Assembly: GCF_965363235.1 (NCBI RefSeq)
Contig: NC_134839.1
Coordinates: 100,087,743-100,151,742 of the forward strand
DNA length: 64,000 nucleotides
DNA from: Mytilus galloprovincialis
Taxonomy: Eukaryota > Mollusca > Bivalvia > Mytilida > Mytilidae
Direction of reading: 5' to 3'
Shown: piece by piece, positions 1 through 64,000 of the stretch
Layout of the letters: each line of letters begins with the position of its first letter
Numbering within the stretch: the first letter of the stretch is position 1
Notes under the pieces: model-generated
What the model saw: only the letters and a program-made list of their open reading frames with translations
Told to the model about the DNA's origin: nothing
Databases searched by the model: none
Position numbers and translations under genes: made by a program

Positions 1-1030
1 TAGGGGGAGTCCCTAGGGGGTCATCCCAACCCCCTTCAATTTGAGAATATGCTTTTATCTTGTAAACGGTCCAGATCCCCACCCCTAAACCTCATATATT
101 CTTGAATGGGACTATAAAACAAATCAAATGAAATTAAAGGGAAGTCCCCGGGGGTCCTCCCCACCCCGTTCAATTTGAAAATGTGCTATTATCTTGTAAA
201 CAGTCCAGATCCCCACCCCTAAACCATATATATTCTTGTATGGGACAATAAAACTAATAAAATGAAATTAAATGGAAGTTCCTTGGGGTCACCCCCACCC
301 CGTTCAATTTGAGAATGTACTTTTATCTTGTAAACGGTCCAGATCCCCACCCCTAAACCATATATATTCTTGTAGGGGACAATAAAACAAATGAAAATGA
401 AATAAAAGGGAAGTCCTGAGGGGGTCACCCCACCCCCTCTTGTTTGAAAACTTGTAAACGGTCAACATCCCCACCCCTAAACCATATATATTCTTGTAGG
501 GGACAATAAAACAAATGAAATGATATAAAAGGGAAGTCCTGAGGGGGTCACCCCACCCCCTCTTGTTTGAAAACTTGTAAACGGTCAACATCCCAACCCC
601 TAAACCATATATATTCTTGTATGGGACAATAAAACTAATCAAATGAAATTAAATGGAAGTTCCTTGGGGTCACCCCCACCCCGTTCAATTTGAGAATGTA
701 CTATTATCTTGTAAACAGTCCAGATCCCCACCCCTAAACCATATATATTCTTGTAGGGGACAATAAAACAAATAAAAATGAAATAAAAGGGAAGTCCTGA
801 GGGGGTCACCCCACCCCCTCTTGTTTGAAAACTTGTAAACGGTCAACATCCCCACCCCTAAACGATATATATTCTTGTAGGGGACAATAAAACAACTGAA
901 ATGATATAAAAGGGAAGTCCCGAGGGGGTCACCCCACCCCCTCTTGTTTGAAAACTTGTAAATGGTCAACATCCCTACCCCTAAACCATATATATTCTTG
1001 TATGGGACAATAAAACAAATCAAATGAACA
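1..1030. repeat. Tandem array, about 8 units of 123-135 bp, two unit types
   Basis: Units begin near 4, 138, 273, 408, 531, 654, 788 and 915 with a G-rich 'gggaagtcc..gggg' block followed by a C-rich 'ccccaccccc' block and 'ccacccctaaacc', and end in 'tatattcttgta.gggacaataaaac'. Long units contain 'tcaatttgagaatgta', short units contain 'tcttgtttgaaaactt'. The order is L-L-L-S-S-L-S-S. The array runs off the left edge, so its true length is unknown. Minus-strand ORFs in it are periodic by-products of the repeat. Confidence 0.92.
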
Positions 1031-1840
1031 TGGGACCATATGAATGGCGAGTTATGGGAGCTTTGTTTGGGAGACTTCGTAACAGCATCCTGTTACAATT
1101 ACTTCTTGTTTATATTGTTTTAGTCTGGTAAATATAAATGTTGAATCTTTTGAAAAATATTAATGAATGTCTGAAAGGTTTAGATCACAAATATATTTAA
1201 AATTTAAATAAAACAAAGAGGTTTCCAGCTCATATATGTAGCATTCCTGCTTGCCATATTAAGTACCGTTTAATTATATCATCCTGAATATACATGGAAT
1301 ATTTGCCACTGAACATTAATCAACCAACAATCAAACAATCAATCGTGAAAATGAGACCGTAAATAAAATAATGTCCTTGTGATGTAATACCGGTTCAAGT
1401 GATGGTAAAAAGAAGTTTTAAAAGTAGCTCTTGTTTTCTATATGCATCTTAATACCACCAATAGCTCCCTTGAGGACCAAGAAAAACCGTGATGACTCAA
1501 CTTGCATATGCGATAAAATATTGCTGTTTACCAAAGAAATTCTAGTAAGGTGTATGAGTAATATCCCTTCTTTACCAACAAACTGTTCCATGAAGATGTC
1601 GTAGAAACTCAGCTAACGTGTCTAAGATGAATATTTCACAGTTCTGATGTTTTTACACTTATATGCATACTGCTTTGCTTTCCCACTCTCATCCCAGTCC
1701 TACACGTCTATATGAATTACCGTAAATTGGTATTTTCGTGTTGAACTTAATATTTTTTCCCCTACTCAATCCTTGAAACTTGACAGAATTGTAACAGAAA
1801 TATTGAGGTTGTGTAGCATATTGTATCGGAGAATTATTGC

Positions 1841-1957
1841 AAATAGTGAACTTTTATATGACTCTCTATGTATTATTGTAAATAGTGAACTTTTATATGA
1901 CTCTCTATGTATTATTGTAAATAGTGAACTTTTATATGACTCTCTATGTATTATTGT
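1841..1957. repeat. 39-bp tandem repeat, 3 copies
   Basis: Three head-to-tail copies at 1841-1879, 1880-1918 and 1919-1957, beginning 'aaatagtgaacttttatatg' and identical to my reading. 39 bp is 13 codons, which keeps one frame open through all copies. That explains the small repetitive ORF here without it being a gene. Confidence 0.95.
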
Positions 1958-4900
1958 TTGAAGAACAATGTCGGATTTTTCTTTGGAACTTAGTTCTTCA
2001 AGTTTTATTCATACAAACAAAATTAACAAAGGATGATTTTTAAAAATGAAGTCATGTTCTCCCATAATGGGGAACTTCGTACTTCACTCTATATTCAGCA
2101 AATAAAAATAAATTTGATACAGAATTCAATGATATACTACATAGGTTTAATTTGCTATATACATTCACAGTTCTATTTTTATTTATCCGCATGCAATATG
2201 ATAATTCGCACCGCATATGTCTGGTCCTGTACATAGATTTATGTATGGATATACTTGTGTATACGAAAGTAATAGGTCAAAATCAGATTAGCTTGTTTTA
2301 TCTTAACCACGTATAAGACATTTCGGCTTGTCGTACTATATCAACCCGGGTGACATTTCTCACGCGTGCTTACAAGCATGTGTTAATCTCCCGCGGTCCT
2401 CATAGTACCCATCTTTTGTCAACTGATAAAATTACAAAATGTATTTAAAATATTTTAGTGACTTTTCTGATAAAAATATCTTTAACACGCGCTTAAACAC
2501 TTAAAAAATGATTTATCTAAGGAGTTATATTTTTGATAAAACTGAGTAAGATAAAGTCACTCGTAAATCTGGTCATCGTGACAAGTTCCATGATGTTTGA
2601 CCATTTCCTTATGTATTTCTTATTGTCCTGTAACGAAGAAGCAAGACTTAATATTTGTTTTTGTTTGTATATCTATATGATATTTGTATATATCTTAGAC
2701 GTAATTTTAAACCATGCTGAAAATGAAAATATTTGTTTATGTCCGTACAAAATAAACAATTCAATACATTGGTTCTATTATTAGTAACCCACAATTTTGC
2801 AAGGACGAAACAGTTCAGCAGTATCCATACAATCAATTTTGAGCCCTTCGCATTGCTTTTTATAATACACCAAATCTCTTCCTGTTTAACTGTATTGCAT
2901 AAACTCGACCTAAAATGCTACAAAGTCGATTGTTAGACATAAGATATTATGATCTGATTGTTTGTGATTGACTGAAATGCCAACTGTTTAGTGAATTTAG
3001 ACATTATATTCGTCGCCACTTTTGAAATTATAAAAATACAGAAAAGAACAGGAAAGGACCAGCAGAGATACATATTAAATACATGTAGTACATGCTGAAA
3101 ATATATACTATATAAAATTTAAAAAAAAGTTCGTTGGTTATTAGTTTGGCTATACATCAAGTGCACCTTGTCGTTTTTACAAAGATCGGCAGGATATTTG
3201 GACACCTAGTATACTTACGATCAACTTAACACAATATTTTTGTAAAACCGATCACAAGATAGGTCGTATTTTTTTTTTTTTTTTTTTTTTGTATATGCAT
3301 TTTAGCATAAAAGCGTCCTCAAATTAAAAATTGATTCGTCGCCATGCAAGCATTTCTACCTGTATTACCTTTTTTTGCGACTACGCCCTCCCCCCTTTTC
3401 GAAAACCGTGGCCTGGATCCGCCTAGAGTAGTTGTTGACAAGAAAACGAGACTACTCAATTAGCTAGGCCAAATAAAAAAAAAATCATTTAAATTTCAAT
3501 TCCAAGCATAAGCGAGAAAAGGTATGAAATGTTTGTATCTTAATGTAAATGACGAAAATAAATATCATGACAAATAAGGCTAATTCGGAAATGTGCAAGC
3601 TGGCTTTTTCCGAACTACATCTATCGAAAAGGTGAAGCCAAAAGTTGATGTACAGGTTATGTACTATTTAAGTATGTAAACTGAAGGTTAATCACTTATG
3701 CAAGACTATAGATTATAATTTGAACAGGCAGGTGACAAGAATACAGAAGATAAATTATCGATGCATCTGTTTTGGTCAATTTGAATTAAGTTTGGTGTAT
3801 GTGAATATGCAGGCTGACAAATTTTAAGACAAATCCAAAATGAAAACGGGATTTAATCCTTTTTGATAACATTAAGTTGCCGAGAACAGGTGTAAGTTTT
3901 CCCATCTTTCCATCGAAGATATATATAGGACGTCTTTCCAATGCTTGTCATAAAAGATAATTGTACTAGTGAATTCATATCTTTGGATATAAATAATACA
4001 GACAATATCAGGTAAGCATATGTAATAATATAAAGGGACATGTACAGCTAGTATAGGGTATAATGAAAAAAGGGGATAAATAGCCTATTAGTGAGTGAGT
4101 ATTGATGACTGAATATTGTTTAAAGATAGAACATTATAAAATAAATGTAGTGTTCCATATTTTATTTCATTTTGGTATGTTGTGCTTAAATGTTTGTCTT
4201 AAGTATATGCTTACAACTTAAAAGATTTCTTTAAAACCTAACAGTATATATGGAAAAAATATACCTGGGAAATCAGTAAAACGGACGCGAAAGGTGGAAA
4301 TAAATTGGAAGGTTACCTTACAGAAAATGTACTTTAAAGAATTTCAAACATTCAATTGTGTCAAAGGTCTCGTCGTTTAACCTTACTTTTCATTTTCCCT
4401 TTATCTAGTATACATTTTTTGACACTTTATGTAGTACAGGTTTTTATAAAAACTTCTTTTGATAAATTATCATTTTATGATAGAATTGATGTAATATAAC
4501 AAATCGATTCAAACTGTTTATGTCAGTTTTATTAACGACAATTACCAGTGTTCTCAGTTTTTATGCATGTTGTACAAATGTGAAAAGTACAATCGGCAAT
4601 ACTTACATATAATTGTCATGAACATGCTTGTTCAGATAAAACAATCGAATTGAACAGTTTGTGAAACCTTTTTAAAGATAGATTCCTGAAATTAGAAATG
4701 CTATGTTAATTTTTTTTTTTATTTTCCTTGCAGATTCACTATACGTGAGCTGTCCACACTTTAAAACAGCCTCCTGATTTTAATTTCATTCATAGTCGGT
4801 GCAAGTCTTTTTCATCTGTCAATGTCGGCTGATAGGATGCATACACACGAACATGCAATGATTAAATTAACAAAATTGAAATAAGTAATGCGAGATCACT

Positions 4901-5087
4901 CATTATTTCTATGAATGTCTATTTTACTTTTGCCTATTTTTTACATATCATTCGTCACTCTGGATCCAGAATCATAATTATTTCAGATTGCACATTTAAA
5001 ACAAAGAACGACATTGATTAAATCAAAACAAAACCTTTGAAAGTGAGACTTTGTATTTTAATAAGTTTCTTTTAACTAAAACAAAGA

Positions 5088-5190
5088 AAAGTAGACTGGC
5101 TGATTAACACGAATCCCAACAATCTGGGTGTGATCTCATGTACTCCAAAAGTATAAGGAACATGCACCAAGGGACGATAATTTATGACCA
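5088..5190. repeat. Mussel-type dispersed repeat, partial copy
   Basis: Contains 'gattaacacgaatcccaac', 'gtgatctcatgtactcc' and a following 'aaggaacatgcacc' block. It aligns by eye with the longer copy at 7965-8165 (gtgatctcaggtgctcc). Related sequence recurs through mussel genomes. Confidence 0.6.
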
Positions 5191-5474
5191 TAAAATAAAA
5201 AGTCAGCCCTAATCCCCGGTTGCCTGGTATAGTTAACATGATCCAGAGTAGAGGGGAGGTCCGGATTGAACACCCTTTGAGATATGGCTGGATCCGCCCC
5301 TTTATATATGGTATTTTCACAGTATATGTATACTCGCTAATTCAGCTTTCTCTTTATTGTGCTGTTCATAATATATTATTGCTGTCTTATCTTTTCGGTG
5401 GTTTCGATCAGTTGTTTGAATATTCTTAGATATAATAATCAACTTGTATGACGGAGTGAAGGAAAGATCGACTG

Positions 5475-5838
5475 TAAGCTGACACGAGCCTCTCGCAACA
5501 ATGCTTATAATAATGTTTTGTTCGTTTGGCTCGCGTTACTATTACAGATAATACCAACCATTTAATTTGCACAAAGTTGTTTGAATATGGCTTGTATTTT
5601 TCTTAAAGAAATAATGCAGTTTATAGTTTATGTGTCATGCACATTCTTTTTGACTTGGTTTCATGGAGTTTCATTAGCCGACAGTTTAATTGTTCTTTTT
5701 CCAAAGTAAATTATTTTTTTCTGAAAAGGTAGTATTCACGTGATTCAGTTATCAAAAGGAAGACTATCTGGATTACACGAGCCATTCGTAACAGGGCTTA
5801 AATGCTATTGTTTTGTTCGTTCGGCTCGCGTTATTCAG
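5475..5838. repeat. Two direct copies of a roughly 70-bp hairpin-like unit
   Basis: Copies lie at about 5475-5545 and 5768-5838. Each runs from 'acacgagcc' through 'ttgttttgttcgtt' to 'ggctcgcgtta', so the ends of a unit are near inverted repeats (ACGAGCC / GGCTCGCGT). The spacing is about 293 bp. No coding content was recognised. Confidence 0.6.
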
Positions 5839-7234
5839 TAGTTAAAATCTTCACTGGGCTCCAAGTTGGCTTATGATATTGAAACTTAAGGAAATTAGCT
5901 GATTCAACTACGCCATCTATCAGCGATCATCAGCTTGACAAGATATGTAAGTATTTTACGTGTTTTTTTTAAAATGGGATGATGATATTCAAATACAAAA
6001 CTGCTTTAAAATTTACTGGAACAGATTTTAATAAAATCATTTTATGTATCCAGGTTTCTTAATGCTTCTGATCACTGTAAAAATAATAAACCAACTTAGT
6101 AAATGTGAGACGATAAGGAATGTCAAGGTATTATTATTGTTCTAATATAAAACTTTAAGTATATATAAGTGTAAGATAAAGTATGTGTATGACTATGTCC
6201 GCTTCAACGATGAAAAATCACGGTGACCGTTCTATCATATAAGACATTTACACAGAAAAAAATCATATATACTGCAATTGTCAACTGTAATTGAACAGCC
6301 TTGGTTAAAGAGACAGTACGTGAACCAACTCAATATACTCGTATTTGCTTAATGCTTATTGATAATAAGAAAAATTCCCTCCTATGATATCATTAAACAA
6401 CATTCCAAATGCGTGTATTTTGAAAAACAACAATAGAATTCAACTTAAAACACGGATTTGTGAAATATTAATATATGATGGTACAACGGAAAAATAAAGA
6501 CCAATGACGAAACAGCTTTGAGATACTAGTATGTCAAGTTGCATTTTTTAAACAACATTATCCGCAAAAAACCCGTCCTGTTTCCCATTAAATAGACTAT
6601 TGTAAGATTCGGTGACTTCACATTAACATTCATAATAAGTGTGGGTAAATACGTAGAAATGTTAATTTAATTCCTATAAAACCCTATTGAATCTCATAAC
6701 TTCCCTGAAGAAAAAAAAACAAAATACAGCCAAAATTTTGCTTGTTCAGCAAAATTGTCAACTCTTTCAAACTGTAAAAGAATTTAGCAAATGTTTGAAA
6801 ATGATGTATAGCGACGTTTGTATAATAATGTCCCAGTTGTGATATACACAGGTTGAGGTATTAACTTCCCAAGGTCGATGCATCACAGGCAAAGTGAACA
6901 AATGAGGAAAACTGACAATAAAAAAATATCTAGTTGTTGATTTATTTATTTTTCATTTGTAACGTAGAAGTACAAATTTAGATCAAGAAAAAGAAGAAAC
7001 TGTCACTGCTGATATTGGTAAAATAAAAAAATAATTTCCATGTACACGTGTTTCAGGAATAACCCTCTGTTAGAAAAATAAAGATCTAAAATGAACAACA
7101 ATAATTGATCTTTCTGGATTTTGATATTTCAGTTTCACTAGGATCTTCTGACTTAAAATGTACAGATAAAAGGGGGGTCCGGGTTCACTGAAAAACCCTC
7201 TAAATTCGCCTCTGGTTACGGCACTATGTAACTA

Positions 7235-7480
7235 AAATAAGGGTGTGTTTTTTTCACATGTCGAGCCGTATCTCAAAAACGATTTATGATTATTGCTAAA
7301 AACTTTACACACTTCTTAGTTAAATTAATCTAGATCTGTATACTTTTGGTTTTGATTCAAAATTTTATTTTTTGAGTTATTGAATTCAAATTTTTTTTTA
7401 AAAGGGGGGGGGGGGTGGGGTCACATGTCGCGCCTTATCTCAGAAACTGATTATTGCATAACACTTCACACACAAGACTA
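7235..7480. repeat. Imperfect tandem duplication with a G-tract
   Basis: The block 'tcacatgtcgagccgtatctcaaaaac' near 7255 recurs diverged as 'tcacatgtcgcgccttatctcagaaac' near 7421, with 'gattattg' and 'acttcacacac' following in both. The second copy is preceded by a G run (about 7403-7414). Confidence 0.6.
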
Positions 7481-7964
7481 CCGCGGGCGTATCATGCTTG
7501 TTGCACAGCGATTTATTGTGTTTCATATTTTGATGCTTTTTCGTGGCAAATATACCATGTGATTTTTCTCTATTTTAAGAACAAAATACTTATGATCTCA
7601 AGTTTTTTTGTTATAAATGATTGAAAAAAATACATAACTAAGTAATTTGAAAAGACAAAAGTGATATGGGATGTACATGTGTCTGGTAAAATCATTTTTT
7701 GTACCCTCAACAGTTTTCTCACATTTTTGGCTAAATAGACTGCCTTGATTGATAATAAAATTCGAAACGTTAATGTCTCAAAAACTGCTGATTGTAAATA
7801 CCCCTTTTTCACAGAGTTTAGGTCGATTATTATATTTATTAAATTCATTACTTTTTTCCACTTGTATCACATATTTTGGAAATATTTCCCGAACGAGATT
7901 TCAACGAGACTGAAACATCAGAAGAATATATCCTTAAGGAATTGCAAAATCTGAGTCAATTGTG

Positions 7965-8165
7965 AAAGAGGGGCGAAAGAGGGACAGTCAAACTCATAGA
8001 TCGAAAATAAACTGACAACACCATGGCTAAAAAGAAAAAGACAAACAGAAAAATAATAGTATACAAAACCCAAAATAGAAAACTAAAGACTAAGCAACAC
8101 AAACCCCATCAAAATCTGGGGGTGATCTCAGGTGCTCCGGAAGGGTAAGCAGACCCTTATCTAAA
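7965..8165. repeat. Mussel-type dispersed repeat
   Basis: Carries 'gagggacagtcaaactcat', 'aaataaactgacaacacc', 'atggctaaaaagaaaaagac', 'aactaaagactaagcaacac' and 'ggtgatctcaggtgctccgg'. The series is familiar from mussel genomic sequence and is one basis for the organism call. It does not encode an intact protein. Confidence 0.75.
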
Positions 8166-8577
8166 AGCTGATCAATTAAACAATGTAGTAAGAATTTTGA
8201 ATATTTTCTTTATTGGTACTCATATTAAATTTTATTTTATTTGATATGGAACAAAAAGCGATACTTTTCCCAGACTGTGTCTGACGTCTTTACACTAAAT
8301 ACAACGGAGGATTGCTTACTTGCTTAATCGTGTTGCCCTTTGGTAGAGCATAGGCCACTAACGATATTTCTCCACCTTGTTCTGTTTTTTGCTAGCCTCT
8401 CCAGATCATGCCACTTGTACCCTTTTTTCTCCATCTCTGCTGCAACGTTCCTTCACCAGGTGTATCTTGGTTTGCCCCTACTACATTTTCCTTGCGGGTT
8501 CCATTGTAAGGTTTGCCTTGTAATGTTGATCTTTGGTTTCCTCAGTGTGTGCCCTATCCATCGCCACTTTCTCTTTT

Positions 8578-8910
8578 TCAACTCTTCCTCAACTGGGGTT
8601 TGGTTGGTCTTTTCCCACAGATCTTGGTTTGAAATCTTCTAAGGCCATCTGATGTTAAGGATGTGCCTGAGACAGTTGTTGATGAAGACTTTTGAAGCAG
8701 GTTTTTGGTTGTTTTCCAAGTCTCAGGTCCATATGAGAGTATGGTTTTTACATTTGAGTTAAACAAGCGTATTTTGGTCATTTGAGTGATGTTTCTAGCT
8801 TTCCAAATTGATCTCATCATATTAAACGCAGTTCTAGCTTTGCCAATTCTGATCTTTATATCTTTATCTGAACCGCCTAGATTATTCACTACGCTTCCAA
8901 GGTATTCCAA
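8578..8910 (-). pseudogene. LINE post-RT segment, frameshifted
   Basis: A 110-codon open stretch includes EYLGSVVNNLGGSDKDIKIR and ARNITQMTKIRLFNSNVKTI, the conserved segment after the RT palm of many LINE polymerases. It joins the RT part upstream (8882-9322) in a different frame, and its downstream continuation (8340-8577, the tail with the W-I-G-H pattern) is in a third frame. It is a broken part of the LINE, not an independent gene. Confidence 0.8.
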
Positions 8911-9750
8911 GACTTGCTACGGACCTTGTGTTAGACTTTAAAACATTGGTCTTATTGTGGTTGTAAATTCCTGTTTCTGCTGCTCTCTTTTCAACCTGCT
9001 CTAGTTTGTCCTGCATTTGTTGGTGGTTGTGGGACAGCAAGGCAATGTCATCACCAAATTCTAAGTCATCCAGCTGGGTGAACATGGTCCATTGGATACC
9101 ATTTCTTCTGCCGTCTGTGGCTTGCTTCATGATCCAGGCAACAGCCAGTAGGAATAGCATAGGTGAGAGAAGACAGCCTTGTCTTATTCCAGTTTTTATA
9201 GCAAAGGCCTTTGTCAGTTGACCTTCATGGATAATCTTGCTCTGCACTCCTGTATAGGCGTTTCTGGTGATGGTAATGAATTTTTCAGGAATGCCATAGT
9301 GTCTCATCAACTGCCATAACACATCTCTATCTAAGCTGTCAAAGGCTTTGGCAAAGTCAAATAGAGTGATGAATTGAACTCTTGTGATTGTTCAATGATG
9401 ATGCGGAAGGTTGCGATTTGGTCTGCACATGATCTGTTTTGTCTAAATCCAACTTGGTTGTCATGCAGTTTTTCATCTATTGCATTTTTGAGTCGGTTTG
9501 ACATAACTCTATTTAAAACTTTCCCTGGAACTGACAGTAGCATTATTCCTCTACAGTTGTCACAAATGCTTAAATTGCCCTTCTTTGGAAGCTCTACCCT
9601 GTGTCCTTCTTTCCATTCTAAAGGGACCTCTTCTTCTTCCCTGATATTGCCAAACAGTTCATATAGCATTTGAGAAGATGTTTCAATGTCTGCTTTCAGA
9701 GCTTCTGCAGGTATATTGTCGGGTCCTTGAGCTTTGTTGTTCTTCAGCAT
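8882..9750 (-). pseudogene. LINE reverse transcriptase domain, broken
   Basis: Two open stretches (9331-9750 and 8882-9322) together cover RT motifs. The first has the finger motif around AQGPDNIPAEALK and GFRQNRSCADQIATFRIIIE. The second has GIRQGCLLSPMLFLLAVAWI and the palm D-D-L-E-F-G-D-D-I-A. The active-site tyrosine/alanine pair of the usual YADD is not present (F-G-D-D), and a frame break near 9325-9400 interrupts the catalytic core. This copy is not expected to be functional. Confidence 0.85.
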
Positions 9751-10509
9751 TTTTATGGTTTTTTTTTGTTTCTCCTGTAGATGGTCTTTTACAGCCTACT
9801 GCCAAAATCTCTTCTGCTGGTGGAATGTCAGGTGGGTCCTAGTTTAGCACATTCTTGAAATGCTCAACCCAACGTTTCATTTGCTCTTCATGTGTGTTGA
9901 GTGTTTTCCCTTCTTTACTTTTTACTGGTCTACTTCCTTTCTGATGTTTCCCGGTTAGCATTTTGTTATATTGTCATACAGAGCTTTGATGTTGTTTGCT
10001 CTGGCTGCTTCTTCTGCTTCTGCTGTCAGTTTGTATTCGAAGGCCCTCATATCTCTCCTAGCACTCTTCCTGACATCCTTGTTAGCAGTAGTAAACTCTC
10101 CAGAGGCTGATTGTTTTGCAGATATTATTTTGCTGTTGTTCAGGATGTTTTTTTCAAAATTTTCCTATCTTCCACTTTTACAAGAATTTTGACGTTATCC
10201 ATTCCTGATGTTTCCTATTTTTCAAACCAACTGATGTTTCGCAAGCTGTCGTGAAAGCGTTTTGAATCTATTACCAGTGATCTTATATTGTAACTGTTTC
10301 CTCTGTTGTATTCTGAAATGCTGAGAAGCGATTTTTTTAACTCTATTTGGAATTTTGATTTCTCTGTTTTGTTTGCCAACATCGATATGTTAAATCTTTT
10401 TCCTGTTGCTTCATTTTGTTTTGGGTGTTTCTTTAGCTTCAGTTTGACTTTTGCTACAATAAGGTGGGGGTCAGTGGCAGCGTCGGCTCCTCTTTTAACT
10501 CGGACATCT

Positions 10510-10959
10510 GGTCTAAGGACACAGTTATCGTTCTTTGGTTTTCGTTGTATAGTCCCTAGTGTAAACAGTGTATAACTTATAATTGCATGTTTTATTTAAT
10601 ACACTTTCCCAATTTATTTCTTGATATTAAATGCATGAATATTAAGTAGGGGGTTGTAATTACATGTTTAAAAAAATTGGGTGCTGAATCTTTATGTTAA
10701 GTAGTGATTTGGTCCAGTTCAAAAAGGTCAAATTTTATCACGTCTGAAATTGTCAAACTGAATTTTACACCCCCTTATCACAGAATTGTCAATATTTTGA
10801 GTTAGAGCTGGTAGAAGTTTCTATAATTTTGATATTATTTGTCTCACTGGTAGTACACTACACTGTAAAATTCTTTTTGAGAAAGAGCAGGTGCGATTTT
10901 TTTAATTTGAATTTATGGTCTAAAAGAAATTCACTACGAAATAACTGTGTTCTCGGGCC
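10510..10959. mobile_element. MITE, 450 bp, inside the LINE
   Basis: Imperfect terminal inverted repeats: the left end GGTCTAAGGACACAGTTAT matches the inverted right end GGCCCGAGAACACAGTTAT. It is flanked by a direct ATCT at 10506-10509 and 10960-10963. The flanks are the LINE endonuclease region, and removing the element plus one ATCT makes the LINE reading continuous. The interior is homologous to 58208-58650. No transposase is encoded, so it depends on an enzyme supplied elsewhere. Confidence 0.85.
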
Positions 10960-11119
10960 ATCTTGTAAACTTCTCCTAAACTTCTTGGAGATGCACACAT
11001 GGTCTATTTGTTTTCAGTGTTCATGTCTGGAGATAGCCATGTTGCTAGATGACATTTTTTTGTGTGTGGAGGATTACTGATTGAAATTTTGATCCAGGAA
11101 AGCATTATTTTTTTATTTG

Positions 11120-11590
11120 AACTAGATGTCAGTAACTGCAAGTTTTCCTAGACCGGTACCTGGTGTTATTTTTCTTGTTATTCCGGTTTGTGTGTGCTTA
11201 AGGTCGATCTGACGAGTTAAGCTTTTTCCAATTGATTTTACTTTTATGTTGTGTTTTTATACCTATCTTATGTTATTGGAGGGTTGGGTGTTCACACTAT
11301 TGAATAAGGAAATGTGGTATGATTGGAAATGAGACACCTATTCAAAGCAGAGTCCAAATAAATCGGATGACCGTGAGACCTTTAGCAAAAATCAAACCCA
11401 GTACCATAAATTAAGTCGGCCGTTAAAGTCCCAACATGACAAAATGCGAAACTATTGACTTGTAAATGAAAAAGAAAAAAGCAACTCAGATGAACGCAAG
11501 ACCTTAAGCAAAGATCAAACTCAGTATCATAAAGTCGGCTATTAAAGATCCAACATGAAAAAAATAATGTGAAACAATTTAAAAGCAAAA
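11120..11590. repeat. Diverged mussel repeats with an internal tandem duplication
   Basis: 11120-11290 resembles the repeat at 31660-31870 ('gatctgacgagttaagc', 'ggagggttgg'). 11360-11470 and 11490-11590 are two diverged tandem copies sharing 'gaccttaagcaaagatcaaa' / 'gacctttagcaaaaatcaaa', 'cagtatcataaa' and 'tccaacatgaaaa'. The segment with 'gtggtatgattggaaatgagac' near 11318 is the common 'tggtatgagtgccaatgagac' mussel motif. Confidence 0.6.
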
Positions 11591-11844
11591 AAAACCAACA
11601 CCTAGTTTTTTTTTTTTTAACAAAACGGTACTCGAAAAACAAATATGAAAAAAAGCAACTAACGTAAACCAGAGAATTACGGGCTCATTACTTTGGGTAT
11701 AAAACTGTACTGGAATTAAAACAACGTGTGTCACCGGTATGCCTTCAACAGATGAACCCAGTATCATTTGGATTTGGTTAAATCAAGAAAATGCTCTTAT
11801 AGTAGAATAATTTTTATAACAGCGTAGACAAGACCATTTCTTTG

Positions 11845-11965
11845 TGCGCTCAGTTTGTCAATTGACTGGGTCAGATTAAGTGAACGATGGTCTGTAACAC
11901 CAACTTGTTATATCGCACGTGTTATAGACATTTAAACTGTGTGGTTTCTAAATTTCCTAAACGCC
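11845..11965. repeat. Half copy of the hairpin element found at 40095-40543
   Basis: Shares 'attgactgggtcagatt', 'gtgaacg.t.gtctgtaac', and 'atagacatttaaactgtg.gg' with one arm of the 449-bp inverted repeat at 40095-40543. Only one arm is seen here, consistent with a truncated or diverged copy. Confidence 0.6.
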
Positions 11966-12110
11966 AAAATCAAATGATACGAATAACTAGCAGAGGACTT
12001 AACTTTGTGTGTTGATTTAAATGTTGAATACTTAAACTTTCTGTTTTTCTTCTCGTGTACCTACATGTACTGTACTATTTTATTCTATTTAACTATATGA
12101 TTCAACAAGT

Positions 12111-12496
12111 TACAGCAGGATGCATTGAGTGTGTAGGTAAAGGTAATATCTTTGGTAAGCTTTCTTGCTAGCTGAACCGTGAAGTCATATTAAAATAGGT
12201 TAGATAAACATCCTCTTTTAAGAGTATAATTAAACTGATCACAGATACCGAATTAAATTTTGTATTTACGCCAGACGCGCGTTTCGTCTACAAAAGACTC
12301 ATTAGTGACGCTTAAATCCCCAAAAAATAATTAAAAGTAGACTAGTCTGACAGATAACCAATATATCTGTCTGTAGGACTAGACTATTCCGAAAGGAGGG
12401 TAGTATACCTTACTTATAATAACTTCACGGTTCAGCTAAAAATCAAGCCAACCAAAAATTTTACCTTTACCTACGCACTCAATGCTTTCTGCTGTT
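12111..12496. mobile_element. TIR element (MITE-like), about 386 bp
   Basis: Left arm 12111-12185 (ACAGCAGGATGCATTGAGTG, later 'agctgaaccgtgaag') is inverted at 12424-12496 ('cttcacggttcagct' ... 'cactcaatgctttctgctgt'). The arms are about 75 bp and imperfect. The interior holds a mussel repeat ('gccagacgcgcgtttcgtct', 'aaagactcattagtgacgct'). TA-type flanks (TTA / TAA) are visible. There is no coding capacity. Confidence 0.75.
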
Positions 12497-15480
12497 AAGG
12501 TAAATGATTCAGTATTATTACCAACAAAAGTATATTGCGGTTGTCCACGCAGTTGTAAAAATGATTCTAGTTTTAAAAAATCAACAGTACATCGAACGAA
12601 TAAAAACTTTACAGGATGAAATTACCTCTAAACGGAACTTTCTGTACATTTGATAATGATCTCTGTGCGCACGACGACGGTGTTTTCTGGAATAACCTTC
12701 AACGAAAAAAACAAAGTCAGATTGATAAAATAGAATTATGGAATCAAGCTACTTTACAAAAAACGTTGACTTACTTCGCACTCAGTATGCAAATTACAAC
12801 AACCTGGTTCGACTAAAAAACATATATTCATCATTCATATTTGAAAAACATATCTTTAATCAGAAAATTACTGGATTTTGACAATTTTTGGAACATTGAT
12901 AAAGCAGTTACAGTTGTTAACATTTTTTCTCAAAATAAATGTAATTGAGACTAATGTATATATATATAGTGGGTGAATAGTTGTTATTTACCTACCGAGG
13001 ATTCCTGTCTCCCCCACCCCCACTCCCTTTTGAACAACATTGTTTTCTTTAAAATCGAGTCTTCACTGGCATTATAAACCTTATTTGACCCCATATTTGA
13101 TTGAAAAATATATGGCATTATTTGAAATTACTTCACATAGAGCAAATATTAAAGAATTCACACACGCAAAAAAAAAACAGCATCCAAACCTCGCATGAAT
13201 CAACAAAAACATATTCCATTATCAATGAACTAGTAACATATTTGTTTAGGGGCAAGCAGAAGGACTCCTCCAGGTGCGCGAGTTTCTCGCTGCATTGAAG
13301 ACCCATTGGTGGACTTCGGCTGTTGCCTGCTCTATGGTTGGGTTGTTGTCTCTTTGACATATTCCCCATTTCCATTCTCAATTTTATAACATACATAAAA
13401 TGACATCAAAGCAAACCGAATTTTACCTTGAAAACGCTCTATTCAATTTTACACATTGTAAATGCATATGCACATTCACGGCATCACTGAGAAGATATTA
13501 AAATTGGAAGCTGCATTATATGGAGTGTATAATATGGGTAACATATGTGTAGATTGTGTGTGTATGTGAATATGTTTGCAAAGTAAAGAGACATGTTCTA
13601 CAAGTATATAGAAAATAGTCTAAAAAATGATTATACGGTATATGTACATTATTGAAGGCCGTATGGTAACTCATAATTGCCTAGATCTACTTCATTTGAA
13701 CTTTGGTGGATAGTTGTCGCATTAGTAATCATACCGCATTTCCCATTATTTTTATGTTTAACTATACAAGTGTGGATACAGATCAGTGTGGATAGTATGT
13801 TTGGATGTTTGACAGTGTTTTCTGACAAAACAAGTTCTCTAGTTTCCCCTAGGGTTCTATGTCGAACTGTTGTGCACAGTGACAGCCAACCTGTACCAAA
13901 CACTGAAAATAGCAGTGTATTTAATATTGAGTTTTAATGTTCAATGTTCAAGCGTGTCATGGAGGAGACACTACTTAAAATCAGTGCCGATCGTTCATAG
14001 ATTTTAGCTAGACATTGCTTTTAATACGGAAACAAATCTACATATTGACCAACGTACTATGAGTGCATCGTTTTGTGCATGTGCAGCATTACATTATAGG
14101 ATTTCCTTTCAACATTTGAAATAACCTCCATGTAAATTCATTAACATTTTTTAAATTAAGATCCGTTAAGGGAACACAGCTAGCTGAGTGTGCTCAAACG
14201 CCGGGGAGGTTTACGTAAAGATGCGGAAGATTGGAAGGATTGTGAAATTAATCCGATTTAAAAATAATTTCAAAAATAAATTTGATTTTTGATAGCAGCA
14301 AAAAAAAAACCACACAATTAGAAGAGGATCCCATGAAGTGCATTTTTTTTAAATGTGGAAATTGTTTCTATGAAGATATATTATGGTTTTAAGTAACAAT
14401 GGTATACCAGATATGGCAGATTCCAATGCAGATGTTCATAACTCATTCAAACTGATAACAATTCTTGTAGATATGTAAAGGATTGAATGACGGACAAATT
14501 GATTAAAACAATAATCTATACTTACTAACATTACCGGTATGTATATTAAGTGATTGGTTATAACTATACACTCAGCCCGGACTCATCAGCAGGCAGCACA
14601 GATGTTTAAAAAAGTTTTATAAAACTACCTAGCATCACCGTGACATTGTTACTAGCACGATTACCATGGTTTAGAAACTTTGTGCTTTTTTAATTTGGCT
14701 TCTGGACCAAAAAAAATTTGTTCAAGTGTAAATAAAATGCCTTAATCTTCCCTTAAATACTTACATTGAATAGATAATACTACTACTTGTGTTGACAGTT
14801 TTTACCATCTTACCTTGCAGCAGATAATGTGTAGATCAAGTGCAGATCATGATCCTATATACCTTATTATAAAGTATTTTTTTTCTGAGACAAGTCCCTG
14901 TGCCTCTATGATCATACAAACATGCCAAACAAGAGTCAAAGTCTTGAAAAAGACATGTTTTTTTTTATATGTACGTATAAGTATCCAAGTTAAAACATAC
15001 AAAGTTGTGGTAAAGACATTCAGTTTCTAGCAAGTAGTTCATGCACTAATTAATAACATTTGCCAAGTGTCCCTCTTTTTAAAATAAGACCATACTTCCA
15101 CCTAATCATTGTTAACAGGTGAACAAACATTAAAACTATAAAATGCATGCCAAGAAATCCTCGCTAAAAATTCCGGTCGACCTCATACGGCAGTCATTAG
15201 TAGCTAAAGATTTGATTTCATTCAAGAAATTAATTTATGACCTTCATGTACGTGTCGCTTAGAACACGGCCATATACCAAATTGTCAATATTAATCATCC
15301 ATGTAATTTGCTCTATGGGGTGTTTGCAGAATTTCAACGGAGGCAATTTCTTGGCATGGTTATCAGACTTATCTATAGTTATCAGTGTCTATTTACCATC
15401 TAGTTGATGTCTTTTTACAGACTAGCCACAATGAAATCAAAGTTTTATAAAATGCTAGGTTGATCATATTGCTAAATAAA
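12497..15480. other. Intergenic, no supported gene
   Basis: Contains two mussel-type repeat fragments: 13215-13400, and around 13640-13745, which has the 'gaaggccgtatggtaactcata' and 'atcataccgcat' pattern. No conserved exon, RNA gene or long ORF was recognised in the rest. The largest open frames (60-90 codons) show no domains. Confidence 0.55.
13215..13400. repeat. Mussel-type dispersed repeat, 3' part
   Basis: Shares 'gcattgaagacccattgg', 'gttgttgtctctttgacata' and 'ttccccatttccattctcaa' with the fuller copy at 30480-30790 and the tail at 60040-60110. ORFs across it are not genes. Confidence 0.75.
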
Positions 15481-15530
15481 ATGCTTCGCCGAGTGCAGCC
15501 TGATACGACCTCAGAGGTCGAACCCTGAAT
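15481..15530 (-). repeat. Left flank piece of an older repeat split by the 15539 element
   Basis: 'cgacctcagaggtcgaaccctgaa' matches 'cgaccacagaggttgaaccctgaa' in the family copy at 44512-46475. The continuation is found at 16425-16480 ('ctgaatttggattgtgatcaaa'), beyond the inserted element. The older repeat was therefore in place first. Confidence 0.6.
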
Positions 15531-15538
15531 AGTAAGTG

Positions 15539-16416
15539 CTCGGGGGGGGGGGGGGGGGGGCACTTCAAACTTTTTTTGGTAGGGGTGAGCAGCTGAGACA
15601 TCAAGTACCCCACCCTTTTCATATATTTTGTTTATCAAAAATATATACCTTGTCATATATCAATTAACAAAAAACAGACCTATAGATATATTTGAATATT
15701 TTTCATCTTCTGGTACATTTCCCGCTCATCATGTTCATGTTAAGAACAAAGTAGTCGCAATAATATCACCTTCTTTTCCAATAAATTCGTCACATCTTAA
15801 ACACCTTCTTCTTATTGCCCCTTTTATATCTTTCATTATGAAGATATCTCAATTCCAAAATACAACACATATAAAAGACGTTTGGTCTGATCATATATGG
15901 TATTACATCTATGGTCAGATAAATGTAATATCACCCCCAGAGAGTAACACCTTCACTGATTTAGACATGTTTAAATATTAATCAAAAACTGATAAAAAGT
16001 TTCATTGCCGTTCCCTCTTAAAGGACGCTGTCACAATGGAATTTCTTTACATAGTTGTTATCATGTTTTATGTATACAAACCCTTGAATGTTAATTTGGT
16101 GCAAATGTCAATTTGGTCGGATTTATTGCATCTATCACTGGCATCAGTTGAAATACCACATCAGAATAAATAGAGTTTAATTGGTTTGACACATAACTGA
16201 TGCATTTACGACTGTGGTTTAACCACATCAAAAATAAATACGGACATCTGATTAGTTTCAGATACTTATGATATAATCAAGCAAGTGATAATATCAACCT
16301 ATTGATATATTTAATCTCAATTTCTCACCCTTTTCATATATCATAGAGCATGAAAAAGTGACCTATTCCAGCGGCTCATCCCTACCACTAATTATATAGT
16401 AAGTGCCCCCCCCGAG
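15539..16416. mobile_element. TIR element with 8-bp target duplication, 878 bp
   Basis: Direct AGTAAGTG at 15531-15538 and 16417-16424 brackets an element that starts CTCGGGGG and ends CCCCCGAG. The ends continue as imperfect inverted repeats (G-tract, GCACTT, GGTAGGG.TGAGC, GCTG, then 'tttcatatat'). The left G-tract is about 20 bases. An 8-bp duplication fits hAT-like transposition, but the terminal bases are not typical hAT, so the superfamily is open. A 117-codon ORF at 15628-15981 has no recognised domain and is not a transposase. The element is probably non-autonomous. Confidence 0.85.
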
Positions 16417-16542
16417 AGTAAGTGCAAAGTTTGGGCACAATATCGGCCAAGATTGATACTGTCTGAATTTGGATTGTGATCAAATTTTTAACTATAAAAT
16501 TAGGAAGGATATATCCTTTTGGTCTATTACCTATGACGAGTT

Positions 16543-17146
16543 TGTTACGGCCAGAAATCGCCTTTAAATTGTAGCCAACAAAAGACACAAATCAATAGTA
16601 AAATTTAACAATATTTATTATACAAAAGTTTACAAAAGGTATTACACAAAATTTACTGTTAACTTAACTGTCAAAATATGAGTCCAATCTGTTATCTTTA
16701 TCTGTATCCGGAAATCTTTCGGAATCCAATCTGAATATTATGTTCACTACTAAGGTCACAATCCAGTATGATGTTGTTTGTAGAATAAAAGTGTCAATCC
16801 AAATGCTGTGAATACTAATGTCTATCAATGTCTATGTCCAAGTTTAATTATGAGAGTTTAACTTTAGTGTCTGTATATATATTGTTGTAATGGAAAATTC
16901 TAGAACACTCTATAATGGAACATTGTGGAAAATCCTGGAAAGTTACAACGGAAGTTTCTGGAATAACGTAGAAGTTTAAATTACGCATCTTTTATAAGGG
17001 TCATTCTAGAAAGTTCCAATCATTCTGTGATTGTTCCAGTGATTCCTAAACTGCACAGTTATAAGATTATTTGGTAAACAACTATCAGGCCATACAACAC
17101 AAATTAGGCCAACATAAATAAACATAATAATTACAATATCATAACA
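16543..17146 (-). repeat. 3' LTR of the Gypsy element
   Basis: 604 bp, TG...CA ends on the element strand (TGTTATGATATTG at 17146 reading leftwards, CCGTAACA at 16543). It matches the LTR at 22133-22736 base for base as far as I could compare line by line. Just outside its inner edge lies the polypurine tract AAGGGGGGAGG (minus strand, about 17147-17157). Confidence 0.95.
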
Positions 17147-17159
17147 CCTCCCCCCTTAA
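17147..17159 (-). other. Polypurine tract
   Basis: On the minus strand, AAGGGGGGAGG abuts the 3' LTR start TGTTATGA. This is the expected primer for plus-strand DNA synthesis of an LTR element. Confidence 0.8.
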
Positions 17160-17230
17160 AAGAAGTTTTAGTGTAACAAAAACTTATCATGAATAATATG
17201 AACAAAAATACATAATATATACAAAGTGAT

Positions 17231-19006
17231 TTAATAAGCTCTAGATAAAGCATCAGCTATTACATTATCTTTACCCTTAATATGTTTTACAATTACATCA
17301 TATTCCTGTAACAATAAACTCCACCTAGTCAACCTCTGATTCTTGTTTCTCATTTTATGCATGAAGGTGAGAGGATTATGATCAGTATAAACAAGAATAG
17401 GATATACAGTGGGATTCAAATATACATCAAAATGTTGAAGTGCTGACAACATTGCAAAACACTCTTTTTCAATAGTTGAATAATTTTTCCGATGTTTATC
17501 TAATTTCTTAGAAAAATATGATATAGGTTTTTCAACATTATCATCTGTCTCTTGATATAAAACAGCTCCTATTCCTACATCGCTTGCATCAACGGCAAGT
17601 TTAAATTGTTTTTCAAAGTCTGGAGTAATCAGAACTGGACTATTAATTAAAGGTGATTTGCTATTTTCAAAAGCTTTTTGACAATTTCCGCTCCAGATAA
17701 ATTTAGAATCTTTCCGTAAAAGATGAGTCAATGGTTGAACAACAGTAGCAAAATTTGAACAAAATTTTCTGTAAAATCCAATCATGCCTAAATATCTCAT
17801 AAGTTGTTTTCTATTTGTAGGAGGTGGGAATTTGGAAATAGCTTCCACTTTAGCCATAATAGGTTTTACTTGACCTTGGCCAACTGTATGCCCTAAATAA
17901 TCAACAGTGGCCTGACAAAATTCACTTTTACCAAGATTAACAGTCAAATTTGATTTTGACAATCTATCAAAAGTATCATATAAATGTGTTAAATGCTGTT
18001 CCCAGCTATCACTACATACAATAAGATCATCAATATAAGCATAACAACAGTCTAAATCTTTTATAACATTATTGATCATTCTTTGAAATGTAGCTGGAGC
18101 ACTTTTCATGCCAAATGGCATTACAGTATATTGAAATAAGCCATCTGGTGTAACAAAAGCTGATATTTCACGAGCTCTCTGTGTCAATGGAACTTGCCAA
18201 TAACCTTTCAATAAATCAAATTTGCTCACAAATTTTGCTTGACCAATATTGTCAATACAATCGTCTATCCTTGGAATCGGATAGGAATCAGATTTTGAGA
18301 CTGAATTTACTTTTCTGAAATCAGTCACGAAACGAAAAGTGTTATCTGGTTTTGGCACAAGGAGACAAGGAGAGCTCCATTCACTGTTACTCGGCTCAAT
18401 AATATCATTGTCAAGCATATATTTAATTTCTTTTCTCATAACTTCAAGTTTGAGTGGATTGAGCCTGTAAGGATGTTGCTTAATTGGAGAAGCATCTCCT
18501 ACATCAACATCATGACAAACAGCAGTGGTTTTGTTTGGCACATCTGGAAAAAGATTTTTAAAAGAAAATACCAAAGTTTTTATTTCTTCTCTACGATCAA
18601 AAGACAGATGTGCAAGTTTTGAATCTAAATTTGACAAAATTTCTGAATTTTTCAATCTAACTGTCTCTTCCATAGTTTTACAACTAAAAGTTGGTTCAAT
18701 TACATCTGGTTTGTCATGATTGTTCTCAAATTTAACCATGCCTAAAGTGGCAACTGGTTTACTATCACATAGTACATTAGTACGCTCAAAATATGGTTTT
18801 AACATATTAATATGACACACTCTATTTTGTTTGCGCCGACCTGGAGTTTTTACAATATAATTCAAATCATTAATTTTATTCTCTATTGTATAAGGACCAC
18901 AATATTTAGCCTGTAAAGGATGTCCAGGGACAGGCAGAAATACAAGTACCTTATCACCAGGCTCAAAAACTCTGTCCCTGGCAGCTTTATCATACCATAT
19001 TTTCAT
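17231..19006 (-). CDS. Gypsy pol part 2: integrase C-terminal GPY/F module, RT and RNase H
   Basis: 591 codons. Residues about 15-70 carry a GPY/F-type module (C-G-P-Y-T at 36-40), which belongs to the end of the integrase encoded upstream. Reverse transcriptase follows at about 170-345, with palm residue D264 in SKFDLLKGYWQVPL, MPFGMKSAPATFQRM at 296-310 and the active site Y-I-D-D at 324-327. RNase H lies at about 440-590, with A-V-D-A-S-D-V-G near its start, Y-T-D-H-N-P-L and the terminal A-D-A-L-S-R. The frame is open to its natural stop after the RNase H end, so integrase precedes RT here. It overlaps the upstream frame by 17 nt, with the offset located at a seven-A run (19020-19026). 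The listed methionine start is probably not used, because expression by readthrough or recoding is expected. Confidence 0.93.
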   Translation of the reverse strand: MKIWYDKAARDRVFEPGDKVLVFLPVPGHPLQAKYCGPYTIENKINDLNYIVKTPGRRKQNRVCHINMLKPYFERTNVLCDSKPVATLGMVKFENNHDKPDVIEPTFSCKTMEETVRLKNSEILSNLDSKLAHLSFDRREEIKTLVFSFKNLFPDVPNKTTAVCHDVDVGDASPIKQHPYRLNPLKLEVMRKEIKYMLDNDIIEPSNSEWSSPCLLVPKPDNTFRFVTDFRKVNSVSKSDSYPIPRIDDCIDNIGQAKFVSKFDLLKGYWQVPLTQRAREISAFVTPDGLFQYTVMPFGMKSAPATFQRMINNVIKDLDCCYAYIDDLIVCSDSWEQHLTHLYDTFDRLSKSNLTVNLGKSEFCQATVDYLGHTVGQGQVKPIMAKVEAISKFPPPTNRKQLMRYLGMIGFYRKFCSNFATVVQPLTHLLRKDSKFIWSGNCQKAFENSKSPLINSPVLITPDFEKQFKLAVDASDVGIGAVLYQETDDNVEKPISYFSKKLDKHRKNYSTIEKECFAMLSALQHFDVYLNPTVYPILVYTDHNPLTFMHKMRNKNQRLTRWSLLLQEYDVIVKHIKGKDNVIADALSRAY

Positions 19007-20558
19007 CTTGTTCTGTACATTTTTTTAAGTTTTTCTGAGCAATTTGACAAGCAGTATACAATTTTTCTTTAAATCTAGATACATAGTCTAAAAGATTCAA
19101 GTCAGTATGTTCAATAAGCCACTTTTCCTTAATCAATTTTAACGGTCCCCTTACAGTATGACCAAATACCAACTCAAAGGGACTAAATCCAAGGGATTCT
19201 TGAACAGCCTCTCGAACCGCAAAAAGTAGAAAGTGAACTCCATCATCCCAGTCTCTGTCAAATTGAAGACAAAAAGTTCTAATCATGTTCTTCAATGTTT
19301 GATGAAAACGTTCTAAGGCACCTTGAGATTCTGGATGATAAGCACTTGATCTGTACTGAGCAATCCCTAACTGGTATACGACTTGCTGAAATAAACCTGA
19401 CATGAAATTTGATCCCTGGTCGGACTGTATAGACTTAGGAAGTCCTACTAATGTGAAAAATTTGATCAAAGCTTTGACGATAGTAGGTGTCTTGATATTT
19501 CTGAGCGGAATAGCTTCAGGAAAGCGGGTAGATGTACACATGATTGTCAATAAATATGCATTTCCAGTCTTGGTCTTTGGTAAAGGTCCAACACAGTCAA
19601 TTAGAACTCTGCTAAAAGGTTCGTCAAAGGCTGGAATAGGCAGAAGTGGTGCTGGTGGTATTTTCTGGTTAGGTTTACCAACAACCTGGCATATATGGCA
19701 TGATTTGCAGTATTCTGCGACATCATTTCTAAGTCTGGGCCAGTAGAAATGTTGCAATATTTTTAGGCAAGTCTTCCTTATACCTAAGTGCCCAGCCAAG
19801 GGGGTGTCATGGGCAAGACCAATAATTTCTTGCCTATAAACTTTAGGCACCACCACTTGGTATAGCACTCTCCATTCCTCCTCTGGGGTGGCATCAGGAG
19901 GCCTCCACTTCCTCATTAAAATGCCGTCCTGATGGTAATAGCATTCGGCCACTTTGTCTGCTTCCTCCTGTGGTTGAGCTCTCTGGCTGAGCTGAAGAAT
20001 CTCAGAGTCTTTATGTTGTTCTTCAGATAAATTCTTTCGGTCTAATGAATGGCTGTTAACGTCTGGCCATGGCATAATAACATTCTTGTTAACACTAGGT
20101 GGTCTTGTAATGGCCTTTTCTGAGCTACCAGGACCTTCAATGTCAGCTATAAAAGTGTCAGAAAGGTCCATGTAATCAAACTTGTCTTCTTGCAAATTCT
20201 GATTTTGTTGTTTTCTAGCCATCGCCCTAGTAACAACACAAGCTGGATACAATTCAGCATCATCTTCAGGTGATTTAACATCCACCACCGGTTCACTGGT
20301 AACAATTGGTTCAGCAACCACTTTGTTCCTAGCTAGATCATTTCCTAGCAATAATGTAACACCCTCAACAGGGAGATTAGGACGAACACCTACAACAACT
20401 GGTCCAGTTATCAAATCTGACTTCAGATAAATACGATGGAGAGGAACATCTATACAACCTAACTCTACACCTTGTAACAAAACGGAGGCACCAACAGAAG
20501 TATTCTCGGACAAAGGCAACACACCTTCTAACAATAAAGTCTGAGAAGCTCCAGTGTC
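18990..20558 (-). CDS. Gypsy pol part 1: aspartic protease and integrase
   Basis: The frame is open from just upstream of the protease motif D-T-G-A-S (20544-20558) and runs to 18990. After the protease comes a spacer. Counting residues from position 20534, the integrase zinc module follows (H242, H249, C279-x2-C282), then the catalytic core D313, D372 and E408 with 35 residues between the last two, matching the D,D-35-E pattern. S-D-Q-G-S-N-F and S-A-Y-H-P-E-S-Q-G-A-L-E-R are typical of Gypsy/retroviral integrases. The GPY/F tail sits in the next frame. The gag frame overlaps its 5' end with a -1 offset. An AUG start is not evident, so expression by frameshift from gag is likely. Confidence 0.92.
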   Translation of the reverse strand, partial: DTGASQTLLLEGVLPLSENTSVGASVLLQGVELGCIDVPLHRIYLKSDLITGPVVVGVRPNLPVEGVTLLLGNDLARNKVVAEPIVTSEPVVDVKSPEDDAELYPACVVTRAMARKQQNQNLQEDKFDYMDLSDTFIADIEGPGSSEKAITRPPSVNKNVIMPWPDVNSHSLDRKNLSEEQHKDSEILQLSQRAQPQEEADKVAECYYHQDGILMRKWRPPDATPEEEWRVLYQVVVPKVYRQEIIGLAHDTPLAGHLGIRKTCLKILQHFYWPRLRNDVAEYCKSCHICQVVGKPNQKIPPAPLLPIPAFDEPFSRVLIDCVGPLPKTKTGNAYLLTIMCTSTRFPEAIPLRNIKTPTIVKALIKFFTLVGLPKSIQSDQGSNFMSGLFQQVVYQLGIAQYRSSAYHPESQGALERFHQTLKNMIRTFCLQFDRDWDDGVHFLLFAVREAVQESLGFSPFELVFGHTVRGPLKLIKEKWLIEHTDLNLLDYVSRFKEKLYTACQIAQKNLKKCTEQDENMV

Positions 20559-22042
20559 CCGTAAAATCTTAATAGGCTGAAGAGTGGTATCATCAACTCA
20601 ACAATAGAAATAAACCCATCAGACATAAAGGGTTTATATTCCTCCATGTAATCACAAAAACTAGACTTAAAAGCCTGACGCGCAGGGCATTCCAATGTAC
20701 TGGTATTATAAGGTGTCGTACAAGCACTGGTCTTCGGCTTATTATCTCGTTCATTCTTCTTCTGGAGTCTAAAACAATCAGCCATCAGGTGACCAATCTT
20801 CTTACAATAAGCACAAGTCAGTGACTTCTTCTCAAAAGTATCAAATTTTGGACTAGACATATTATAACTGGACTGACTCTTATTCTGTGCAACAGACTTA
20901 CTATCAGTACGCTCATTGCTTTGATTTTTGTAATTTCCACTGGAAGTATTGACATTTTGACCCTTGAAACTTCTTTTATGTGAAAGAGTATAATTATCTG
21001 AAATGACAGCTGCATCATGTATCGACTCAACAGTTTTGTCGTGTAAATGTGTTTTTAAGTCTAAATGAACACATAGTTTGAACTCTTCTAATAATATCAA
21101 TTGTCTTAGGTTATCAAAATTGTTATCTGTTTTCTTTGACGTAAGCCATTTGTCAAATAGATCTTCTTTTTCCCGAGCAAATTCCACATATGTTTGTGAA
21201 TCAAACTTTTTATAAGATCTAAATTTCTGTCTATATGCTTCTGGTACTAGCTCATAAGCTTTCAAAACTTCCTGTTTTACCGTGTCATAATCAGAACTTT
21301 TTTCTGATGGAAGTGCGGAGTATATTTCAGCGGCCTTCCCCTCAAAAACACTTTGCAGCATCGTAGTCCAATACGGCATAGGCCATTTCAAATTGTTAGC
21401 AATTTTCTCAAACTGTGGAAAATATTTATCAACTGTTTTTTCACAAAATTTTGGAACCAAACGTATGTTTTTTGCTGCATCAAAATAATCTGATTTCGAG
21501 TGAACTTTAGTGTTGCTTTCTTCTTTGACCATTTCAATTTTCAGTTTCTCCATCTCTAGCCTTTCCCTCATTTCAAGTTCTTTTAATTTCTCCCTCTCCT
21601 TCATTTCCAGTTCTTTTAATTTAAATTCATCTTCTTTTTCTTTTTTCTCCATTTCTAACCTTTCCTTCATTTCCAGTTCTGCCTGTTTTAATTTAAATTC
21701 ATCTTCTTTTCTTTTTTCCATCTCCTTCAATTCCAGTTCTTTTAATTTAAATTCATCTTTTTTTCTTATCTCTAGTTCTTTTAATTTGAGTTCATGTTCT
21801 AATTCAAGCTGTTTTAATTTAAAGGCGTCAATATTTTCGACCTTAAGTTCAAGAGCCTCTTCACCTAAAATTTCTGCGTCAACTAATTTGTCTATAACCA
21901 AATTTTTTATAATTTGTTTTCTCATAGATACTTTAAAATCTAATTTCAGATGCTTAGCAAGCAACACTAATTCCTCTTTCTTTAAATTATCAAACCCCTC
22001 CAGGTCTGGCGTTTTCAAAAATTTACCAGCATCAAATGCCAT
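20528..22042 (-). CDS. Gypsy gag with SAP-like start, coiled coil, SCAN-like capsid and zinc knuckle
   Basis: 504 codons from a clear ATG just inside the 5' leader. Residues about 15-55 look SAP-like. Residues 70-175 are a charged heptad-rich coiled coil built of repeated F-K-L-K-E-L-E type units. Residues about 268-355 resemble the SCAN fold family (Y-R-Q-K-F-R, L-F-D-K-W-L, L-R-Q-L-I-L-L-E-E-F). A single C-x2-C-x4-H-x4-C zinc knuckle (CAYCKKIGHLMADC) follows near 419-432. SCAN domains of vertebrate zinc-finger proteins are thought to come from the capsid of Gmr1-like Gypsy elements, which fits the pol order here. The last 25 or so residues read into the protease region in a different frame, so the native end may be by frameshift. 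Confidence 0.9.
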   Translation of the reverse strand: MAFDAGKFLKTPDLEGFDNLKKEELVLLAKHLKLDFKVSMRKQIIKNLVIDKLVDAEILGEEALELKVENIDAFKLKQLELEHELKLKELEIRKKDEFKLKELELKEMEKRKEDEFKLKQAELEMKERLEMEKKEKEDEFKLKELEMKEREKLKELEMRERLEMEKLKIEMVKEESNTKVHSKSDYFDAAKNIRLVPKFCEKTVDKYFPQFEKIANNLKWPMPYWTTMLQSVFEGKAAEIYSALPSEKSSDYDTVKQEVLKAYELVPEAYRQKFRSYKKFDSQTYVEFAREKEDLFDKWLTSKKTDNNFDNLRQLILLEEFKLCVHLDLKTHLHDKTVESIHDAAVISDNYTLSHKRSFKGQNVNTSSGNYKNQSNERTDSKSVAQNKSQSSYNMSSPKFDTFEKKSLTCAYCKKIGHLMADCFRLQKKNERDNKPKTSACTTPYNTSTLECPARQAFKSSFCDYMEEYKPFMSDGFISIVELMIPLFSLLRFYGTLELLRLYC

Positions 22043-22108
22043 TTTGTAGAATTTTGTTGGCTAGTTATAATAAAAATATTAAACAAATTTTGAATAAAAT
22101 ATGTTCAG

Positions 22109-22126
22109 TATCCCGGACGAGCCCCC
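22109..22126 (-). other. Primer binding site, tRNA-Pro type
   Basis: The minus strand reads TGGGGGCTCGTCCGGGAT, 18 nt, complementary to the 3' end of tRNA-Pro; the same 18 nt are used by murine gammaretroviruses. It lies about 5-6 nt inside the 5' LTR, as expected. An intact match supports a recently active element. Confidence 0.88.
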
Positions 22127-22132
22127 AATTTC

Positions 22133-22736
22133 TGTTACGGCCAGAAATCGCCTTTAAATTGTAGCCAACAAAAGACACAAATCAATAGTAAAATTTAACA
22201 ATATTTATTATACAAAAGTTTACAAAAGGTATTACACAAAATTTACTGTTAACTTAACTGTCAAAATATGAGTCCAATCTGTTATCTTTATCTGTATCCG
22301 GAAATCTTTCGGAATCCAATCTGAATATTATGTTCACTACTAAGGTCACAATCCAGTATGATGTTGTTTGTAGAATAAAAGTGTCAATCCAAATGCTGTG
22401 AATACTAATGTCTATCAATGTCTATGTCCAAGTTTAATTATGAGAGTTTAACTTTAGTGTCTGTATATATATTGTTGTAATGGAAAATTCTAGAACACTC
22501 TATAATGGAACATTGTGGAAAATCCTGGAAAGTTACAACGGAAGTTTCTGGAATAACGTAGAAGTTTAAATTACGCATCTTTTATAAGGGTCATTCTAGA
22601 AAGTTCCAATCATTCTGTGATTGTTCCAGTGATTCCTAAACTGCACAGTTATAAGATTATTTGGTAAACAACTATCAGGCCATACAACACAAATTAGGCC
22701 AACATAAATAAACATAATAATTACAATATCATAACA
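22133..22736 (-). repeat. 5' LTR of the Gypsy element
   Basis: 604 bp and identical by eye to 16543-17146, with a constant offset of 5590. The outer edge is followed by AGTTTATT, repeating the AGTT that precedes the other LTR. The inner edge is uncertain by one base. Confidence 0.95.
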
Positions 22737-24570
22737 AGTTTATTAACAACCACTGGATCGATAGCAAGTTTGCTAGTGGAGATTTCCTCCCCTTGGGTAT
22801 CACCAGTCCAGTAGTCAGTACAGCCACATCTGTAAATGATCATTGATATGGTCATAATTATAAATTAGCTATTTACAAAACCGTTTGAAATTTTCGATAT
22901 ATATTAAGCCTAAGGCTTTTCTAATTCAGGTATATATTATCTTAGTTGTATTTAACATAAACCTTCCAACTTTTGGTTCTTCGAAACTCGTAAACTTCGT
23001 TATTTATCCTTATAGCCTTTAAACTTTTTCGATTCCGATGATTCGTCACTGATGAGTCTTTTATAGGAAATTTAAACGTGTGTCCGACGATCATAGTTTT
23101 AACATTGATGTTGATAATGAGTTTATTGACTGCTTGTGCATGAAGTTTTGCATGTTTATTCTCTAGTCTCGATCTGTAAGATGAACGACAAACTACAAAT
23201 GTATCATGATGTAGTTCACAAAAATCTGCAGATGTATCGTGGTGTCGGTCGCTCATGCTAACGAAGTTATTCATTGCTGACAGCGGAGTGATTTTGGTAG
23301 ATTGACAAATGCATGGACCAGAATAAAGTAGTTTGACTTATTCAACAGTCGGAAAGCCGGGACTCAAAATTGCCTATGGAAATCAACTGAAAAAAACGGC
23401 CAAAATATTCAACTTCATAAAATTTCCATCATCATGACAATTGTTAAATTTTTTCCATAGTTGTTGTTTTTGGTCCTTCCGGTCTTGTTAGTGCTCTCAT
23501 TTGTCAAATTCTTGCCAGATTTTTATGAAACTAATATGTTCATGTAGGCAAGTTTATATTAACAATGTTTTGGACGAGTTTGAATATGATCAGTGTCGAT
23601 CCATTATTGTTTTAAAGAGTTATGCCCCTTGGAAACATCAGTTACATCGTCAGCGCTTTCATTTGTACAACTCTTGCCATATTGTTATGAAACTTTAATA
23701 TTAGCCATGTCTTTAATGAGGTCAAAAATCAGTGCTGATCAATAATTATAAAAGGGCTATGCCCCTTATATGGAAAATTGTATTGTAAGCCCTCTTATGT
23801 GTTCAATGCATGCCAGATTTTTTTTTATGAAACTTAAATCATAGGTTATATATTACCGATGTCTTTATTAAACAAGTTTGACTAAATTAATCACTGCTGA
23901 TGAATAATTTCAAAAAAGAGTTATGCCTTTGACTAAATTAATCATAACGGTATCAGACAATCATACATTATTATATACCTCTGCTACTATAAATCATATG
24001 AATCATGATACAGTGGTGGAGCTAGATTTTTTCATAACTTGGGAACCCACTATATTTAACTGTCTAAAAGGAGCCTGTTCCAGTCATGATGTTTCAGTGA
24101 TTCCCTATATAACCAACCAATGTTTTCCAACAAAAAGGGGTGGCTCTTAATCCGCCTCAGTTGTATCTTATTGAGCTGTTGATAAAGGTTCAAAACGTTG
24201 CAGTAGTACCACAGGCACTTGTCTCAGAATTTTGTTCCCCAATATAATACCTTAAATATCACGGTGACACATTATATTGAGGTATAGACTGAGTGTCTGT
24301 TAGTAGTACTGTAGATATACTTGCATTGTAAGATTGAAAAAAAGGTAGGTTAATGATTCAAGATTGTTTTCAGTGTCGTTAGCAACCATTATGGAAGTGG
24401 ATTGGAGAAAATGATTGATTAAACGCGGAAATTTTACATAGGTTCAGTCTTTCCGGAATTTGTTCGTGTTTGACATTGTACAGCTTTATGTTTTAGAAAA
24501 CTCCGGAAGCACGTGGCTGTGTTTACATTTTGAAAATTGTAAACACTGACACTGAGAAATATTGTTTTGA
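22737..24570. other. Upstream region of METTL18, repeats only
   Basis: 22737-22980 is the right part of a mussel-type repeat interrupted by the Gypsy element ('accactggatcgatagc', 'tatcaccagtccagtagtca'). 23490-23940 is a degenerate tandem repeat of about 130-140 bp whose units share 'tgccagatttttatgaaact', 'gat.a.t.att' and 'agttatgcccctt'. The last 600 bp before 24571 should hold the METTL18 promoter and 5' UTR. I see no convincing TATA box. Confidence 0.6.
23490..23940. repeat. Degenerate tandem repeat, about 3 units of 130-140 bp
   Basis: Each unit contains a 'ctc..tttgt.caa.tcttgcca..tttt.tatgaaact' block, a 'gatcagtg..gatcaat.att' block and a 'gagttatgcccctt' block. Units start near 23494, 23655 and 23785. 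No coding potential was recognised. Confidence 0.65.
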
Positions 24571-27500
24571 ATGGCTTTTTGTTTTAACTTTCCAAAAGGC
24601 TCAGAAGATAATGATCATAATACAGACGACATACTATTGGAAGGTATATTAAAAGCAATAGTTTACCAACGCTGATAATTTATTTGTCTCAAGCAGGCCT
24701 TAAATTTGTTGCAGAAGTCACAGGTATTTGGGGCATGGTGTTGAAGAATCTTAATAAATCATGCGTTGTGTTTTTCTATACGTTTAATCGTCGTGATAGC
24801 TAATGCATATAATATAACGTCACAGAGTAAAAGCGGTATGGTAACAACGTTACCATAACGTAATGTTTGTACTTCGCGTATTTTCCGACATTCTGGGGGC
24901 CGACAAAAGTGCAATATGTAACGAAAATTAAAAAATGTAAATTCACAATATAGATAAATAAATTTAAAGTTAATGTCCATCTCAACTAAATAATCAAATT
25001 CCTTAACCTTGACTGAACACAATTAAAGTTTATTTCTTAGTCCATTCGTGGATGTTTCTTCTGGCACGCAAATTGAATCCTCCCTTTGACATGACATTTC
25101 TCGCATCCTTGAAATATGTAATGGCTTCGTCATAAGTCTCAACGCTTGACAGTATATTGTCTACATATAAGTCCCTTTTCATCGTTTGTGTTATACTACT
25201 TTCATTTTCGTCCAAGTGCTTAAGTAGAGTGGCATTTAAAATAAATGGTGAGCATGTTGCGCCAAACAATATCGATTTAAACCTGTAAGTTGTAAGATTG
25301 CCATGTGGGTCTTTGGGGTCAGCTAACCAAAAGAAACGTGTAGCGTCACGATCCTTCTTGTCAAGTCCTATCTGTAAAAAGGCCTTTTCAATATCTGTAC
25401 TGATACCATATTTTCCGATTCTGAATCGCATTAATATTTCGTTAAGTCATTTAGATTTGGTGGCGTTGACATTAAGCAATCATTTAAGCTGGCTAAATCT
25501 TGCTGTGGTTTACAACTGCAGTCGTACACTATACGAATGGGGGTAGTCTCGGAATCTTTTTTAACAGGATGGTGAGGAATGTAGTGAATCATATGTTTGT
25601 TGTTATCATCTTCCGTATCTGGAACTCTCTCTATAAATCCTCTCTTTTCTTGGTCATTGATTATTTCACTGTATTTTTGTAGCAAGTGCGGTTCCCGGTT
25701 AAGGCGTCTAATGATATTCTCGGTCCTACCTTTAGCAATGGCCATATTTGAAGGCAAATCTGGGTGGTCAAGTTTCCAAGGCAACTTAGCCGTGTACTTT
25801 CCATTCTCGTAATCAATAGCTGTGTTCTGGTATGTCTGTAAAAAGTTGGTGTTCTCCTTGTTTTCACATGTATTGATTCCTATTGACTCAAGTGTCCAAA
25901 ACTTTTCAATCTCTGTCTCCTCCAATTGATGGGATGAAATGATGTTTAAAAGAACTGTAGATCTTGAATGCTGGCTGATATTTGCAATACTTGGTCCTGA
26001 TAACAAATATCCTATCTTTGACTGTACAGCGGTGGGTCCTTTTCCTCTTATGATTTTGTCCTCGATAATTTCCCAGTAATAATCCGCGCCTATTAGTAGA
26101 TCGATCTCAAAACGCTCTCCACTGTGTACAGAATGTGCAAGTTTAAGTCCTCTCAAATGTGGCAAGCTCCTTGTAGTCTGTGAAATGCTGTTATGAATCG
26201 GGACGGCAATTTCCGGTACAATGAGTGTGTTTATACGCACATTTTCTCCCGTGTTGGTCTGTAATTGTATTGTTGCAGTTTCCAAGTTACGAACTTTCTG
26301 AGATAAATCTCCGAACGCAGACAGTTGAATGCTGACTTTCCCCGTTGTTTTAATTTCTAGTTTATCGGCTAATTTCTGAGTGATAAAAGTACGTTGCGCT
26401 CCTTCGTCAAATAAGATGTTACATTCTATTTTTACGTCGTTATATATAACTGGTGCAGTTGCTGTTTTTAGAAGAATGTCGGGACTTACTTGTGATGCAT
26501 GCAATACGCTAGTTGTGTCTGTTGTTTCAACCACGTTGATAGCTGTCTGTTGTATTTTCGGCTCCTGCTTCGTACCTGTATTGACCTCTTTCCCTTTACA
26601 TATGCTTGTATGATGCATTCCGTTACAATTTTTACACCGTTTTGTAGACTTACATGCGGCCATCCGGTGTGACCCTAAACAGTTAAAGCATAACTGTTTC
26701 TGTTTGACAATTTGATTCCTAGCGTTTGCGTCTGTTACTTCAGAGCACTCCGTCGGATAGTGCTCACCTGAACAAAAAATACATGTATGCGTATTTACCT
26801 TCTTCCGTGTGTCAGTTAATTTACCTTTATTGTGTGATCTTGGTTGTGTACCTGTGAAAAATGCTGTGGTGTGCAATCTGTCCGGTTCCATGACTCCCTG
26901 TCCTGCCTCAAGTATTTCAATCTCTTTAGTTATTGATTTTCGTAAATTTTGCAATATCAAATTATCTCTCCCGTGTTCTCTTGCAATAGATTTTCTTATG
27001 TCAATCGGTAACTTGTCCAAAACTACAGGTACCAAAAGCGAACCATACATCTCTGGTGTTTGACCAAGTGACTCCAATCCTCGTACGTATGATTCTAATC
27101 TGTCTCCGTAAGACCTCCAGCTAAAAGCATCATTTGTTGGTGCGGGTAAATTCATGAGTGCTTTCATGTAAGCATGTATAAGTTTGCTAGGTTGTCCGAA
27201 CCGATCTCTGAGAAGGTTGACTGCGGTTTCGTAGTTACTATTAGTCAAAGCGAATCCCTCTACTGTTTGCGCGGCGCTTCCCTCTAGCTGGGCTTTGAGA
27301 TAATTAAACTTTTGGATTGGCGTTAATGTGTCGTTGTAGTGTATAGATGACTCGAAACAATCCCAAAATGTTTGCCACTTGAGAATATCTCCATTAAAAT
27401 AGGGTAAGTCTAACTTTGGAAGCCTATGGTAATTAGTTTTTGAAGATCTCGGTTCTGACGGGACTTGAAACATGACATTCTCTGACGGACGGATATGCGC

Positions 27501-30500
27501 TGCAGGGGCGTTAATTGAATACTGCTGGTTCATAGAATCTATTGCACATCTGTTCATATCAACTCCAGCTTCGGGTGTGAAATGATATGCGTCTGGGTTA
27601 AGTCTGCTCGTTGAAGGACCAACAGTATCATGCGAAATTATAGTATTTGTTTCAAAGGACTTAATAAATTTCCGAATTTGTCTAATTTTACAATCAAGTT
27701 CGTACATATACTCATCTGAGTCGGTGATTTCCTGCTCCAGATTTTCCTCCGATGTCTGTTCCAAAAGTCTGTTATTCAGGTCAATCAATGTTTTCTGTTT
27801 CTGCGTGACGGCATCATCAAGGGCTTCCACTTCGTCAACTTCTGTGTCTGTTTTTGACTTTAACTCGTCGAATTTCACCAGTAGCTTCGTGACGGCTCCT
27901 TTGTGTCCAGCACGAACTGATTTCAGCTTTGAATCCATATATATATCCAAAGGTTACGGCACCATTAAATGTTGAAGAATCTTAATAAATCATGCGTTGT
28001 GTTTTTCTATACGTTTAATCGTCGTGATAGCTAATGCATATAAGAGGGGGGGCAAGGGGGGTCCCAATAACAGCAAAACAGCAAACTGATTTGGCTCATA
28101 ACAGATAACAAGGAATTAAAATGGACAAAAACAGATAACAGTAAATGAAATATTAAAATAATTCGGTCTTTGACAAATCAGTATTTCTTATTACGGATAT
28201 AATCCTTTGTAATGCATTCCATTTTCTATGACTATGTTTTTAGTATTAATTTATGTATCTAGAATGTGTTTAAATTACTACTCAATATATTATAATATTT
28301 TTTATACGCTCGTTTACGGAACGTATCATGTTATACTGTTGACCGTCTGTTGTCAACATGTCGGACATTAACTCAAAAACTCTTTAACCAATTTGCATTA
28401 AACTTTGGGAAATTGTTTACATCTATTGACGTCAGCTCCCTTTTTGTTTTCTTTATAAATTTTAGATTTTAAGTTTCTGGGTAATGGGTTTTTATTCAAT
28501 AAAATTGGTGTTTTTTCAGTTTTCTGATAATATCTCAAAAATGTTTTCACAAAGCAAGGAATTTTGGTGAATTGTTTATATCTATTAACATGAGGTCACT
28601 TGTACGTCTCCGAGTTAACGGGTTTTATTAATTAAAAAGGGGGGATTTTCCAGTTTTAAGACATTAACACAAAAATGTTTTCAGCAGTTCTCATGAAACT
28701 TTGCTGAAATGTTTATATCTATTGTTGTAAACTCCCTTTCGATTTTTATTAATTTTAGATTTTATGTTATTGAGTTAAATGATTTTATTCATTAGAAAAA
28801 GGTGGTATTTTCTAGTTTTCAAAAATATCTCAAAACTGCTTTCAGCAGTTCTTATGAAACGTTGGTGTATTGTTTATATATATTGACTGAAGCTCCATTA
28901 GTTGCTAATACAAAAAATGACCTAAAAGAGTTTGAATATTCTGACTTTTTCTAAATGACCATTTAATGAGGTGTGTGAATTTTTCTTAATAAGACTGAGG
29001 CAAAGTGGTATATAGGGTAGCAAAATCAAAAGCACCAATTATAAGCAGGTAATTTATCAAGTACTTCGAACGAATTTTGACACTCCAAAAGCAATTTATT
29101 CCACTATTTTCAAAGGCCTTATTTGAACAATTTTTTATCAGCTGAGGTTTTTGAATGTACCAAGTGTACTAGTAAGTAGAATACATAGTTTAGTAGGGAA
29201 ACAATGGCTTGAAACGAAAGAAATCTTTGTTTGTAATGAGTTATGTGCAGCTTCGGACCCAAGTACATGGTTGGAACTTTCATTGTTCAATGCATTCGGT
29301 TCTGCTTTGAAAAGAATCACAGAGCTGAGTCTATGTACCATATTATATAAAAGGTTAACTGGTTGTTATGACCTAGTTCTTAATTGAGATCCTTGTCAGA
29401 TATTCCTGGCCATATGTTTTCCTTTTTGTCATATTAAGAATTGTTTTAATTTAATATGTTCGTACAGGAAACAAGGAACATTATTCTCATACAAAAAATT
29501 AAGATAATTCTAAATACACATTCATAAAAAAATGGAATTTATTACAAAGGATAATCATAAGATATACTTGAATTGTCCTGGACCTCACTTCTGTGATGGA
29601 TAAATGTTAATGGAATCCTTCTCTGAATACGGGACAAACATATTAGTAGTGGTAGACCCCAATTAATGTCCAATGATCTTTAATTTATACCGAATATTGA
29701 CTGTCAAAAAAAATGCTATTAGCTGCCTAACATTCCAATTTTCAATAACAGTTAACAGCAAATACATTATCACAATAACAGATAACAAAAAAACTAATAG
29801 CCCAATAACAGCTAACAAAGAATAAGACAATAACAGCTAACAGCAAATATATTTTCAAAATAACAGATAACAAAGAATTAAATTGCCCCATAACAGCATA
29901 ACAGTTAAACCCCTTGCCCCCCCTCATATAATATAACGTCACAGAGTAAAAGCGGTATGGTAACAACGTTACCATAACGTAATGTTTGTACTTCGCGTAT
30001 TTTCCGACACATGGACCTATGGAACGCCATGACTGCCTTATGTTAATGATCAGCATTATATGCAGTGCTCACACCATTATATTAAGTGCTCACAACATTA
30101 TATTAAGTGCTCACAACATTATATTAAGTGCTCACACCATTATATGCAGTGTTCACACCATTATATTAAGTGCTCACAACATTATATTAAGTGCTCACAA
30201 CATTATATGCAGTGCTCACACCATTATATTAAGTGCTCACAACATTATATTAAGTGCTCACACCATTATATGAAGTGCTCACAACATTATACGTTTTTTG
30301 TTGTATGATGAGATTGTTGTATGATGAGATTGATGTATGATGAGATCATTCGGTAAACATCGTTTTTTTGCGGAAATTACCGAATCCATAATTTGTAAAT
30401 TACGGTAATTCCCAGCAAACAAATTTAAACAGTTATTAATGTTTGGTGCAAAATAACTAGTTTGTGAATTTAAATTCTTTTAAGAATATAATTCGGACTA

Positions 30501-33500
30501 CGCCGCATTTTTGCGCCTGTCCCAAGTCAGGAGCCTCTGGTCTTTGTTTTTCTTATATTATTATAATTTTAGTTTCTTGTGTACAATTTGGAAATTAGTA
30601 TGGCGTTCATTATCACTGAACTAATATATATTCGTTTATGGGCCAGCTGAAGGACGCCTCCGGGTTCGGAAATTTCTCTTTACATTGAAGAACTGTTGGT
30701 GACCTTCTGCCGTTGTTTTTTCTATGGAGTCGGGTTGTGGTCTCTTTGATACATTCCCCATTTCCATTCTCGATTTTATGCTATACATAAAAGTCAAATT
30801 AGTTTCGACAATTTTCCATTTTTTTCCCCGTGAGTGATCCCTATCCATGAGAAAGAAGCCCCCACAGAAACAATCAAGATCCGCCGTCAAAAGTAACTTT
30901 CCAGATAACGAAAAAAATATTCAGATATGAAATTTTCAACCTTTGAGATTGATCCTAACATGGGATATGGAAAAAAATTGGTAGCAAAAATAACAGAAAT
31001 CCTCAGACTATAGACAAGCTTGTATGTGAGAAGAATTAGAACGCCAATCACAACAACGAGAAGAATTCACAGTAAAACAATACTAGAAGTTCTCCATTAA
31101 TATAATTATATTACAATTATATATAATAATGAGTATCTTTTTTTTGTGCTTCCGTTACAAAACAAATTGTGTGGACTTTAAATAAAATCAAAGAAGTGCT
31201 CAGCAACAAATAGCATTCCTCTTTTTTGTGTTGTTGCTATCATCTGGACCTAAACACAAATTTGAATCTTTTTTCGAGGTCCATTGTTATCAAAGAAGTG
31301 CGATCTAAAAGATATTATTCTTCTATGACTTGTAGTTGATTATATTTTGTATCTTAATGTACCTTAACCAGAATTAATTTAGGTCAAGTAGTTATCAAAG
31401 GTACCAGGATTATAATTTAGTACTCCAAATGCTTGTTTCGTCTACATAAGACTCACCAGTGACGCTCATATCAAAATATTTATACATCCAAACAAGTACA
31501 AAGTTGAAGAAAATTGAAAATGACTCCTTTTTCATGGACAATCGTTACTATCCAATTATAGTAAATCATTCTATTTTACTCACAGTTTGTTTCAATCTTT
31601 ACCTAAATGCAAAACTTAGATGCATGTTTTTTTATTAGTTGTTAGTGGCTTTGAACTAGCTGTCAGTAATTGCGAGTACTCTCAGATCAGTACTTATAGT
31701 GTCTTTTTGTTGTTGGGATATAGAAGTACCCGCCCACGTCTACTCTATTTTGTGGTAGATGGATTTATATTTGTACCCATCTGATGAGTTAAGCCTTTTA
31801 CAACTGATTTTCATAGTTCGTTCTTATGTTGTTCTGTTACGCCACTGTCCCAGGTTAGACGGAGGGTTGGTATCCCGCTAACATGTTAAAACCCGCCGCA
31901 CATTCTGTATATGTGGCTGTCCCAAGTCAGGAGGTGCCTATATTTCAGTGGTTGTCGTTTGTTAATGTGTTATATACATGTTAGTTTTTCGATCGTTTGT
32001 TTGTACATAAATTAGGAATGTTTTACGTTTATCATTTCGGGGCCTTCTATAGCTGCATGACTATGCAGTATGGGCTTTGCTCGTTGTCGAAGGCCGTACT
32101 GTGGCCGTTTAGTTGTTAATTTCTGTGATGTCATTTTGTCTCTTGTGGAAAGTTGTTTCATTATCAAGCATACCACTTTTTTTTATATATATTAACCGTG
32201 CAAAATGACGAACAAACATAGTAAACGTTTTTCATCCCCACAAACTCAGTTTTCATAAGAAATGATAACTTTAAATGAAAATAATGTTAAATTGGGTCTT
32301 GAAAGGGTAAAATTTATGGATTTTTTTGAAAAAAAGTGTGTTTCCAGTTTTTGGAGAAAAAAATAATTTGTTTTTGATTCTGAGAAAAAAAATTTGGTTG
32401 ATTCACCCCTAGCTGCCAATATATGTAATGCTAAAATTGAATTAAAAAAAATATTTTCGACTTGTCGCGAAAAAAATAAAAATCAATAGCCCCCCCCCCC
32501 ACCCCCCCAAAAAAAATTAAATGGTTGCTGCCTAAAGTTATGTTAAACACCTACTATGAAATGCTTTAAACTGCATTTTCCATATCTGTTAGATACTTAT
32601 TCATGTGAAATAACAAATTCTGAAAATGGATGCCAAAAATGACTCAATCATGACATATATATAAGCTAGCGTAATATAACGCTTATGTGTTATAGAAAGC
32701 TGACTGTTTTATTTAAAATGTAATTAAGCTTTTTTTAAACTGAGTACGGACTATAAAGTGGCACCTTGCTAAAGTTCTTCAGTAGGAAATGAGCTCGAGG
32801 AATATGTCATACAAATTTCCCTTCGATATTTCATTAAATAAGCTTTTTATTATTTCACTTACATTTTGCCATTCGTATTTCTTACGACGAACAGAACTAC
32901 TTTAATCATTCACTTCTTAGTTTCATCTTTTCCTTACTTATTTCAATCAGTTTTAAATATTGTATACTGCCTTATGATCACATGACTTTAATAACTGTTT
33001 AAATTTGTTTGCTGGGCATTACCGTAATTTACAAATTATGGATTCGGTAATTTCCGCTAAAAAACGATGTTTACCGAATGATCTCATCATACATCAATCT
33101 CATCATACAACAATCTCATCATACAACAAAAACGTATAGTGTTGTGAGCACTTCATATAATGTTGTGATCACTTCATATAATGTTGTGATCACTTCATAT
33201 AATGTTGTAACCACTGCATATAATGTTTTGACCACTTCATATAATGCTTTGACCACTGCATATAATGTTGAGAGCACTTAATATAATGTTGTGAGCACAT
33301 AATATAATGTTGTGAGCACTTAATATAATGATGTGAGCACTGCATATAATGGTGTGATCACTTAATATAATGTTGTGAGCCCTTAATATAATGTTGTGAG
33401 CACTTAATATAATGGTGTGAGCACTGCATATAATGTTGTGAGCACTTAATATAATGTTGTGAGCACTTAATATAATGGTGTGAGCACTGCATATAATGGT

Positions 33501-36500
33501 GTGAGCACTTAATATAATGTTGTGAGCACTTAATATAATGGTGTGAGCACTGCATATAATGGTGTGAGCACTTAATATAATGTTGTAAGCACTTAATATA
33601 ATGTTGTGAGCACTTAATATAATGGTGTGAGCACTGCATATAATGCTGATCATTAACATAAGGCAGTCATGGCGTTCCATATTATGGACCCCCTAGTCCA
33701 AATAATTATGACGTCTTGAAAGGCTATTATATTTTTTTTCTTTGACGCCTTACTTCGGACTAGGACCCCCCTTTTTTGGACCTCACTAAAAAAAATGTTT
33801 GGTGTTTTTTTATTTACAATTTTCTACAATGTATAAACATATATCAAAATTTTCTACAATGTAAAAATGTATAAACATATATCAAGTCTTAACAATCCAT
33901 TGCTAGTCGATTACAATACCTTTTTTACTATCCATAAGAGCTCCAAGTGAAAAAAGAAGTTCACTTGTGGCTCGTATGAATAGTAAAAAAGGTATTGTAA
34001 TCGACTAGCAATGGATTGTTAAGACTATGTTTATACATTGTAGAAAATTGTAAATAAATAAAAAACACCAAACATTTTCTTTTTTGTGAGGTCCAAAAAA
34101 GGGGGGGTCCATGCCCCAAATACCTGTGGCAGAAGTCAAAATTCAAACAAAATAGTTCCCTAGTGCTATAATATAAGACGCTGCAGGTTCATATCATTTA
34201 CATTCAATGTTTTTTATCGGATATTTTTTGTTACTATCAATGTTGAACCACATTTTTTATTGGATATTTTTTTATTACTATCAATGTTGAACCGCATGTT
34301 GAACCGCAGTTCAACATTGATAGTAAAAAAAATATCCGATTAAAAACGTTGAATGTAAATGATATCAACCTGCAGCGTCTTACATGTCTTATATTATAGG
34401 ACTAAATAGTTCCCCAACTTAATAAATATCGTTCTGGGAACAAATGCAAGTTTCTACGGTTTTAAATACTTTTTGAGAGATAAAAATATGCATTTTAGAA
34501 TACAACTGCTAGAATAGTCAACCTACAGAATTTACCAACCATTGTTTTCATTATATGTTCATGAAACATTTGCGACTGGACATTATATAACCTAGAAACA
34601 ATTAATAATTTGTATACCATTCAGTTGTATCATGTTGACCAGGGTTGACAAAAAGCTGGTATGATGAATAATACTATTGACCATCAAATTCTATACTGAT
34701 CATTGCTGATAGGATCAGCATTTTCCTGTACCCTTATACAAGTAGTGATCGACACATGTTGTACTATAAATCCAAGATTACTCTGACGTCCAACAGCTGT
34801 TTTGGTAATGATGGTTGTATAGCCTCTTAACTAAGGAAATAAGCAGCTACCCATTTTTCTTCTACATATAAATGCATAATAAATATTGTCTATACTGTCA
34901 TGACTGTATATAATTACACATGTAATTATAAACATTAGAAAATTCCTTAATATTTATTTTTTCACAGCTCCTGTAAGCAAGAAAAGGAAATTGGAGCAAT
35001 TTGTGACTGAATTTAAAGAAATAACAGTTGAAGACTGCAAGGTACATTTTATTTTTACTATTTTATTACAAATGTAGAACTGTCTTCATTGTATTCTTTT
35101 GTTTTATGAAAATATAGCAGGTTTATATCCCTGCGTAATTAAAGACTTAATTTCTATGATGAAAATTGTTTTCATTTTCATTTAAGATTAATAAAAAAGC
35201 TATACATATTATCAAGTTGAGCAAAACAAATAAATAGTAAGCGTTGCTACTGTTTTTACCCTAACTAAAAATTAAAAGTATCCTTATGACAGAACAAATT
35301 GTAAGAGTTTTTTAGATTTACTTTAGATGTAAAATTTAGAGAGATGTTGTATTAATGCCAATAAGTAATACATCTATCAGAGACAAACTGACATGGATGT
35401 AAGGTATGTAAGCTAAAAAGATCCCAACATGACAAGATTTTGAACTATTCAATTGAAAAATTCAAATGACATGAATGACCAGATTTATAATAAAACAACA
35501 TAAAATAGAAGGAAACATTTCAAACATTAAATTAAGACAACCACTGAATTTCAGACTCCTGACTTTGGACAGGCACATACAGAATGCATAAATTACAATC
35601 ACAAAGCTTGATATAACACTTCATTTCATTATCATAGTTGTAGCTTAAAATATAATTATAAAAATTAAATGCTATTTTAATAATTTTAAAGGATTGTAAA
35701 AGCCTTGATCAAGCATACATTTTTAATATGAAACGTGGAATAGAAAATGTGCTTAGGTCAACGTTTTACAGCCCAAGAAAATTATAATGAGAAGCACTCT
35801 ATTCTAAAAACTCTTCTGTTTATACAGACTGACTATCCATATGATTTAGAAGTGAACACATATCAGCTGACAGATAATATTACTGTGTCTTGCTATGATG
35901 CAGGAGCAATCGAGGAGATTCTGAAGAAAGATAAAGATGACTCATCATCTGTTGTCAAAGCAACCAGTTGTCATTCTGACTTAGTTCCAAATGTGTATGA
36001 AGGTAACTTACCGTTCTTGAATTATGCCCATTTTATATGTAACTTGGAAGATTGGAATATTTTTGTTTTAAGAATTGAATGCTTCTTTTTGTAAATTTAT
36101 TGTGGTGTAAAAGCGTTGACCGAAGTACATTTTGTATAAAGCGTGAAAGCGCTTTATTCTAAATATGTCTAGGATCATGCAAACACGATTTTTATCAAGT
36201 TTTATTTAATTCACATGTGCACTTTATTGTGGGACCTTGTGTCATCATGAATGATAAATTTTATTCTAATGCAATTGCTTATGGAATAACATGTGATGTG
36301 CAGTTACCCAATCAGAATAAAGTATTATAATAAAACATACATCTAATGTAATTATTCCTTACTGTAAATTAAGTTTTCCTCATCCAAATTTTCTGAAACT
36401 CATAGACAAAGTTGTTCTTTTATTTAAGCTGAGTTCACCATTGGGCACTGTGATTACAAATAGTCTTCTAAAATTACTTTTTAAAATAAAATTTTCCACC

Positions 36501-39500
36501 CACCCACCATAAGAAAGTGCCTAAAGTTGATTTTCTTTTAGAATGATATGAAGTGAATTGTTATCTCCATCCATGAACCCAGTTTGAGACATGTATAAAT
36601 TCTGGTTTAGTGGCAAAGAAATCAAACTAAAACAAAATGATTTGCTATTAAAGTTATTGGCATAATTTTAACTTGAGCCAAAGATGGTACAGTCTTAATC
36701 ATTACATAGAATAGAAATTATAGAAGATATAGGCATGTGACAGATTGCCAATTAAAAATTTTGAAATTATTAAGAAACTAAGGTTTCAACTCCCTCAGGC
36801 AAAGTTGGCTTTAGATGAATTTGCCTATTTACTTCAAGTATTTTTGACGTATAGCTCTTCAATGGTTTCGGTACTTGTACATCTTCGGATTTCAAATGTT
36901 TGGCTTTGAGCGTTCTTGATGAAGGTAAATCCAGAAAAGTGCTCCAGACGCAAGAAATTATTAAACGTGTTGTTTTCAATTTTTTAATTGATTCTTTAAG
37001 CATGTTAAGTTTCAAAATGCTGCAATTGGATAATTTTGCCAAAGTTGAAGCTATGTATAGGTTTTTGATAGTTTGGAGGAGCAGTGCTATTTCCTATTTT
37101 CAAATGTATGATATGAAAGCCAGAGTTGATAAAGCCTTTGTAAAGAAGACTGATATATGATACCTTATACATGTATAGTAGTTAATTTTTTTAACTATCA
37201 GTATTATTTGTTTGTAGGTGGGTTGACTGTGTGGGAATGTGGAATAGATCTTGCTTCATACATAGCCAAGGAAGTAGATTTCACAGATAAAATGGTTCTT
37301 GAGGTAACGTTACAAAGTATGACTGTACTCATGTACATACATTTATACACATTTGATAAAAAACAAAGTTTCTGTGCTATATTATAATTATACTTAAACA
37401 ACCTTCCTATCTATATGAAAAATTGTTGGACTGATTTATATGCTGATGATTCAACTTTACATCTTTCTGGTAATTGTTATCAAACTCTACAGTCAAAGGT
37501 ACAAGAAGATTTACATGGTGTAGAGGAATGGTGCAATGATAACAATATGTTCATCAATGTGATACAATCTTCCACATGCGAAAGTCTTTTTGGCATTAAA
37601 ATTGACCCTTCCCTCACATGGACAAACCAAATTGATGTGATCTGCTCAAAAATTTCATCTAGTCTATATCTACTATTAAAGATTTAAGAAATTTCTAAAT
37701 CTAGACTGCAGAAAATTATTCTATAATGGTTATATCTTGCCACTAATTGATTATTGTTGTATATTGTGGAGTTGTTGTAGCAGTGAGGGTTTAAATATGA
37801 TATAAAAATTACGAAAGAGAGCTGCTAGATTAATACTAGAAACAGACCCTTTCAGTCCTTCTGAGCCCTTATTCAAACGCTTAAACTGGATGACAGATGA
37901 ACAGAGAACAAAATATCACAAGTTTGAGATGACATTTAAGTGCATTAAAAATGATGCCCAATCATATCTTACTTACACGTTTCTGTATGTTTTGGAAAGA
38001 AATCCATACTCCTTGATAAATGCTGTTCAAGGAAACCTCATACTCCCTAAACCAAAAACAGAATTGTTCAAAAAATCTTTTATGTATTCTGGACCATTCT
38101 TGTGGAATAATTTGCCAATATCGTTAAGAAATATCACAACTGTTAATTCTTTGAAATACAAAATAACAGATCATTTATTGAAATCAAACTAGCTGTATAA
38201 ATAATATTAAAAACTGATTATGTCATTATGTTTATTTATTCATCACATTTTATCAAGCTGTATTGAACGTTATTATCATACTTGACTTTTTATACGCCCC
38301 AAAAATTGAAAATTTTTTCGTCGGATCACTTTGGCGTCGTCATTGTCCGAATACTTTTAGTTTTCGCACTCTAACTTTAGTAAAAGTGAATAGAAATCTA
38401 TGAAATTTTAACACAAGGTTTATGACCATAAAAGCAAGGTTGGGATTGATTTTGGGAGTTGAGGTCCCAACAGTTTAGGAATTAGGGGCTAAAAATGGGC
38501 CAAAATAAGCATTATTCTTGGTTTTCGCACCATAACTTTAGTATAAGTAAATAGAAATCTATGAAATTTAAACACAAGGTTTATGACCATAACAGGAAGG
38601 TTGGGTTTGATTTTGGGAGTTTTGGTCCCAACAGTTTAGGAATAAGGGGCCCAAGGGTCCAAAAATGAACTTTGTTTGATTTCATCAAAAATTGAATAAT
38701 TGGGGTTCTTTGATATGCCGAATCTAACTGTGTATGTAGATTCTTAATTTTTGGTCCCGTTTTCAAATTGGTCTTCATTAAGGTTCAAAGGGTCCAAAAT
38801 TAAACTTAGTTTGATTTTAACAAAAAATGAATCCTTGGGGTTCCTTGAAAATGTACTTAGATTTTTGATTATTGGCCCAGTTTTCAAGTTGGTCCAAATC
38901 GGGGTCCAAAATTAAACTTTGTTTGATTTCATCAAAAATTGAATAATTGGGGTTCTTTGATATGCCAAATCTAACTGTGTATGTAGATTCTTAAATTTTG
39001 GTCCCATTTTCAAATTGGTCTACATTAAAGTCCAAAGGGTCCAAAATTAAACTAAGTTTGATTTTAACAAAAATTAAATTCTGGGCTTTTTTGATATGCT
39101 GAATCTAAACATGTACTTAGATTTTTGATTATGGGCCCAGTTTTCAAGTTGGTTCAAATCAGGATCCAAAATTATTATATTAAGTATTGTGCAATAGCAA
39201 GAAATTTTCAATTGCATAGTATTCAGCAATAGCAAGAAATCTTCAATTGCACAGTATTGTGCAATAGCAAGAAATTTTCAATTGCACAGTATTGCGCAAT
39301 AGCAAAAAATCTTCAATTGCACAGTATTGTGCAATAGCAAATATTTTCAATTGCACAGTATTGCGCAATAGCAAGAAATATCTAATTGCACAATATTGTG
39401 CAATAGCAAGAAATTTTCAATTGGAGTTATCTTTCTTTGTCCAGAATAGTAGTTGAATCAACTTAAATCATTGTTTTATACAATATACAATGTATATTCA

Positions 39501-42500
39501 CTTTTACTACCAACTGATAAATTAAAACAATCTTTACCATTCAGTGATTACAAGCACTTTATTTTACATTTCAATATTTTATGATGTAATTGAATGAGTA
39601 TTGTTGCAAACTCCATTAGAAATTTGAATTGAGATCAGTTTTGGAAAAAGGGAAAGGGGGATGTGAAAAAATAAATGGGGGGGGGGGGGTAAATTTTTCT
39701 CATTTCAGATTTCATAAATAAAAAGAAAATTTCTTCAAACATTTTTTTGAGAGGATTAATATTCAACAGCATAGTGAATTGCTCAAAGGCAAAAAAAATA
39801 TTTTAAGTTCATTAGACCACATTCATTCTGTGTCAGAAACCTATGCTGTGTCAACTATTTAATCACAATCCAAATTTAGAGCTGAATCCAGCTTGAATGT
39901 TGTGTCCATACTTGCCCCAACCGTTCAGGGTTCAACCTCTGCGGTTGTATAAAGCTGAGCCCTGCGGAGCATCTGGTTATACTAATGTATATGTTTGCAT
40001 TTTGTTTGATTTTCATGATGAGGGCCTCAGGGAAGATTAGTTATATAGCTAGCTGTGTAACCCTCTTAAAATAAAGTATTGTTGTTGTTGTTAATTAGAA
40101 TGAAATTCAAAACAGTGTGGCTGTGGCCATTGATTGACACATTAAATTCATCCATTGACTGGGACAATTTACGTGAACGTTTGTCTGTAACGACCACTGT
40201 TCACGACGTACCTACGATAGACATTTAAACTGTGGGGTCACCAAAGGTTTCTTAACGCCTTTAATTATAAAATAATTCCAAAAATTAATCAGGAATAACC
40301 TTTATGTTTTGATTTATATAATTGATATAAATCAAAACATCGTTTTATTTCTGATTAATTTTTCGAATTACTTTATTAAGGTGTTGAGAACCTTTGGTGA
40401 CCCCATAGTTTAAGTGTCTTTAAAAAGTACATAGTGAGCAGTGGTCGTTACATACAAACGTTCACCTAAATTGTCCCAGTCAATGGATGAATTTGATGTG
40501 TCAATCAATGGCCACAGCCACACTGTTTTGAATTTCATTCTAAGTGTTTTTTCCCTCTCATTTATTAGGACAGAAATACATGTAACATAGTCTAATATTA
40601 TACACAGATCATGCATCTAGCTCAGTTGCTGTATTCCATTGCTTGAACCTTCACAGTCCTTGCACAGTATACATTAAAAGCTCTTCTATTTTTAAAAAAT
40701 AACATCATTTCTAGAATAAAAGTTAGAGCAATTATTTAAGGTATTAGGCTGTTTACCTGATGCTCATTTATGAAAAGGCCAGAAACTAAAATGATTGGAA
40801 TAAACAATCAACAAAACAGTTACTCAAATGATACAGCCAAAAGCCTTACTATTTATTTTTTCCTTGAAAGTAAACCTGTTGCTATAAAATTCCTTTAAAC
40901 TATCAGTAAGCCTATATAACTTACATTGTATTAGTGATAAGGTATTATGCATCACATTGTTATCCTCTGATTTCTATTTTAGTTAGGATCTGGAGCAGGT
41001 ATTCCAGGGATATGTGCAATGGTATGTGGTGCTAAAGTGGTACATTTCCAAGATTATGTAAGTAAACTGAGTACTTTCAAAATGTTTTATAGAAAAAAAA
41101 TCATTATATTTATCGGCTTCATGACTAAGACTCGTATTTAAATTTGGAAAAAAAAACTACTACAATATTTCAACATTTTTCATGTATTATTTTCCCAAAA
41201 TTGTGTTGCTGTGTTTGATTCATTATAGTATATATACTACAGGTGGTCATTATGAACCTTTTAACATAAATAAAACATCCTGAAATCCAAAAGGATGGTT
41301 TTGACATGTTTTGGTCAGAATAGATCAAAAGCTATTAGAGGGAAACTTTTTTATTATGCCCCCACAGCGACGGAAGGGGCATTTATAAGATGGGCCCTTG
41401 TCCTTCTGTACATCCTTATGCTTCAAAACAAGTTTAAGATCTTTAACCTGAGTTTGCCGTACTAAATGTTATGAAAGATCTACACAATGATTATTACCAA
41501 CATACACAGATCAAGTTTGAATTTGTGTGGTGTCACTTTCATTGCTCTCAAGTTATGTCCCTTTATAAATGAAAAAAATTGTCAGTTTCAGCATCCTTAG
41601 GCAGTTCTTGAGTTATGTCCCTTTGTCCATTGAAAATAGGCAGTTTTATTGACCATTAGGCAGTTCTTGGGTTATTTCCCCCTTTGTCAATTGAAAAATT
41701 TCAGAATTTGCTGTATATTGACAAGCAAGCACGACAGCTGTGTGCTATGGACACATTCTTCATTCATTTTTTAGATTATGAATGATACCAGAGGGAACAT
41801 CAGAATGTTCACTAGGCTACAATCACAAAAATATATAAAGTATTGATGTGTAGAATATATGTTTCACAATTTCTTTGATTTTGTTTTTGCTATTATTGTG
41901 GTCAAACTGTAATTTCAGAATGAAGAAGTTTTAAAAGAATACACAATACCAAATGTTACACAACTCAATATGGATGAGGATGTTAGATGTACATGTAGAT
42001 ATTTCTCTGGTGATTGGTCGCAGTTTTCAGACAAAATAGATAAGAAGCAAAGGTAAATTGCTTGGTTAAAATAATGGCTTTTTTGTTTTAGTCTTCTTCT
42101 AATTAATATCTTCAAAACTTCAATAAAAAAAAATAGAATAAAACACAACTAAGAATAAGTTGAAAAAGGACAACACTAAAGATGAAAGGTAATAGATGAA
42201 AAAATCCCAATAAAGCATTAAACTGATGATTGAGTAACATCAACCCAAATAAAACTAATGAACTTATTTGCCCCTGAAGCTTATGCAGTGCCAATTATAT
42301 TCCCTTGAAGCTTATGTATTGTCTGTTCCACTAGTGGCACCAATGTTGCTCAGGACAAGTAAAATTTCAGTAACAAGTATCACTTGATGATATTAAAATG
42401 AGCCATTTTCCAAAGTAAGTTTTTGAACATAAGAATTACAGGCATCTTATCAATATTATTATACTCATGAACCTCTGTTCATAAAATCACTGCTGTAGAA

Positions 42501-43770
42501 CAGATTAGAATAGATCATTGTATTTGCCAAATAAGGGCACCAGGAGGGCGTCTAGCATACAAACAATATCAGTATAAACAATAACATATAGACAAGAAAT
42601 AGATTGATTTATTTATCTACATAAACCTTCTTTATTTTCAGGTATGATATCATACTAACTGCAGAAACCATCTATAATCCAGATAATTACCAGAAACTAC
42701 ATGATGTATTCACAAGTCAACTTGATAAACATGGAACTATGTATCCTTTGCATGACAGCACCAATATATTGTATAACTCATGTAGGAGCCTTAACAATGA
42801 TGCATTTTGTTATCTTCTTTTTAGCTTACCATGCCCAAAGAAAATATCCCAAATTTATTGTTTTCAAATTTTTTTTTTTTGTCCATTATCTAGAAACATT
42901 TAATGGGCTTCATTCTTTATCTTGAAAATAACTTTCAATAGGAAGAAACTTGAAATATGAAAAATTACTAGCAAAACACTGTTACACTATCTATTTATTG
43001 AATTTCTGTGATAATTAAAACATATTATCCTAGTTTAATAACATATAGTTTTGCTCTTTGATTATACATAGAATGAAGACTATAAAACACGGTCTCTTAT
43101 GAAATTTTAAAAATTACAAAGATGACCTTGACACAGTAATCAGATATTTAGCAGCAAAGTCGAATTACTTTGGAGTAGGAGGAGGTACAGGACTATTTGA
43201 AGATTTTACCAATAAGAAGGGTCAGTTTTCCTGCAAGATATGTAAAACTATAGAAGCAGGTAATTAGACACAATTTGCTTAATACAGAGACATAAAGAAT
43301 ATTTGATATTTTTTTATTTCTGAAATTTTCACAGCAAAGCAAGAAAATAAAACATGCATGTTCAAAGATGTAAATTAATTTAGTTTCTTTTAAATTGAAG
43401 CTACAAATATGAATAAGTTAAATACAATTGAGTATGTGGCAGATTTGCACTATATTTTTTTTAGATGAAATAATTCGAACTTAATCATCAAGTTAATGCT
43501 TTATGAAGTTTTTCCAGTTTTAAAATTTGTGATTTGTTTTTAAGCATTGTCATCATATGTGTCACCAATCTTTGAACTACAACTTCTATATTATCAGAGA
43601 AAAAAGTCGTTGACAAAGTGTCATCAAAATTTGAGAGAAAAAGTTTAAAAATGGTTATTGGATTTTATGTACGGTACTGATATTTCTTTATTATTACAGG
43701 TGTTCCCAGAGAAATAATGCAACTTAAATGGAAAGATACAAACATTGACAAGCTAACAGAGAAGACCTAG
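24571..43770 (+). CDS. METTL18, histidine protein N-methyltransferase (9 exons)
   Basis: Coding exons: 24571-24643, 34968-35041, 35828-36002, 37218-37303, 40983-41057, 41919-42052, 42642-42740, 43144-43259 and 43700-43770. Total 903 nt, 300 residues plus TAG. All eight introns are GT-AG and every splice phase is consistent. The start M-A-F-C-F-N-F resembles the family N-terminus. K-K-R-K near residue 30 could be a nuclear signal. Family landmarks follow: SHSDL-type CHSDLVPNVYEGGLTVWEC (about 97-115), SAM-binding VLELGSGAG (134-142), FQDY (158-161), LTAETIYNPDNY (211-222) and YFGVGGG (247-253). The known role of METTL18 is 3-methylation of a histidine in ribosomal protein uL3 (RPL3). At 300 residues it is shorter than the human protein, mainly in the N-terminal region. 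Intron 1 is 10.3 kb and transposon-filled. The gene converges on the locus at 48148-50304. Confidence 0.93.
24739..24890 (-). repeat. 3' LTR of the BEL/Pao element
   Basis: 152 bp, on the + strand from 'tgttgaagaatc' to 'ttttccgaca' (TG...CA). It is identical by eye to the two halves of the other LTR (27970-28043 and 29932-30009). Confidence 0.93.
25030..25431 (-). pseudogene. BEL/Pao reverse transcriptase, truncated
   Basis: 133 codons. Y-G-I-S-T-D-I-E-K-A-F-L-Q-I carries the first catalytic aspartate of the RT palm, and D-L-Y-V-D-N-I-L-S-S is the BEL/Pao version of the YxDD box. The frame is displaced from the gag-protease frame at 25431 by a small indel, then stops at 25030 right after H-E-W-T-K-K. 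The remaining RT, RNase H and integrase are missing, and the 3' LTR begins about 140 bp further on. Polymerase activity from this copy is not expected. Confidence 0.85.
25431..27950 (-). CDS. BEL/Pao gag-protease polyprotein
   Basis: 839 codons from an ATG just inside the 5' LTR. The N-terminus is an acidic helical segment. A DUF1759-type gag region lies at roughly residues 165-320 (LPKLDLPYFNGDILKWQTFW and F-G-Q-P-S-K-L-I). Three zinc knuckles follow near 390-460 (C-x2-C-x4-H-x4-C types: CIFCSGEHYPTEC, CFNCLGSHRMAAC, CKNCNGMHHTSIC). A DUF1758-type aspartic protease follows, with F-D-E-G-A-Q-R-T-F as its active-site segment, and then the start of RT (I-R-I-V-Y-D-C-S). The frame ends at 25431 where the RT continues in another frame. 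The long uninterrupted frame agrees with a young copy. Confidence 0.9.
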   Translation of the reverse strand: MDIYMDSKLKSVRAGHKGAVTKLLVKFDELKSKTDTEVDEVEALDDAVTQKQKTLIDLNNRLLEQTSEENLEQEITDSDEYMYELDCKIRQIRKFIKSFETNTIISHDTVGPSTSRLNPDAYHFTPEAGVDMNRCAIDSMNQQYSINAPAAHIRPSENVMFQVPSEPRSSKTNYHRLPKLDLPYFNGDILKWQTFWDCFESSIHYNDTLTPIQKFNYLKAQLEGSAAQTVEGFALTNSNYETAVNLLRDRFGQPSKLIHAYMKALMNLPAPTNDAFSWRSYGDRLESYVRGLESLGQTPEMYGSLLVPVVLDKLPIDIRKSIAREHGRDNLILQNLRKSITKEIEILEAGQGVMEPDRLHTTAFFTGTQPRSHNKGKLTDTRKKVNTHTCIFCSGEHYPTECSEVTDANARNQIVKQKQLCFNCLGSHRMAACKSTKRCKNCNGMHHTSICKGKEVNTGTKQEPKIQQTAINVVETTDTTSVLHASQVSPDILLKTATAPVIYNDVKIECNILFDEGAQRTFITQKLADKLEIKTTGKVSIQLSAFGDLSQKVRNLETATIQLQTNTGENVRINTLIVPEIAVPIHNSISQTTRSLPHLRGLKLAHSVHSGERFEIDLLIGADYYWEIIEDKIIRGKGPTAVQSKIGYLLSGPSIANISQHSRSTVLLNIISSHQLEETEIEKFWTLESIGINTCENKENTNFLQTYQNTAIDYENGKYTAKLPWKLDHPDLPSNMAIAKGRTENIIRRLNREPHLLQKYSEIINDQEKRGFIERVPDTEDDNNKHMIHYIPHHPVKKDSETTPIRIVYDCSCKPQQDLASLNDCLMSTPPNLNDLTKY
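27950..27969 (-). other. Probable BEL/Pao primer binding site
   Basis: On the minus strand, directly inside the 5' LTR, TGGTGCCGTAACC begins three bases from the LTR end. Position and TGG start fit a tRNA primer site. I cannot assign the tRNA with confidence. Confidence 0.55.
28370..28900. repeat. Degenerate ~150-bp tandem repeat inside the 1882-bp element
   Basis: Units near 28372, 28530, 28670 and 28820 share 'ctcaaaa.tg.tttca', 'gttct.atgaaact.tg', 'attgttta.atctattga' and 'tt.atgttattgagtt' stretches. No codon structure was seen. Confidence 0.65.
29151..29387 (+). CDS. Short ORF in the 1882-bp element, function unknown
   Basis: 78 codons in the most unique part of the element. It contains L-V-G-K-Q-W-L-E-T-K-E-I-F-V-C-N-E and S-L-F-N-A-F-G-S-A-L-K-R. 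It has no recognised domain, membrane segment or signal peptide. It could be the remnant of a protein from the autonomous parent, or chance. The composition is less AT-skewed than its surroundings, the only reason it is listed. Confidence 0.25.
   Translation: MNVPSVLVSRIHSLVGKQWLETKEIFVCNELCAASDPSTWLELSLFNAFGSALKRITELSLCTILYKRLTGCYDLVLN
30054..30293. repeat. 21-bp tandem array, left arm, about 11 units
   Basis: Two main unit types alternate: type A 'attatatgcagtgctcacac' (+c) and type B 'attatattaagtgctcacaa' (+c). The order from the outside is A-B-B-B-A-B-B-A-B-B-A', a higher-order pattern. Because 21 is a multiple of 3, several frames stay open; these ORFs are not genes. Confidence 0.95.
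30480..30790 (+). repeat. Mussel-type dispersed repeat, near complete
   Basis: Contains 'gcgcctgtcccaagtcagga', 'agtttcttgtgtacaatttg', 'gtatggcgttcattatcact', 'ctgaaggacgcctccgggtt' and the end 'ttccccatttccattctcga'. It occupies the middle of the foldback element. Partial copies lie at 13215-13400 and 60040-60110. Confidence 0.8.
31420..31500. repeat. Short mussel-type repeat
   Basis: 'gcttgtttcgtctacataag', 'actcaccagtgacgctcata' and 'caaacaagtacaaagttgaa' parallel the block at 12270-12310 ('gcgcgtttcgtct', 'gactcattagtgacgct'). Confidence 0.65.
31640..32190 (+). repeat. Mussel-type dispersed repeat, long copy
   Basis: Ordered landmarks are 'gaactagctgtcagtaattg', 'gatgagttaagcc', 'gttctgttacgccactgtcc', 'cgctaacatgttaaaacc', 'tcccaagtcaggagg', 'ttcggggccttctatagctg', 'cagtatgggctttgctcgtt', 'gaaggccgtactgtgg' and 'atcaagcataccac'. 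Fragments of the same family lie at 11120-11290 and 44150-44265. Confidence 0.78.
33134..33645. repeat. 21-bp tandem array, right arm, about 24 units
   Basis: The reverse complement of the left-arm array, with the same A/B unit types and mixed order. The innermost units (33134-33260) are more diverged ('cacttcatataatgttgtgat', 'ccactgcatataatg') than the outer ones, suggesting that the outer units are homogenised more recently. Periodic ORFs across it are not genes. Confidence 0.95.
33763..34110. mobile_element. Hairpin (foldback) element, 348 bp
   Basis: The two arms of about 165 bp are inverted copies: the left starts GGACCCCCCTTTTTTGGACC, the right ends with its complement ('gtgaggtccaaaaaaggggg'). 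The arms share 'agtcttaacaatccattgct', 'agtcgattacaatacctttt' and flank a short spacer (about 33930-33975). The left arm carries a small internal duplication ('ttttctacaatgta', 'aaacatatatcaa'). There is no coding capacity. Confidence 0.85.
34161..34404. mobile_element. Hairpin element, 244 bp, with 10-bp target duplication
   Basis: Inverted ends TAGTGCTATAATATAAGAC / TAGTCCTATAATATAAGAC, extending through 'gacgctgcaggtt', 'atcatttacattcaa' and 'atcggatattttttt'. AATAGTTCCC flanks it directly at 34151-34160 and 34405-34414. A 9- to 10-bp duplication fits Mutator-like transposition. It lies in METTL18 intron 1. Confidence 0.85.
35400..35600. repeat. Mussel-type repeat fragment in METTL18 intron 2
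   Basis: 'gatcccaacatgacaagatt', 'aattaagacaaccactgaat' and 'gactcctgactttggacagg' match, reversed, the consensus of the family at 31640-32190 and resemble 49560-49640. It is non-coding. Confidence 0.55.
37400..38195 (+). pseudogene. 5'-truncated LINE fragment (RT end and C-terminal region)
   Basis: Starts within the RT palm (D-L-Y-A-D-D-S-T-L-H near 37430) and continues through thumb-type sequence (F-G-I-K-I-D-P-S-L-T-W) at 37415-37687. Frames then shift through 37684-37890 (D-Y-C-C-I-L-W and R-A-A-R-L-I-L type) to 37890-38192 (PKPKTELFKKSFMYSGPFLW, N-N-L-P). It is a jockey/CR1-like tail, inactive by truncation and frameshifts, in METTL18 intron 4 and in sense orientation. Confidence 0.85.
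38287..39980 (+). repeat. Dispersed repeat family copy, + orientation, in METTL18 intron 4
   Basis: Starts near 'tttttatacgccccaaaaat', then has multiple diverged internal repeats ('aaatctatgaaattt', 'acacaaggtttatgaccata', 'ttgggattgattttgggagt'), a 35-bp satellite, and ends near 'gcggagcatctggttata'. The reverse-orientation copy is at 44512-46475, and a split end fragment is at 15481-16480. It is probably a non-autonomous DNA element. No protein is encoded. Confidence 0.8.
39185..39424. repeat. 35-bp satellite, about 7 copies
   Basis: Units start near 39185, 39220, 39255, 39290, 39325, 39359 and 39394 with 'tattgtgcaatagcaagaaa' followed by 'ttttcaattgcacag'. Variants include 'tattgcgc' and 'tattcagc'. 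'ttgcacagtattgtgcaa' forms a palindrome at each unit junction. It lies within the 38287-39980 repeat. The inverted copy lacks this array and has a different short repeat instead. Confidence 0.93.
40095..40543. mobile_element. Hairpin element, 449 bp, in METTL18 intron 4
   Basis: Nearly the whole length is an inverted repeat centred near 40319. The left arm starts TTAGAATGAAATTCAAAACA and the right arm ends with its complement. The arms share 'agtgtggctgtggccattga', 'catccattgactgggacaat', 'ggggtcaccaaaggtt' and 'aaaattaatcag'. A half copy is at 11845-11965. There is no coding content. Transcripts of the intron would form a long hairpin. Confidence 0.88.
41345..41740. repeat. Dispersed repeat in METTL18 intron 5
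   Basis: Begins 'ttatgcccccacagcgacgg' and contains repeated 'gttcttg.gttat.tccc' and 'cagtt' blocks about 60 bp apart (41600, 41665). The opening block is of a type I know from bivalve repeats. There is no ORF. Confidence 0.6.
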
Positions 43771-43793
43771 CAGTTTAACTTCGATTGAGCGCA

Positions 43794-43799
43794 AATAAA
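43794..43799 (+). promoter_or_regulatory. METTL18 polyadenylation signal
   Basis: AATAAA 24 nt after the METTL18 stop codon. The short spacing implies a very short 3' UTR unless a downstream signal is used. Confidence 0.6.
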
Positions 43800-43904
43800 T
43801 GATCTGTTATTTCTGATGTTTCACTTGTTCTAAACAGTGTCCTATCACATTGATCTTAAATGTAATTGAAAATACAAAACAACATTTAATACATATGCTT
43901 GTCT

Positions 43905-44265
43905 GGCTACAAGTTAAGGTATGAGTGCCAATGACACAACTCTCCATCCAAGTCACAATTTGTAAAAGTAGACCATTATAGGTCAAAGTACGCTCTTCAA
44001 CACAGAGCCTTGTCATAAATCATACTGTGGTTGTTTTGGTCTTAAAAGAAATGTACTGTTGGCATATATATGTAGTCATATGTACACAAATTAGGCCTTT
44101 ATTTTTTCTAGCTTCAATTGTTTAACATTTGTGATTTTTGGACCTGTTATAGCTGACTATGGGGTATGGTCTTTGCTCATTGTTGAAGGCTGTATGGTGA
44201 CCTATAGCTGTTATCCCTTGTCTCATTGGCAATCATACCACATCTTCTTTCTTATATACAGTCTG
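43905..44265. repeat. Mussel-type repeats downstream of METTL18
   Basis: 43915-44015 has 'ggtatgagtgccaatgacac', 'aactctccatccaagtcaca' and 'ttcaacacagagccttgtc'. 44150-44265 has 'agctgactatggggtatggt', 'ctttgctcattgttgaaggc' and 'caatcataccacatcttctt'. They are opposite-orientation parts of one family. Confidence 0.75.
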
Positions 44266-44511
44266 TAACAGCTAGCCAAGTCTCAATATCTTTTTTTTCA
44301 GTAGATTCCTTGTACATGTTGTAAGCTGTTACTCTAGATCTCAGAAATCCTAACAAGAAACAAGCTAAGAAAAGTGTTTCAACTGGGGAAATGCATACCA
44401 ATAACTTATTATTAAGTTTTCATTCTGCATATTGATGCTATAAAATATCAGCTATGAGCCACTTCAATGTGGATTTTTTTGTCAAAAGACTTAAAAGAGC
44501 TCATTACAGGA

Positions 44512-46475
44512 GTTTAACCAGAAGCTCCACAAGGCACAGCTTTATACGACCACAGAGGTTGAACCCTGAACGGTTGGGGCTAGTATGGACACAACATTCA
44601 AACTGGATACAGCTCTGAATTTGGATTGTAATTAAATAGTTGACACAGCATAGGTTTCTGACACAGAATGAATGTGGTCTAATGAACTTAAAATGTTTTT
44701 TTTTTGCTTTTGAGCAATTCAGTATGCTGTTGAATATGAATCCTTTGATATTTGAAGAAATTTTCTTTTTCATTTCTGAAATCTGAAATAAGAAAAATTG
44801 AACCCCACCAATTTTTTTCACCTCCCCATTTCCCTTATTCCAAAAATGATCTCAATTCAAATTTCTTATGGAGTTTTCAACAATAACTACTCATTAAATA
44901 CAACATAAAATATAAAATGTCATACAGTCATGATTTAAGTTGATTTAACTACTATTCTGGACAAAGAAAGATAACTCCAATGCATTATTTTATATTGGCA
45001 AATTTCCAATGAAATTCATTAAACTAAAGTTTTGGCACATTTCCAATGGAATTTATTAATAATAAAGTTTTTGACAAATTTTCAATATACATAATTTAGA
45101 GCAGTTTAGGTGAGATATTAAAATGAGTGTCAATTACCAACCTTTCACTGCTTTTAAATTATGTTTTGTACTTAAGTAATTGTCCATTAACCTGGAAACC
45201 CTTTTCCCCCCTTTTTTGCACCTTATTCCTTAACGGGTTGAGTCATAACTCCCAAAGACAATTCTTACCAACGCTTTGTGGTATTCCAATATCCAAAATC
45301 TAAATACATGGTTAGATTAATCATATCAAAGAACCCCAAGAATTCATTTTTTGATGAAATCAAATAAAGTTCAATTTTGGACCCCGAATTGGACCAACTT
45401 GAAAACTGGGCCCATATTAAAAAAAACTAAGTACATGTTTAGATTCAGCATATCAAAGAACCCCAAGAATTCAATTTTTGTTAAAATCAAACTTAGTTTA
45501 ATTTTGGACCCTTTGGACCTTAATGTAGACCAATTTGAAAACAGGACCAAAAATTAAAAATCTAAATATACACGGTTAGATTCGGTATATCAAAGAACCC
45601 AAATAGTTCAATTTTTGATGAAATCAAACAAAGTTTAATTTTGGCCCCTTTTGGCCCCTAATTCGTTGGGCCAAAACTCCCGAAATCAATCCCAACCTTC
45701 CTTTTATGGTTATAAACCTTGTGTTTAAATTTCATAGATTTCTATTTACTTAAACTAAAGTTATTGTGCGAAAACCAAGAATAATGCTTATTTGGGCCCT
45801 TTTTTGGCCCCTAATTCCTAAACTGTTGGCACCAAACCTTCCAAAATCAATCCCAACCTTCCTTTTTGTGGTCATAAACCTTGTGTCAAAATTTCATAGA
45901 TTTCTATTTACTTAAAGTTATAGTGCGAAAACCAAGAAAATGCTTATTTGGGCCCTTTTTGGCCCCTAATTTCTAAAATGTTGGGACCAAAACTCCCAAA
46001 ATCAATCCCAAACTTCCTTTTGTGGTCATAAACACTGTGTTAAATTTCATAGATTTCTATTTACTTATACTAAAGTTATTGTGCGAAAACCAAGAATAAT
46101 GCTTATTTGGGCCCTTTTTTGGTCCCTAATTCCTAAACTATTGGAACCATACCTTCCAAAATCAATCCAAACCTTTCTTTGGTGGTCATAAACCTTGTGT
46201 TTAAATTTCATTGATTTCTATTTACTTATACTAAAGTTATTGTGCGAAAACCAAGAATAATGCTTATTTGGGCCCTTTTTTGGCCCCTAATTCCTAAACT
46301 GTTGGGACTAAAACTCCCAAAAGCAATCCCAACCTTCCTTTTGTGGTCATAAACCTTGTGTTTAAATTTCATAGATTTCTATAGACTTATACTAAAGTTA
46401 TAGTGTGAAAACCAAAAGTCTTCGGCCAACGTGATTCCAATATATGACCAAAAAATTTTTGCAGTCATATAAAAA
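44512..46475 (-). repeat. Dispersed repeat family copy, inverted relative to 38287-39980
   Basis: Read on the minus strand it starts near 46475 ('tttttatatgactgcaaaaa'), passes through about five repeats of a roughly 150-bp unit ('aaatctatgaaattt', 'acacaaggtttatgacca', 'gggaccaaaac' reversed) and ends at 'tcgtataaagctgtg' / 'ttgtggagcttctggtt' near 44512. The two copies flank METTL18 exons 5-9 and could pair or recombine. Confidence 0.8.
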
Positions 46476-48147
46476 CCATAATATTGTGCCAAGAAGCAGA
46501 TAGTATGTATTTAGCTGTTTTTTTTCCTAATAGAAACAGAAAGATGGCTTAATAAGTTTGGATTATCAGTTTGGTCTATTATTGATAAGTCAAATTAAGA
46601 GATAATTGATGGAAGCTATACTTTATTTGTTTTAACATGGGTAGGCATTATATTCGTGATTATTTTTGCACGAGTGATAGTGAGGGCTAAAATAATATTT
46701 ATGTCCGATGTATATAAGTGTACAGTGTTTGTGTAAGCTCTTCACTGAACCTCCCTTTTTCATTTGTAAAAAGGCAAACGACTGGCAATGTGATTTTTCA
46801 GAGGGAGGAGTTTGAACAGCCAGCATTAACAGCTGTCGTACAATGTATCTAGGTCAAATATGTCAATTTCCATTTGCAACACATTACAGTCATAATAAAT
46901 GAATCAGTAACAACATGTGCATCATTTAAGAGTGTGGAAGTGTTTTAAGTTAATTAAATATATTAAATGCATGCTTATTTGATAAAATTCATTATTCTGC
47001 AGTAGTCAATATATGCATGTGCAAAGAAATTTTATTGGATTTAGAGCATGGGTTTATTCACAAAGAGAAAGGAACATGTTATATTAGAATTAAAAATAGA
47101 TCAAATAAAAAGTCATCCATTAAGAAATAAAAGTTGTCCCTTTTTTGAAAAGTATAATTATGAAACTTTAATGTCAATTTCTTGGTGAAAACTCAATTTG
47201 CATTTCAGCAAAGAAGTTTTTCTGTGGTCTGATTAAACAAATTTAAATATATAAAATAAAACAAAATGGAAATGTCTTTTAATCAAACAAAAATAACAAG
47301 ACCAACACATAATGGTATATCACATAACTGAATTAACTATATTGTATATATAGTAACATATTATTTTAAAATAGTGGAGACTCACCAAAATCACACTAAA
47401 ATTACAGAGCACAATTTGGTTAAAGAAATTATTTCTCAAAAAAGAATATTAATTATTTCATAATATAAAACAAAAATGCATTTGAATGAAAAATGAGTTA
47501 AAATTCCTCTAAATTCTTAATGCACTGTCACCAGTATCTGAGACAAGATACAGTTATAAATGGGCTATGTAACAGATTTTATAAAAATTTACATACACCT
47601 TTGGTCAACAACATTTCTAAATGTTTTTAAATATATGGAATTTAATTTGGCAAGTTGAAGAGATTAAGACATTTTTGAGAAAGGTTTTCAACAATGTTGT
47701 GTGCTTGGACTGCTTCCTATACATATGTTTACTAAGTTTGAAAGAATCCATTCCGTAGTGTTTAAAAAATAAAATAAAGTGCATAATTTTTTAATTCCAC
47801 TTATTATTTCAACGAGCCAAAGATGTATGCAATATTGTTGATATAGCCCATTTATTGTTGAAGAAGCAAATATATATATTGTAACAGAAGTTACACTAGC
47901 AGCCTACCTTGTCTTTGTGTTTGACAAATTATACATATGTATGTATAATTTTGTATAAATAAACATTTTGTACATCGAAATGAGAGCTACGTTTACATTG
48001 GTATTACAAAAAAATGTATAATTGGTAGTCAAAACAAATATACAGTTGTATTTATATATATATATTGATAACTTTCTATTCAACTCTGAATCTTTTCTTA
48101 ATATATAAATCAAACAATTGATGTCAAATAAAAAAAAAAACATGCAA
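46476..48147. other. Intergenic between the two convergent genes, no gene seen
   Basis: AT-rich sequence without recognisable exons or repeats of note. It should contain the 3' UTR of the minus-strand locus. An AATAAA on the minus strand lies at 47851-47856, about 290 nt after the ankyrin ORF stop, and is a possible but unproven poly(A) signal. Confidence 0.5.
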
Positions 48148-48957
48148 TCAAATATATTTCAATTCCTCTAGGCTCAGAAATTCTTTTATTAATGTTGGCA
48201 AGGGTATTTGATTCAATTTTTCAATAAATTTAGGTTTGAGTAAACTACGAATACAGATTCTACATTGTTGCTGAAGAAAAACTGGTCTTACATCAAAGTG
48301 AAAGCTTTCAGCTGTATGGTAATACTGATTGATAGTGTATGTTTGGTATATAGCTTCTTTGCTGAACTTTGCACCTGCTAGAATAAGCATTTTGGTGGTT
48401 TCCAACTGGTTCTGAATTAATGACTGTATCAGTGGTGACACACTTGTCCCGTTAAACCATCCACTCATGTTAACATTACAGTTATGGTGCAGAAGTATTT
48501 TAACACAAGATGGAATGTTTTTCAATACAGCATGAAGAAGAGGTGTCTTGTACATGTAATCTTGAGCATCCACATTGGCACCAGATTCCAAAAGCATTGA
48601 GGTCATTAGATTATCTCCCCTGATAGCAGCAGCATGCAATGGTGTTTGTCGACGTTTATTTGAAAAACAGTTTACATTGCTGCCAGCTTCTATCAATACA
48701 GATAAGAGATTAACGTTGGGTGAAAACATAGCAGCCCATAAAAGTGGGGTGAATCCTCCCCAGACTCGGGCATTTGGGTTAGCGCCATTCAGTAATAAAC
48801 TCTGAACAACTTCAATGTTCCCATAACGGCTTGCCCAGCACAAAGCAGAATCAAGAGCTACTTGGTCACATCCAATATCCAATATAGATTTCACAACAGA
48901 GTTATCTCCACTTTGTATCGCCAATATTAAGTCAGCGTGGAGATCTGGATTGTGCAT
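48148..48957 (-). CDS. Ankyrin-repeat and SOCS-box protein (ASB-like)
   Basis: 269 codons in a single open exon. About six ankyrin repeats span residues 5-195, with classic A-L-C-W-A-S-R-Y-G-N-I-E-V-V-Q-S-L-L-L-N-G-A-N-P-N, T-P-L-H-A-A-A-I-R-G-D-N and T-P-L-L-H-A-V-L patterns. The last 40 residues look like a SOCS box: a BC-box type start (C-R-I-C-I-R-S-L-L) and a Cul-box like I-P-L-P-T-L-I-K-E-F-L. In the ASB family this box recruits Elongin B/C and Cullin-5 for ubiquitin ligation, while the ankyrin part selects substrates; the substrate here is unknown. The start has A at -3. The ORF begins about 31 nt after the LYR microprotein stop on the same inferred exon, so it is probably the second frame of a dicistronic mRNA. 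Confidence 0.88.
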   Translation of the reverse strand: MHNPDLHADLILAIQSGDNSVVKSILDIGCDQVALDSALCWASRYGNIEVVQSLLLNGANPNARVWGGFTPLLWAAMFSPNVNLLSVLIEAGSNVNCFSNKRRQTPLHAAAIRGDNLMTSMLLESGANVDAQDYMYKTPLLHAVLKNIPSCVKILLHHNCNVNMSGWFNGTSVSPLIQSLIQNQLETTKMLILAGAKFSKEAIYQTYTINQYYHTAESFHFDVRPVFLQQQCRICIRSLLKPKFIEKLNQIPLPTLIKEFLSLEELKYI

Positions 48958-48988
48958 TTTAATGTCTTTTTTAGCTAAATTTGTCTTT

Positions 48989-50304
48989 TTAAACTAACGC
49001 ATTTCTTTCAAGAAAAACTTGTCCTTTCTGAAAATATATAAAAAAAGTTCAGCATACAAAGGATTATAAAAGTTACCTGTTTAATGCACTAAGGCCATAA
49101 ATTTTTAGAAAGAAATAAACCATTTCACGACTTTCAGTTTTGAATTTTTAAAAAGGTTGAACTACAAATGTATGAAACTATACACCAAGCTCCAGAAGAG
49201 ACAAATTTGTAGTAACCTTCAGAAATTTACATCACAGCTTAAATGGAATACTTATTTTGCTTCCATTTATGCAAAGAACACACAATTTTCATTGAGATTT
49301 AGACAAATAGCTGCTTACCAAAAATAGAGATCGATTGGTTCAATGACAAATATAACATGCAGATCAGGATAAGAACATGTTGTTAATAGATATTGGAAGA
49401 TGTGGTATGAGTGCCAATGAGACAACTCTCCATCCAAGTAACATTTATAAAAGTAAACCGTTTTAGGTCATGGTACGGCCTTCAACACAGAACTTTGTCT
49501 CACACCGAACAGCAAGCTATAAAGAGCCCCAAAAATTACTAGTGTTAAAACATTCAAACAGGAAAACCAACAGTCTAATCTATATAAAAACGAAAAAACG
49601 AGAAACACTTATGAACTTCAGATTCCTGACTTAGGACAGGTGCAAACAACTGCAGTGGAATGAAATGTTTTAATGGTACAAAACCTTCTATCTTTTTTGC
49701 TGCTTTAAATTTGTTCTAGATGGCCAACATTGCTTAGCCTGATTTTTAAATGTTCTTGTTCACATATAGTAACAGTTTCCAGAAAGACAGTCCATGATCA
49801 TCCAACCCAAATTATGAAAAGGCCAATCTGTGTTGTGTACTTTGCTAAAAAGAGGCAAATACCAATGCATTGTATTCAGGATTTTGGTTTGACCTGGACT
49901 TGGATTGCAGTAACAACCCTTCACAATTTTAGTGCAGCAAGCATGTAATTACCAGAACAATCTTACCCAAAATTTGCATTTATATACATGTATCAGGAAC
50001 AATGTAAATACATCACGAAAAAGAACTGATTTTTGAACTCCCATAGGTTTTTTGAATGATGAAAAAACCTACTGCGAAGGAATATCAATATGAAAAGTTG
50101 GATGCCAAATGAATATGATTTGCATTTTTAAATTACCTCAATACATCTCTGAATATCTTCCTTCCTTTTTAAGGTTTTATTTTTCTCAAACTCTGAACGA
50201 ATTCTTTGGAAATAGTAATCTTTGTCAGTAAACTGAAGTGATCTCCCCTTCCTGAGTAATTTTCTGTACAGAGAAATAACTTGTATAGATCTACATTGGA
50301 TCAT
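48989..50304 (-). CDS. LYR-motif microprotein, MIEF1 upstream-ORF (L0R8F8) type, 2 exons
   Basis: 68 residues: exon 50304-50137 (56 codons, ends GAG|gtaatt) and exon 49027-48989 (12 codons and TAA, after acceptor tttcag). The ATG at 50304 has A at -3, and an acceptor (tttacatttcag) ends 5 nt before it, so a 5' UTR intron is likely. The motif S-L-Y-R-K-L-L-R-K-G-R is the LYR signature, followed by F-T-D-K-D-Y-Y-F-Q-R-I-R-S-E-F-E-K-N-K. After splicing, the end K-G-Q-V-F-L matches the pattern of the human 70-residue microprotein encoded upstream of MIEF1. That protein acts in mitochondria with MALSU1 and the acyl carrier protein on the mitoribosomal large subunit. Other small LYR proteins are possible but fit less well. 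The downstream partner here is an ankyrin/SOCS ORF, not MiD51. Confidence 0.85.
49395..49660. repeat. Mussel-type dispersed repeat in the LYR gene intron
   Basis: 'gtggtatgagtgccaatgag', 'acaactctccatccaagtaa', 'ttaggtcatggtacggcctt', 'acaccgaacagcaagctata' and 'gattcctgacttaggacagg' follow the usual order of this mussel family (compare 43915-44015). It lies between the two coding exons of the microprotein. Confidence 0.78.
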
Positions 50305-50309
50305 TTTAT

Positions 50310-50600
50310 CTGAAATGTAAACATAGCAGGTAATTGATTGATTGTAGGAAGGCATCCAAGAAAAAAATTAAAATAGCCTTGCCAGACGTCATAATTATTT
50401 GGACTAGTACATATATATACAAATCAATAAAGCAGCAGACTCACTGAGGGAATGGCGAGTTCATGGGACAACAGAATCAAAACAAGGAAAGTTAAAAAGT
50501 GCATGGTTAGGAAAATGTCTTATTTAGAATGAAAATATATTGATATTAATACATTTTTTCTTATCCGCTTGCTTTTAATTTACATTTCACCAGGATATAA
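50310..50600 (-). other. Upstream of the LYR/ankyrin transcript
   Basis: An acceptor at 50310-50312 implies a further upstream 5' UTR exon. I could not place its donor or the promoter with confidence. Confidence 0.4.
50370..50400. repeat. Short repeat shared with 33690-33730
   Basis: 'agacgtcataattatttgga' / 'ctagt' is the inverted match of 'ctagtccaaataattatgac' / 'gtct' next to the foldback element at 33694. It is probably a terminal fragment of a dispersed element. Confidence 0.55.
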
Positions 50601-50900
50601 GGGAGCTACCATTTGATTTTTATGGGGGGGCTAGGATGAAATTTGAAAAAAATAGGCAGGACAGGAGTTTTGAGTAAAAAAAAAAAGCAGGATGTGACAC
50701 TTGCAAAACAAAAAAAGTCAGGACGACAATTTAGGTAAAAAAAGTCAGGATAAACTAAAAAAAAAAAAGGCAGGACCGATTAGAGTGAAAAATAAAAAGG
50801 CAGGACAGAGATTACAGCTAAAAAAAATGCAGGACAAAATTTTCCATCCTAGCCCCCCCCCCCCCCCCCCCCCCATAAAAATCAAATGGTAGCTCCCTAA
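50600..50900. mobile_element. TIR element, about 300 bp, G/C-tract ends
   Basis: Left end AGGGAGCTACCATTTGATTT, then 'ttatgggggggctaggatg'. The right end is its complement ('catcctag', a C run of about 23, 'ataaaaatcaaatggtagct', 'ccct'). The interior is a purine-rich repeat with 'aaaaa.gcaggac' every 20-25 bp. ORFs on both strands are low complexity. Confidence 0.82.
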
Positions 50901-51888
50901 ACTATGATTAACAGTAATGATTAAAAGTTTATGAATTGAATTTTTTGTTAGAAATGCATGCCATGATATCATCATATTTGGATTGGAAATTCAGTATTCA
51001 TAACACTTTAACATGTTTAATGGTATAGTGCTATTGATTTTGTGGTATTGCGCTATCAGTTAAAATTCTGTTTGAATTAGTTCAAGTCAATGTATGAGTA
51101 AATTTTGTATACACTTTATTATGATAGACTGATAGTAGTGGAAGTGATGAAGTGTGCCTTTACTAGTTTATACAGATTATGAGATTATATAATATAGCCT
51201 TCGACTATGTGCCAAAACGGCAAAAGCCAACATATATATATAATTTTTATAAGGCTTTTTAAAAAATGAATTTCAAAATGAGAATAACAAAATATAATAT
51301 GCAAAATGCATACATTTGTTCTATATTGGCGCTGTCATGCCTTAAATCTTTTCCAGATGCACAGGTTTGTCTTTTACGCACAAGATTATCTTGAAGATAA
51401 AGTGTGATGTTTACCAATGTTTAGATGGCCATGTAAACTGCAAACCTTAATATTTACCTTCCATACATTGCTGATAAGTGCACGAATAAAGAATGTAAAC
51501 AAGGATATAGAAAAAAACATTTCTATAGATACTTAATCCTAATAAATTAGCAACCTTTTGATGATGTAACTCGACCCTTGACCTTGTTTATAGGACCTTG
51601 TTTATAGAATTGGTATGCTTCCCTCGATGTCGATTTTATTAGCAGAACCTGTAGATGTTATGGTCTGAACAGGAAACCAGTAAACACACACAAGGAAATA
51701 TGATAAATTGAGTCCTTTATTTCTAGACAGGACCGTACTAGTCTCTGATATAACGTTACCGGAATTCCTTGAAATTGTATGATCTAGTAGTATTTGTTAT
51801 TACTTAGTTTTTATTTTGTGTGTATGTTTTCCCTAATTAACTTTAAATTTTACTTATAAAAACTATTTAAAACCAGGGATATATTGGC
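50901..51888. other. Intergenic, nothing recognised
   Basis: No exon, repeat family or RNA gene could be supported in this stretch beyond AT-rich background. Confidence 0.5.
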
Positions 51889-52066
51889 CTTCTTTTACTT
51901 TAAGGGTCCCTATACTCAAGGTTTATTCATGGTTATGGTTAGGTTAGGGTATGTTTTAGGTTATGGTTAGGTTTTAGGATTAGGGCTAGTGTTAGGTTTA
52001 GGTATGGGTTAGGGTATGGTTTGGGTTAAGAATAGTTTAGTATAGCAATTTATGTAAAAGAAGGCC
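51889..52066. repeat. Telomere-like degenerate repeat with short inverted ends
   Basis: 51930-52035 consists of degenerate TTAGGG/TTAGGTT words ('ggttatggttaggttagggt', 'gggttagggtatggtttggg'). It is flanked by inverted 'ggccttcttttac' (51889) and 'gtaaaagaaggcc' (52052). TTAGGG is the metazoan telomere unit, but the repeat here is too irregular to be a true telomere tract. Confidence 0.7.
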
Positions 52067-52463
52067 CTTCACATTCAATCTGTGATTAAAGTTTTAATTT
52101 TAATAATTTTCTTAAGCTATACTGGATTTGTATCAGACAGAAACTAGTTTATGATCAAAAGCTGGTATCTAGAAGGAAATTTTGTAAAAAACACCAAATC
52201 ATTTTTTCCCCTATATATTACTAATAGATGGACTTAGGTTTTCTTCCAGTTAACATTACATACAGTCTGCAGTTAAAGTTTTTAAAACATTTACCAGGGT
52301 ATTAGATTCACAAACCGTCCTGGATTTTACCAAACTTGGACAAAAGCATCTAACAATCAACAGATATTATCTAAAGAATATTTTTTTTATAATTTTTATA
52401 ATGTATTCCCCATTTCTGTTGACCCTGCGACTTACAACAAAAGGAGGCGAGATACTGGGTTCC

Positions 52464-52503
52464 ACCTGAGACTACTATAACACTGTGTTATAGTAGTCTC
52501 AGG
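52464..52503. repeat. Near-perfect solo palindrome
   Basis: CTGAGACTACTATAACAC is followed at once by its inverted complement ending 'tagtctcag'. The same arm forms the palindrome at 62787-62823. No interior is left between the arms. Confidence 0.88.
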
Positions 52504-52554
52504 TTCCACGGAACCTTTACGAATGTTTGCCTTCATTAATTTACGAAAGTCGTA

Positions 52555-52670
52555 TATTGAATACCAGAAAGGAATAAAATTGATTATGGAAAAGAGGAAT
52601 TTGTCAGAGAGACAACAATCCGAACCAAAGAGCAGACAACAGCCGTAGGCCACGAATGGGTCTTCCGCAA
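52555..52670. repeat. Mussel-type dispersed repeat fragment
   Basis: 'gtcagagagacaacaatccg', 'aaccaaagagcagacaacag' and 'ccgtaggccacgaatgggtc' are a very frequent block in mussel sequence. Confidence 0.75.
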
Positions 52671-52989
52671 TGTCAGCGGGCTACTTATCTCATATTTCTC
52701 TGAATCTACTGTCATCTTCCGAGGATTATAAAGTTGACTGGACCACTTTTTTTTAAATATTATTTTGAAAAGACCGTGGAAAAAAGTGCAGTCACCTATC
52801 TTAATATATTGATATTTTACAATGTTTTCCCTTGCAGGTCTAAATAAATTATAGAAATGTCTCTTACCGCCTAGCTTTGTCCGTACGCATTTTATAACGT
52901 CATAAATCCTAATACGGGAAATACTATAGTTATCATGGGCGTAACACATTTGCGTTATTTACAGAAGCCCATTTAGGACCTTCCAAAAA

Positions 52990-53155
52990 CATAATTTAAA
53001 TTCGAAACCACGATTTAAATTCGTTATCATGATTGTATGATTTGTTATAACAGATTAAATTTGTGATAACGAATTGGTGGAAATCGTTATAACAGATCAC
53101 ATTTTTTTTTGTAATTTAGGATAGCAAATCAAAATCGTTATAACGAATTGCATAA
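52990..53155. repeat. Degenerate motif cluster (GTTATAACGAATT type)
   Basis: Words like 'cgttatcat', 'gttataacagatta', 'gtgataacgaattgg', 'cgttataacagatca' and 'cgttataacgaattgc' occur about every 25-40 bp. There is no gene. Confidence 0.55.
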
Positions 53156-53659
53156 TTGGTTTGTTGACTGCTGCATTTAATCTTTCTCCAAATAACAACA
53201 GTCGTAGTTTTTGTCGCTTCCTTAAACTTATCAGTTTTCTCAAGACTTGACATAGGTATACACAGAAAGTAGGGAAGGTTTCTAAACAGATATAGAAGCC
53301 ACTGTTGAAGATCATTCGGACTACTAGTGGCCATTCACGTGCTTTCATCAGATATTGGTTTGATCATTGTGGTTAAGCTTTTGATGATGTGTTCGGCTAC
53401 ATTGCCCTTGTAATGCGTTCTGCACTTCAATGTCCTGTCCAATCTCATCAAAAAGATTTTAAAAGATTCTTTAAAATATAATTCTTCTTTATTGTAGGAT
53501 TTATTAAATCAGCAGTTTTTTTTATCAGTATATATACATCACAAAGCTTTAATTGAGCTGCAATATGATTATGGGTCTAAAACATGCTATTTTTTTTTTC
53601 TCAACAACAAAAAACACATTAAAGATAACCTCGACTAGATTTAGGTATTTATAAGATCG

Positions 53660-53697
53660 TAAGGATTTGTATAATATGTTTACTATACAAATCCTTG
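53660..53697. repeat. Short hairpin
   Basis: 'aaggatttgtata' and 'tatacaaatcctt' are perfect inverted 13-mers around a short loop. There is no T tract after it, and a terminator call is not appropriate in this eukaryotic context. Confidence 0.7.
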
Positions 53698-53899
53698 GTA
53701 TTTATCACAACTTTTGCATCACTGACTGCGATAAACTTTAAAATATAAATTGAAAGAGCATTAAACGGAATGGATTTAGATGTAGAGGAATGATTTATTT
53801 ACGAGCCAAAATATCAAATATTAAAAAAAAGAATTATGCAAAAATTATTTTCAAGTTAGAACAATTAATTCTAGCAGAGACATATATGTCCCTAATTCT

Positions 53900-53968
53900 A
53901 GTCAAATCGGCATCTGGTTAAATCGGCATCTTGTCAAATCGGCACCTAAGTAAGTAAGTAAGTAAGTA
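53900..53968. repeat. CAAATCGGCA motif cluster 1 and (AAGT)n microsatellite
   Basis: Three copies of 'tcaaatcggcatct' / 'taaatcggcatctt' / 'tcaaatcggcaccta' about 16 bp apart at 53903-53947, then (AAGT) repeated about five times to 53968. The motif recurs at 58757-58800 and 62570-62670. Confidence 0.8.
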
Positions 53969-54355
53969 AATTTCATTTAGAGTCGGCATATGATATACAT
54001 AATAATAAGCAAAACATGAGCTCTGGTGAGCTCTTTAACCGACTATCACATAAAAAATCATGCAGCATCATGCAAATACTACCAAATAAAAATGAAAACA
54101 AAAAAACAAAAAAACAAAAAAACATGCAAAATATGAAAGCAAAACTATTTGATTTGTGAGCCTCCAGAGTCAAAGTTCATGTGTCAAGCGCCTCTATGTG
54201 CACCTAGTCAAATTTCTCTGATTCCAATTTCCAAGAATTATCATGAAGGATTAATTAGTATATCTTTATTTACCAAAGTCATAACAACTATAGGCATACA
54301 ACATATAAACTACACAAAGTATACATAGATAGCAGAAGGTAATGTGTTACACATA

Positions 54356-54620
54356 TTACATCATGTTAGATCTTAATTTTTGTGCACGAAATATAAATTT
54401 ACCCAAATTACACAATTCTCTAAGATTATTAGAACTCATTAATTGTATATATTTATACATAGAAGGTTTTCTCCAATAATATGGTTTTATAAAATAAGAT
54501 CTAAGACCTTGATAAGTAGGACATTTTAAAATAAAATGCATCTCATCTTCAATGTCATTTTTACAAAAACTACATAGTCTATTACTTCTTGGAATTGCAG
54601 AATAGCGACCACATTCTATA
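54356..54620 (-). pseudogene. LINE C-terminal zinc-finger-like tail
   Basis: Reads C-S-F-C-K-N-D-I-E-D-E-M-H-F-I-L-K-C-P, a CCHC-type cluster typical of the end of many LINE ORF2 proteins. It is separated from the preceding open stretch by a stop and a frame change near 54683. Confidence 0.7.
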
Positions 54621-54682
54621 GCTAAATCATGACTAATAAGTCTTATTTTGGTAATACATGTCTTATAAATAACTGGTATTGG

Positions 54683-55504
54683 TTAACATAAATAATTTTG
54701 TAAACAAAAATTTTGAACCATATATCTATAACTTGTACATTTCACTAAATTATTCATTTGGCTGTCAAAATCTTGCTTCAGACAATCAAACAGGCGTTGT
54801 TTAATTATCAAGTAAAAACTACTGGAGAGCTTACTATCTAAAAATAAACCTTGATTATACCAAATATCACCTAAACCTATACTGAGCAACTCATTTTTAA
54901 TAAAATACAACCAATTTGTCTTATTATTTGGACATTTTTGTAAATCGTCATATAAAAAACAGTAACAGTTTTTCAAAATACAGTTTGTAGTACATAACAG
55001 CTTAAACCAGTATTTAAAAATTCGACATTTTCTGGTATGCAATAATGGCAATCTACCTAGCTCGTAGTACACCATGACATTACTAGTAGAGCTTTTTACT
55101 TTCATAATATTTTTACAATAGCCCAGATGTATCCTTTCTATAGCTGGGGCCTTGTGAGCGCCCCAAATTTCACAACCATAACACAGTACACTGTTTATAT
55201 AAGTATCAAAAAGCGAAAGTAAAGTTACAAAATTCAAATATATATCTTTTACATTTCTCCTTAAGGCAAACACAGCTTTTCTACCCTGTTCTGAGAGTTT
55301 CTGCTGTAACACATTATATTTACCATTAAAATTTAACAAAATACCAAGATAACTAAACTTATCTACAACTTCTATTTCCTGGTTATTATAATACCATTTC
55401 TCATTGTCATGTATTTTTCCACCCTTTCTAAAAACAACAATTTTCGTTTTTGCTATATTCACACTAAGTGACCATTTGGAGGTATAATCATACAAAGTAT
55501 CCAA
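54683..55504 (-). pseudogene. LINE RT thumb and post-RT region
   Basis: 273 codons beginning within the RT thumb (W-S-L-S-V-N-I-A-K-T-K-I-V-V-F, F-S-Y-L-G-I-L-L). It continues with L-C-Y-G-C-E-I-W-G and a long region of the kind found in LINE ORF2. It overlaps the RT frame by 17 nt in another frame. Confidence 0.82.
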
Positions 55505-56195
55505 GTAATGTTTGTAATCCAGATACAGTTTCTGAAAAAATAACCATATCGTCAGCGTACATTAGTAAAAATAAATTTAATTCCTTCATCTCATAAGGAA
55601 TAGAGTCACTATTTATAAAAGCCATTTCACAATCATTGACATACATAGAAAAAAATATCGGTGATAATACTTCACCTTGCATCAAACCTACTTCATTAGA
55701 AAAATAAACAGAGTTGAACCCATCAACACTTACACAAGAAGAGACATTAGAATACATTGCTTTGATAACCATTAAAAATTTACCTTGTATACCAATTTTT
55801 GATAGTTTATACCATAACATATTTCTTTGAACAGTGTCAAAAGCTTTCGTGTAGTCTACAAAACAACAATAAAAACGATTTTTGGCTGAGAAGGATTTGA
55901 AAATTAATGATGTAAGAGCAAAAATAGCATCTACTGTACCCAGACCGGGACGAAAGCCGAACTGGGCATCGGTCACAATATCAAACGTTTCCGACCAGTC
56001 TATCAAACGTTGATTAAGAACGGACGTAAATAACTTTCCAAAATTACTGACTAAGCTAATCCCTCTGTAGTTGTTCGGATCAAGCACACTACCCTTCTTG
56101 AATATAGGTATAAGTATGGCTTTAGCCCAATCTGTAGGGAAAATTCCGGACTGTAAAATTCCATTAAAAATGTACAGTAATACAGGCATAAACAC
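55488..56195 (-). pseudogene. LINE reverse transcriptase core
   Basis: 235 codons with P-I-F-K-K-G-S, N-Y-R-G-I-S-L, F-G-F-R-P-G-L-G-T, D-Y-T-K-A-F-D-T-V and the active site Y-A-D-D-M-V-I-F. G-L-M-Q-G-E-V-L-S-P has E in place of the more usual D/C. Neighbouring parts are in other frames, so no full-length polyprotein is made. Confidence 0.88.
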
Positions 56196-56683
56196 ATCTT
56201 TGTATTCAATAACATTTTCAAAATGTCATTTTCTGTAATTTCTCTATCAAGTTCCTCATAGACGCATTCACCATCAGTATCATGAAATTGGCTGTCGTCC
56301 AGTACAGCATCTGTGTCTGATGAGCACAATGACTTAAAATGTTCATGGAACAACTTTAATGGTACAGCATGTTTAGAGGACGCTTTCCTTTTAAATTTCT
56401 TGTAGAATAATTTAGGGTTTGTAAGTCTCATTATGTCTAGCATGTTTCCTTCAGTGCGCATATACTCTCGTTTCAAGCGACGTTCTAGTGTTTTATAGTC
56501 CTTTTTCGCTCGGATTAAATTACTATGGTTTAGTTGCGATTTCAGCCTATTAAATATATTTAAACAGTTTATATAGCGGCGATGAAGGTCTTTACACTGG
56601 GCGTTGAACCAAGGTTTATTATCACAAATGTTAGATCTGCAAGATTTATAATTGTTTGTCCTCTTTTTAAAAAATGGTGCCAT
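56051..56683 (-). pseudogene. LINE linker upstream of RT
   Basis: 210 codons, basic and helical, with N-K-P-W-F-N-A-Q-C-K-D-L-H-R-R-Y as in the endonuclease-RT linker of several LINE clades. The last part overlaps the RT frame in a different register, showing a frameshift near 56190. Confidence 0.75.
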
Positions 56684-56700
56684 AATGTCATTTAACGCCT

Positions 56701-57606
56701 TTTTTTAAAGGAATTTATTGGTGTATAAGCTGGACCAAGTCACTCACAAAGTTTGAAACATATCATAAAAGTCCCAAAGACTTTTATTTGTTTGGAATTG
56801 GTCGAGTTTATACACTTTATATACTTTATACTTTAAAAATGCGGTTAATCCCATATTAAAATCCAACCCCAAATGTTTTAAAAATAACTAAAATAGAAAG
56901 ATCATTTATATATTTTTAGAATGGTCTATATATATATCATATCATATGTTATTGGATGCCGAATTGACTTAAAATTGGTGCTGATTTCATCAGAGGTCTG
57001 TATAGCCAGTCAAGGTCGTTAAAAACTTCCATTTGTTGCGGATGCCGGAAAAACATCTTTATTGGTACCAAATTTTGATTTATGAAGACTGTTTATTTTT
57101 TTTTCAGAACCAGAAACCACAAGAGAGGTCATAAGATAAAAAATAACAATATTAATCTTCAATGTAAAAATTAAAAATAGATTAGAATTCCATCGCGGAT
57201 AAAACATATCATGGTCGGAACAGTTTTACTTATTTTGTCTCCCCAACGTCTTTGTTTATAAATGGCTGACAAGAATTAGGGCACTGCACGCTTCTTTCCT
57301 TTCTCATCTGTTGAGTTCATATTGCATCCTTTTCCGTTTGGAAAACCAAAGAAATGTCTGGTAATATTCAATGACTTACTGCAAATCAGTGAAATAATTT
57401 GCAGAATAATTATAATATTTATTAGATCTAAGAAAAAAAAACAGCTCAAAAACGTGTTTTCACAAGTTTATGCAAATCGGCGGTCTGGTTTCATTTGTTT
57501 TTTACATTCTCCCCGTTACATGTTTATCACATGTATGAATTTAATACTTGTCAATTTAGATCTGTTATCCATCCTTTATTGATTTTCTTTGCATGGTATT
57601 TATTAT
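56701..57606. other. Intergenic, nothing recognised
   Basis: No conserved exon or known repeat was recognised. A few short AT-rich ORFs are not supported. Confidence 0.5.
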
Positions 57607-57645
57607 GGTCCGAGACCACAATTGTCGTCCCTTGATTTTTTTTTA
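57607..57645 (+). repeat. Solo left end of the 58208-58650 MITE family
   Basis: 'ggtccgagaccacaattgtc' and 'gtcccttgattttt' repeat the first about 38 bp of the element at 58208. The interior and right end are missing. Confidence 0.75.
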
Positions 57646-58207
57646 ATATGTGGCACAGCCTAAATTGACCCTAATTTTTTTCCAGTCTTACCTGGCCTGA
57701 GACCCTTTTAAACTAATTTGATATGTTATTTGTAACTTGTCTTTCCATTTAAATTACATTTAATACATATGTAAGGATTATTTATAACCAAAAAGCTTCA
57801 CAAATTTAAAATTGCTGGAAAATATTACAGCTTCATGTAAGGCCCCGCTTCATTGAAAAACCTCAATTTTTAGGTGCAGGCTCATATAAATTTGACTTTT
57901 GAATAATTATGCTTAGTCTGATTAATCAAATAAGTACTCTATTGCTTTTAGTACATGATACATTATATATTAATGCATTTGAAAAGTATATTTTTGCAAT
58001 ATTTAATTTTTAAAGCCCCAAATGTTAATAGTTGAAATTTTTCAATTTTAACGTCAAAATTTAACACGCAATGATGAGTATAGAATTTAACATATTGTCT
58101 ATGATATATAACCTATTGTTATGAAACTTTTTAAGCAGTGTTATAATTTATTAAGCTTTGGTCATACCAAGTTTTTTTGAGATTTGTCAACTCTTTCTAT
58201 CCTATTA

Positions 58208-58650
58208 GGTCCGAGACCACAATTGTCGTCCCTTGATTTTTCGTTGTTTACGAATATAGTCCCTAGTGTAGACAGTGGGTTACTTGCCATTTATTTTTAT
58301 ACCCCTTCCTTCTCCATGTTTAATGCCTCAAATTGCAAGTAAGGGGATGAAATTACACTGCTAAAAAATTTGGATCCAGAATTTTAAAGGAAAGTAGTGA
58401 TTTGGTCCAGCTGAAAAAGGTTAAAAATTAGCACTTCGGAAGCTGTCAAATGATTTCAAGACGCCCTAAACATAAAATTGTCCATATTTTGAGTTAGAGC
58501 CGATGAAGTTTTCTATAATTTTGATATAATTTGTCCCAAAAGTAGTACAACACACTGTAAAAATTCATTGAGAAAGCGCAAGTGGGATTTTTTCAATTTT
58601 CATTTATGTTCTAAAAGAAATGCACTACGAAATAATTGTGGTCTCAGACC
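58208..58650. mobile_element. MITE, 443 bp, relative of the 10510 element
   Basis: Left end GGTCCGAGACCACAATTGT and inverted right end GGTCTGAGACCACAATTAT. The interior aligns with 10510-10959 ('tagtccctagtgta.acagtg', 'agtagtgatttggtccag', 'attttgagttagagc', 'ctacgaaataa'). TA lies next to both ends, but no longer target duplication is visible. It has no transposase. Confidence 0.87.
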
Positions 58651-60039
58651 TATGACAGAATAGAAGGCTCATAATATGTCGCCTTCTTTTACCAGAATAC
58701 ACCTTATCGCTATTTGTGCGCGATTACTAGACATAACATAGGTTCCCGTAGGGGGTACATGTCAAATCGGCACCCATAGAAAAAGTCAAATCAGCACTTG
58801 GTTAAGGTCAAGTAAGGGTAAATGAACGCCGTCTAGCGGATTCCGCGAAATATTGTGACGTTTTGTACGAATTACGCCCCTTTGACCAGATTTTGCAATG
58901 TTAAAATTGCACCCAGCGACTTTTCGATGGGACAATGTCAACGGTAAATTTGACGGAAAGTATGTTACTTCTAGGAAAATGAACTTGTTTTTCTAAAACT
59001 AAAAATTGAAAATGAATATAAAAACAGTCTTGAAGACGATCTTCAAAATGAAAATCAGGACGTAGGGTGGTAGAGTTTGTATATATGCCGACCAGTTAAA
59101 ACAAGTGTGAAAACTGTTGCTCACTACTATTTCTACATAATTGTGATGAGAAAAAACAGTGTGGTCTCAGAAGTATTCTATATGTAGTATGTCAAAACTG
59201 TCCTTTCAAAAACCCTATATTCACTGGGAAAAGATATCATCTAGCAAAAAATAAGCAGAAGGGTCAAGGGGTGCAAGTTTGGGACATTAATTCTAAAGTT
59301 AAAACTTAGTATTGTACGGTAAGACTATCTCCAATATTTTGAAAATTATCACACCAGTCGGAACAAGTAAAAATATTTTCAAATTAGAGAAAAGGAAATG
59401 AACCACATTTATAAAAACTAATACTGGTCATAAATTCGCTGCTGCTGTCAGTCAGTCATGGATGGCACTAAACTATAATACATTTAAATTAATAAACCTT
59501 GTTCACGGTTGGAACAATTAGTTTAATATTCATACATAGTTTTTAAACTATAACAAATTAAAAATAAGCAAAAATGATGTTTCACGATCATTAATCCATC
59601 TCTACATTTTGTAATCTAACGTTTTAAACACAATATTACCAGTCATGTCAGCCTGTGTGCGATTGTTTTTTTCTTGTTTTTTTTTCGGTTGGGGGGGGGG
59701 GGTATTTTTGTAGGCATATTAAACATAAATATGTACATCTGTTTTTATGTCATATCTCAACCTCCGTATATTTGGTTTCCTCGGAAATGTTTTTACACGA
59801 TATATTTTCTTTTTACACAATGTATTTTCTGGTAAATTCACTGTACTACAAAGACCGTGCAATGTCTTGCGAGAAAGCGAAATTCAGAGAGAGAAGCACA
59901 TTAATTTATTGTCACATAAAATTAGATCTCAAAGGGAGTTGCAGAATAACGGATACTGGCGAATGTCAAAATTGAACAAAAAAGTTTGCAAAATTATAAA
60001 GAATAACAACGGAAAATAAAATAATTATTTAATATAATA
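58651..60039. other. Intergenic with CAAATCGGCACC motif cluster 2 and a G run
   Basis: 58757-58800 has 'tcaaatcggcacccataga' and 'gtcaaatcagcacttgg'. A G run of about 13 is near 59690-59702. No exon was recognised; the ORF at 59655-59975 has no domain and crosses the G run. Confidence 0.55.
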
Positions 60040-60110
60040 ATTTTTTTTCTATGGTCGGATTGTTGTCTCTTTGGCACATTCCCCATTTCCATTCTCAATT
60101 TTAGACCATG
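60040..60110 (+). repeat. Mussel-type dispersed repeat, 3' end
   Basis: 'ctatggtcggattgttgtct', 'ctttggcacattccccattt' and 'ccattctcaattttag' match the last part of the 30480-30790 copy. Confidence 0.78.
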
Positions 60111-62569
60111 TACAGAATTAAGAAATCATGTAATGATAGAAGAATTTTACAAAATCGTTAAATGAAGATTTTACAGAATAAGCGTTATATTTAAAGATAA
60201 AGAACATAAATAAGATGATTTTGCTCCATTGTGTCTATGATTATTCCCTCAAACTTATTTTACTTTAAATGAATTTGGATAGATTTCTTCATAACAACAG
60301 TTTTCTTTTCTTGACCATCGTAAATGAAAAAGTTGAGACGTAAAACTATGCTTGAAACACGCATGTCACTCAAACGACTTTAAAGTAGTCTCCCTAATCA
60401 ATTACCTGTATTAAAACCAAATGATAATTAAAGTTTTAAATCGGAGACTTTTCTTGCTTTTGAACATTTTTCGTCACAACAACAGCTTTCTTTTCTAAAC
60501 AATCTTTAAAAGGAGAGGAGACGTCAAAAGTTTGCTTCAAACATGTGCGTCGCAAGGTGGTAAATAAATTCTGTATGTGACATTTAGCGGAAGCCATTTA
60601 ACCATATCATTTTGTCAAACAGTTCAATCAACACCTTTATTAATTAGTCCTTTGTTGTCGATAGCTTTTAAATGCAATCAGCTGATTATAGATTTTCTGT
60701 CAAAATCTTAATGAGGTCAAGGTGAATTCCGAGTATTGTCTGATCGGGTAAAGTCCGAGAAACTCGAGAAAAAATTAAAGTAAATTAACGAGATGGAGGA
60801 AAATAAATCGTTTTATATATTTCTTTCGCCAAATTCTTTCGCAAATGACGAATTTTTATCGCCACAATTATTATTTTTTCGCAAATTGCGAAAATGGCGA
60901 CCGCCAGCGGAAACCCTGCCTTATGTAACTTCCAGTTTTATTAAAGTTTACATTCATCAAAGCCTTAGTTTAATTTAGTTTCCTAAAATTAATACCCCCT
61001 CCCCCTTTATTTGTTGCATGTTGTGTAACATGTACTGATTCTATATATACTTCGAGCATACATATGTACACTTATGGAACAATAAACATTTAGTAAACTT
61101 TTTAAAACGTTTTTGTAGACTTGATTACAATAAATTTTATACTGAACAAAAAAGATATTAACAAAGATGTCAGTTTGTCTGCATGTTTTACTAGTTAACT
61201 TGAAGATGTATAAATAACCACACGACACTCTTTCAAGAATTTGTAGAATCATTGATATAATGTTTGTTTATATATGCGATGTTAAGCAGCAGTATATGGA
61301 CAGAACACGTTCTGTCGTGATATAGTACCGAAACACAAGCTATTACATGTTCCGCTGCTAAATAAACCGTTTTTTTTTTCAAAAGTGGCCAAATCATATA
61401 TCAGAATGGAGAAAAAGTGTAAACAGATGACTTACAAGATAGTAGAAGAGATTTATGAATTGGTTACCCAAAAATGACAAAGTTCAACTATCATTAGAGC
61501 AAATATTAATAAAAATCAAAACCCTGACCACATGCAAACAGACAGCAAAGTACGTTCTAGGATTCAAACTGTAGATGTTTTGCGGAATAACTATAAACTA
61601 TAAAGGGGGACGGACGGACGGAAGGACGGGCATCCAGACGGAATGACGGACGGACAGACGTACAGGGGTAGTTGAGGGGAGCATAAAAAATATAGCTTCA
61701 ATTATACCTTTTATTGCGTCAACTTGTAGACAGTTACCCTGATGATTTCTATTTTTAAGTTTTTACCATTTTTGCGTTCATGTACTTACAACGTATTTTT
61801 GTCTGAATTAGTAATTGTTTTAGATATGTATATTGATAATGAACATACATCACATTTTTTACAACGTATAATTTCTTTTTAAAATGTTCCATAAAAGAGG
61901 GTCTGATTGGGGTTTACGGAATACAGAATAATGGGCAAAAATTGCAGAATAAAATGCAAAAAAGAAAAAAAAAAGAAAAAGTGTATAATGGGGTGCTAAA
62001 ATATAAAGAATAAAGAATATTGGTAATACTAAATAAAAATTTATGATAATTATCCAGACTCTTATGATAAAAAGAATCTATCAATACGAAACACATAATC
62101 ATCGTGCATAATCCACATGAAGAACATTGGAAATTATTAGCATGATAACTTGACGTTATGTAATAAAAATTACGATGTCACGAATTTTGATGTTTTTTTT
62201 GCCAAAATGTTGGGTTTGCGTCGCTTCTACAGGGAAAACGAAGTCGGTGACCATATATTTTTTTTAATATCATCTAATTCGTAAGACAAAGAGGAAAAAA
62301 ATATTGATTTAAAAAAAAATTCTGTGGAGCGGTTCTCGTGATTTATACCAGAAACTGAAAATTGTAGAAGAAAAATATAGATTTACCCTATATATTCAAT
62401 GTAATTTAGTACGCTATCGGACCATTTTAAAAATGGAATTTTCTTGAAAACGAAGTCGGTGACATATACTTTTTTGTACATTTTCTGATGTATATTTTCA
62501 ATATCTAATTGAGTTTTAAATTTTAAAAAAATCTATGGACTAGTTTATTTACTGATCCTTGACCTTAAA
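60111..62569. other. Intergenic, no supported gene
   Basis: 60820-60910 has 'ttcgcaaatgacgaattttt', 'atcgccaca' and 'cgcaaattgcgaaaatggcg', which looks like a repeat fragment. 61604-61660 is a GGACGGAC-type microsatellite. No conserved exon was found. Confidence 0.5.
61604..61660. repeat. (GGAC/GGAT) microsatellite-like stretch
   Basis: 'gggacggacggacggaagga' and 'gaatgacggacggacagac' are imperfect GGAC repeats. Confidence 0.8.
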
Positions 62570-62675
62570 TCGGCATCTGGTCAAATCGGCACCCATTGAA
62601 AAAGTCAAATCAGCACCTGGTTAAATCAGCATCTTGTCAAATCGGCACCTATTTAAAGTCAATTCAGCATCCAAT
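62570..62675. repeat. TCAAATCGGCACC motif cluster 3
   Basis: Six or so diverged copies of 'tcaaatcggcacc' / 'tcaaatcagcacc' / 'taaatcagcatct' occur every 16-20 bp. 'cacccattgaaaaagtc' here matches 'cacccatagaaaaagtc' in cluster 2. Confidence 0.82.
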
Positions 62676-62786
62676 AATATTTGATAAAATATATGTATAA
62701 ATAACTCTAAAAATGTATAAATTCATTATTCATTTCATCGTTAAAAAGCATCAAGCAGTTAGAAAAAATAAGTTAATTATTTAAAG

Positions 62787-62823
62787 CTGAGACTACAATA
62801 ACACATGTGTTATAGTAGTCTCA
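62787..62823. repeat. Near-perfect solo palindrome, same arm as 52464
   Basis: CTGAGACTACAATAACACAT is followed directly by its inverted complement 'gtgttatagtagtctcag', with one mismatch. Confidence 0.87.
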
Positions 62824-63644
62824 GTTTCAAGTTTTTTGTCAAGCCTGTGACCTTTTTTGTTAGTCGCAAAAGCAAGACATAGTGAGGTTACATTTCGTCT
62901 ATTTCTTTTAGATATCAATAATTTTTTCAACTTATTATGGAAGCTGGACAGAAATTATTAATGTCAAAAAGAGTATCCTGGGCATATTAATGAATTAAAT
63001 ATTTAATTTTCCAACAATAAAAATTAAAAAATTCTGTTTGCGCAAGAAGATACAGTCTGGGTTTAAAGTTTGAAACTGTTACACATCAATTACTTTGTCA
63101 AACCTTGATTGAATTTTATGATACTTTGGAAGATGATTTTTTCTGATTAATGTCTTAATCAAAATTTGAAAGCAATTCTTTCCATTCTTTCAGTACTGAC
63201 AAGTTATGCAATATGATAGTCTATTATTTTATTTTACGTGATAAATTTATAAACCTATGTAGATTGTCAGGAAAGTTGGGCAGAAGTTCCAAAACAAGTA
63301 AAAATATCTAAAGAAAATATTTGATTTTTTTTAATCCTGTAAAAAAACTGATAATGCATTCACCTTTTGGGGGGCGAAACCCCAAGCAAGAACCAGGGTT
63401 CAATAAAACCCTTCATGCAAATTTTAAATTGTGTCTGATCATCTCTGAACTTATATTATTTCATTTTAATTAACGACGTTTACCCCATGGCTTCTTTTAA
63501 ACATATTTTAAAGGTTTGGACATTTTCTGTAAGACTAATGACCATTAGATTCCAAATTAACACAATGAATAAACTAAACATTAAAGATAAATCATTTTGA
63601 TTCTTTAAGTATGTTGCTATTGATCAAAATTTTAATGATGGAAA

Positions 63645-63803
63645 ACAGTCTTCACGCTGAGTGGCAGCCCTGGCAGCCCAGGCTTGTAAAATTGCTCTCG
63701 GGCCTGTAAAAATCATATCTACAGGCCAACAGAATCTAACTAAAAAATTTCAAAAATTGAGCTCCGGGCCTGTAGATTTAACAGTTCATCATGAAGACTG
63801 TCA
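63645..63803. mobile_element. Short inverted-repeat element
   Basis: Ends 'acagtcttcacg' and 'catgaagactgt' are inverted. The interior has two 'cgggcctgta' blocks and 'tctacaggcc' in opposite orientation. The length is about 160 bp and it is non-coding. Confidence 0.65.
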
Positions 63804-64000
63804 GGAAATGGTAATTCACTCTCTTTAACCTATTAGCTTATGGGGGATTATCTCGGTTGAACCAACTATAAACAGGTGCTATGACCTGGACCCTCAAACC
63901 TCTCTCCGAGATTTGGGCGTACACATAAAAATCACCTAGCTATGCCACTGAAAGGTTAATCCCGTTAATATTACTCCTGCCAACTCGCCCCACTTAATGA
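63804..64000. other. Right edge, no gene recognised
   Basis: Contains 'tgggggattatctcggttga', 'ggtgctatgacctggaccct' and 'gcgtacacataaaaatcacc', probably repeat sequence. No gene was recognised. Confidence 0.4.

Follow-up and report, generated by a model that had tools for sequence, protein, structure and literature searches.

A MIEF1-type LYR microprotein frame and an ankyrin/SOCS-box frame on one exon in Mytilus galloprovincialis: a putative dicistronic gene

Among proteins hidden within a 'leader', the MIEF1 microprotein serves as a model case, and human MIEF1 has been described as a dual-coding gene (PMC6283296). On the minus strand of a stretch of 64,000 nucleotides from the mussel Mytilus galloprovincialis (RefSeq assembly GCF_965363235.1, contig NC_134839.1, positions 100,087,743 to 100,151,742; hereafter the window, the coordinates of which are used below unless another contig is named), a frame for a LYR protein of this kind precedes a frame for an ankyrin-repeat protein with a SOCS box. 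The question raised by this locus is whether the two frames are carried by one mRNA and, if so, how the microprotein came to stand before such a partner. We estimate the probability that the locus is a dicistronic gene, with a single mRNA carrying both frames, at roughly 60%. The locus is of a known dicistron type, but the same microprotein heads a different partner; if the dicistronic reading is true, the MIEF1 microprotein is the constant element of such genes and the downstream partner the variable one.

The LYR frame and its intron

The LYR frame consists of 68 codons, encoding 68 residues in total, that are distributed over two exons. The first 56 codons lie on an exon at 50137..50309 (read from the sequence and by script), which has a single match in the assembly, at 100%, and carries ATAAA before the ATG at 50304. 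The donor at 50137, GAG/GTAATTTA (GAG/GTAATT), interrupts the frame in phase 0 after codon 56. It opens a GT...AG intron of 1,109 bases (49028..50136), which ends in an acceptor, TTTTTTTATATATTTTCAG/AAAGGAC, that is preceded by a long pyrimidine-rich tract and places the start of the next exon at 49027. The tail of the LYR frame (48989..49027) supplies the final 12 codons, KGQVFLERNALV, and the TAA stop (48991-48989). Similarity to the human MIEF1 microprotein does not stop at the junction: five of the seven residues directly after the splice are identical (KGQVFLE versus human KGLVFLN). As a control, human KGLVFLN served as the yardstick for all AG sites, on either strand of the window, with seven open codons after them; the site at 49027 ranked first of 4,104 with a score of 23, and the runner-up reached 17. 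Because the protein match crosses the junction and 49027 is the best of the 4,104 AG sites, we judge from the sequence that the splice from 50137 to 49027 is real and beyond chance.

Immediately 5′ of the LYR exon stands an acceptor-like AG (50310-50311), and the run that ends at 50310, TTACATTTCAG, resembles an acceptor by eye. The presence of such a site just before the LYR ATG makes it likely that a candidate 5′ UTR exon lies further upstream; the base composition around the locus revealed no 5′ exon. Were transcription to begin nearby without a 5′ intron, an in-frame ATG at 50355 would lengthen the LYR protein by 17 residues (50304-50355).

The spliced protein scores 47.5 bits against Pfam Complex1_LYR, and its ungapped alignment to the human MIEF1 microprotein (58.4 bits) spans residues 8-63, with 31 identities in 56 positions. 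The LYR motif occupies residues 12-14 in mussel and human alike, and the downstream Phe is present, the F of IRSEF being aligned with human IRREF. Leading the PDB matches were the entries for MIEF1 upstream open reading frame protein (two chains, 58.4 and 58 bits) and for 'Predicted gene, 55359' (two chains, 55.4 and 55.2 bits), the latter presumably the mouse counterpart of the former; LYRM4 came next at 28.0 bits, and two protist chains named L0R8F8 scored 25.6 bits only, under LYRM4. By these scores the mussel protein is closer to the MIEF1 microprotein than to the other LYR subfamilies represented in the PDB, a comparison that spans the subfamilies with structures, which many subfamilies may lack. 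At this similarity the LYR frame was found once in the 1.38-Gb assembly (all three candidates scored), and a search of the assembly with the Pfam LYR model found five LYR exons (all 14 candidates scored). Against the human segment, the LYR exon in the window scored 134 and the other four scored 36-49, three of the latter being partial exons.

On the age of this microprotein two published statements conflict: PMC11293456 traces all twelve LYRM subfamilies, the MIEF1 microprotein included, to the last eukaryotic common ancestor, and PMC10032668 states that the MIEF1 microprotein arose during vertebrate evolution. The mollusc copy fits and favours the older date and sits badly with the latter statement.

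The ankyrin/SOCS-box frame on the same exon

After the LYR TAA and a spacer of 31 bases without an internal ATG (48958..48988), the exon of the LYR tail continues into an uninterrupted frame of 269 codons plus stop (48148..48957, ATG at 48957). Two intact, non-overlapping frames, one LYR and one ASB-type, are thereby observed on one exon. Under a single-base model, an open run of 269 codons at the local base composition has a probability of about 8e-10. The ankyrin-repeat part covers about residues 39-164 (48466..48843; Pfam Ank_2, Ank and Ank_4), with Ank_2 at 102.3 bits, and the SOCS box covers residues 228-261 of 269 (48175..48276), with its L-x3-C-x3-I and IPLP motifs and 37.8 bits against a Pfam cut-off of 23.5; both the ankyrin repeats and the SOCS box exceed their Pfam cut-offs. 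Ankyrin repeats with a C-terminal SOCS box are the domain arrangement of the ASB family. The same genome yielded four more ANK-SOCS proteins; the frame in the window is only 25-29% identical to the three of them that were aligned with it, and L228, C232, I236, P252 and P254 in the SOCS box do not vary among these four sequences. The protein thus bears the marks of a putative Cullin-5 substrate receptor, for which binding of Elongin B/C and Cullin-5 is predicted from the motifs.

In the assembly the ASB frame was found once at this similarity, at 607 bits, and the next match stands at 70 bits among the 143 of 1,825 candidates that were scored; the same scored candidates yield 180 ankyrin matches at E 0.001 or better. 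Structure prediction without an alignment gave a mean pLDDT of 38.9, a PDB search with the C-terminal 99 residues returned no match, and a search of viral contigs found no relatives.

The architecture of the locus had been set out in the original prediction, and it stands base for base: every coordinate of the LYR layout holds (56 codons, a phase-0 splice, 12 codons and TAA), the 31-nt gap and the 269-codon ankyrin-SOCS frame at 48957-48148 are correctly placed, and the claim that a MIEF1-type LYR frame lies upstream of a different main frame with Cullin-5 receptor marks is borne out by the ankyrin repeats and the SOCS box.

One transcript or two

We infer a single transcript in which the mollusc version of the MIEF1 microprotein would be encoded first and the ASB-type protein after it. 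The LYR-fold microprotein would be expected in the mitochondrial matrix, where it would bind acyl-carrier protein, associate with MALSU1 on the large mitoribosomal subunit and aid maturation of that subunit. The ASB-type protein would contact its substrate through the ankyrin repeats, and Elongin B/C and Cullin-5 through the SOCS box. The LYR frame would be translated by the majority of scanning ribosomes, of which a fraction would scan on past the LYR TAA and reinitiate at the ASB ATG 31 nt later. The ASB frame would be reached mainly by this reinitiation; its output would be low under normal conditions and may rise upon eIF2 phosphorylation, as has been suggested for human MIEF1.

The arrangement of start codons is compatible with such a path. 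In the spliced mRNA, the LYR frame opens at the earliest ATG past the acceptor-like site, which has an A at -3, and the ASB ATG lies in the context ATTAAA/ATG/C, with A at -3 as well. Three out-of-frame ATGs follow the LYR ATG, each with a frame of one or two codons, and none of the three (0/3) runs over the ASB ATG; with no upstream ATG frame overlapping it, reinitiation stays possible. This layout does not, however, appear to be tuned. The three out-of-frame ATGs in the LYR frame compare with an average of 1.70 in synonymous recodings, so that there is no depletion. Of the recodings, 69% for the locus in the window and 100% for the second LYR pair described below are likewise free of any upstream frame that runs over the start of the main one. 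Since ATGs are not depleted and an overlap-free layout is common by chance, we see no sign of tuning. Leaky scanning is left without support, since the LYR frame is not depleted of ATGs under the synonymous-recoding null. A LYR-ASB fusion protein is likewise rejected: the ASB frame is closed upstream on the same exon by TAG 48996-48994, the last codon of a two-codon frame, ATG CGT TAG (48994..49002; mRNA offset 193, ending at 202). An in-frame join of LYR and ASB at a purine-rich AAG before ACA AAT is theoretical only, the pyrimidine tract being absent there by eye.

The main rival to the dicistronic reading is an ASB-only transcript. In this alternative the locus comprises two overlapping units, an LYR mRNA from which the ASB frame is barely translated and a separate ASB mRNA, either initiated within the 1.1-kb intron or spliced without the LYR exon. 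In such an ASB-only mRNA the frame has its own ATG with the A at -3 and, after exon skipping, is preceded in its exon only by ATG-CGT-TAG. Moreover, reinitiation at the ASB ATG is expected to be weak: a shorter upstream frame and a longer spacer favour reinitiation (PMC6283296), and by this rule a 68-codon frame followed by 31 nt is a poor set-up. A further counterpoint to the dicistron is the ATTAAA at 48963-48958, directly 5′ of the ASB ATG, which could terminate LYR mRNAs early. Downstream, a candidate poly(A) signal, AATAAA (47851..47856), lies about 290 bases past the ASB stop and is weak, such motifs occurring at 1.6 per kb on this strand. The two-unit alternative is nonetheless unlikely in our estimation. 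An independent first exon for the ASB mRNA was not identified, which is a weak negative, and if the acceptor at 49027 is used, the LYR tail always lies within the ASB exon. Far less credible is an LYR gene with a mere non-functional ASB copy in its 3′ UTR: the 180 ankyrin matches among the 143 of 1,825 candidates scored make a stray copy conceivable, but the intact frame of 269 codons encodes both ankyrin repeats and a SOCS box, no close parent occurs among the scored candidates (the next being at 70 bits), and an old copy without selection would have decayed.

The dicistronic reading is supported by a second LYR gene of the genome that has the same layout, an LYR frame, 31 nt and a TAMM41 frame (L034; G000 C3:26174533-26175862, plus strand), in one uninterrupted stretch. 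Its LYR frame has 86 codons and scores 36 bits with the Pfam LYR model (on an 83-residue form); after the LYR TAA and 31 nt there follows a 345-codon frame with 376 bits for Tam41_Mmp37. This match spans profile positions 2-322 of 322 unbroken, and no further TAMM41 match was obtained from the assembly (both candidates scored). We take the LYR protein of this pair to resemble SDHAF1; a PDB search with it gave no LYR match and only two matches, both at chance level. Like the locus in the window, the pair has LYR first, a second frame after 31 nt on the same stretch and an acceptor-like site, TTTTGTAG, immediately before the LYR frame, and its two frames are presumably on a single exon. It differs in that the partner is a Tam41-family enzyme and in that no intron interrupts its LYR frame. 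Since the two loci share this design, the pairing in the window is less likely to be a stray adjacency, although the identical 31-nt spacing may be coincidental.

Such pairs are headed by two of the five LYR exons found in the genome. The other three have no same-strand frame of at least 80 codons besides the LYR frame itself within loci of about 3 kb; one of them, L030, resembles a 5′ exon, and for it this view covers the surroundings of that exon. We tentatively propose, at less than even odds, that genes for LYR microproteins have repeatedly become hosts to downstream genes. If it holds, assembly-factor frames would have become translated leaders gating a second protein at least three independent times, vertebrate MIEF1 being included. 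Together with the LYR-TAMM41 pair, the locus makes it a testable matter why mitochondrial assembly-factor frames precede other genes and whether they gate them under stress.

Relation to human dicistrons and origin of the pairing

Human MIEF1 (MIURF/altMiD51-MIEF1) resembles the mussel locus in having the same LYR microprotein family upstream and a longer, unrelated frame downstream, whereas the downstream frame is MiD51 in human and an ankyrin/SOCS frame in mussel. The spacer is reported as 98 nt in human MIEF1 (PMC6283296), in contrast to 31 nt in mussel, and the human upstream frame is placed within exon 2 (PMC5703645), whereas in mussel an intron divides the LYR frame, the tail of which lies on the exon of the main frame. 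The human microprotein is reported to exceed MiD51 in abundance by a factor of 2.6-5.7, and MiD51 rose when editing shortened the upstream frame and lengthened the spacer (PMC6283296). The ratio of the two human frames has been found to shift on eIF2 inactivation, with the strict criteria for resistant mRNAs being missed (PMC4383229). A second likeness is to SLC35A4-STREMI and 14 human dicistronic transcripts, for which the phrase 'bipartite origin, bicistronic transcription' has been used and in which a mitochondrial microprotein precedes an unrelated intronless frame (PMC13303939); the mussel locus differs from this set in being molluscan, in having a transcript predicted from genomic DNA and in showing no mark of a recent retroposition. 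None of TAMM41, SDHAF1, LYRM8, ASB and ankyrin is mentioned in the main text of PMC13303939, and no LYR-ankyrin dicistron is described in the literature searched, namely titles and abstract beginnings of open-licence papers, which is weak evidence of absence.

Retroposition, as 'gene symbiosis', is the route proposed for SLC35A4, and among human dicistronic transcripts 50% are stated to have an intronless downstream frame (PMC13303939). A recent retroposition of an ASB mRNA into the LYR 3′ UTR, which concerns the origin of the pair and is not exclusive of a dicistron, would accord with an ASB frame that has no intron and with a TAMM41 frame at the second locus that is likewise intronless. However, of the 63 genomic SOCS-box matches, which include proteins other than ASB, 36 fall within open frames of at least 200 codons; because long SOCS-box frames are common in this genome, the missing introns of the ASB frame are ordinary and uninformative. 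A close parent is absent among the 143 of 1,825 candidates scored, the longest flanking repeat between 49127-48958 and 48147-47500 is 10 (at least 10 in 202 of 500 shuffles), and a poly(A) tail was not seen by eye. With no parent, flanking repeats at chance level and long SOCS-box frames usual, we reject a recent event as improbable; an old retroposition of the ASB frame is possible.

The original prediction had proposed that the microprotein is the older gene and that its downstream partner has been exchanged. The first part agrees with PMC11293456 and PMC3578726, which together make the microprotein older than MiD51; the second found no backing, there being no sign that MiD51 was ever present. 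In an exchange, likewise not exclusive of a dicistron, the mollusc line would have swapped the MiD51 of an ancestral LYR-MiD51 pair for ASB, in keeping with the presence of the same LYR family upstream in both lineages. Such a swap requires MiD51 first, but MIEF1/MiD51 is reported to be conserved in vertebrates and not to have been found in invertebrates, yeast or plants (PMC3578726). A search of the assembly with MID51-like_C (PF21297) gave no match, weak evidence since no control genome gave a match either, versus at least 150 places for the related domain Mab-21_C (150 of 753 candidates scored), the matches to which indicate that the search was able to see the wider family. Because MiD51 is reported in vertebrates only and no MID51-like match was obtained, we regard an exchange as very improbable. 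The LYR-ASB pairing most likely arose separately from vertebrate LYR-MiD51, two acquisitions being the more economical account. Among the Mab-21_C places listed, many are clustered on contigs C13, C8, C12 and C5.

Elsewhere in the window, long retroelement-like frames (reverse transcriptase, integrase and gag-like, by eye) occupy 17231-22060, 25030-27953 and 54356-56704 on the minus strand. Similar short tandem units with SAHTIILSAHNII-like frames, also recognized by eye, lie in opposite orientation about 3 kb apart, at 29983-30308 on the plus strand and at 33237-33692 on the minus strand.
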